A program made the translations under genes and the position numbers. Positions 1-38,804 of a stretch of 38,804 nucleotides of DNA are shown in pieces. This stretch comes from an uncultured Bacilli bacterium. Its GTDB lineage: Bacteria > Bacillota_I > Bacilli_A > RF39 > UBA660. The notes under the pieces were generated by a model. The model worked only from the letters and a program-made list of their open reading frames with translations. It searched no databases and was not told the origin of the DNA. The first letter of the stretch is position 1. Each line of letters begins with the position of its first letter. The DNA lies in NCBI GenBank assembly GCA_944350445.1, contig CALVOW010000012.1:1-38804 (forward strand). The letters run 5' to 3'.

Positions 1-24
1 ATACACCTCCTTTCGGAGGTGTAT
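1..24 (-). terminator. Stem-loop, probable terminator of the DUF2935 gene
   Basis: A perfect 10-bp inverted repeat (ATACACCTCC / GGAGGTGTAT) with a 4-base loop. Read on the minus strand the loop is GAAA, a stable GNRA-type tetraloop. It lies 66 bp beyond the stop of the minus-strand gene that ends at 90. Any U-run on that strand falls outside the window, so the terminator call is partly inferred from position. Confidence 0.6.
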
Positions 25-89
25 TCTATCATAAATTAGACTTTTTTTGTATGTCTACCCTAAGGGGTGCATTTCATTAAATAGTTTTT

Positions 90-983
90 TTATCTGACAA
101 TAAAACTTCTTAAGATTCTAATAAAATGATTTGCTTCTCGTAAGATGTGATCAGCTAGAAGGGGAAGAATAGTACTTTTTATTTGACAATTTAAAATACC
201 GTTTAAACCACTTGTTTTAAAGTTTTGAAATTTAAGTGTTTCTTGTAAAGAATTTTGAATATTACTTGGAAAATTGTTTTGATTTTTTAATATCATTTCA
301 TATTCGTTAGCATATTGATTGGCTGTTTGGATTAAATTTTTTTCACTAGGATCTAATAATCCTCTAATAAACTGGGCATGTTCCATCATGATATTGTCCC
401 AAAATATCTCTTGTTCTTCTATATATTGATTAGTAAACATTTCTCTTCTTTCAACACGCTCTAATAAATTATAATACATAATAGCTTCATTTTTTATATG
501 TTTAATTAATAAGGGATAGTTAGCTGTAAACATTTTACAAGTTAAAACATTATTCAAAATATTATTTTTAAAATCAATTAACTTTTTAATTACTGGTAAA
601 GTATCTTTATTTAAAATAGAGATTCTTTGGACAAAATCTTTTGTAGAATTTATAGGTCCACTTTGTAAATTCATTTCTTTTATAGTAATATCGGTTCTAA
701 TTGGAATATTAGTAAAAAAACTAGTTTTATTTTCAGCTTTTAAAGTATTGTTGGTTACAATCTCTTTAGCTAAAAGAAAATTATCAGAAATGTTATTATT
801 AGCCATATTAACAACATTATTTAAAATATTTGCAAATATTCTTTGAAAATTGCTAGCTGTTTTTTTAAAAGATGTATCTTTTTCAGTGAATGATGCTGCT
901 AAAAATAGGCTATGTTCTTTTAAAATACGATCGAAAAATAAATGTAGTTCTAATGAATTTTTAATATATTCTTGATCATTCAT
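90..983 (-). CDS. DUF2935 family protein
   Basis: A 297-residue, mostly helical, soluble protein with two related halves, each of the type 'helix with ExxLFxxRILKEH/EHxxFIRGLL'. This pattern is recognised as DUF2935, a family common in spore-forming Bacillota. His and Glu residues recur at matching helical positions (EHSLF near 23, EHAQFIRGL near 203, HILREANHFIR near the C terminus), which suggests a metal-binding four-helix bundle; that is inference. No signal peptide or membrane segment is seen. The ATG at 983 follows a strong GAGGAGG ribosome site. The gene is divergent from the coiled-coil gene at 1085 and about 100 bp separates them. The biochemical function of the family is not known. 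Confidence 0.75.
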   Translation of the reverse strand: MNDQEYIKNSLELHLFFDRILKEHSLFLAASFTEKDTSFKKTASNFQRIFANILNNVVNMANNNISDNFLLAKEIVTNNTLKAENKTSFFTNIPIRTDITIKEMNLQSGPINSTKDFVQRISILNKDTLPVIKKLIDFKNNILNNVLTCKMFTANYPLLIKHIKNEAIMYYNLLERVERREMFTNQYIEEQEIFWDNIMMEHAQFIRGLLDPSEKNLIQTANQYANEYEMILKNQNNFPSNIQNSLQETLKFQNFKTSGLNGILNCQIKSTILPLLADHILREANHFIRILRSFIVR

Positions 984-1084
984 TTAAATCCTCCTCGTTA
1001 TAATAATATGATTTAATTTTTGTTATCATGTAAAATAGTTTGTCTTTTTAATATTTTTATGGTAATTTAGTTTTGGAGGTAATT

Positions 1085-2041
1085 ATGAAAAAAGAAGAAA
1101 TAACATTAAAAAACACCAAAGCTGAAATATTAGAAGCTTTAAATCAAGCACTTGAAAGAGAGAAAAATATTAATAAGACAAAATCTGATCCCCAAAAAGA
1201 GGAAGTAGAACGCAAGAAAAAGGAAAGTATTTCGGAGTCAAAAGAAAATATTAAGCAAAATATATTTTCGGATGAGTTAATTAATAAATTTAAAAATTTA
1301 GAAACGGCTATTGAAGCCTTAGAAGAAAAATTAAAAAATTTATATGGTCTTGAAGGTGAATTAAATAATTTTACTTTGGTTGTCAATGCTGAAAAAGATT
1401 TTTTAGCTGATTTAGAAATAAAAAAGAAAGTTGAAACTGAAAAGTTAGAAACGAGTATTCGTGAATTAGAGGCTGAATATAAAAAGAAAAATAAGGAATT
1501 AGAAGAAGAATATGCTACCAAAGCTAAAACTTTAAAATTAGAACGAGATCGTGAGATTGAAGAATATGATTATAAATTAAAAAGAGATAGAGAAATAGTT
1601 AATAATAAATGGGAAGATGAAAAGAAAGTTCGCGAAGGTAATTTAAAGAATTTAGAAGATGAAGCTAAAAAGAAATTAAAAGAAGTTACAGAAAAAGAGG
1701 CATATTTAAAAGAATTAGAGGAAAAAGTCGCAAGTATTCCGGAAATGATGCTAAAAGAATATGAACGAGGTCGAAAAGAAGCAACAACTGAACTAAAAAA
1801 AGAACAAGAATATCAAACAGAATTATTGAAAAAAGATTTTCAAAATACTATTGATAGACAAGCGGATAAAATTAAATCCTTAGAAGGTGAACTTGAAAAA
1901 ATTAGTGCTTTAAATGTTTCAATGCAAGATAAGATGGATAAGGCTTATGTGGAGATGAAAGAGTTAGCAACTAAGACAGTTGAAGCTAATGGTCAAGTTA
2001 AAATTTTTAGTAATAATCAATCAGATAAAATAAATATTTGA
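1085..2041 (+). CDS. Long coiled-coil protein of unknown function
   Basis: A 318-residue protein, extremely rich in Lys and Glu, with heptad-like runs from about residue 60 to 300, so almost the whole chain should form a coiled coil. There is no signal peptide, membrane segment or enzymatic motif. The ATG at 1085 is chosen because GGAGG lies 7 bases upstream; the upstream in-frame TTG at 1073 overlaps that ribosome site. It sits before an unknown membrane protein and the type IV secretion operon, transcribed the same way. A structural or scaffold role is possible but unsupported by any motif. The stop codon is embedded in the -35 box of the next promoter. Confidence 0.7.
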   Translation: MKKEEITLKNTKAEILEALNQALEREKNINKTKSDPQKEEVERKKKESISESKENIKQNIFSDELINKFKNLETAIEALEEKLKNLYGLEGELNNFTLVVNAEKDFLADLEIKKKVETEKLETSIRELEAEYKKKNKELEEEYATKAKTLKLERDREIEEYDYKLKRDREIVNNKWEDEKKVREGNLKNLEDEAKKKLKEVTEKEAYLKELEEKVASIPEMMLKEYERGRKEATTELKKEQEYQTELLKKDFQNTIDRQADKIKSLEGELEKISALNVSMQDKMDKAYVEMKELATKTVEANGQVKIFSNNQSDKINI

Positions 2042-2066
2042 CATTTAATTAACTTTATGATATAAT
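2038..2066 (+). promoter_or_regulatory. Consensus sigma-A promoter
   Basis: TTGACA at 2038-2043, a 17-bp spacer, TATAAT at 2061-2066 with an upstream TG (extended -10). It perfectly matches the vegetative consensus and lies 27 bp before the ATG at 2093. The TGA stop of the preceding gene is formed by the TGA of TTGACA. Confidence 0.85.
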
Positions 2067-2092
2067 ATGTGCAAATTTAAGGGGGATTGGTT

Positions 2093-3454
2093 ATGATAAG
2101 AGATTTAATATCGAATACAAAATCAAAAAAAGAATTTGATAAATTATTTAAAATTGCTGGAAGTAGGGTACTTGCAAATCTTAATAAGGGAAATAGAAAA
2201 ATTAATGAAAAATACATATCCATCTTAGAAAATTTAAATTATGATATGTATTTACGTCTTCCAAAGGAATTACAAGAAATTGTTTCTAAAGAGTTAAATG
2301 TTTTAATAAGAAATTATAGAGATTTTGATTTTAATAGATCATTAAGTATTTTAAAAGAAGAAAATAATAGTTCGATTAGGAATATTGATGACTTATTAGA
2401 AGTTGCTAAAATAATAGATAACAATACAAATAATATAAAAAACGAAGGTAAGAAAAAACTAAAAAGTATGAAAAAATTACCGAAGAAATTATATAGTGGT
2501 TTAAATAAAGTAAATAATGGAATTTCGCTAGGTTATAAGGGTTTTAGAAAAATTTTGGGTATGACATCAGGAGCTTTAATTATGTTAGTTCCTAATGGTA
2601 TTTCAAGCTTTTTTGGGTCTTTAGTAACGGTACCTAGTCAAGTATATTGGTTATTTGGTTCAATTGGTGGTTTCGTTGTTTTGAATAATGGACTAAAACT
2701 AGTAAATTTAATTAAAGGTAAAGAAAATACAAATGCACAAAAAACTATTACTGTAAAAGGTAAGCCATTTAAAATTGCTAAGACTAGAAGAATTAAAAAA
2801 GAAAAAAGCATAAATCAAAATTTAGAACAAGAAGATATATTTTTAGAAAATCAACCAATATTTGAAAATACAGAATCTGTTTTTCTAGATCAAAATATAG
2901 AATCTTGTCAAAATGATATACCAATAACAGACGAATCAAAAAAAGTTTATGAATCATTATTAACTTTAAAGAATCCAGAAGTAAAAAAAGAAGAAGAAAA
3001 AGTATATGATTCATTATTAACTTCTAAAGGTAAAGAAGAAAATACTAATTTAACGGATTCAGAAAAAACTACAGAAAAATCTGTTCAAAATCTAGAAGAA
3101 AGTAAAAGTGAATTAGAAAAATATCGTAAGTTAGTGACAAAAGTAAAAGATTTAAATGATTCATTAACACGTTCTTTAAATTTTTTCAAAAGTGATTTAC
3201 TTATGATTACTTATCAAAATAATGGTTTATCTCATGGAGAATTATATAAAACAGTTCCATTATATCATAAACGTTATTTACAAAAAAATAAATGTGAACG
3301 TGCACTTAAGGAATGTGAAACCATTTTAAGATTTATATCAAAAATAATTACTCCAACAACAGATGAAAAATCTTTAAGTGATGGCGACATTGAATTACTT
3401 AGTTATATGTCTGAGAAATTTGCCCAAGTTGAAAATAAATCAAGAAAGATCTAA
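2093..3454 (+). CDS. Unknown membrane protein with long cytoplasmic arms
   Basis: A 453-residue protein not recognised as a known family. Residues about 1-150 are charged and helical. Two hydrophobic segments follow (about 155-200, around MTSGALIMLVPNGIS and VYWLFGSIGGFVVL), then a basic stretch. An acidic, low-complexity linker (about 240-345) contains three related 'VYxSLLTxK' units. A helical C-terminal domain of about 110 residues ends the protein. The ATG at 2093 has a GGGGG ribosome site; an in-frame TTG six bases earlier is less likely. It has its own perfect sigma-A promoter and precedes the type IV secretion operon, so a link with that machine is possible on position alone. Confidence 0.65.
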   Translation: MIRDLISNTKSKKEFDKLFKIAGSRVLANLNKGNRKINEKYISILENLNYDMYLRLPKELQEIVSKELNVLIRNYRDFDFNRSLSILKEENNSSIRNIDDLLEVAKIIDNNTNNIKNEGKKKLKSMKKLPKKLYSGLNKVNNGISLGYKGFRKILGMTSGALIMLVPNGISSFFGSLVTVPSQVYWLFGSIGGFVVLNNGLKLVNLIKGKENTNAQKTITVKGKPFKIAKTRRIKKEKSINQNLEQEDIFLENQPIFENTESVFLDQNIESCQNDIPITDESKKVYESLLTLKNPEVKKEEEKVYDSLLTSKGKEENTNLTDSEKTTEKSVQNLEESKSELEKYRKLVTKVKDLNDSLTRSLNFFKSDLLMITYQNNGLSHGELYKTVPLYHKRYLQKNKCERALKECETILRFISKIITPTTDEKSLSDGDIELLSYMSEKFAQVENKSRKI

Positions 3455-3473
3455 TTGCGTTCTTTCTTTTTTT
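3442..3473 (+). terminator. Intrinsic terminator overlapping the stop codon
   Basis: AAGAAAGA (3442-3449) pairs with TCTTTCTT (3461-3468), with an 11-base loop and a following T-run. The stop codon at 3452-3454 is inside the loop. The stem is AT-rich, so termination may be partial. Confidence 0.5.
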
Positions 3474-3474
3474 C

Positions 3475-3503
3475 TTTACAAATTAAATTTCGGACTGTAT
3501 AAT
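3475..3503 (+). promoter_or_regulatory. Sigma-A promoter of the type IV secretion operon
   Basis: TTTACA at 3475-3480, a 17-bp spacer, TATAAT at 3498-3503. About 90 bp of leader separate it from the ATG at 3595. It follows the terminator directly, so the secretion operon seems to have its own start point. Confidence 0.75.
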
Positions 3504-3594
3504 ATAAACGTTTTGAAAACAAAAATTATTTACTTTATTTTCTAATAATGATATACTTAAATATATTATAGGGTTTATTTATTTGGAGGTTTTT

Positions 3595-5685
3595 ATGATA
3601 GTAGATGCTTTAAGGGAGATTGGCGGTTTTATTGATAAAGCTATATATTGGTTTGTTGAACTACTTTTACAATTAATTTTAGATTTAGCAGATACACAAA
3701 TATTTTCGCAATCAGTAATTACCGAATTTGCAAATCGAATTTATATTATTCTAGGACTTGTGATGTTATTCAAAATAATAATATCTTTTATTCAAATACT
3801 AATAAACCCAGATAAAATGGACGATAAAGAACAAGGTGTTGGAAATATTTTAATGCGGGTTGTAATATCACTTTTATTAATTGTATTGGTACCATCTATT
3901 TTTAGTTTAGCTAGACAACTTCAATCATATATTATTCCAATTATTCCTAAAGTTGTTTTAGGGACAGAAGCAGGTTCAACAGATGGTGATATGATGAATA
4001 CTAGTGGAAGAGCTATGGCTTTTTACTCTTATACAGCTTTTTTTACTTATAATACTGGATGTGTTGATGGTTCTATTTATGGGACAGGGAATAATGATCC
4101 AACGGTGGTGACTGTATATGATGTTGGAACTGCAGTTGAACATATAACTGATAAATGTGCGGAGTCTTCCGATGGTTATAGATATAAATATGATTGGCCA
4201 ATGTCAATGATTGTTGGTATTTATTTAGTCTTTATGTTAGTGCAAATAGCTATTGCGGTTGCAATTCGTGCTATTAAACTTGGTATTTGTGAGTTTATTG
4301 CACCTATTCCCATTGCTAGTTATATTGATCCGAAAACATCTAAACAAGCCTTTGATAATTGGGTTAGTACATCTATTAAAACCTATTTAGATTTATTTAC
4401 AAGATTAATTGTTGTTTATTTTGTTGTGTTCGTTTTTATGATAATTGTTGATAGCGAGAATTTATCTGTTATTTTAGCTAATGTAGGAGGAGATACAACA
4501 AGACAAGCCTTAGTAGTTATTGCAATTATTATTGGACTTTTACAATTTGCTAAGCAAGCTCCTAAGTTTATTTCTGATATGCTTGGTGTTAAAGAAGGTT
4601 TGGGAGATATTGGAGGAATGTTTAAGGGAGCAGGAGCTATGGCAGCAGCAGTTGGTGGAGCTGGTATAGCAGGTCTTGGCAACATTGTTAATGCTAGACG
4701 TTCTGGTCAAAGTTGGTCAAAAGCCCTTGCTTCTGGTGTTGCAGGTTGGGCTTCTGGAATGTATCATGGTAATAAAGCGGCATTAAGCGGAAAAGGCATA
4801 AAAGATTCATTTACTTCTTCAACCCAAACTCCTTGGAAAAGAAGAAATTTACGAGCAGCTGATAGATTCAATAACGTTAAGTTAAGAGATAGAATGAGAG
4901 CTGCAACTTTGGATTGGGCTCAAATAAATGATGATATAAGTCTTGCAGAGGGTCAACAAAAAGCAATATCAACACTTCGTGGCGATATTGCAAGTTCTAA
5001 AAAAGCAACTTTTGGTAGAATAGATAAAACAGGAGATATTTCTTTTCATGGTCTTCATAATTTTGGACAATCTAAAACAATCCAAGATTTAGGAGAACTA
5101 ATGTATGATAATTGGGATTTTAATACTTGGAATAATGAACTTAAAAACATATTTAGTAAATTTGATTATCAAATGACAAAAGATGGAAAAAAACAATGGA
5201 AAATTAAAGATGGTGAAAAATTTAGTTATCATGATTTAACAGCAATAGCTAGAAATGCTGAACAATCTGGTGTTGGTTCCTTGGCTTCAGCATTGGGTGA
5301 AAATGGATATTTAAAACTAGGGGCTCAAAAGGAAATCCATGATAATACAACAAAAGGTAACGCAACTAACTCTGCTGGAGATAAATATATGAAATTTATG
5401 GAGCATCCAGATATTGTTTTTGCCAAAGAAAACTCTCATCAGGATGTTGCAAAACTTTTTGCTGAAATTGGACCAATGAGTTTCGATTATACAGATGCAA
5501 CTGGTAAAAAAATGACATTTAAAATAGAAAATGCTAAACAAATGATGGATGCTATTGATCAACATCAAGCTGAATTTGATGATGCATTATCGAGAAAAGC
5601 TTCTGGCCTTAATAAGGAAGTTAGTACTAATGCTACAGCAGCTGGTCGTGCTTCTAATCAAAGATGGAAAAATAGTGGGAAATAG
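3595..5685 (+). CDS. VirB6/PrgH-like type IV secretion membrane protein
   Basis: A 696-residue polytopic protein. Hydrophobic segments lie near residues 15-40, 50-72, 85-112, 200-230, 258-285 and 300-320. A large hydrophilic loop containing Cys sits between the third and fourth. A Gly/Ala-rich helix (about 340-365) leads to a hydrophilic tail of over 300 residues. The arrangement and first place in the operon match the VirB6-type channel subunits of Gram-positive conjugation systems (PrgH position in the pCF10 order). The ATG at 3595 is preceded by GGAGG; an upstream in-frame TTG overlaps that site. The long soluble C-terminal tail is unrecognised. The assignment rests on topology plus gene order, not on a catalytic motif. 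Confidence 0.72.
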   Translation: MIVDALREIGGFIDKAIYWFVELLLQLILDLADTQIFSQSVITEFANRIYIILGLVMLFKIIISFIQILINPDKMDDKEQGVGNILMRVVISLLLIVLVPSIFSLARQLQSYIIPIIPKVVLGTEAGSTDGDMMNTSGRAMAFYSYTAFFTYNTGCVDGSIYGTGNNDPTVVTVYDVGTAVEHITDKCAESSDGYRYKYDWPMSMIVGIYLVFMLVQIAIAVAIRAIKLGICEFIAPIPIASYIDPKTSKQAFDNWVSTSIKTYLDLFTRLIVVYFVVFVFMIIVDSENLSVILANVGGDTTRQALVVIAIIIGLLQFAKQAPKFISDMLGVKEGLGDIGGMFKGAGAMAAAVGGAGIAGLGNIVNARRSGQSWSKALASGVAGWASGMYHGNKAALSGKGIKDSFTSSTQTPWKRRNLRAADRFNNVKLRDRMRAATLDWAQINDDISLAEGQQKAISTLRGDIASSKKATFGRIDKTGDISFHGLHNFGQSKTIQDLGELMYDNWDFNTWNNELKNIFSKFDYQMTKDGKKQWKIKDGEKFSYHDLTAIARNAEQSGVGSLASALGENGYLKLGAQKEIHDNTTKGNATNSAGDKYMKFMEHPDIVFAKENSHQDVAKLFAEIGPMSFDYTDATGKKMTFKIENAKQMMDAIDQHQAEFDDALSRKASGLNKEVSTNATAAGRASNQRWKNSGK

Positions 5686-5706
5686 AAAATGGAGTGTGAT
5701 ATATAG

Positions 5707-6033
5707 ATGAATAATCAATTTTTAATACCAGCAAATACGAAAAAGGGGAGTTTGATATTTGGAATATTTATGCCTGTTGATTTGGTTATATTTTTAACAG
5801 GTGTAGGTATTACATTGTTGGCACTTATAATAATGTCAACAACTAATGTTATGGATAATTTTACATCAATTTTGGGAATCCTACCTGCACTTATTGCAGT
5901 CTTCTTGGTATTCCCTTTTCCTAATTATCATAATGTTAGAACTGCAATAGGAGAGGTTATAACCTTCTATACTAATAGACAAAAATATATTTGGAGAGGA
6001 TGGTGTTCTAGTTATGAATTCAAAGATAAATAA
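5707..6033 (+). CDS. PrgI/VirB3-like type IV secretion protein
   Basis: A 108-residue protein with a short polar N terminus (FLIPANTKKGSLIFG), two adjacent membrane segments (about 22-45 and 52-72) and a polar tail. This is the standard shape of the PrgI/VirB3 family, including the early 'P..... G' segment before the first helix. It sits between the VirB6-like gene and the VirB4 pair, exactly where PrgI is expected. The next gene starts 20 bases before its end, so the two are probably translationally coupled. Confidence 0.75.
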   Translation: MNNQFLIPANTKKGSLIFGIFMPVDLVIFLTGVGITLLALIIMSTTNVMDNFTSILGILPALIAVFLVFPFPNYHNVRTAIGEVITFYTNRQKYIWRGWCSSYEFKDK

Positions 6034-6634
6034 AGTTCCAATAGCAAATCCTGGTAAGCCTCAACAAGTAAATAATCAAAATGTTAAAAAAAGTTCTAAT
6101 TCTCCTTATACCGAAGATTGGATTAATATTAAAAGTATTACGAATGGTATGATAGTATTACCAAACAATGAAAAAGTTACAGGTGTTAAGATTCAACCTA
6201 AAAATATCTTTATATTAGATCCTTTACAACAAGAAGGAGTTTTAGGGGCAATGCGAAATTTTTATAATCTTTTAAATTTTGAATTTTGGATGATTGCTGC
6301 TGATAGACCGGTTGATATTTCTGTTTATATGTCACAACTACAAATTATGCTTCAAAATGCTACTACTCCTGCACAAGTTAAAATTATTGCTCAGGATATT
6401 GATAAAGGTAATATGTTTATTAATAATCAAGTTGTAGATACTGAGTATTATATTTTATTTAAAGAAAAAAATCCTGATGAAATTGCTAAAAGAATTCGTT
6501 TATTAATTAATGGCCTTGGAAATGCTGGAATAAACGCTAGTCAAACTTCTAATGATGATTTAAGAACTATACTTGATAATTTCTTAAATGGTGGTGTTAA
6601 AACCGAGTTTGGAACGGTGGTGTTAGAAAGATGA
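6014..6634 (+). CDS. VirB4 N-terminal-domain protein (split VirB4)
   Basis: A 206-residue soluble protein. After about 35 low-complexity polar residues comes a domain with NGMIVLPNNEKVTGVKIQPKNIF, which resembles the N-terminal, non-ATPase part of VirB4/TrsE proteins. There is no Walker motif. It overlaps the PrgI gene by 20 bases. Its stop overlaps the start of the VirB4 ATPase gene by 4 bases (ATGA), so strong coupling is likely. In many systems this domain is fused to the ATPase; here it is a separate chain. No obvious sequencing error is needed to explain the split, since both genes have clean ends. Confidence 0.7.
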   Translation: MNSKINKVPIANPGKPQQVNNQNVKKSSNSPYTEDWINIKSITNGMIVLPNNEKVTGVKIQPKNIFILDPLQQEGVLGAMRNFYNLLNFEFWMIAADRPVDISVYMSQLQIMLQNATTPAQVKIIAQDIDKGNMFINNQVVDTEYYILFKEKNPDEIAKRIRLLINGLGNAGINASQTSNDDLRTILDNFLNGGVKTEFGTVVLER

Positions 6635-8418
6635 GTATATTTAAAAGTGAAATTGCTCCTAAGGGATTACATTTTAATCCTAGTGATTTTAATATTAGTG
6701 ATAAGTATGCAACTATTTTGACAGTTGTTTCTTATCCTCGATCAATTCCGGCTGGTTATCTTGCTGATTTAACAAATATTTCGGGTATTAAAGTTGTTAT
6801 TAAACATATACCAGTTCCTTTTTCAACTTTACAAAAGATGATTAATAAACAAATTGCTGATTATAAACAACGTTATCAAGAAGAAAAAGATAGGACTATG
6901 CAAGAGAGAATTCGTCAAGAATTTGAATCTTTGGAATATTTTGTTTCAATGCTTGCTGCTAGTCAATCAATGGTTTTTGATTTTCAAATGCATATTATGG
7001 TAACTGCTAATTCAAGAGAAGAATTAGAGCTTAAAAAAACTAATGTTAAAAACTATTTAGATTCTTTGGAACTTCGTGCGGTGACTCTTCGTTTTGAGCA
7101 AGAAACTTTATTGAAATCAATGTTACCAATTTTTCCTAAGCAAAAAATTGAACAAAGAATTGGAACGCCTATTCCTTCAGTTACTGTAGCGGGAATGTAT
7201 CCGTTTGTCTTTGATTCAATTAAAGATCCTGGTTTATCAAATTTAATTGGTGTTGATTTTTCTGGAGGAGTTATTCTATTTAATCAATTTTTATATAAAT
7301 TTCGCAAAGAATCTAATCGAAATAATGCTAATATGATTGTGCTTGGTGGATCTGGTTCCGGTAAATCAACACTTGCTAAACTTTTACTTCGTGGACATAT
7401 TCGTAATGGCTGTCAAATTGTTGCAATTGACCCTGAAAATGAACTAGAAGATATGACGAGGTTATATGGGGGAGATAGTGTTGACCTTGGTAAAGGTGGA
7501 TCATTTGGTATGATTAATCCCTTAGAAATAGTATTAGATGTTGATGAAGAAGAAATTGCTCAAGGATTAGGACATACAGTATTAACAAGAACCTTGCAAT
7601 TTTTAAAAGCTTTTATGCGTTATTATTATCCAGATATTGAAGACGATGTTCAAACGTTGTTTAGTGAAATTGTTCAAGATACATATCATCGTTTTGATAT
7701 TAATTTTGAAACAAATTTTATGACAAAAACAAGTGCAGATTTTCCAACTTTCAGTGATGTTTATGCAACAATTCGGGGAAGACTTACATCAATGACTGAA
7801 AAAACACATGAAAGAGATATTATGGAGCGATTAGAGCTTAAAGTTCGTCCTTTTGTTCGAGAATTAAGTTATTATTTTAATGGACATACAACAATTCGTC
7901 GTGATAGTAATTATATTGTTTTTAATATTAAAGAATTAATGAATCAAGATACTAATATTAAAAATGCTTTGTTCTTTAATATTTTAAAGTTTGCTTGGAG
8001 TTTATGTCTTGATAGAAATCGAGATACTATTTTAATGGTTGATGAAGCGCATGTTCTATTAGGCGGTAAGAATGTTTTAGGTGCTGACTTTTTAGCCCAA
8101 GTTCAAAGAAGAAGTCGTAAGTATAATACCGGAACAATTATTATTACGCAACAACCTAGTGATTTTTCAGATCCTGATGTTATTGTTCAAGGTAAAGCTA
8201 TCTTTGATAATGCTTCTTATTATATGATTATGCAACTTCGAAAACAAGCGGTTGAAGATTTATCACATTTAGTAGACTTAAATGAAAATGAAATTGAAAA
8301 TATTAAACGTTATTCACAGGGACAAGCATTGTTTGTTTGTGGTTCAAGAAGAATGCAAATTGATGTGGTTGTAACCCAAGAAGAATTAGAATCATTTGGT
8401 TCTGGTGGAGGTTTTTAA
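6631..8418 (+). CDS. virB4: VirB4-like conjugation/secretion ATPase
   Basis: A 595-residue AAA+/RecA-type ATPase. Walker A GGSGSGKST is at about 239-247. Walker B ILMVDEAHVLL has the catalytic acid pair at D471-E472. A 'TIIITQQPSDF' sensor-like segment follows. These are typical of VirB4/TrsE/PrgJ ATPases, which power assembly and substrate movement at the cytoplasmic face of type IV machines. The N-terminal domain is partly supplied by the preceding small gene. The ATG overlaps that gene's stop (ATGA). The Walker motifs are intact, so the enzyme should be active. Confidence 0.93.
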   Translation: MSIFKSEIAPKGLHFNPSDFNISDKYATILTVVSYPRSIPAGYLADLTNISGIKVVIKHIPVPFSTLQKMINKQIADYKQRYQEEKDRTMQERIRQEFESLEYFVSMLAASQSMVFDFQMHIMVTANSREELELKKTNVKNYLDSLELRAVTLRFEQETLLKSMLPIFPKQKIEQRIGTPIPSVTVAGMYPFVFDSIKDPGLSNLIGVDFSGGVILFNQFLYKFRKESNRNNANMIVLGGSGSGKSTLAKLLLRGHIRNGCQIVAIDPENELEDMTRLYGGDSVDLGKGGSFGMINPLEIVLDVDEEEIAQGLGHTVLTRTLQFLKAFMRYYYPDIEDDVQTLFSEIVQDTYHRFDINFETNFMTKTSADFPTFSDVYATIRGRLTSMTEKTHERDIMERLELKVRPFVRELSYYFNGHTTIRRDSNYIVFNIKELMNQDTNIKNALFFNILKFAWSLCLDRNRDTILMVDEAHVLLGGKNVLGADFLAQVQRRSRKYNTGTIIITQQPSDFSDPDVIVQGKAIFDNASYYMIMQLRKQAVEDLSHLVDLNENEIENIKRYSQGQALFVCGSRRMQIDVVVTQEELESFGSGGGF

Positions 8419-8444
8419 AAAAGTAGTAAAGGTAGGTGAGTCGT

Positions 8445-11003
8445 ATGAATAATAATAACTTAAAAAATGATGTTAATAATAATAATCAAAATATTAATCA
8501 AAACAATAATCTAAATAATTCGAGTAGTAATCAAAATATGAATACGGCTCCAAATTTAAATCAACAAAATAATTCTTTAAATAGAAATCAATTAAATCGT
8601 CCTCTTAATAATCAAGCTAATTTTCCTGGTAATAGGCCACATAACAATCCAACAAGAGTTCCTAATAATGATTTAGCAAAACCATCAGCGCCAAGCAATA
8701 ATTTACCTTCTAATAATACCAGTAATAGTTCTAGTAATTTGGCCAATAATAAATCAGTTGTTAAAAAGTCCGGTAATGATTTAGCCAATAAAGCCTTGAA
8801 TAAAATGGGTACCAAAGGTAAACTAGCATCAATGGCTTTGAATAAATTAAAAGGGAAATCTGGAAGCGATGATAATACAGAACCATCATTATTTAAAAGA
8901 AAACGTGGTATGGGACTTGGTGGCGGTTTACTTGGTGGCTTAACTGGTGGAAATCAAGATGAAAATTCGGAATCTAATGATAATGATAGTTCAAGTGAAG
9001 TTCAAGATGATGGTGCTGATGTTGCTGAAACAATTAATAAAGCATCAAGAATTGTCTTACTTTTAATAAAGTTAGCTCCTGTTTTAATTCCAGTTGCCGT
9101 TGCCTTTTTTGTAGTTATAATCCTTGTATCAATACTTACAGATCCAATTGGAGCTTTGCAAATGTTTTTAGGTCTTGAAAATCATAATTCGGATAATACT
9201 AGTTATATATATAATGAAGAAACTGATCCAGAAATGTCGGCTGCCGAAAAAGAATATTATGATAAGATTTTAGAAACTATTAGTGATTTTCAAGAAAAAT
9301 ATGGAGTTACAATTGATAAATATTATTTGCATGGTGCGGTTTCTTATCGATATTTTACGACCTCACTTGATGATTTATTTTCATCTGATTCGGGAGTTAC
9401 CGATTCGGAATTGGAAGATGCAATTGGCAATTTAGATTCATCTTCAACGGAAGATCCAATTGATTATACTGAGGCTACCAAAAAAATTGGCGTAGTTGCG
9501 TCTTTAATGATTCAAAAGAATGCAGATGGTAGTTATTCTACTGATACTGAGCCAGAAGGAATTTTTTATACTAATTTAGTCAATAGTGATTTTTTAAAAA
9601 ACTATTATAAAGATTTTTTGGCAAATGATGAAGAAGAAACAAGAAAAGAATTAGTTGATGATATTTTTTATTATGTTGAATTTGCTAAGGAATTAATGTT
9701 TCCAGATCAACAGTCATCTATTTTATCAGGCGAAATCTTAGTTTATATGCAAAATTGTCTTCCTCAACCATACAATTATATTACTAATGAACGTGGAAAT
9801 AGCGTTTTTGATAATCCAAATGTAAATGAGGGGACAAATTATCCAGAATATTTAAATATGACAGATTATTTAAAAGGTGTAGTTTTAGCAGAGCTTGGAG
9901 CTGATTCAATGACTGAGGCTAACAGAGAAGGTGTCAAAGCTTTTGTTGTAACGGCTACTACGTTTTTACTTGGTAGTTTTGGTGTTGATTTTTATCCAGG
10001 TGTTCAAACAATTGGTTTTCCATCCGGTGATTGTCGTCAATTAACTTGTGATCCAAATTATGGTTGCTCATATGATGTTAAAGAAGGTTATAGTATTACT
10101 TATTCCGGAGTCGATCGAAATGTGCAAACTCCTGGGTGGAAGCAACCACTAACTGATGAACAACAGGCCTATATGGACGGAGTACTTGCGGAAGTATTTG
10201 GAGAAGTTATGGTTAAAGAAGGTCTTACAGCTAATGATGTCACTAGTAGTGATGATTTCACTGCTGCAAGTTATCGTGACAATAAGCAAAATTCTGGCTG
10301 TGGTAATCGTTGTTTAGGTCAAGAAGAAGCCTTAGAAGATTCTCGAAATGGAATGACTTATTTAGAAATTCTTGATAAATATTATGATGACACTACATAC
10401 GATGTTGTTAATATTAAAGAAGGTTTATATCATACATCAAGCGGAAATTATAATGGAACGATTCAATTAAATGAAGATTATCATTATCATCAAGGAGATT
10501 CTCCATGGGGAAGTCAAAGACTTTGTGGCTCAGGACCTATTAGTTCTAATGGCTGTAATATAACTTCGGCTGCTATTGCCATTTCCCTTCTTACTAATCA
10601 AAGAATTACTCCAACTACTTTAAATAATCGGCAAAATGAAATATCAACTTGTCGTTCTTCCTCACGTCCCCAAATGATTATGGATTTTGCAAGACTTTAT
10701 GGTTTAACTCCAACAGAGGTTCGTAAAGGTAATGATGCGGCGGTCGAAGATATGTTAAGTAAGCTTGCAACAGGAAATTATGTTGCCATTGCAAGACTTG
10801 CTGCCAATAGTGGTCGTTATAAAACTAGTAGTGGTCATTATATTGCTATTGTTGGTGTTAAATCCGAAAATGGTCGTGATAAAGTCTTAGTTTGGGATCC
10901 AGGAAGTCGTAGTAGTTCCCGTGATAACTATTGGGCTGATTTAAATGATGATTTATTAAAATATCTTCAACCAGAGTATTCATTTATTTTAATAGGGAGA
11001 TGA
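8445..11003 (+). CDS. SpoIID-like plus C39-like bifunctional wall/peptidase protein of the T4SS (VirB1/PrgK position)
   Basis: An 852-residue protein. Residues 1-110 are Asn/Ser-rich and disordered. A Gly-rich patch follows, and a single membrane helix lies near 205-235, so the rest should be outside. A mid-region (about 475-655) resembles the SpoIID/LytB lytic domain: YLKGVVLAELGA with Glu483 at the usual catalytic position, and NGMTYLEILDKYYD at its end. The last 160 residues look like a C39-type papain fold with a plausible triad Cys704 (SNGCNITSA), His798 (SGHYIAIVG) and Asp818 (VWDPGS). In other Gram-positive systems this slot is held by a lytic transglycosylase plus NlpC/P60 or CHAP protein that opens the wall. 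The start is set by GGTGAG before the ATG; a GTG at 8436 is an alternative. Confidence 0.75.
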   Translation: MNNNNLKNDVNNNNQNINQNNNLNNSSSNQNMNTAPNLNQQNNSLNRNQLNRPLNNQANFPGNRPHNNPTRVPNNDLAKPSAPSNNLPSNNTSNSSSNLANNKSVVKKSGNDLANKALNKMGTKGKLASMALNKLKGKSGSDDNTEPSLFKRKRGMGLGGGLLGGLTGGNQDENSESNDNDSSSEVQDDGADVAETINKASRIVLLLIKLAPVLIPVAVAFFVVIILVSILTDPIGALQMFLGLENHNSDNTSYIYNEETDPEMSAAEKEYYDKILETISDFQEKYGVTIDKYYLHGAVSYRYFTTSLDDLFSSDSGVTDSELEDAIGNLDSSSTEDPIDYTEATKKIGVVASLMIQKNADGSYSTDTEPEGIFYTNLVNSDFLKNYYKDFLANDEEETRKELVDDIFYYVEFAKELMFPDQQSSILSGEILVYMQNCLPQPYNYITNERGNSVFDNPNVNEGTNYPEYLNMTDYLKGVVLAELGADSMTEANREGVKAFVVTATTFLLGSFGVDFYPGVQTIGFPSGDCRQLTCDPNYGCSYDVKEGYSITYSGVDRNVQTPGWKQPLTDEQQAYMDGVLAEVFGEVMVKEGLTANDVTSSDDFTAASYRDNKQNSGCGNRCLGQEEALEDSRNGMTYLEILDKYYDDTTYDVVNIKEGLYHTSSGNYNGTIQLNEDYHYHQGDSPWGSQRLCGSGPISSNGCNITSAAIAISLLTNQRITPTTLNNRQNEISTCRSSSRPQMIMDFARLYGLTPTEVRKGNDAAVEDMLSKLATGNYVAIARLAANSGRYKTSSGHYIAIVGVKSENGRDKVLVWDPGSRSSSRDNYWADLNDDLLKYLQPEYSFILIGR

Positions 11004-11005
11004 AA

Positions 11006-11713
11006 ATGAAAAAAAAATTATTAGTTTTAATAGTTCCATTTTTGTTAACTGGGTGTGCGGCCGTAAACTATGATTTAGAAATTAATTCTGATTTAGAAGT
11101 TGAAGAAATTGTTTCCATTACGGGGACTACGGAATATTTTAATAATTTTTATAAAAACTTACCTATTACAATTGTAAGAGAATTTTATGAAGATGAAGAA
11201 AGAATGAAACCTTTAAAAGATAATAATTATAGTTATGAATTAGTAACCGAAAATGTAAATTATCCAACGCTTGTTGCTAGAAAAAAATATACTTCTTTAA
11301 GTGAATATACTAATAATACGATTTTTAAGGGGCAATCCTTTGAAAATATTGTTACTAGTGTTGATGGTGATTTAGTAACAATTCAAACTGTTAATTTCCT
11401 ACCATATTTAGAAGATGAAGATGATGCGAGATATTCTATTTCTAACGTTGATTTTACAATTAAAGTACCCTTTGTAGTAACTTCTAATAATGCTGATAGT
11501 TATGATCCCAAAACAAATACTTATACCTGGACAATAAATGAGGATACCAAAGAAAAGCAAATAACTTTAACATTTGATAAAACCAGAACTTACGTGTATA
11601 ATTTAGCTATGTATATTTCTATTTTTATATTATGCTTATTGGTTGCTATTTTAATCTTTGTTGGGGTTAAAATGGTAAAGAAAAATAAAGTAAATAATAA
11701 AATTAGAGGATAG
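11006..11713 (+). CDS. LppM-like lipoprotein with C-terminal membrane anchor
   Basis: A 235-residue exported protein. A short basic start and hydrophobic stretch end in the lipobox LTGC, so the mature protein should be lipid-modified at that Cys. The extracellular part is beta-rich (YDLEINSDLEVEEIVSITG), resembling LppM/DUF3153-type lipoproteins. A second hydrophobic helix lies near the C terminus, followed by a basic tail. The ATG at 11006 is chosen because GGGAG sits at a normal distance; the ATG at 11000 is too close. It overlaps the ribosome site of the previous gene's end and lies between the wall hydrolase and VirD4, so it is probably an accessory secretion-channel protein. That role is inference. 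Confidence 0.68.
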   Translation: MKKKLLVLIVPFLLTGCAAVNYDLEINSDLEVEEIVSITGTTEYFNNFYKNLPITIVREFYEDEERMKPLKDNNYSYELVTENVNYPTLVARKKYTSLSEYTNNTIFKGQSFENIVTSVDGDLVTIQTVNFLPYLEDEDDARYSISNVDFTIKVPFVVTSNNADSYDPKTNTYTWTINEDTKEKQITLTFDKTRTYVYNLAMYISIFILCLLVAILIFVGVKMVKKNKVNNKIRG

Positions 11714-11722
11714 GAGAGAGAG

Positions 11723-14062
11723 ATGAAATTAAAATTACGTTTTGATTCCGATGATATGAAGAAGTTTTTAATAGTATGCTTAGTACTTCTTTATGTAATT
11801 GCAATTGCAATTGCTAATTTATCTAGTGTCACATCAACTGGGGAATTTACAGGTCTTAATCCTTTACCTGCTTTTTCTAAAGATTTAATTGTCTCAACCA
11901 TTGTTTTTTATATTGTTTCTCTAGCTGCTCTTTTAATTAGTTGTAAAAGTTATTTCTTTGAATTTGATAAGGGAATAGGTTTTACAACTGAGAAAAAAAG
12001 TACAGATGGTTATAGTAAATGGTGCGATGAAAAAGAAATGAAAAAGCAATTAAAACTGGTTTATCCCACGGATCAAAAAGCTCCATATGCTGGTATTGCT
12101 TTAATTAATAATGGAAAAAAAATTTATGTTGATGATAGTGAGTATCATAACTTAGTAATTGGATCAACGGGTAGTGGAAAAACAACAGCTATCATCTATC
12201 CCATGATAGAATTATTATCAAAACACGGAGAATCAATGATTATAACTGATCCTAAGGGCGAGTTATATGAAAAGAAAAGTAATATGTTAAGAGCTAAAGG
12301 TTATAATATTATCCTTTTGAATTTCCGTGATCCTGGTCGAGGAAATGCTTGGAATCCTTTAACACTTCCTTATAAATTGTGGCAAAATGGTAATCAAGAT
12401 AAAGCTATTGAATTATTAGAAGATTTAGCTGCTAATATCTTATATGATGAAGGTAATAAAAATGCTGATCCCTTTTGGGAAAAAACTAGTGCTGATTATT
12501 TTTCGGGAATTACATTGGGCTTATTTTCTGATGCTAAAGAAGATGAAATAAATTTAAATAGTATTAGCTTAATGACAACTGTAGGCGAAGAAAAAATTGG
12601 AGGAAGTACTTATGTAAAAGAATATTTCAATATGAAAGATCCTAATAGTCCAGAGTATGTAAGTGCTTCAAGTACTATTCTTGCTCCAAGTGATACAAAA
12701 ATGAGTATTTTAGCAGTTTTCAAACAAAAAATTAAATTATTTGCATCACGGGCTAATTTGTCGGAAATGTTATCTTATAGTGATTTTAATATTGAAGATA
12801 TTGGGAGAAAAAAGACCGCTTTATTTATAGTTATTCAAGATGAGAAAAAAACCTATCATTCTTTAGTAACAATTTTAATTAAACAAATTTATGAAACTTT
12901 AATTGATGTGGCTCAAAGTTGTGGTGGATCTTTACCAATTCGAACTAATTTCTTATTAGATGAGTTTGCAAATATGCCACCTTTAAAAGATGTAACAACG
13001 ATGATAACAGCAGCGCGTAGTCGTTTAATGCGTTTTACGATGATAATTCAAAATTTTGCCCAGTTAAATGAAGTTTATGGAGAGCAAAATGCCGAAACTA
13101 TTAAAGGAAACTGTGGTAATATGGTTTATTTAATTTCAACTGAGTTAAGAGCTTTAGAAGAAATTAGTAAAATGTGTGGAGAAATTAAAGTAAAAACAGG
13201 AAAAGATGATAAAGAAAAAGAAGAAACAAGACCATTAATTACGATTAGTGATTTACAAAAATTAAAGATGAATGAAGTAATTATTAGACGTCTTCGTATG
13301 GCTCCTTTTAAAACAAAATTAACTCCTGATTATAAAATGAATTGGGGAGTCGAATATAAAAAAGCCGATATTACAGCTATTAAGCCTCGCCCTAGAAGAG
13401 AAGTTAAAGTTTTTGATGTTCGTGATTTTGTCAAAGAAAAGAAAAAACAAGATAATCCTAATCCATTTGCTAGTATGGGCGGTGGTTTTCCAGGCGGTTT
13501 TAATCCTTTTGCATCAGCTAACAATAATCCTTTTATGAATCAACCCCCAGCAATGCCTGCACTTTTTGATACTAATTCTAATTCAACAAGTGATGCAAAA
13601 ATTGATGTTGATCGAATTTTGAAAAATTTAGATGCCAAAATAGCCGAAATAGAAGCTGAGGAAAAACGTCTAGCTGATGAAGAAAAGATGACAAAGCAAA
13701 TATCTGATGAAGTTGAAAAAGAAAAAAGTCAAATTGAACTTCCAAATAATAAAGAAATTTCAGAGATTGAAACCCAACCAATTGCTTCAACTATTTCCAC
13801 CAATAGTTTAGATTCTCATGAAGAATTGTCTTTTAAAGATATTGTTGATTCACTTGATCAAGATGAAGATAAATTTGAAAATCCAAATTCTAATTTTGAA
13901 GAAGAGAATACAAGTCCGGAAAATATAGATGAATTAATTAATAAAATTAAAGGTTTAGAAGCTATTGAAGAAAATATTAAACCAAATATGGATTTAAAAG
14001 AAGAGAATAAATATAAAGAAGTAAGTGATGACGAATTCTTTGATGATTTCTTTGATGAATAA
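11723..14062 (+). CDS. virD4: VirD4/TraG-type coupling protein ATPase
   Basis: A 779-residue membrane ATPase. Two N-terminal membrane helices lie near 12-35 and 55-78. Walker A GSTGSGKTT is at 147-155, followed by the family segment DPKGELYEKK. Walker B LLDEFANMPP has D413-E414. These are hallmarks of type IV coupling proteins, which deliver DNA-protein or protein substrates to the channel. After about residue 560 there is a Pro/Gly/Asn-rich linker and then a long acidic tail ending in DDEFFDDFFDE. Such acidic tails often mediate substrate docking; that is inference. AGGAG lies before the ATG. It ends the secretion operon. Confidence 0.93.
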   Translation: MKLKLRFDSDDMKKFLIVCLVLLYVIAIAIANLSSVTSTGEFTGLNPLPAFSKDLIVSTIVFYIVSLAALLISCKSYFFEFDKGIGFTTEKKSTDGYSKWCDEKEMKKQLKLVYPTDQKAPYAGIALINNGKKIYVDDSEYHNLVIGSTGSGKTTAIIYPMIELLSKHGESMIITDPKGELYEKKSNMLRAKGYNIILLNFRDPGRGNAWNPLTLPYKLWQNGNQDKAIELLEDLAANILYDEGNKNADPFWEKTSADYFSGITLGLFSDAKEDEINLNSISLMTTVGEEKIGGSTYVKEYFNMKDPNSPEYVSASSTILAPSDTKMSILAVFKQKIKLFASRANLSEMLSYSDFNIEDIGRKKTALFIVIQDEKKTYHSLVTILIKQIYETLIDVAQSCGGSLPIRTNFLLDEFANMPPLKDVTTMITAARSRLMRFTMIIQNFAQLNEVYGEQNAETIKGNCGNMVYLISTELRALEEISKMCGEIKVKTGKDDKEKEETRPLITISDLQKLKMNEVIIRRLRMAPFKTKLTPDYKMNWGVEYKKADITAIKPRPRREVKVFDVRDFVKEKKKQDNPNPFASMGGGFPGGFNPFASANNNPFMNQPPAMPALFDTNSNSTSDAKIDVDRILKNLDAKIAEIEAEEKRLADEEKMTKQISDEVEKEKSQIELPNNKEISEIETQPIASTISTNSLDSHEELSFKDIVDSLDQDEDKFENPNSNFEEENTSPENIDELINKIKGLEAIEENIKPNMDLKEENKYKEVSDDEFFDDFFDE

Positions 14063-14069
14063 TTTTTTG

Positions 14070-14098
14070 TTGAAATAGAAGTTATTTTTTGCTATAAT
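14070..14098 (+). promoter_or_regulatory. Sigma-A promoter
   Basis: TTGAAA at 14070-14075, a 17-bp spacer, TATAAT at 14093-14098, 23 bp before the ATG at 14122. It separates the surface-protein/SEDS pair from the secretion operon. Confidence 0.8.
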
Positions 14099-14121
14099 GA
14101 ATATATATTATAGAGGTGCAA

Positions 14122-15534
14122 ATGAAAAAGTTAGTAAAAATTTGTTTATTTTTAATGATTTTTAGTTTTAATATAAATGTTTTAGCTGAAAATGGTCAAG
14201 AGGAAGGAACATCAGAAGTAACTGGTGCAAGTAGTGATGCTACCTTAACCGATGTCTATATTAATGAGCAAAAAGTTGTTTGTAGTGATTATGTTTGTGA
14301 ATTAATTATAGAAGATAATGATGTAGCTAATGTTGTTATTACTTATAAAACTAATGATGCAAAAGCAACAGTTTCTACGGAAAAAATTGAAGATACTTTA
14401 AAAAGTGGTGAAAATACATATACAGTTACGGTAACGGCTGAGGATGGTACAGAGCAAATCTATACTTTTAAAGTTACAAAAAAAGTTTTGTCAACTGACA
14501 GTTCTTTAAAAAAATTATTAATTAATGGTGAAGAAATTACTTTAAGCAAAGGAACTACTAAGTATCAAACGACAGTTAGTTATGCTACTAATAAATTAGA
14601 TGTAGAAGTAGAAACAACTGATAGTAATGCTAGTTTAGTTGATTCTAATACCAATAAACTTTCTTACGATTTTTTTGAAACTGAAAAAGAACTTCGGATC
14701 AAAGTTCAAGCTGAAGCAGGTGATATTACAACCTATGTAATTAACGTTTCAAGACGTGATGAAGCTGATGCTACTTTAAAATCTTTGACTATTGAAGATG
14801 TTGATTTAAATTTTGAAAGTGAAATATTTGATTATGAAGTTACTGTTTTAAGAAATGTTACTTCTTTAGAAATAGATGCCGTTCCAACAGATAGTGAGGC
14901 TAGTGTTACAATTGATAATCCCGAAAATTTAGAAATCGGGGAAAATACTGTTACAATTGAAGTTGATAATGATGGAAATATAAAAACTTATACTATTAAA
15001 GTAACTAAATTAGATGAAGAAGATATAACATTGGCTAATTTAAAATCTTTAACAATTGAAGGATATACTATTGATTTTAAAGAAGATGTATATGAATATA
15101 ATTTAAAGATTGGTGATGTAAATTTTTTAGTTATTGATGCAATTCCGAAAGTTGATACAGCACAAGTTGAAATAACTGGTAATTTAGATTTAGTTGATGG
15201 AAGTATTATAAAAATTAAAGTAAGTTATGATGATGAAGTATCCAATGTTTATAAAATAAATATTAGTAAAGATTTAAATGTAAATGAAAGTAATACGACT
15301 TTAAAAATTGTTATTATTATTGTAATTGTTTTAATAGTTATAGCTGCTGTTGTTTTATTAATAATCCAAAAAAAGAAAAAAAATAAGCAAAACAACAAGA
15401 AAAACGATAAAAACAATAATAAAAAAGATACTAAAGATAATGGTGAAGAGGTAAAAATAGAACAGGATGATGAAAGTAAGACAATTAATACCGAAGAAAT
15501 TAGTAATGATGATGAATTAATTGATATTATATAA
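14122..15534 (+). CDS. Cadherin-like beta-sandwich surface protein
   Basis: A 470-residue exported protein. A signal peptide covers about 1-24 (cleavage near LAENG). Four related beta-sandwich units follow, at about 38-120, 121-210, 215-297 and 303-383. Each has the pattern 'xLxxLxIxxxxIxFxxxxxxYxxxV' and ends in 'TYxIxVxK', matching the cadherin-like Cadherin_beta (PF12733) repeats. A C-terminal membrane helix near 390-412 precedes a highly basic and then acidic cytoplasmic tail. It is therefore a type I membrane protein with stacked outer domains, probably adhesive or structural. GAGGTG precedes the ATG. It is 12 bp upstream of the FtsW/SpoVE gene and probably co-transcribed with it. Confidence 0.78.
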   Translation: MKKLVKICLFLMIFSFNINVLAENGQEEGTSEVTGASSDATLTDVYINEQKVVCSDYVCELIIEDNDVANVVITYKTNDAKATVSTEKIEDTLKSGENTYTVTVTAEDGTEQIYTFKVTKKVLSTDSSLKKLLINGEEITLSKGTTKYQTTVSYATNKLDVEVETTDSNASLVDSNTNKLSYDFFETEKELRIKVQAEAGDITTYVINVSRRDEADATLKSLTIEDVDLNFESEIFDYEVTVLRNVTSLEIDAVPTDSEASVTIDNPENLEIGENTVTIEVDNDGNIKTYTIKVTKLDEEDITLANLKSLTIEGYTIDFKEDVYEYNLKIGDVNFLVIDAIPKVDTAQVEITGNLDLVDGSIIKIKVSYDDEVSNVYKINISKDLNVNESNTTLKIVIIIVIVLIVIAAVVLLIIQKKKKNKQNNKKNDKNNNKKDTKDNGEEVKIEQDDESKTINTEEISNDDELIDII

Positions 15535-15546
15535 GGAAATGATTTT

Positions 15547-16662
15547 ATGCTAAAAAAACTTGATAAATGTTTAGTTTTTTGTTCTGCTATTTTATTAGTT
15601 ATTGGACTAGTTATGATTTTTTCAGCTAGTAATGTTACTAGTTATATGACATATGCTAAAAGTCCTTATAACTTTTTTATTAGACAGTTTATCTTTTTGA
15701 TTATTAGTTTAATCATTTCTTTTTTTATTTTAAAAATTAATACAAAAGTTTATCATTATTTTAGTTTTATTTTAATGCTTGTTATAATGGGTTTATTGAT
15801 TGTCGTCTTAATTTATGGAAAAATGACTAATCAAGCTCGTAGTTGGTTTAATTTGTTTGGTATTGCTACGATTCAACCAAGTGAATTTGCAAAAGTTATT
15901 ACTATTGTTTGGTTTAGTTGTTTTTATAGTATTAAGGAAAATTGTGTTAAATTACAAAGAGTTATTATTCCTTTAATCTTTGCACTTGGAAATGCTTTAT
16001 TGATTGCTATTCAGCCTGATCTTGGAACGGCTGTTATATATACTGGAATTGTTTTTTTGATGTTTTTAGTTTTACCAATTAGTAAAAAAATTAAGAGAAA
16101 TAGTTTTCTTGGTATTTTAGGAATTATTGTTGTTGCCTTATTATTGCTTTTAAATAATGGTGTAAAAATTCTTTTTGAAAGACAATTAGAGCGTTTTAAT
16201 TTTTTGAATCCTTGTGAGAGGATTTATTCAACTGGTAATCAAGTTTGTAATGGTTATATTGCAATTAATAATGGTGGTTTATTTGGAAAAGGTCTTGGAA
16301 ATAGTACGCAAAAATATTTATATTTGCCAGAGGCATATACTGACTTTATTTTTGCAATTATTGTTGAAGAATTAGGACTTTTAGTATCTGTCTTAATATT
16401 ATTGCTTTTATTTTTGGTGTTATGGAGAATTTTTATAATTGCCAAAAGGAGTAAAACAACTCGGGGTTCTTTACTTTGTTATGGTATATTTTGGTATATT
16501 CTTTTACATATTGTAATTAATTTAGGTGGTCTTTTAGGTCTTATGCCATTAACTGGTGTACCTCTTCCATTTTTGTCTTATGGAGGCTCTTATTTAATGT
16601 GTTTAATTGCAAGTATTGCTATTGTTTTAAGAGTTGATATTGAAAGTAAAAATAGTGATTAA
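15547..16662 (+). CDS. ftsW: SEDS peptidoglycan glycosyltransferase, FtsW/SpoVE type
   Basis: A 371-residue integral membrane protein with about ten hydrophobic segments. Family motifs are clear: GLVMIFSASN at the first helix, a 'WFNLFGIATIQPSEFAKV' segment, GGLFGKGLGNSTQKYLYLPE, 'DFIFAIIVEELG', and LPFLSYGGS near the end. SEDS proteins polymerise lipid II into glycan strands together with a class B PBP. The length (about 370) and motifs fit FtsW or the sporulation paralogue SpoVE better than RodA; sequence alone does not separate the two. It follows the beta-sandwich protein by 12 bp and is closed by a strong terminator. Confidence 0.9.
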   Translation: MLKKLDKCLVFCSAILLVIGLVMIFSASNVTSYMTYAKSPYNFFIRQFIFLIISLIISFFILKINTKVYHYFSFILMLVIMGLLIVVLIYGKMTNQARSWFNLFGIATIQPSEFAKVITIVWFSCFYSIKENCVKLQRVIIPLIFALGNALLIAIQPDLGTAVIYTGIVFLMFLVLPISKKIKRNSFLGILGIIVVALLLLLNNGVKILFERQLERFNFLNPCERIYSTGNQVCNGYIAINNGGLFGKGLGNSTQKYLYLPEAYTDFIFAIIVEELGLLVSVLILLLLFLVLWRIFIIAKRSKTTRGSLLCYGIFWYILLHIVINLGGLLGLMPLTGVPLPFLSYGGSYLMCLIASIAIVLRVDIESKNSD

Positions 16663-16671
16663 AAATTAAAT

Positions 16672-16728
16672 GATAAAATTTATATCTACTTGGGATGGTG
16701 GATGATGAAATAAATTTTATCTTTTTTT
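16672..16728 (+). terminator. Strong intrinsic terminator after the SEDS gene
   Basis: A perfect 12-bp stem, GATAAAATTTAT (16672-16683) with ATAAATTTTATC (16710-16721), followed by seven T. The 26-base loop is unusually long and rich in GGATGGTGGATG. It isolates the amidase gene from upstream transcription. Confidence 0.85.
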
Positions 16729-16749
16729 ATATCTTTTTAGTTGTTAGTA

Positions 16750-16776
16750 ACGATTAGTTTTAGGTAACATAAAATA
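16750..16776 (+). promoter_or_regulatory. Sigma-K/E-like sporulation promoter candidate
   Basis: AC at 16750-16751, 16 bp, then CATAAAATA at 16768-16776. This matches the mother-cell sigma-K pattern AC-N16/17-CATAnnnTA of spore formers. No sigma-A -35/-10 pair with acceptable spacing is visible between the terminator and the ATG at 16792. In Bacillus, cell-wall amidases of this type are often made in the mother cell. The short motif could occur by chance in AT-rich DNA. Confidence 0.5.
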
Positions 16777-16791
16777 TGTTAGGGTGAATTT

Positions 16792-17103
16792 ATGAATGGA
16801 TATCGAATAGTTGTGGATGCTGGACATGGTGGATCGGATCCCGGTGCAGTGTCTGGAAATTTAAAAGAAAAAGATTTTACTTTGCAAGCAGCTAATTATA
16901 TGTATGATAGATTTAAAGAGTTAGGAGTACCAGTTGCTATTACCAGAGATGATGATAGGACTTTAACGAGACAAGAGCGATTATCGACAATGACTGATAC
17001 CTTTGGAAATGATTCTAAGGTAATAATATTGTCTAATCACATAAATGCAGGAGGTGGCGAAGGTCAAAGTGTAACAAATAAATGTATAACAATTAAAGCC
17101 TAA
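16792..17103 (+). CDS. N-acetylmuramoyl-L-alanine amidase, 5' part of an interrupted gene
   Basis: The first 87 or so codons encode the start of an Amidase_3 domain: VVDAGHGGSDPG with zinc ligand His12, KEKDF with Glu26, and SNHINAGGGEG with His83. The reading frame then enters inserted DNA after Gly-Gly and stops 17 codons after the crossover, adding QSVTNKCITIKA, which is not amidase sequence. The catalytic Glu and the LysM repeats are 13 kb away at 30046-31331. As it stands the 103-residue product cannot be active. Rejoined at the shared core, the gene encodes an uninterrupted 515-residue amidase. AGGGTGA precedes the ATG. It cleaves the bond between MurNAc and L-Ala of peptidoglycan when intact. 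Confidence 0.88.
   Translation: MNGYRIVVDAGHGGSDPGAVSGNLKEKDFTLQAANYMYDRFKELGVPVAITRDDDRTLTRQERLSTMTDTFGNDSKVIILSNHINAGGGEGQSVTNKCITIKA
17051..17074 (+). other. attL: left junction of the intervening element
   Basis: The core GAGGTGGCGAAGGT (17051-17064) is shared, with one mismatch, with 30043-30056. It overlaps the inverted-repeat arm GGTCAAAGTGTAA (17062-17074), whose exact reverse complement lies at 30025-30037. The symmetry centre puts the exchange at the GG of 17053-17054. Sequence left of this is amidase; right of it is element. Confidence 0.85.
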
Positions 17104-17127
17104 ATATAAAAAAAATGAGGAAATGTT

Positions 17128-17481
17128 ATGAATATTAGTTACATTAAACAAGGGGATTATTTATTACCTAATTTGATATTAGAAAATAAAGAACAATATA
17201 ATATAAGAAAATATGGATTATTAAGATTAGAGTATATTAAAAATAATAGGAAAAGTTTATATATTAAATTGCTTATGAATGATGGATTAAATAAATATTT
17301 ACATGAAATAGATGAATTAGTAGAACATAAAGTAAATGGATTAGTAAAGTTACTTGCTGAAAAAGAAAATATAAATGAAGAAATGAAATATAATCAACAA
17401 TTACTGTGGATAAAAAGTATGAATAATATAAAAAATAGAGCTGAAGAAATTATATTAAAGGAGTATATATGTGTGATATAA
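17128..17481 (+). CDS. tnpV: TnpV family transposon-encoded protein
   Basis: A 117-residue soluble helical protein. 'YIKQGDYLLPNL', 'RKYGLLRLEYIKNN', 'LYIKLLMNDGLNKYLHEID' and 'MNNIKNRAEEIILKEYI' are the recognisable blocks of TnpV (PF14198), first named in Tn4451. The function of the family is unknown. GAGG precedes the ATG. It is the first gene inside the left end of the element, 74 bp from the crossover, and it overlaps the next gene by 13 bases. Confidence 0.85.
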   Translation: MNISYIKQGDYLLPNLILENKEQYNIRKYGLLRLEYIKNNRKSLYIKLLMNDGLNKYLHEIDELVEHKVNGLVKLLAEKENINEEMKYNQQLLWIKSMNNIKNRAEEIILKEYICVI

Positions 17482-17768
17482 CAGAAAAAGAATGGAATCA
17501 AAAATATCTACCTTTTTATAATAATTTCAGTAAGTATATGATTAATTATATTATTCCTGATGTAGTAGCCTTTTATATAGCTAATAGTTATAGTAGAAAA
17601 TGTTTATGTGATTCACCACTTTATAATCATATTAATTCTGCAAAAGATGTATTTAATATAAACTGTGATACAAAAAAATTAATACCTAAAATCGAAGAAA
17701 CATTAAGAATAAAATATAATCTAAAAATAGTAAATAATAATCCATTAAGATTAAAAAGGTATTATTAA
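17469..17768 (+). CDS. Small protein of unknown function
   Basis: A 99-residue protein, mostly helical by composition, with 'FSKYMINYIIPDVVAFYIANSYSRKC' in the middle and a basic C terminus ending in RLKRYY. I do not recognise a family. AAGGAG precedes the ATG, which lies inside the end of tnpV in another frame, so the two are likely coupled. A terminator follows 7 bp after the stop. Confidence 0.6.
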   Translation: MCDITEKEWNQKYLPFYNNFSKYMINYIIPDVVAFYIANSYSRKCLCDSPLYNHINSAKDVFNINCDTKKLIPKIEETLRIKYNLKIVNNNPLRLKRYY

Positions 17769-17775
17769 AGAAATT

Positions 17776-17810
17776 AACACTATCAGAAATATGGTAGTGT
17801 TTTCTTTTTA
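17776..17810 (+). terminator. Intrinsic terminator after the tnpV pair
   Basis: AACACTATC (17776-17784) pairs with GGTAGTGTT (17793-17801) using one G-T wobble, with an 8-base loop and a T-rich tail. Confidence 0.8.
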
Positions 17811-18280
17811 TGGGATTATATTTATTGTCTAGCCAGCACTGAATTTGTACTCCCGTACGAAATTCTTTTGTGGGAAATGTCCCAAACCCTATCATTACTA
17901 TTACAAAAATTAAAAATCTATAAGTAAATCAATCATAAAATCCAAAAATTGACAAAATTATGATATAATATATTTAATATTTTGTCTTCTGGAGTGAAAC
18001 AAAAGGAGAAAGCTTAGAAAAGATTACATTATCTAAAATAGGAATTATTTTAAAAATATAAGTTTTCATTTAGGTTTAATTAAAGAATACTATTATTAAA
18101 AAGAGAATATGGTACTTTAAGTATATGCGAAAAACACACATGCAAGGAAGTTCAAAATAAATTAAAACTGTTTATTATATTCACACCTTGAAGATTTAGG
18201 TAGAGCTGTATCTAATAGGACTACCTTGTATCAGGTAGAATATAAGTTAGATAAATTATTAAATAGTAGGAAGTGATAAC
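17811..18280 (+). other. 470-bp non-coding stretch with palindromes and gene relics
   Basis: No intact gene is seen between the terminator and the methyltransferase. The left part has a near-palindrome at about 17840-17865 (GAATTT-GTAC / GTAC-GAAATTC) and a small GGGA/TCCC repeat just after it. A promoter-like site lies at 17949-17969 and an orphan AAGGAG without a start at about 18003. The last open stretch, 18166-18276, reads YSHLEDLGRAVSNRTTLYQ and further to LLNSRK before a stop. It looks like the C-terminal tail of a lost gene, because it has protein-like composition but no start. Best read as a scar of earlier gene loss upstream of a cargo module. Confidence 0.45.
17949..17969 (+). promoter_or_regulatory. 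Extended -10 promoter candidate
   Basis: TGATATAAT at 17961-17969 is an extended -10. A TTGACA starts at 17949 but is only 9 bp away, too close to act as its -35. If used, it gives a leader of about 300 bases before the methyltransferase. Confidence 0.4.
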
Positions 18281-19501
18281 GTGGCAGATAATGATAGAAT
18301 GGTAAAAGCTAAAAAAAGTAAAAAAAATGAATTTTATACTAGGTATGAAGATATTGAAAAAGAAATGAATGCCTATGTTGAATACAATCCTGATGTTTTT
18401 AGAGATAAGATAATACTTTTGCCATGCGATGATCCAGAGTGGTCTAATTTTACAAAATATTTTGCAGCAAATTTTAAAAGATTTGGATTAAAAAAACTTA
18501 TAAGTACAAGTTATGCATTTGATAGTAAGGTTGATAAAGGTTCTTATCAATTATCATTGTTTGAATCAGAGTCTCCTAAATTTGATATAAAAAAGACAAA
18601 AAGTCATGGCAAAATATTTATTTTAGATGATGATATTAATGGTTCTGGAAAAATCGATATAGATGACTTAAAATGGGATTATCTTGAAGGTGATGGTGAC
18701 TTTAGATCTGATGAGGTTAGAAAATTAAGAGATGAATGTGATATTGTAATAACTAACCCACCATTTAGTTTATTTTTAGAATTTTTTGAATGGATTATGG
18801 AAGCGAAAAAGCAATTTATTATAATTGGAGACATGAATGCAGTTTCGGATTTGCATGTGTTTCCACATATAATGTCTAATGAAATATGGATGGGAGAAGC
18901 TTTTAATGTCACTATGACTTTCGCTATGGATGAATCGTATGAAACTTCAATTAAAGAGCGTGATAAACTTGGGAGAAAATTAGGAAAGGTTCCAGCGATT
19001 TGTTGGTACACTAATATTGAATTAAGAAAAAGACATGAATATATTAACTTAATGACTATGGCTGATAATATCAAGTATAATAAAGCCTTTATAAAAAAAT
19101 GTATAGAAAAATATGGAAAAGTTGAATATAAAAAATATGATAACTATGATGCTATAGAAGTTCCTGTTGTTAGTGCAATACCATCAGATTATAAAGAAAT
19201 TATGGGAGTCCCAATGAGTTTTTTAGGAAATTATAATCCAGAGCAATTTACTATTGTTGGAACGGTTAGCGCTAGTCAAAATGAAGGTTCATTGAACAGT
19301 GGTAAAAAATATAATAAATATATTGGTTACAAGCAGGATGGAACTCCAAATGGAAGAACTGGATCAACTTTTGGTAAATGTCCTGTCATAATAATGGATG
19401 ACGGAAAGCATCCTTATTATGAAAAGGACGGTATTAGAGTTCAGGCAACTTATCCAAGAATTTTTATTATAAATAAAGGGGAGGAAAAAAATGAAAGCTG
19501 A
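18281..19501 (+). CDS. EcoRI-type adenine-specific DNA methyltransferase
   Basis: A 406-residue protein matching the EcoRI methylase family (PF13651). It has the N-terminal '[15 protein letters not shown]', the '[17 protein letters not shown]' AdoMet-site region and the catalytic NPPF at 159-162. The family methylates adenine N6. The recognition site of this member cannot be told from sequence. The start is a GTG with GGAAG 7-8 bases upstream; a later ATG at 18299 is possible. Its end overlaps the DUF262-HNH gene by 11 bases, so the two form one translational unit, and it is the natural protector of self DNA against that nuclease. Confidence 0.9.
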
Positions 19502-20660
19502 TTTAAAGACAGATTGGACTGTTCGAGATATTTGTGAAGGTTTCATGTATGATCGTGCATTAGACAAAGGATTATACGGATTAAATGGGAAATTGACTAT
19601 TCAACCAGAATATCAACGTAACTATATATATGATTCTAATGGTAAAGATGTTAAGGTTATAGAATCTTTATTAAAAGGATATCCATTAGGACTAATCTAC
19701 TTTGTAAAAACTGGAGAAGATAAGTATGAGGTTTTAGACGGTCAACAGAGAATTACTAGTATTGGCAGATTTGTTAAAACTACATATCCTTTTAGTGTTC
19801 CTGATATTGATGGTAATCCTAGATATTTTGACAGTTTGCATGAAGAAGAACAAGAAAAAATTTTAAATACTGAATTAACGATTTATGTTTGCGAAGGAAC
19901 TGCTCAGGAAATAGATGAATGGTTTAAAATAATAAATATAGCTGGAGTAGAATTAAACGAACAAGAAAGACTTAATGCTTCATATTATGGACCATTTACG
20001 ACACTGGCTAGAAAAGAATATTCAAACACTAACAATGCAAATATGGAAAAATGGAGAACATACATCAAAGGTGATCCAAAGCGTCAAGAAATATTACATT
20101 GTGCATTGGACTGGGTTTCGAATCACGATATTGCTGGATACATGAGTGAGCACAGAAATGATAATAATATTACGGATTTAAAAAATCATTTTGATTCTGT
20201 AATAGATTGGATTAATTCACTTTTTGATTATACTGATAAAGAAGTAAAAGGATTGCCTTGGGGAGATTATTACAGAAAATATCATAATAATGCATATGAT
20301 AGAGTTAAATTAAATAATGATGTATTAAAGCTAATGGGAGATCCATACGTTCATGATAAAAAGAATATATTTGAATATTTATTATCTGGATCTAATAGGA
20401 CAGAATTACTTGATGTGCGTTATTTTGATGATAATGTAAAGAGAACAAAATATACTCAGCAGACTGAACAAGCTAAAATTAAAGGAATTTCAAATTGTCC
20501 ATATTGTGCAATTGGTAATGATAATAATAAAGCTAAAATTTGGAAATTTGAAGAGATGGATGCAGATCATGTTACTGCTTGGAGTAAAGGTGGATCTACA
20601 GATATAGATAATTGTCAAATGTTATGTCAAACACATAATAGAGCAAAAGGAAATAAATAA
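19491..20660 (+). CDS. DUF262 (GmrS-like) NTPase fused to HNH nuclease
   Basis: A 389-residue two-part protein. The N-terminal DUF262 domain has '[12 protein letters not shown]' and the hallmark DGQQR at 83-87, which in GmrSD/BrxU-type proteins drives nucleotide hydrolysis. The C-terminal 55 residues form an HNH nuclease with CPYC, DADH (His360), and '[15 protein letters not shown]'. The common GmrSD C-terminal partner is DUF1524; here a classical zinc HNH takes its place. GGGGAGG precedes the ATG. Overlap with the methyltransferase suggests a restriction-modification pair in which this is the cutter. Whether it cuts unmodified or modified DNA is unknown. Confidence 0.88.
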
Positions 20661-20661
20661 T

Positions 20662-20717
20662 AAAAGAGCGCTTGTACAGGCTTACATTTGTTTAAGTTTT
20701 TGTATTGCGCTTTTTTT
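20662..20717 (+). terminator. Intrinsic terminator after the methyltransferase/HNH pair
   Basis: A 10-bp stem starting AAAAGAGCGC (20662-20671) and closing at GCGCTTTTTT (20707-20716), with one wobble pair and a 35-base loop, then T. It directly precedes gajA. Confidence 0.7.
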
Positions 20718-20734
20718 AGTGGTAGGTGGTAAAA

Positions 20735-22459
20735 GTGATTATTAAAAAAATTGTTATAAAAAATTTTAGAAATTTGGAAAATGTTGTTATAGAAAATGAA
20801 AGCAATATGAAATATGTAATTGGCAATAATGGCGTTGGTAAAAGTAATTTATTGGAAGCTATTAATTATTTTTTTAATAAATCTAGTTTTAGCTTAGAAG
20901 ATTTTTATAATGAAGATAAATCAATTGAAATTCAAATGAGTTTATTATTAAATGAGTTTGAATTAGGTTATTTTGATGATTTTTTTGATTTAGATAATGA
21001 AAATATCATTAATATTAAAGCTGTTCAAGAAACTCCTATCGATAGAATAGAATATTATCATATTGATACCGGATCGGCCATTAGTTATCAAAAAATAAGG
21101 AATTTACCTTGTGTATATTATAATTCAGTAAACGCGCCTGAAGAACTAACCTTTATGAAAACTAAAACAAGTGGACAATTTTTAAATTCATTAATAGAAA
21201 ATTATATAAATATCAATGAAGTAAAAGTTGATGGCTTGTTAAATACAGGAGAAATTAACAATATATCAAATCATTTAAATGAAATATTAAATTTAATTAG
21301 CTTTGTACAAAATAATGATTTATCTGTTGTAATAGAAAAAAATATTGTAGATTTATTACCTAGATTAATGGAATTAAAAAATAAGGATAATATGTCTATA
21401 AATAGGATGGGAAGTGGCGTGAGATATAGTTCATATATATATTTTGAATTATTGAATAAAATTATGCAAACTGTAGAAAAAAAGAAAGATAGCATAATCG
21501 AAAATGATAATGGAAAAAAATATATTAGCATGTTTATATTTTTAGACGAACCGGAAATTCATTTGCATCCTTATATGCAACGAAGTGTTATTAGTGATAT
21601 AAAGAATATAATTAATAATAAAGATACATTATTTTTATCATTATTAAAAAAAATTTTTAATATAGATGGTATTTTTGGACAGTTAATTGTGGTAACTCAT
21701 TCTCCAAATATTATATCGAATAATTTTAGAGAAATTATTCGATTAGATTATGATAATATAAAAAAAGTAAAAGCATATAGTGGATTTAATTGTGAAATTA
21801 CTGATAAAGAGGAAAAACAATTTTTATTACATAACTTTAAAATAAAAGAGGCTTTTTTTGCTAAGACTTGTATTGTTGTAGAGGGACAGACCGAAAGAAT
21901 TGTTTTACCTATATTTGCTGAAAAAATGGGTTTGAGTTTAGATGGATTAAATATAGGAATAATTGAAGCTGATGGAGCTGATTCTATACCAATAGTAACA
22001 ACGTTACTCAATCACTTTGGTATAAAAAATATTTGTATTATCGATAAAGATAAATATAAAGAAGATTATTCATTGATTTATCCAAATATAAAACATACAA
22101 AGTATACTTTTTTTGAAGAAGATTTTATTAGAAAAATTCTTTTTAATAAGAGAACTCATATTTTATATCAAATAGCTCGTGATTGTGGCGACAAAATGGA
22201 TTTATTTATACAAAAAGGAGCTATTGAAAAAGTAAATAAAAGAATAGAAATTAACGATGTGATTTATGATAATTTTAAATTATGTGATACGTTAAAATCT
22301 TCTAACTATTTTCAAAAACTTTTAGTTTTAGTAACATGGCTATATAATAAAAAATCAACTTTAGAAAGTACTATTTTGGCAAAGAATTGTGCTGTAGAAG
22401 ATATTCCTGATATTTATAAAGAAATAATTATTAAGGCGGTAATTTATGCAAAAAAATGA
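20735..22459 (+). CDS. gajA: Gabija protein A: OLD-family ATPase with TOPRIM nuclease
   Basis: A 574-residue OLD-family endonuclease. The ABC-type ATPase part has Walker A GNNGVGKS at 30-37, a signature-like 'RMGSGVRYSSYIYFELL', and Walker B FIFLDEPEIHLHP with D271-E272, followed by 'VVTHSPNII'. The TOPRIM part has VVEGQTERIVLP with Glu383, 'IIEADGADSIP' and 'CIIDKDKY' with D437/D439. Length and order match GajA of the Gabija anti-phage system, a nucleotide-sensing DNA nickase. The partner helicase gene overlaps by 14 bases. The GTG at 20735 is chosen because AGGTGG lies 5 bases before it; the in-frame GTG at 20726 overlaps that site. Other OLD classes are possible, but the adjacent UvrD gene favours Gabija. 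Confidence 0.88.
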   Translation: MIIKKIVIKNFRNLENVVIENESNMKYVIGNNGVGKSNLLEAINYFFNKSSFSLEDFYNEDKSIEIQMSLLLNEFELGYFDDFFDLDNENIINIKAVQETPIDRIEYYHIDTGSAISYQKIRNLPCVYYNSVNAPEELTFMKTKTSGQFLNSLIENYININEVKVDGLLNTGEINNISNHLNEILNLISFVQNNDLSVVIEKNIVDLLPRLMELKNKDNMSINRMGSGVRYSSYIYFELLNKIMQTVEKKKDSIIENDNGKKYISMFIFLDEPEIHLHPYMQRSVISDIKNIINNKDTLFLSLLKKIFNIDGIFGQLIVVTHSPNIISNNFREIIRLDYDNIKKVKAYSGFNCEITDKEEKQFLLHNFKIKEAFFAKTCIVVEGQTERIVLPIFAEKMGLSLDGLNIGIIEADGADSIPIVTTLLNHFGIKNICIIDKDKYKEDYSLIYPNIKHTKYTFFEEDFIRKILFNKRTHILYQIARDCGDKMDLFIQKGAIEKVNKRIEINDVIYDNFKLCDTLKSSNYFQKLLVLVTWLYNKKSTLESTILAKNCAVEDIPDIYKEIIIKAVIYAKK

Positions 22460-24209
22460 TCAAATGCTTAATAAAATATCAAAGATACATAGTGAAGATG
22501 AAAATCAGTTATTAATTATAAAATCTGAAAATCGCAGAATGTTAATTGAAGCACCGGCTGGTAGTGGAAAAACAAAAACTTTAATTAGTACAATTGCTTA
22601 TAATATTGCTTCTGGATTAATTCCAAATACAAAAAAAATTCTTGCACTAACATTCAGTGTAAATGCTGCATATAAAATAAAAAAAGAAGTTATCGAACAA
22701 TTGCCTATATTATTTGATGAAGATAAGAGTTTTGAGCAATTAGTTTCAAAAAATATTTGGGTTTCAAATTACCATGGCTTTTGCAGAAAAATATTAGGAT
22801 TATATGGTTTTAAGTTATCAAGTATATTAAATTCGTTGAATGAATTTTCAGTTATAGATGACAAAAAAATTCCTACAGAAATAACATTAACAGATGAGGA
22901 AAAAAACACAATAAATAATATAATAAATTCTATTTCAACCGCTAATATAGGACAAATGAACGACAATATTAGTATATATAATAAAATAATAATAGAAAAA
23001 ATAATATCAAATAAATATATCACGTATAACTCAATAATTACTTTGGTAATTGAATTGTTTAATCGATATCCAATTTTGTTAAAACAATATCAAAATTTAT
23101 TTGAAATAATAATAGTTGATGAATATCAAGATACAAATATTTTAGGATATGTATTATTAAATAGATTAATTAATGATAAAACAAGATTATTGTTTTTGGG
23201 TGATCCTTTACAACGTATATATGGATTTATTGGTGCCATTCCTAATATTATGAATATTACAAAAGAAGAATTTAAAATGAAAAAAATTGTATTAGAACAT
23301 AATTATAGATTTAAAGATAATTATGAACTTTTAAAATTAGATAAAGTTGTGAGATTAAATTCTATGGGTGTGAGAGATATACAAGAAATATCAAATCCTA
23401 AAATAATATGTAGTAGAGATTATGAAACAGAATATAATTGGATTATTACGAAAGTTTCAGAAAATATCACTTTAAATGTAAATACCACAATTTTAGTAAA
23501 AAGTTTAAATAATAATTACAATACAGAATATTTACTAAAAAAATTAACCGATAATAATGTGCCTTTCTTTTATGCTCTTTTTACAGATGAAAGTGAAGAA
23601 TATATTTCATTTCATGAGTATGCATATAAAGAAATTTTAAGAGTAATTAAAGATAAAAAAGTTGTAAATAAAAAAATTTTAGAGAAGTTTTATAATAATA
23701 TATTTTTGCATTTCCAAGAAAACAATAATCCAATATATAAATCTTTACTAATTTTACTCAGAAAATTTATTGATGGAGTATATGAAATATATTCCAAATA
23801 TAGAATGGAAGATTTGATTAACTTTATTTTTGAAGTATTAGAAAACAAAGGTCTTAAGCAATATATGAATAAAATTGACGAAAAATTGATTGTTGCAACA
23901 ATTCATGCATATAAAGGATTGGAAGCGGATTGTGTTATTGTTGTTGATTTAGAGTCATATAATTTCCCTGGTTATTATACATGCTCGAAGTGCAATCAAA
24001 CAAATAATAATTGTACAGTATGTGGTTCTTCACAAAAGCAATTTTTGGAAGAATTGAATGTTTTCTATGTAGCTATAACCAGGGCCAAAAAAGATTTATA
24101 TTTAACATATAGTCAAAATCAACTGCAAAAGTATGGTGTAAAGCCTTGTAAAAAAAGTTGTTTACTAAACTTAAATGGGATTAAAAATAATAATTTAATA
24201 GAAATATAA
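22446..24209 (+). CDS. gajB: Gabija protein B: UvrD/PcrA-like helicase
   Basis: A 587-residue superfamily 1 helicase. Motif I APAGSGKT is at 36-43, motif II IIVDEYQDTN has D225-E226, 'LLFLGDPLQRIYGFIGA' is motif III, 'VATIHAYKGLEADCVIVV' is motif V, and 'FYVAITRAKKDLYLTY' is motif VI. In Gabija this protein binds GajA and is thought to respond to DNA ends. It is longer than the roughly 490-residue GajB first described. Between motifs V and VI is a four-Cys knuckle, C513-x2-C516-x6-C523-x2-C526, likely a zinc site. AAGGCGG precedes the ATG, which lies within the end of gajA. Confidence 0.87.
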   Translation: MQKNDQMLNKISKIHSEDENQLLIIKSENRRMLIEAPAGSGKTKTLISTIAYNIASGLIPNTKKILALTFSVNAAYKIKKEVIEQLPILFDEDKSFEQLVSKNIWVSNYHGFCRKILGLYGFKLSSILNSLNEFSVIDDKKIPTEITLTDEEKNTINNIINSISTANIGQMNDNISIYNKIIIEKIISNKYITYNSIITLVIELFNRYPILLKQYQNLFEIIIVDEYQDTNILGYVLLNRLINDKTRLLFLGDPLQRIYGFIGAIPNIMNITKEEFKMKKIVLEHNYRFKDNYELLKLDKVVRLNSMGVRDIQEISNPKIICSRDYETEYNWIITKVSENITLNVNTTILVKSLNNNYNTEYLLKKLTDNNVPFFYALFTDESEEYISFHEYAYKEILRVIKDKKVVNKKILEKFYNNIFLHFQENNNPIYKSLLILLRKFIDGVYEIYSKYRMEDLINFIFEVLENKGLKQYMNKIDEKLIVATIHAYKGLEADCVIVVDLESYNFPGYYTCSKCNQTNNNCTVCGSSQKQFLEELNVFYVAITRAKKDLYLTYSQNQLQKYGVKPCKKSCLLNLNGIKNNNLIEI

Positions 24210-24219
24210 AGTTTTATGG

Positions 24220-24243
24220 GAGTACGTTTAGGTACTCTTTTTT
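24220..24243 (+). terminator. Intrinsic terminator after gajB
   Basis: GAGTAC (24220-24225) pairs with GTACTC (24232-24237), with a 6-base loop followed by six T. It closes the Gabija operon. A separate perfect palindrome TAGGTACCTA lies at 24288-24297, upstream of the HTH gene. Confidence 0.8.
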
Positions 24244-24366
24244 CATGTTTCGTATAATTCAACTTTGTTTTTACTTGTTGTAAGATATAGGTACCTAGGG
24301 AAAATAGTATGTAAAAGTGCACTTTTATAAAGATATATTTTATTTATAATTCTATATAAGGTTACT

Positions 24367-24849
24367 ATGGAAGGATATATAAAACCAATTATACCATTAT
24401 CAGTTCTTTGCGATAATAGAATATCATCTTTAGAAAAGTTATTATTAATACACATAATTTCTTTGTGTAATAATAAAGGATATTGTTGGGCAACTAATAG
24501 CTATTTTATGAAGGTTCATGGCTATAGCAAACAAACAATATCTAAATGTATTAACGATCTTGCCTCTTTAGGTTATATAAAGTTGAAATATGAAAAAGAA
24601 AGTACTAATAATTCAAAACGTACAATTACGCTTGACCAAGTATTAAAAAAAGAAATACAAGAGATTAAAGATAATTTGAATACCAGTGTTCAATCTAAGT
24701 TTAATCATTATAATAAAAATAAGATAAATGAAATATATTATAAAGATAAATTAGGTAATGAATATTGGAATGGAAAGTTAATTGAAAAACAAGAAGCAAC
24801 TAAACAAGAAATTGAAGAATTAGAAAATTTACTTAAAGAATTTAACTAA
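24367..24849 (+). CDS. Winged-helix HTH protein (HTH_36 / replication-initiator-like)
   Basis: A 160-residue protein. Residues 5-80 form a winged helix: 'LPLSVLCDNRISSLEKLLLIHIISL'-type helices, then 'GYCWATNSYFMKVHGYSKQTIS' as recognition helix and 'LASLGYIKLKYEK' as wing. This is the HTH_36 pattern seen at the N terminus of plasmid and phage replication proteins. The rest is charged and helical with 'EELENLLKEFN' at the end. It could be an element regulator, for example of the recombinase 240 bp downstream, or a reduced replication protein. A palindrome TAGGTACCTA (24288-24297) lies 70 bp upstream and could be its operator. The ribosome site AAGG is weak. Confidence 0.65.
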   Translation: MEGYIKPIIPLSVLCDNRISSLEKLLLIHIISLCNNKGYCWATNSYFMKVHGYSKQTISKCINDLASLGYIKLKYEKESTNNSKRTITLDQVLKKEIQEIKDNLNTSVQSKFNHYNKNKINEIYYKDKLGNEYWNGKLIEKQEATKQEIEELENLLKEFN

Positions 24850-24875
24850 ATAATATAAGGAGGTTTTAAAATAAT

Positions 24876-24911
24876 ATGCGAGAATTTATCATAAGATTTT
24901 TTAAGAGGTGA
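24876..24911 (+). CDS. Possible 11-codon leader peptide
   Basis: A short frame (MREFIIRFFKR) behind a perfect AAGGAGG, 12 bases upstream. It ends 3 bases before the next small start, within whose ribosome site (GAGGTGAG) its stop lies. It could couple translation or act as a leader. It is only supported by the strong ribosome site. Confidence 0.3.
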   Translation: MREFIIRFFKR

Positions 24912-24914
24912 GAT

Positions 24915-25010
24915 ATGTTTAATATTAAAGAAACCTTTAAAAAAGATGATAATTCTACTATTAATGATTTGATAATTGGATATATAATGTGCGTTTTAGT
25001 AAAATCGTAG
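24915..25010 (+). CDS. Possible 31-residue small protein before the recombinase
   Basis: MFNIKETFKKDDNSTINDL followed by a hydrophobic segment 'IIGYIMCVLV' and KS. GAGGTGAG sits at a good distance from the ATG. It ends 76 bp before the recombinase start. No family is recognised. It might be a regulator of excision or a small membrane peptide. Confidence 0.4.
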   Translation: MFNIKETFKKDDNSTINDLIIGYIMCVLVKS

Positions 25011-25013
25011 ATT

Positions 25014-25095
25014 TGTTATACGTCTATATTAATGATAGACTGAATCTAGGCTTTAAATGTTATACAAAAGAAAGGAGAAAAAGCCGTGTATAACA
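25014..25095 (+). promoter_or_regulatory. Recombinase control region with three TGTTATAC repeats
   Basis: TGTTATAC occurs at 25014-25021 and 25058-25065, and inverted as GTATAACA at 25088-25095. The last two can form a stem whose 22-base loop holds the AGGAG (25073-25077) and most of the GTG start of the recombinase. A second hairpin, GTCTAT / ATAGAC, is at 25022-25040. Repressor binding or ribosome-site masking are both plausible. A further GTATAACA lies at the left end of the element (17084-17091). Confidence 0.5.
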
Positions 25096-26669
25096 CTGTG
25101 TTACAACACCCTAGTTATTATAGAGTAGGATTATATATAAGATTATCTGAATCAGATTCTGATAAAAGTTATGAATCAGAAAGTGAAAGTATTATTAATC
25201 AAAGAAATTTATTAATGAGCTTTGTAAAACAAAATGAATTTACTTTTGTTGATGAATATATTGATGATGGATTTACCGGTACTAATTTTGATAGACCTGG
25301 ATTTAAAAGATTAATTGATGATATAGAAAAAGGTAGAATTAATTGTGTTATAACTAAAGATTTATCTAGATTAGGTAGAAATTATGTAACATGTGGATAT
25401 TATGTAGATGAATACTTTCTTTTAAAGAAAGTTAGATATATCGCTGTATTAGATCAGGTTGATACTTTTTTAAATAATGTTGGTAATGAAATGATACCTT
25501 TTAAATCAGTATTTAATGATATGACTAGTAGAGATAATTCTAAAAAAATTCGTTCTATTTTAAGAAATAAAAAAGAAATTGGAAAATTTATTGGAAGCGA
25601 ACCTAGTTTTGGATATATGAGAGATCCAGAAGATAAAGGACATTTATTACCTAATTCAGAAACTGCATATATTGTGAAAAAAATATTTGAAATGGCAAAT
25701 GATGGAACAAGTGTAAGTGATATAGCAAGTTATCTTAATGATTGTAAATATCCTACACCAAGCCTATATAAGAAAAAAGAAGGTTCTAAACAAAAGGTTA
25801 ATCCGATATGGACTATTTCATCAGTAAAAAAAATATTAAAAAATCAGATGTATACTGGAGATATGGTCCAAAATGTTCAAACTAAATTATCATACAAATC
25901 ACCTAAAAAAGTAACGCTTAATAAAGAAGCATGGATAATTGTACCTAATACTCATGAACCTTTAGTTAGTAAAGAAGTGTTTTTTAAAGTACAAAATAAT
26001 GTTAAAAGAAAACCTAAGACACAATCTAATAGAGAAAAAAGATTATTTGAAAATCTTATTTACTGCAAAGAATGTGGAAACACTTTAACAGTTACTTACC
26101 GAAAGAAACAAGATTATTGGACTGTTAATTGTAATAGGTATTCGAGAGATCCAAGAAGACATTTATGTTATCCACATTTTATACCATATGATAAGTTAGA
26201 AGAAGCATTACTAGATACAATAAAAAATACTTGTAAAAAATATTTAGATAAGTTAGATGTTAAGTCATTAGCAAAATTAGTTAATGATAAAAATAATAAA
26301 AAAGAAAGTAATGGGGAGGAAATTAATTATCTAAATAAAAGGATTAAAGAATGTAATTCTAAAATTGATATGTTATATGATGATAAATTTAAAGGTAATA
26401 TTTCAGAAGATACCTATAAAAGATTATCTAGAGAAACAGAAATATTATTAAATCAATCTAAAGCAAGATTGGAAGAATTACAAAGTATAGATAAAAAGAA
26501 AATTGATTCTGCTAAAGAAATTAAAAAATATGAAGAAAAAATTAAAGAATTAATTAATCTTGATAAACTAAGTAGAGAATTATTACAATCCATCATTGAT
26601 AAAATAATTATAGATAAAGATAGAAATATTGAAATCTTTTATAAATTCAGTTTGTTAAATAATATTTGA
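25086..26669 (+). CDS. Large serine recombinase (TnpX/TndX type)
   Basis: A 527-residue site-specific recombinase. The N-terminal resolvase domain has GLYIRLSESD with the nucleophile Ser21, 'YIDDGFTGTNFDRPGFKRL' and the Arg-rich 'KDLSRLGRNY'. A Recombinase domain follows ('GYMRDPEDKGHLLPNSETA', 'WTISSVKKILKNQMYTGD'). A zinc ribbon lies at about 325-360 (CKECGNTL ... C). A coiled coil covers about 395-490. This is the layout of TnpX/TndX, which excise and insert circular intermediates using a short core. It is the only recombinase in the window, so it is the likely agent of insertion at 17053 and 30045. The start is GTG with AGGAG, inside a possible hairpin. Confidence 0.95.
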   Translation: MYNTVLQHPSYYRVGLYIRLSESDSDKSYESESESIINQRNLLMSFVKQNEFTFVDEYIDDGFTGTNFDRPGFKRLIDDIEKGRINCVITKDLSRLGRNYVTCGYYVDEYFLLKKVRYIAVLDQVDTFLNNVGNEMIPFKSVFNDMTSRDNSKKIRSILRNKKEIGKFIGSEPSFGYMRDPEDKGHLLPNSETAYIVKKIFEMANDGTSVSDIASYLNDCKYPTPSLYKKKEGSKQKVNPIWTISSVKKILKNQMYTGDMVQNVQTKLSYKSPKKVTLNKEAWIIVPNTHEPLVSKEVFFKVQNNVKRKPKTQSNREKRLFENLIYCKECGNTLTVTYRKKQDYWTVNCNRYSRDPRRHLCYPHFIPYDKLEEALLDTIKNTCKKYLDKLDVKSLAKLVNDKNNKKESNGEEINYLNKRIKECNSKIDMLYDDKFKGNISEDTYKRLSRETEILLNQSKARLEELQSIDKKKIDSAKEIKKYEEKIKELINLDKLSRELLQSIIDKIIIDKDRNIEIFYKFSLLNNI

Positions 26670-26675
26670 TTCATA

Positions 26676-27050
26676 GAAGTTAGTTCTATACTAACTTCAT
26701 ACATTTAAAGGCAAGATAATAAAAATAATAAAGTTTAGTTGCTTATTAGCTTTGTGGTAGAATGGCACAAAGTTAGTGATATAAAAATTCAATTAAATAT
26801 TTTTAGTAAATTTTAAAAAGTTTCCACCGACTTGGTGGAAAGTTTATAGTAAATATTAACTTGTGACCATGTCGGGTACAAGTAATATTTTAAAAAAATA
26901 ATAACTTAAATCTAATTTGATACGAAAATATAAAATTAAATTTTTTGATGTATCTATTATAAAACTTATGCACACAATGTGCATAAGTAAAAATATTAAC
27001 TTCCCGACAGGCTGTCGAGAAGTAGTTGATTTAATGACATGTACCAAGTT
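26676..27050 (+). other. Cluster of six stem-loops after the recombinase (structured RNA or DNA site)
   Basis: No gene is seen from 26670 to 27133. Instead there are successive inverted repeats: GAAGTTAGT/ACTAACTTC (26676-26698, perfect); TAGCTTTGTG/CACAAAGTTA (about 26747-26775, one wobble); TTTCCACC/GGTGGAAA (26821-26841, perfect); AAATATT-A-ACTTGT with ACAAGTAATATTT (about 26851-26889, one bulge); ACTTATGCAC/GTGCATAAGT (26964-26988, perfect); ACTTC-C-CGACA with TGTCG-A-GAAGT (26999-27023). In addition AACTTG..CCATGTC (26858-26873) can pair with GACATGTACCAAGTT (about 27036-27050) and enclose two of them. None has a clear T-run except possibly the first, so simple terminators do not explain the set. 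Candidates are a regulatory RNA or a replication or transfer origin. Confidence 0.55.
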
Positions 27051-27095
27051 GAAGTAATAATTAGTTCTATTATAAATAATTAAATTAAAAATCAG

Positions 27096-27104
27096 TGATA
27101 TAAT
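27096..27104 (+). promoter_or_regulatory. Extended -10 promoter
   Basis: TGATATAAT, an extended -10 without a good -35, 29 bp before the ATG at 27134. It has the same sequence as the -10 at 17961-17969. Confidence 0.5.
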
Positions 27105-27133
27105 AGTAATTATCAATTTTAGGTGGTGATAAT

Positions 27134-27976
27134 ATGCAAATAAATATTAAAACTATTAATAGAGCTATTAATCGAAAATTTCATAGGCCATTGAAAGATG
27201 GTTGTATTTATAATATTTCAAAATTAGATAATGAAAAAAGAGCAAAACATAACGAAACAATCAGCTTATTAAAACAAGCTCACGAAACATTAATAAATGT
27301 TGAATATAATCTAAATATATATAATTTAGTTGATGCTAATACTTTGTTGAGATCTTCATTTGAATATATAATGATGGCAATGATGATTCAATTTGATGAG
27401 AATGTTTATAATGAATTCACAACACTTGGGATTGAACGTGATAAAACTAGAGTTTGTGAAATAATTGATAAATTTAGAACACACATGAATGAAATTTCTG
27501 AAACAGCTTTTAAAGATATAAATCGGAAAGAAAAACTATCTATGTTAACAGAATTATATGATAAATTATGTAATTTTACACATAGTACTTTAATAGTAAG
27601 TACTATGATAGAAATTAACAGTAAAAAAGAAAAAGAAATATTTCAATTACTAATGTATCAAAATTATTATTTTTTAAAAATGCTTTTATTTCTATGTTTG
27701 AAATATTTTACGAATGATAATAAACATTATTTAGAATTAAGAAATGTCGGCTTTACTTATTTATTTTTAATGTTTATTATTAATAATAAAATAAAAGATT
27801 ATAAGTTAGATTTATCAAAGTATAATGAATTATTATATTTTGATAAAAATACTAAATATTTCGAAAATGATAAAAAAAGTATGGAAAAACTTAGTTTTGA
27901 ATTAAATGAACTAAAAATAGCTATAGAAGAAAATAGAGATAGTTTTATAAAAGAGTTATTAGAATTTTTAAAATAA
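27134..27976 (+). CDS. Helical protein of unknown function
   Basis: A 280-residue, all-helical looking protein with no signal peptide. A middle segment (about 72-90, LLRSSFEYIMMAMMIQF) and 'YDKLCNFTHSTLIVST' (about 145-160) resemble the 'arm and H-S/T-x-L' pattern of HEPN-like or DUF5677-like proteins, but I cannot assign it. Aromatic, hydrophobic helices near 175-190 and 205-222 could be buried or membrane-associated. It has its own extended -10 promoter and AGGTGG ribosome site. Its place between Gabija/recombinase and the Fic module makes an unrecognised defence role possible. Confidence 0.6.
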   Translation: MQINIKTINRAINRKFHRPLKDGCIYNISKLDNEKRAKHNETISLLKQAHETLINVEYNLNIYNLVDANTLLRSSFEYIMMAMMIQFDENVYNEFTTLGIERDKTRVCEIIDKFRTHMNEISETAFKDINRKEKLSMLTELYDKLCNFTHSTLIVSTMIEINSKKEKEIFQLLMYQNYYFLKMLLFLCLKYFTNDNKHYLELRNVGFTYLFLMFIINNKIKDYKLDLSKYNELLYFDKNTKYFENDKKSMEKLSFELNELKIAIEENRDSFIKELLEFLK

Positions 27977-28027
27977 ATTTATTATGGGTTAGTTTTATAT
28001 AATAGTTTAAATAATTAAGTAAGTTAG

Positions 28028-28056
28028 TTGACATAAACTACCGTTTTCGGTATAAT
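28028..28056 (+). promoter_or_regulatory. Consensus promoter with built-in operator of the Fic module
   Basis: TTGACA at 28028-28033, a 17-bp spacer and TATAAT at 28051-28056. An inverted repeat TACCG-tttt-CGGTA (28039-28052) lies in the spacer and touches the -10. A protein bound there would block the promoter. The Fic protein's own HTH domain is the obvious candidate repressor (inference). Confidence 0.8.
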
Positions 28057-28075
28057 TATAACAGAGGTGAAAATT

Positions 28076-29002
28076 ATGGAGTTTATGACTACAAAAGAAG
28101 CTGTTGAAAAATGGAATATTAGCGAAAGAAGAATTAGACAATTATTACAAGATGGTAGAATTGAAGGTGCTGTTAAAGTAGGTAATAGTTGGAATATTCC
28201 AATCGATGCTGATAAACCTGTTGATAAAAGAATAATTAAACCAGATGATAATAAATTTAAATTTGATTTAGATGATAATTATTTTGATGAAGTAGATAGC
28301 TTAAAAAAAGAATTAGATAGTAAAAGACCAATACCAAAAGAAACTTTGAAATCTTTAAAAGAGTCTATTAATTTAGAGTGGACTTATAATAGTAATGGAA
28401 TTGAAGGAAATACTTTAACATTAAGAGAGACACAAGTTGTTTTAGAAGGTATTACTGTAGGTGGCAAGTCTATTAAGGAACATTTAGAAGCAATTAATCA
28501 TGAGAAAGCTATTTTATATTTGGATGATTTAGTAAAAGATAAAAATCCAATAACTGAATGGAATATAAAAAATATTCATCAGTTAATTTTAAAAGATATA
28601 GATAATGAAAATGCTGGAAGATATAGAAAAGAAAATGTAACTATAAAAGGAGCAACTCATATTCCACCAGATTATTTAAAACTGCCTGAATTAATGGAAA
28701 AATTAATACTTAATTACAATACTTGGAACGAATATCATCCAATAATTAAAGCTGCATTATTGCATGGAGAATTGGTTAAAATACATCCATTTGTTGATGG
28801 TAATGGAAGAACATCAAGATTACTTATGAATTTAGATTTAATGAATAGTGGATATAATCCTGTAATTATAAAGAAAGAATCAAGATTAAAATATTATGAA
28901 GCATTAGATAAGGCACATACTACTGGAGATTATACTGATTTTGTTAAATTGGTTACTAAGTTAGAAGTAGAGATGCTGAAGAAATATTTAGAATTGTTGT
29001 AG
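28076..29002 (+). CDS. Fic-family AMPylase with N-terminal helix-turn-helix
   Basis: A 308-residue protein. Residues 1-55 form a MerR/excisionase-like DNA-binding domain ('TTKEAVEKWNISERRIRQLLQDG'). A Fic domain follows, with the catalytic loop HPFVDGNGRTSR at 237-248. Fic enzymes transfer AMP or similar groups to a target protein's hydroxyl. The inhibitory helix motif S106-x3-E110-G111 lies N-terminal to the Fic core, so this is a self-inhibited class II Fic protein. No separate antitoxin gene is seen. The ATG at 28076 has GAGGTG at a good distance. The DNA-binding part and the operator in its promoter suggest autoregulation. Its target is unknown. Confidence 0.9.
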   Translation: MEFMTTKEAVEKWNISERRIRQLLQDGRIEGAVKVGNSWNIPIDADKPVDKRIIKPDDNKFKFDLDDNYFDEVDSLKKELDSKRPIPKETLKSLKESINLEWTYNSNGIEGNTLTLRETQVVLEGITVGGKSIKEHLEAINHEKAILYLDDLVKDKNPITEWNIKNIHQLILKDIDNENAGRYRKENVTIKGATHIPPDYLKLPELMEKLILNYNTWNEYHPIIKAALLHGELVKIHPFVDGNGRTSRLLMNLDLMNSGYNPVIIKKESRLKYYEALDKAHTTGDYTDFVKLVTKLEVEMLKKYLELL

Positions 29003-29010
29003 GTAATTAA

Positions 29011-30012
29011 ATGAAAGAAAAAATAAAAATCAAAGTATTAAATATTGTAAGTGCAATTAAAATGTTTTCTATTAAATGTATTGAAAAAGTAAAAAATGTT
29101 TTATTTAAAATATGGAAAATAATAAAAAGAATTATAGCGTTTTCAATGAAGTATGTTGCATTACCAAGTTTATTTTTAATAATTTTTCTAATATTACCAA
29201 TGTTATTTGAAAAAATTATAACTATTTTAATTGAAAATAAAATTATGACTGATAATATTGAATCTGGTTATCTAGATTTTTATGCAACTATTTTATCTGG
29301 ACTATTTACTTTAGTTGGTGTTGCTTTAACAATAAAATATGAAAGCAATCAAAAAAAGGCAGATGAAACAATAACTTATAAACCAATATTAGCCGTAGAT
29401 GGTATAAATAAAAATATTAATTGTATGACAAGAGAAGTGGGATTAGGAATTGGGTATAGTTCTTTAAATTCTGATCCTGATAGTGAAAGAAAATGCGAAG
29501 AATTTTTTGAACAGCAAAAAAGTCATAATCTAAAATATCGTTTATATATAAAAAATAAAGGTCGAGGAGAAACATTCAATGCTGTTATAGATGATTTTAA
29601 AGTAGTTGCTGCCAACTGGGATAAGGAAACTAATATACATTCTAATATAGGAGGAAATCAATATATAGGTGAAGTTTTAAAAGATGAATATATAGGCATA
29701 GATGTAAATTTGCCAAATTATTTGTTCATGCCAGAAAATATGGAAGACGTTTTATGGTATGAATTAAGAACAGATATATTAATTTCCTATAGCGATATGT
29801 TTAATAGAATTAGATATCAGTATTGTATTCACACCATTTATGAAGTTATAGTTGAAGAATTTGTTGAATCTCAACCATATTTTTATAAACAAGGATTTAA
29901 ATATGCAAAAGTTGGTTATAAAATTTTAGATATAATGCCAGAAATGAGGATTTATTCTAAAAAGAAAAAAAAGTTTATTCATGAATATGAATATGTTACA
30001 GAAAAATTATAA
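29011..30012 (+). CDS. Unknown membrane protein next to Fic
   Basis: A 333-residue protein. After a basic N terminus come two membrane helices near 50-72 and 93-110 (SLFLIIFLILPMLF and ILSGLFTLVGVALTI). A soluble domain of about 220 residues follows, with 'ILAVDGINKNI' and 'YRLYIKNKGRGETFNAVI', which looks like a beta-rich fold. It begins 8 bases after the Fic stop and shares its operon. I do not recognise the family. It may be an effector or a sensor of the Fic module. It is the last gene before the right end, 33 bp from the crossover. Confidence 0.65.
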   Translation: MKEKIKIKVLNIVSAIKMFSIKCIEKVKNVLFKIWKIIKRIIAFSMKYVALPSLFLIIFLILPMLFEKIITILIENKIMTDNIESGYLDFYATILSGLFTLVGVALTIKYESNQKKADETITYKPILAVDGINKNINCMTREVGLGIGYSSLNSDPDSERKCEEFFEQQKSHNLKYRLYIKNKGRGETFNAVIDDFKVVAANWDKETNIHSNIGGNQYIGEVLKDEYIGIDVNLPNYLFMPENMEDVLWYELRTDILISYSDMFNRIRYQYCIHTIYEVIVEEFVESQPYFYKQGFKYAKVGYKILDIMPEMRIYSKKKKKFIHEYEYVTEKL

Positions 30013-30024
30013 AAATAAAATAAA

Positions 30025-30056
30025 TTACACTTTGACCATCACGAGGTGGTGAAGGT
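30025..30056 (+). other. attR: right junction of the intervening element
   Basis: The arm TTACACTTTGACC (30025-30037) is the exact reverse complement of the left arm at 17062-17074. The core GAGGTGGTGAAGGT (30043-30056) matches the left core except C/T. By symmetry the exchange is at GG 30045-30046. To the right, host amidase coding sequence resumes. An in-frame TGA at 30033-30035 lies in the element end. Confidence 0.85.
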
Positions 30057-31331
30057 GCGGAAATAATTTATCCACTTAGATCATCATCAACACTTCCGTC
30101 CATGATTTTAGATGCAATTGGTGAAAAAGGGCAAATAAAAAGAAAATACTACCAAAGAGTACTTCCAGAAGATCCTACTAAGGATTACTATTATATCATG
30201 CGAGAAACACCAGATACAACATCACTTTTAATCGAATATGGATTTATTGATAATGCCAATGATCGAAAAAAACTTCAAAATAATTTATTAGATTATGTAG
30301 AAGGCGTAGTCGAAGCCGTCGCTAATTATATAGGAGTTGAATATACAGAACCTGGGCAAACTCAACCAGGTAATAATCTTTATACAGTAAAAAAAGGTGA
30401 TACTTTATATTCAATTGCTAATCGTTTTAATACTACTGTCCAAGTCTTAAAAAGCTTAAATAATTTAACAAGTGATACCTTAACAATCGGTCAAACTTTA
30501 AAAATTCCAACCGGTGAAGAAAATACCCAAACAACTTATAATGTTAAATCCGGTGATACTCTATATTCAATTGCTAATCGTTTTAATACTACTGTCCAAG
30601 CTTTAAAAACCTTAAACAATTTGACAAGCAATACCTTAACAATCGGTCAAATCTTAAAAATCCCGACCACGGATAATAATCTTCCAGAGGAAAGTACTGA
30701 TGAATATACTGTTCAATCAGGAGATAGTTTATATTCAATAGCTCAAAAATTTAATACAACCGTTAATGACTTAATTGAATACAATCAATTAGCAACAACA
30801 ATTATACAGCCGGGCCAAGTTTTAAAAATTCCTAAGGTAACTTCAACAAATATTGTCTATACGGTAAAAAAAGGCGATACCCTATATTCAATTGCCAATA
30901 ATTATGGAGTAAGCGTTGATGCCATAAAAAAATTAAATAATTTAACTAGCAACACTTTATCAATTGGTCAACAACTATATATTCCTAAGGACTCAGTTGT
31001 AGAAGAAACTGATTTTGTTGTTTATGAAGTGAAGCCAGGTGATACTTTATATAGCATTGCCAAAAAGTATAATACAACCCCAGAAGCTATTAAAAATTAT
31101 AACAATTTAACTAGTAATCTTTTAACAATTAATCAAGTCTTACAAATTCCAGTTGAAGGGGTATCTACTGAAAATGTTATTTATACAGTAAAAAAAGGTG
31201 ATAGTTTATATCAAATTGCTAATAATTTTGGAGTAAGTGTTGCTGAAATAATGAATTTAAATAATTTAACTTCAACATTATTATCAGTTGGTCAAACTTT
31301 ACTAATTCCAACTCGTATATTAGATTATTGA
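30046..31331 (+). CDS. Amidase 3' part with six LysM repeats (interrupted gene)
   Basis: This is the second half of the amidase begun at 16792. Joined after GGT the frame continues AEIIYPLRSSSTL and includes 'LLIEYGFIDN' with the catalytic Glu, residue 151 of the rejoined protein. Six LysM modules of about 45 residues follow, from about residue 199 to the end. All have the 'GDxLYxIAxxxxxxxxxxxxxNxL' core, which binds peptidoglycan or chitin-like glycans. As it stands it has no promoter, ribosome site or amidase start. The first ATG at 30102 has no Shine-Dalgarno, so an isolated 409-residue product is unlikely. The 424 host codons from 30057 are fully open, with no decay. Confidence 0.88.
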
Positions 31332-31366
31332 AAAAAATAAATAATTAAATTTATATACATTTAATT

Positions 31367-31411
31367 AAAAAGCACTTAATTAGATAAAATAAATATCTAA
31401 AAGTGCTTTTT
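31367..31411 (+). terminator. Bidirectional terminator between convergent genes
   Basis: AAAAAGCACTT (31367-31377) pairs with AAGTGCTTTTT (31401-31411), with an inner TTAGAT/ATCTAA stem. It has a T-run on the plus strand and an A-run upstream (T-run on the minus strand). It serves the amidase and the collagen-like gene. Confidence 0.85.
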
Positions 31412-31445
31412 ATTATTAATTATAAAGTTAATATTTTATTTATTT

Positions 31446-32333
31446 TCAAGCGATTCTTAGAGACACATCATCTAAATCTAATGATTGTTCGCCATTTGCT
31501 GTTACTTCAAATTTTACTGTAATTCCTGTTGCATTTAATGGAGCTTGTGAAGTTATTAATTGATAGAAAGTAAAATTTCTATTTGATGCTGATATATCTT
31601 GTTGTCTAACTGTAATACTTCCCCCATTAACTGAACCAGTAGGTGTTTCAAATATTACTTTAGCATTAAGTCCAACTTGGCTTCCCTCACCACGTGCAAA
31701 GAAAGATAGAATGTAGTAGCAATTGCTATTTGTAATTGCAACCGTTTGTTGAATTGTTGATTTATCGTTTATGCTTACTGAATGATTTCCTGAGTGGACT
31801 CTTCCCTGAGCGTTTATTGATGATACGCCATTAGGATTAACAAAGATCCAGTTAGTTGGTTTATTATTTGAAACATTTTCCATACCACCATTTATAAGTA
31901 GTTCACCAGTAGAACGACATTGGCATTCGCATCTTCCTGTAGGGCCAGTAGGACCGGTAGGACCAGTAGGACCGGTAGGACCGATTTCTCCATCTTGTCC
32001 GTCAGTACCATCTTGACCATCAAATCCTCTTGGAATAACAAAATCTAATATGTGATTTGGACCCACAGTTGTGTCTGTTACCATTGCATTAGTTCCGGCA
32101 TCACCAGTAGTTGTATTTCCTACTGAAAGAGTTTCAGCTGTTCCAGTGTCACCAGCAGGACCAGTAGGACCGGTAGGACCGGTAAGACCAGTAGGGCCGG
32201 TAGGACCAGTAGGACCAACAATTCCCGTAGGTCCAGTAGGTAAGAAAGCAAACACTACTTTTGGACAACACTTATCATGCTTAAATTTATTATCATGATT
32301 ATTACAACCTTCAAAATTATTTTCCATATTCAT
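31446..32333 (-). CDS. Collagen-like exosporium/spore-surface type glycoprotein
   Basis: A 295-residue protein. The N terminus is Cys/His-rich ([20 protein letters not shown]), then FLPTGPTG starts a collagen region of about 30 residues of Gly-Pro-Thr triplets. A short beta segment ending 'LDFVIPRG' and a second block of GPT triplets (about 120-145) follow. After CECQC, a C-terminal beta-sandwich domain of about 150 residues begins [18 protein letters not shown] and looks like a carbohydrate-binding jelly roll. This layout matches BclA-like spore-surface proteins: leader, GPT collagen stalk, compact C-terminal tip. AGGAGG precedes the ATG. It is convergent with the amidase. No export signal is seen, as usual for spore-coat proteins made in the mother cell. 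Confidence 0.8.
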
Positions 32334-32558
32334 TTATACCTCCTATAATATTCTATAAAACTTCTATTATTTTAATAATTATAATAAACCAGTTAAATAT
32401 AAAATAATTTTTTTATAAAAAATATGCTATAATATATTTCAAAAAAATAATTATTTAACAATATTTCAAAAAATGCTACCAAAAGTTTACAAAAAGACAC
32501 CAATTGTAGGTAGTGCAACCAATAGTTTTTAACGTATAATCTTGGTGGAGGTGAAAAA

Positions 32559-33971
32559 ATGAAATTTTGTGACAAGTTGCCAAAACTTAGAAAACAAAAT
32601 AATATAACACAAGAGCAATTAGCTGATAAAATGGGGGTTTCTAGACAAGCTGTTTCCAAATGGGAACAAGGCATATCAATACCCGACATGGATAAAATGA
32701 TACAATTATGCAATATTTTAAATTGTACCTTAGAAGATTTACTAGATGATGGAGTAATTGAAGACAACAAAAATCAAACTAAAAAAAATAATTTTCAAGA
32801 TTATTTTCATGATTTCTTAAAATACATTACTAATATTTACAATATGTTTTGTGCTATGAAATTTAAAGAAAAAATAAAATGTTTATTTGAAATGCTTCTT
32901 GTTTTTTCTATATTACTAATATTTTTTCTACTAATATTTTCCTTAATAGATGATTTTTTACTTGATAATCTTAATTTAATTCCTGTTGCCGGTAATTTAA
33001 TCAGTTTTCTTTTATCTAATATCCTAATTCTTGCTTTAATTATCTTAGGGCTTATTATATTCTTTCATATCTTTAAAATTAGATATTTAGACTATTATGT
33101 GACAATCGAAGATAAAAATACAACTGAACAAAAGATTGAAACTCCAATTGAAAATGCAAATACCCTTGAAAAGACAACTAATCACGAATATATAAATATT
33201 CCAAAAAAAGAAAAAATTATTATTCGTGATCCTAAACATTCTAGTTTTTCCTTTTTTGAATTTCTAGTTAAAATATTCCTATTTATTACTAAAATATTTG
33301 TTTCCTTTTTTACTATTTTAGTTGTTATTTTCTTTTTATTTGCTATTATTTTCTTAGTATTTTTACTATGGCACATAAACTATGGAATAATTTTCTTATA
33401 TATATCAATTGCTGTTTTTGGGGTTTTAATATTAACTTATATTTTCTTAGAATTATTTTATAATTTTTTAATTTCTCATAAACAACACTTTAAACGAATT
33501 TTTATTCTTGCAATTCTAGCTCTTTTACTTCTTGGCTTTGGAACTGGTAGTGCAATTGTTACATATTTAAATTTTGATTCCGTAGTTAAAATAGATACTA
33601 AAACTGATATTATCAAATTAGAAATGAATGAGAATCTCATTTTAATGAATGATACTTATTATTTTAATCCAACTTATGAAATTGATGATGACAAAGAAAA
33701 TATTGAAATAAAAGTAGTGCATCCAACAATTACAGAGGTTTCTTTAAATAAATATCTTTCGTGGGATTACTTAATTACTAATTTATATTTACGAGGTAAC
33801 TTTTTTAAAACTTATCATTTTGTATTAAATACAGTAAAAAATAAAGAAATGCTACCCCAAAATGAGCAATTGCCTTTTGATGTAACAATAACTTTATCAA
33901 CTAAAAATTATCAAAAATTAATGTCCAACAAAGAAAAATATGAAAATTATTTGCAAACAATTTATAATTGA
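32559..33971 (+). CDS. XRE-family regulator with multi-span membrane domain
   Basis: A 470-residue protein. Residues 5-60 form a helix-turn-helix of the XRE/Cro type: 'LRKQNNITQEQLADKMGVS' then RQAVSKWEQG. About six hydrophobic segments follow between 105 and 350, and a final soluble domain of about 110 residues. It is thus a membrane-linked DNA-binding protein, of a kind common in Bacillota as envelope sensors. GGAGGTG precedes the ATG. The promoter -10 TATAAT lies near 32536. A direct repeat (CACCAAT / CAACCAAT) just upstream of it could be an operator. The signal it senses is unknown. Confidence 0.8.
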   Translation: MKFCDKLPKLRKQNNITQEQLADKMGVSRQAVSKWEQGISIPDMDKMIQLCNILNCTLEDLLDDGVIEDNKNQTKKNNFQDYFHDFLKYITNIYNMFCAMKFKEKIKCLFEMLLVFSILLIFFLLIFSLIDDFLLDNLNLIPVAGNLISFLLSNILILALIILGLIIFFHIFKIRYLDYYVTIEDKNTTEQKIETPIENANTLEKTTNHEYINIPKKEKIIIRDPKHSSFSFFEFLVKIFLFITKIFVSFFTILVVIFFLFAIIFLVFLLWHINYGIIFLYISIAVFGVLILTYIFLELFYNFLISHKQHFKRIFILAILALLLLGFGTGSAIVTYLNFDSVVKIDTKTDIIKLEMNENLILMNDTYYFNPTYEIDDDKENIEIKVVHPTITEVSLNKYLSWDYLITNLYLRGNFFKTYHFVLNTVKNKEMLPQNEQLPFDVTITLSTKNYQKLMSNKEKYENYLQTIYN

Positions 33972-34033
33972 ATAACTATTTTTGCAAATTATAATTTAAA
34001 TTCATGTTATAATTAAATAGTTGGAGGTATTAT

Positions 34034-35434
34034 ATGTATGATGTTATTATAGTAGGAGCAGGACCAGCAGGATTGTTTGCAGCTTATGAATTAATTGAAA
34101 AAAAAGGTTTAAAAGTTTTATTAATTGACCAAGGTAAATTAGCTGAGCATCGTGTTTGTTCAATGAATAAATATGGAACGAAGTGTTTAAATTGTAATCC
34201 TTGTCAAATTTTATCAGGTTATGGGGGAGCTGGAACTTTTTCTGATGGTAAATTGAATTTTGTTCCCAAACTTGGCAAAAGCGATTTATATAAATATATG
34301 ACTAGTGATGAAGCTGATAAATTATTAGAAGATACGGAAAATATTTTTAATAAGTTTAAAATGGATAGTGATATTTATCCAACTAATATGGAAGAAGCTT
34401 TAAAAATAAAAAAAGAAGTAGCTAAACAAGGAGCCAAACTCTTAATAATTAAACAAAAGCATTTAGGTAGTGATAAGTTACCTGGTTATATAACATCTTT
34501 TACCAACTATTTAAAAGAAAAAGGTATAACATTATTAGAATCAACTGAAGTTTTAGATATAGTTCATGAAGAAGCTAAAAATATTGTAAAATGCCAAAAA
34601 AATAAAAAAATGTTTCAATATGAAGGTAAGTATGTAATAGTTGCTCCTGGCCGAACGGGAGCTAAATGGATTCAAGAATTAGCTGATAAATATAAAATAC
34701 CATATTTATCCCAAAGTATTGAAATTGGAGTTAGAGTTGAAGTTAGACGAGAACTTTTAGAAGATTTATGCAGTGTTATTTATGATCCATCAATATTTAT
34801 AAAGACAAAAACTTATGGCGATGAAATTAGAACTTTTTGTACTAATCCTGGTGGATATGTAACTAAAGAAAATTATTATGGATATATATGTGTGAATGGT
34901 CACTCTTTAAAAGACATTAAATCTAATAATAGTAACTTTGCTTTTATTAGCAAAGTAAATTTAACTGAACCTGTAACTAATACCAGAGAATATGGAGAAT
35001 CAATTGCAAGAATTGCCAATGTTTTGGGAGACTCTAAACCGATTATTCAAACGCTTGGGGATTTGAAAAAATTTCGAAGAACAAGAGAAAGTCGTTTAGA
35101 AAAACAATTTATTACCCCAACTTTAAAAGATTGTGTACCTGGGGATTTAGCTCTTGTTATGCCACATCGAATTATTACAAATATTTTAGATGGATTGGAA
35201 GCTTTAGATAAAATTATTCCGGGTGTTAACAATGACGAGACACTTCTTTATGGACCAGAAATTAAATTTTTTAGTAATGAAATAGAAACTGATAATCATT
35301 TTAAAGCTCATAATATGAATATATATTTTATAGGAGATGGAGCTGGGAAAGCGGGTAATATTGTAATAGCAGCTGCAACTGGTTTAGTAGCAAGTCGTGA
35401 TATTTTAAAAAGATTAAATAAAAAGACAAAGTAA
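34034..35434 (+). CDS. FAD-dependent oxidoreductase (COG2509-like)
   Basis: A 466-residue flavoprotein. The dinucleotide-binding VIIVGAGPAGLFAAYEL motif is at the N terminus (about 5-21). A Cys-rich segment (KCLNCNPCQI) precedes 'GYGGAGTFSDGKLNF', the hallmark of this uncharacterised FAD dehydrogenase family. 'YFIGDGAGKAGNIVIAAATG' near the end forms the second flavin-binding segment. No membrane part is seen. GGAGG precedes the ATG. The physiological substrate is unknown. It is not functionally linked to its neighbours in any obvious way. Confidence 0.85.
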   Translation: MYDVIIVGAGPAGLFAAYELIEKKGLKVLLIDQGKLAEHRVCSMNKYGTKCLNCNPCQILSGYGGAGTFSDGKLNFVPKLGKSDLYKYMTSDEADKLLEDTENIFNKFKMDSDIYPTNMEEALKIKKEVAKQGAKLLIIKQKHLGSDKLPGYITSFTNYLKEKGITLLESTEVLDIVHEEAKNIVKCQKNKKMFQYEGKYVIVAPGRTGAKWIQELADKYKIPYLSQSIEIGVRVEVRRELLEDLCSVIYDPSIFIKTKTYGDEIRTFCTNPGGYVTKENYYGYICVNGHSLKDIKSNNSNFAFISKVNLTEPVTNTREYGESIARIANVLGDSKPIIQTLGDLKKFRRTRESRLEKQFITPTLKDCVPGDLALVMPHRIITNILDGLEALDKIIPGVNNDETLLYGPEIKFFSNEIETDNHFKAHNMNIYFIGDGAGKAGNIVIAAATGLVASRDILKRLNKKTK

Positions 35435-35483
35435 GACGTATAATATTTAGTAAAACAAATACTAAAATTAAATACGTCTTTTT
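35433..35483 (+). terminator. Intrinsic terminator after the FAD oxidoreductase
   Basis: AAGACGTA (35433-35440) pairs with TACGTCTT (35473-35480), with a nested TTTAGT/ACTAAA stem, then T. It begins within the stop codon. Confidence 0.8.
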
Positions 35484-35518
35484 AATATCAAAAATACTTT
35501 TTAAATTATTTAAATTCG

Positions 35519-35547
35519 TTGATTTTAAATTGTTTTTTCTATATAAT
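35519..35547 (+). promoter_or_regulatory. Sigma-A promoter
   Basis: TTGATT at 35519-35524, a 17-bp spacer, TATAAT at 35542-35547, 20 bp before the ATG at 35568. Confidence 0.75.
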
Positions 35548-35567
35548 ATTATGGTAGGTGAAGTGTT

Positions 35568-37019
35568 ATGGAAAATGTTACTTATTCTAGTTTGGAAAAA
35601 AAGATATTAACTTATGCTCCCTTTGATATTCCAAAATTACGAAGGGCTTATGAGTATGCCAAAAATTATCACAAAGATCAAAAAAGAGCTAGTGGCGAAC
35701 CATACATTATTCATCCTTTAAATATTGCTTATATATTAGCCAATATGCGTGCCGATATGGATACAATTTGTGCTGCCATTTTACATGATGTCGTCGAAGA
35801 TACAGAATCAACCTTAGACGAAATAGAAAAAAAATTTAACAAAACAATTCGTGATCTAGTAGATGGAGTTACCAAGATGACAAAACTAGATTTAAGCAGT
35901 AAAAAAGAATTATCAGCTTTAAATATTCGAAGAATTATTGTAAGTTTAGCAAGGGATCCAAGAATTATTATTATAAAATTAGTTGATAGACTTCACAATA
36001 TGCGCACTCTTGAATATAAAAGTCCGAAAAAACAACAAAAAAAAGCTTTAGAAACCTTAGAAATTTATGTACCATTAGCATATTATATTGGAGCTAGTAA
36101 AATAAAAGATGAACTAGAAAATATTGCTTTTCGTTATTTAAAACCAAGTTTATATGGAGATATTAATAAACAAAGAGAAGAATTAAAAAGAGAAACGAAA
36201 GATATTTTAGAAGCTACTAAAAAGCAAATAGATGCATTACTTAAAAAAAATAATATTAAAGCTAAATTTGAAATTCGTTATAAAGATAATTATAGTATCT
36301 ATAAAAAATTATTAACGCATATTCGCTTTGAAATGATTCATGATATGATGTCAATTAAAGTCCTTGTTAAAAATATTCGAGATTGTTATCTGGCTTTAAT
36401 GTTAATTCATAAAGAATTTACACCAATAAATAATCGCTTTAAAGATTATATAGCTAAACCTAAAACTAATATGTACAGATCTATTCATACGACTGTTTTT
36501 GGACCAGAAAATCGTTTAATTCAATTTCAAATTAGAACCTTTGATATGGAAAGAGTTGCTATTTATGGTCTTACTTCTTATTGGTTTAAATATAAAAATA
36601 ATGCTAGATTAGAAATGCAAAAAGATTTAGAAAATAATTTTCAATTTTTTAAATCTATTAAAGAGTTAGATAGTACGATTTTAGATAATATTGAATTTGT
36701 ATCAAGAATCAAAAAAGAGTTATTTTCAAGTAATATTTATGTTTATACAACCAGTGGAGAAATAATTGAGCTTCCAAACGGAGCAACGGTTATTGATTTT
36801 GCTTATAAAATACATACGGATGTTGGAAATAGTATGGTTGCAGCTATTGTTAATGATGAAGCTGTTTCCCTTGACTATGTTTTAGAAAATCAAGACCGGG
36901 TAAGAATTATTACTGATGAAACAGCTTATGTACCAAAAGAGGAATGGTTAGATAAAGTTGTAACTACAACAGCTCGTAATAAAATTATGGATTTTATAAA
37001 AGATAATAATGAAAATTGA
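35568..37019 (+). CDS. Rel/SpoT-like (p)ppGpp enzyme, short, synthetase site altered
   Basis: A 483-residue RelA/SpoT homologue. The HD hydrolase domain is intact: His49, LHDVVEDT with H73-D74, and KLVDRLHNMRTL. The synthetase domain (about 230-345) keeps RFKDYIAKPKTNMYRSIHT. However, the catalytic Glu of the usual ExQIRT is Gln319 (QFQIRT), and the following H and E of 'MHxxAExGxAAHW' are also replaced. A TGS domain (about 388-450) follows. The C-terminal helical, zinc and ACT regions of full Rel (about 730 residues) are absent. So hydrolysis is likely and synthesis doubtful. The ATG has a GGTGAAG ribosome site. Confidence 0.85.
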   Translation: MENVTYSSLEKKILTYAPFDIPKLRRAYEYAKNYHKDQKRASGEPYIIHPLNIAYILANMRADMDTICAAILHDVVEDTESTLDEIEKKFNKTIRDLVDGVTKMTKLDLSSKKELSALNIRRIIVSLARDPRIIIIKLVDRLHNMRTLEYKSPKKQQKKALETLEIYVPLAYYIGASKIKDELENIAFRYLKPSLYGDINKQREELKRETKDILEATKKQIDALLKKNNIKAKFEIRYKDNYSIYKKLLTHIRFEMIHDMMSIKVLVKNIRDCYLALMLIHKEFTPINNRFKDYIAKPKTNMYRSIHTTVFGPENRLIQFQIRTFDMERVAIYGLTSYWFKYKNNARLEMQKDLENNFQFFKSIKELDSTILDNIEFVSRIKKELFSSNIYVYTTSGEIIELPNGATVIDFAYKIHTDVGNSMVAAIVNDEAVSLDYVLENQDRVRIITDETAYVPKEEWLDKVVTTTARNKIMDFIKDNNEN

Positions 37020-37044
37020 CAAATTATCTTAAATACGTTACTAT
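37016..37044 (+). promoter_or_regulatory. Sigma-A promoter
   Basis: TTGACA at 37016-37021, a 17-bp spacer, TACTAT at 37039-37044, 23 bp before the ATG of gltX. The TGA stop of the upstream gene is inside the -35 box. Confidence 0.7.
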
Positions 37045-37067
37045 ATCACAAGTATTAGGAGGAGTTT

Positions 37068-38753
37068 ATGAATAAATTACAAGAATTAGCTGATTTAATG
37101 TTTCCAAATGTTAAGAAAACAATTGCTGATTATGAAAAAATATATCCCGAAAGATCTTTAAAAGAAGGAGCCAGAGTAACAAGATTTGCTCCAAGTCCGA
37201 CTGGTTTTGTTCATATGGGAAGTTTATTATCAGCTTTTGAAGACTATAAAATAGCGAAAGATACTGATGGAATATTTTATTTAAGAATTGAAAATACTGA
37301 TCAAAAAAGAAGTGTTGAAAATGGTATTGTAGGAATTTTGAATGATTTAAAAAACTTTGATATTATTCCCGATGAAGGAATGATTGATGAAGAACATAGT
37401 GTTGGGGCATATGGACCTTATATTCAAAGTGAAAGACAAGAAATATATCATACTTTTTGTAAAGAATTAGTTTTAAAAGGCTTTGCTTATCCTTGCTTTT
37501 GTAAACCAGAAGAATTAGAAGAAATTAGAGAAATTCAAGAGCTTAATAAAGAGCGAATTGGTTATTATGGATCTTTTGCTAAATGTCGTAGTTTAAGTAT
37601 CGACGAAGCAATAAAAAAAATAAAATCTGGCGAAGAATATGTTGTTCGTCTAAAATCACCTGGAAATTTTAATAAAAAAATAATGCTTCATGATGAAGTA
37701 AGAGGTGATATTGAGTTCCCGGAAAATGATTTAGATATTGTTTTATTAAAATCAACTGATAAATTACCAACTTATCATTTTGCCCATGTTGTTGACGATC
37801 ATCTAATGCGAACTACTCATGTTTGTCGTGGTGAAGAATGGATTGCTTCTTTTCCAATTCATTATCAGTTATTTCAAATTTTTAATTTTAAATTACCAGC
37901 TTATGCTCATTTAGGTTTAGTAATGAAAATAGATGAGAATGGAACGAGAAGAAAATTATCAAAAAGAAAAGATAAAGAAGCCAGTGTTGAATTTTATCAT
38001 AAAGAAGGAATACCAAAAGAAGCTGTTAAACTTTATTTAATGACAATTGCTAATTCTAATTTTGAAGAATGGTTGGATAATAATCCAAATTCTAGTCTTG
38101 ATGAATTTAAATTTGATTTTAAAAAAATAAGTGCTAGTGGGACTTTATTTGATGTTGAAAAACTTTTCAATATTTCCAAAAATTATTTAAGTCGTCAAAG
38201 TGCAAGAACTATCTATGATAATTTAGTTATTTGGGCTGAAGAATTTGAACCAGAATTTGCTTCTATTTTAAAAAATAATCAAGATTATGCAATTAAAATC
38301 TTTAATATTGAACGAGAAGTTGAAAAGCCAAGAAAAGATTATGTTAGTTATTCAAGTATTAAAAATTTTGTTTTTTATATGTTTGATGAATACTTTGAAA
38401 ATCCTATCTACGAATCAACTAAAATAAGCGATAAAGAAGAAATAAAAATTATTTTAAACACTTATTTTGCTAAATATCTGGATTTGTCTAATAAAGATAC
38501 TTGGTTTTTAAAAGTAAAAGAAATGACGGATGAACTTGGTTATGCTTCTAATATAAAAGAATATAAGAAAAATCCTAAAAATTATAAAGGAAATGTCTCA
38601 GATATAACTGGAGTAATTCGCGTTGCTTTAACAAGTAAAACGAATACCCCTGATTTATATGAAATCATGAAACTTTTAGGTAAAGAGAAAATTCAAGAAA
38701 GATTTACAAAGTATATTAACTCTTTGTCAGTAAAAAAGAGTAAAATAAATTAA
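37068..38753 (+). CDS. gltX: Glutamate--tRNA ligase
   Basis: A 561-residue class I synthetase. RFAPSPTGFVHMGSLLSAF carries the HIGH-like signature (HMGS). 'FAHVVDDHLMRTTHVCRGEEW' is the family's central block. KLSKRKD is the KMSKS loop. A helical anticodon-binding region makes up the last 200 residues. It charges tRNA-Glu, and possibly tRNA-Gln if the amidotransferase route is used. It is longer than typical GluRS (about 470-500) because of additional residues in the N-terminal part and the C-terminal domain. AGGAGG precedes the ATG. Confidence 0.95.
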   Translation: MNKLQELADLMFPNVKKTIADYEKIYPERSLKEGARVTRFAPSPTGFVHMGSLLSAFEDYKIAKDTDGIFYLRIENTDQKRSVENGIVGILNDLKNFDIIPDEGMIDEEHSVGAYGPYIQSERQEIYHTFCKELVLKGFAYPCFCKPEELEEIREIQELNKERIGYYGSFAKCRSLSIDEAIKKIKSGEEYVVRLKSPGNFNKKIMLHDEVRGDIEFPENDLDIVLLKSTDKLPTYHFAHVVDDHLMRTTHVCRGEEWIASFPIHYQLFQIFNFKLPAYAHLGLVMKIDENGTRRKLSKRKDKEASVEFYHKEGIPKEAVKLYLMTIANSNFEEWLDNNPNSSLDEFKFDFKKISASGTLFDVEKLFNISKNYLSRQSARTIYDNLVIWAEEFEPEFASILKNNQDYAIKIFNIEREVEKPRKDYVSYSSIKNFVFYMFDEYFENPIYESTKISDKEEIKIILNTYFAKYLDLSNKDTWFLKVKEMTDELGYASNIKEYKKNPKNYKGNVSDITGVIRVALTSKTNTPDLYEIMKLLGKEKIQERFTKYINSLSVKKSKIN

Positions 38754-38762
38754 AAAGAAAAG

Positions 38763-38804
38763 CTTTATAATATTTGAAGTTAAAAATAATTATAAAGTTT
38801 TTTT
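38763..38804 (+). terminator. Intrinsic terminator after gltX
   Basis: CTTTATAAT (38763-38771) pairs perfectly with ATTATAAAG (38789-38797), followed by T to the end of the window. Confidence 0.8.

Follow-up and report, generated by a model that had tools for sequence, protein, structure and literature searches.

How can a bacterium use an amidase gene whose two parts lie almost 13 kb apart? This question is raised by the window, the whole 38,804-nucleotide (38.8-kb) stretch of DNA analysed here, in which a LysM amidase gene is divided into an N part and a C part separated by 12,992 bp. In the reading that we hold with good confidence, mobile DNA of the skin/SP-beta type, with defence genes as cargo, interrupts the NHINAGGG codons of a sporulation amidase that has a sigma-K promoter, and this DNA would be excised in the mother cell.

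Promoter and parts of the split amidase gene

The amidase gene and its upstream region contain the following features.

16672–16728 (+), terminator-like hairpin (16672–16721) with T7, 3′ of an ftsW-like gene
16750–16776 (+), sigma-K-type promoter: −35 AC (16750–16751), N16 and −10 CATAAAATA (16768–16776), with a predicted start near A16781
16781–16787 (+), Shine-Dalgarno sequence (SD) AGGGTGA, fused with the promoter
16792–17064 (+), Amidase_3 N part, codons 1–91, with the catalytic-motif segments DAGHGG, EKD and NHINA
30057–31331 (+), amidase C part, codon 92 onwards, with the catalytic Glu region IEYGF and, after it, six LysM domains

The frame of the N part opens at the ATG codon at 16792, continues into the inserted DNA and stops at 17103. 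No signal peptide is visible in the N part. Against the CwlD family (TIGR02883), the N part by itself scores 52 bits, where the family cut-off of 221 is set for a whole protein, and the LysM tail differs. A CwlC-type architecture is not observed: Amidase_3 is present, but the tail consists of the six LysM domains and not of SPOR-type repeats, which CwlC carries.

A sigma-K pattern with AC-N16 spacing had been proposed in a first-pass annotation of this DNA (16750–16791), and the motif is confirmed at 16750–16776. AC-N15..17-CATANNNTA has a single match on the plus strand of the window, which is the amidase site, and two matches on the minus strand. The promoter ends 15 nt 5′ of the start codon, and the predicted 5′ leader is only ~11 nt long and the SD forms its extreme end, which counts against the main reading. 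A sigma-70-type (sigma-A) promoter was sought in 16500–16900 and none was found, in agreement with the annotation. The additional claim that a strong terminator isolates the gene stands in part. The hairpin is real (−15 kcal/mol; z = −3.0 versus shuffles), but its stem is A+T-rich, and it is therefore absent from the G+C-based consensus scan.

As the first-pass annotation had suggested, the upstream region was compared among relatives, using 69 amidase loci from the host's family and dinucleotide shuffles as a control. The promoter is kept. CATANNNTA occurs within 40 nt of the amidase start in 52 of the 69 regions (shuffles: mean 1.8, maximum 6), and 44 of the 69 additionally contain AC at a spacing of 15–17 (shuffle mean 0.17), which is exactly 16 in 40 of those 44 regions. 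The strict CATANNNTA is missing from the remaining 17. In most loci, the −10 element starts 24–26 nt 5′ of the amidase start codon, so that promoter, expected start and SD are fused.

The sigma class of the promoter was assigned using the spoIVA promoters of the host's family as a yardstick for the sigma-E type. spoIVA is a sigma-E gene in Bacillus and Clostridium. The −10 elements of the two classes share CATA and the T at position 8, and this overlap is what would speak for sigma-E rather than sigma-K dependence of the amidase promoter. The two classes separate at the adjoining positions. Amidase promoters of the family read CATAnnnTA in 52 of 56 cases, with A at position 9, and have a C at −17 in 92%, whereas spoIVA promoters read CATAnnnTT in 31 of 34, with T at position 9, and have no C at −17 (0%). 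A sigma-E-dependent amidase is thus very improbable. For sigma-K, the published consensus is KCACM/GCATANNNTA, and for sigma-E it is TYATATTT/KCATANANTN (PMC3416734). The amidase promoter has the −35 KCACM, the −10 GCATANNNTA and the ~16-nt spacing used to define sigma-K regulon members. Because it differs from the spoIVA promoters and fits the published sigma-K consensus, the amidase promoter is, by motif, of the sigma-K type rather than the sigma-E type.

A host lacking sigE, sigK and other sporulation genes would, according to the first-pass annotation, have spoken against this assignment. Host sporulation genes were sampled by family search, and SigE, SpoIIGA, SigK and SpoIVA are all encoded. 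The sigE gene adjoins spoIIGA, and SigE is the best family of its product, yet the score lies 18 bits under the family cut-off. With 307 bits, the host SigK exceeds the cut-off of NF004471 (252), and SpoIVA likewise exceeds that of its own family. RF39 bacteria have been predicted to form spores (PMC10868615). Several of the relatives come from rabbit or rumen samples.

The amidase would be a late enzyme, and its most probable task is to lyse the mother cell or release the spore, a role suggested by its predicted late mother-cell expression, the lack of a visible signal peptide and its amidase family; it could alternatively serve the cortex or coat. The late sporulation hydrolase proposed earlier is supported by the sigma-K-type promoter and the host's sporulation genes, and its lysis role is kept as a prediction.

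The inserted element and its recombination module

The element that separates the two amidase parts is organised as follows.

17051–17064 (+), attL core GAGGTGGCGAAGGT
17062–17074 (+), left arm of the element-end inverted repeat, GGTCAAAGTGTAA
17065–30042 (no strand), element body, 12,992 bp in all, with the exact crossover within the 14-bp core
18281–24209 (+), defence cargo: type II methyltransferase, restriction enzyme, GajA and GajB (Gabija)
24217–26802 (+), mobile recombination module: HTH_36 protein, small ORF and recombinase
24890–24898 (+), sigma-E-type −10 CATAAGATT, 5′ of the small ORF
24915–25010 (+), small ORF of 31 aa, candidate recombination directionality factor from its position and conservation
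25086–26669 (+), large serine recombinase of 527 aa (Resolvase, Recombinase, Zn_ribbon_recom)
28067–29002 (+), Fic-family protein (SoFic-like), cargo
30025–30037 (+), right arm of the element-end inverted repeat, TTACACTTTGACC
30043–30056 (+), attR core GAGGTGGTGAAGGT

Both ends of the element share the core GAGGTGGYGAAGGT and form a perfect 13-bp inverted repeat. The Gabija proteins are matched at 1.2e-186 (GajA) and 4.2e-196 (GajB), and none of the element ORFs examined was recognised as a phage structural gene. Between the recombinase and the next gene (26690–27060), several short palindromic stretches such as CTTATGCACACAATGTGCATAAG are observed; no repeat pair was reported there at the settings used, and an Rfam search of the window returned no match.

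A small ORF of 30–50 aa lies directly 5′ of the recombinase in nearly all elements and is, by its position, a candidate directionality factor. Directly before the recombinase start, a sigma-K or sigma-E motif is missing in nearly all elements; the motif precedes the small ORF instead. CATAnnnTT plus an SD is found before the small ORF in 28 of 40 distinct recombinase regions from spoIVA-bearing genomes (shuffle mean 0.55), and in 0 of 5 recombinase upstream regions from spoIVA-negative genomes. The latter count is not free of exceptions, because one locus (L202) of a spoIVA-negative genome (G066), left out as a near-duplicate, encodes a recombinase nearly identical to that of the window behind the same upstream motif. 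Among the 28 recombinase-operon promoters having a CATA motif, 26 read CATAnnnTT, and a C at −17 is absent. As a class, judged by position 9 and the −35, they differ from the amidase promoters (Fisher 9e-19) and not from the spoIVA promoters (0.47). The motif thus places the recombinase operon under a putative sigma-E-type promoter. Such control is not universal, since the second recombinase of the window's genome, which adjoins a spoVD-like gene, has no CATAnnnT motif upstream.

The element is flanked by further genes of the window. An operon at 3583–14062, beside the split amidase and outside the element, encodes VirB4-like, VirD4/TraG-like and NlpC/P60-like proteins and resembles, by eye, a relative of type IV secretion systems. 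A collagen-like protein with GPTGPTG repeats (BclA-like; 31446–32333, −) is encoded 3′ of the amidase and is a possible spore-surface protein. A sigma-E-type promoter-like site, CATATTATT with GAGGAGG, lies at 1010 (−) before the ORF at 90–983 (−).

Splitting across the family and movement of the elements

The amidase is split at the same codon (the parts end or begin at ~88–96) in 47 of 117 family genomes and present as an intact-only gene in 32 of 117. Both states occur in the host genus, with an intact amidase in six genomes and a split one in several. Split amidases are found in 46 of 98 spoIVA-bearing genomes versus 1 of 19 without spoIVA, the single exception being G066. Fifteen elements of 3.2–17.2 kb are assembled through both junctions, and each encodes one full-length large serine recombinase of 508–560 aa. 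A short core in the GGNGG codons is common to both ends of these elements, and the adjoining arms vary between elements. Removal of the element rejoins the amidase in frame in 15 of 15 cases, giving NHINAGG-GEGAE or near variants; the stop flagged on rejoining at two loci (L051 and L089) belongs to a second element that lies upstream.

Every genome is a draft assembled from a metagenome and several amidase halves lie at contig ends, so that halves from different strains or metagenome misjoins might mimic a split gene. The break nevertheless always falls at the same codons, the 15 elements cross both junctions within assembled sequence, and the control gene ftsZ is intact in 101 of 104 genomes and broken in ~3. 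The ftsZ control rules out assembly noise as the cause of the splits, and an assembly or binning artefact in general is extremely improbable.

The recombination module moves between hosts, as judged by its DNA. The window recombinase is 97% identical to that of a genome from a different genus (G041), and DNA 24217–26802 is 96% identical to the module of that genome with the same left att arm, despite different cargo and flanks and amidases that have diverged to about 53% identity. A vertically inherited, domesticated element was also considered and is ruled out by the varying attP arms and by the 96% module identity across genera with ~53% identical amidases.

This mobility also raises the question of whether the elements are ordinary mobile DNA that uses a codon motif as attB in a dispensable gene, with untimed excision and decaying split copies. 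The many intact relatives, the coexistence of both states in the host genus, the horizontal transfer of the modules and the absence of an evident benefit of the element to the spore all accord with that possibility. It is nonetheless unlikely, given that both amidase parts keep open frames, that most sporulating hosts, but none of the five controls, have a sporulation-type promoter at the recombinase operon, and that amidase splits track spoIVA. For pairs in which both copies are split, dN/dS is ~0.01–0.12, which points to purifying selection on both amidase parts, although selection while split is not fully proven. One genome (G122, locus L090) contains an intact amidase and an extra N part 7 kb upstream on the same strand with a degraded promoter, probably a relic of an earlier insertion.

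Other genes are split as well. In four genomes, the amidase is split twice, with a second element at DAGH-GG (codon ~11), and in two of these (G083 and G042) the first exon with its sigma-K-type promoter was recovered far upstream. The loci and genomes are as follows.

Doubly split amidase loci: L170 (rc 9884), L171 (7649), L168 and L169
Doubly split amidase genomes: G083, G042, G127 and G129

At least seven genera (G002, G021, G046, G052, G089, G093 and G111; L172–L185) have a spoIVA gene interrupted at codon 121 (TPW-YDE), with its own arms, GTGATACC/GGTATCAC, and its own serine recombinases adjoining where assembled; some halves lie at contig ends. The window's genome holds only two such recombinases, and the other one adjoins the C part of a spoVD-like gene. 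This second element splits a PASTA penicillin-binding protein gene across two contigs (L190:9412-11707 and L198; G000:C13 and C1), and SpoVD is the best family for both parts. The N part is preceded by CATATATTT before its SD, a sigma-E-type motif. The cargo of this element includes an apparent type I restriction system. Recombinases of the same group also adjoin the C part of a gene for a P-type cation ATPase (L234 and L238; G068 and G052), and this gene is perhaps split too. The first-pass annotation had argued that a gene needed only in a terminal cell tolerates an intervening element, and this argument gains support because the splits track spoIVA and other mother-cell genes (spoIVA, spoVD-like) are also split.

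A model for mother-cell excision and its relation to known elements

In the proposed mechanism, sigma-E in the mother cell would drive transcription of the small ORF and the large serine recombinase from the CATAnnnTT promoter of the element. The recombinase would join attL to attR and restore the amidase in frame, and sigma-K would then transcribe the whole gene, whose product would act late. The forespore would retain the element, and the amidase would probably be repaired in the doomed mother cell only.

A handful of gene-intervening elements of sporulation genes are known from Bacillus and Clostridium. The element described here shares the features of the skin type, namely a target gene of mother-cell type by its promoter motif, an element-borne recombinase, a frame-restoring core and a sigma-E-type motif. 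The skin elements of sigK (skinBs of B. subtilis and skinCd of C. difficile; PMC5025042) likewise have a mother-cell target gene, a large serine recombinase and an expected in-frame restoration. In skinCd, expression of the recombinase CD1231 is constitutive, and sigma-E and SpoIIID together control the small factor CD1234 (PMC5025042); the candidate factor here would be sigma-E controlled by motif. The target differs, and here the small ORF and the recombinase lie together behind one sigma-E-type promoter, in contrast to constitutive CD1231. Horizontal mobility and defence cargo further set the present elements apart from skin.

SP-beta in spsM (PMC4191935, PMC6957869) resembles these elements in being mobile, in its mother-cell target and in its serine integrase with a small factor, SprB, whose gene has a sigma-E/K promoter (PMC6957869). 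The differences lie in the target, here a LysM amidase that is interrupted in ~40% of the family, and in the phage structural genes, of which none was recognised among the ORFs examined here. The gin element in gerE of B. cereus (PMC5595907) is similarly non-phage, carries restriction-modification genes and pairs a serine recombinase with a small factor (GirC, GirX), but it has three recombinases instead of one and a different target. The vfbin element of spoVFB and the yin element of yabG (PMC10747680) also intervene in sporulation genes, in other hosts and targets. CwlC, a sigma-K-dependent Bacillus amidase of mother-cell lysis (PMC517825, PMC10565116), shares the MurNAc-LAA amidase domain and late mother-cell expression, the latter predicted here; the C-terminal LysM repeats differ. 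A literature search, with coverage mostly outside subscription papers, found no interrupted amidase as a target.

In ~40% of a large, uncultured family of gut bacteria, elements that cross genera interrupt a late amidase, always at the one codon. The two promoter classes would impose a natural order, with sigma-E for excision and sigma-K for gene use. We give about even weight to the broader idea that the mother-cell genes of the family (amidase, spoIVA and spoVD-like) form a shared safe harbour for horizontally moving defence islands with sporulation-timed excision. If so, a single gene can accommodate two elements, and the set of removable, intron-like insertions would be particular to each lineage of spore formers. 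The preference of mobile elements for mother-cell genes becomes testable by counts over more than 100 genera, and the family offers many new pairs of recombinase and small factor with defined att sites. Gene callers would describe an amidase, spoIVA or spoVD gene as truncated although the mother cell may have a working copy.
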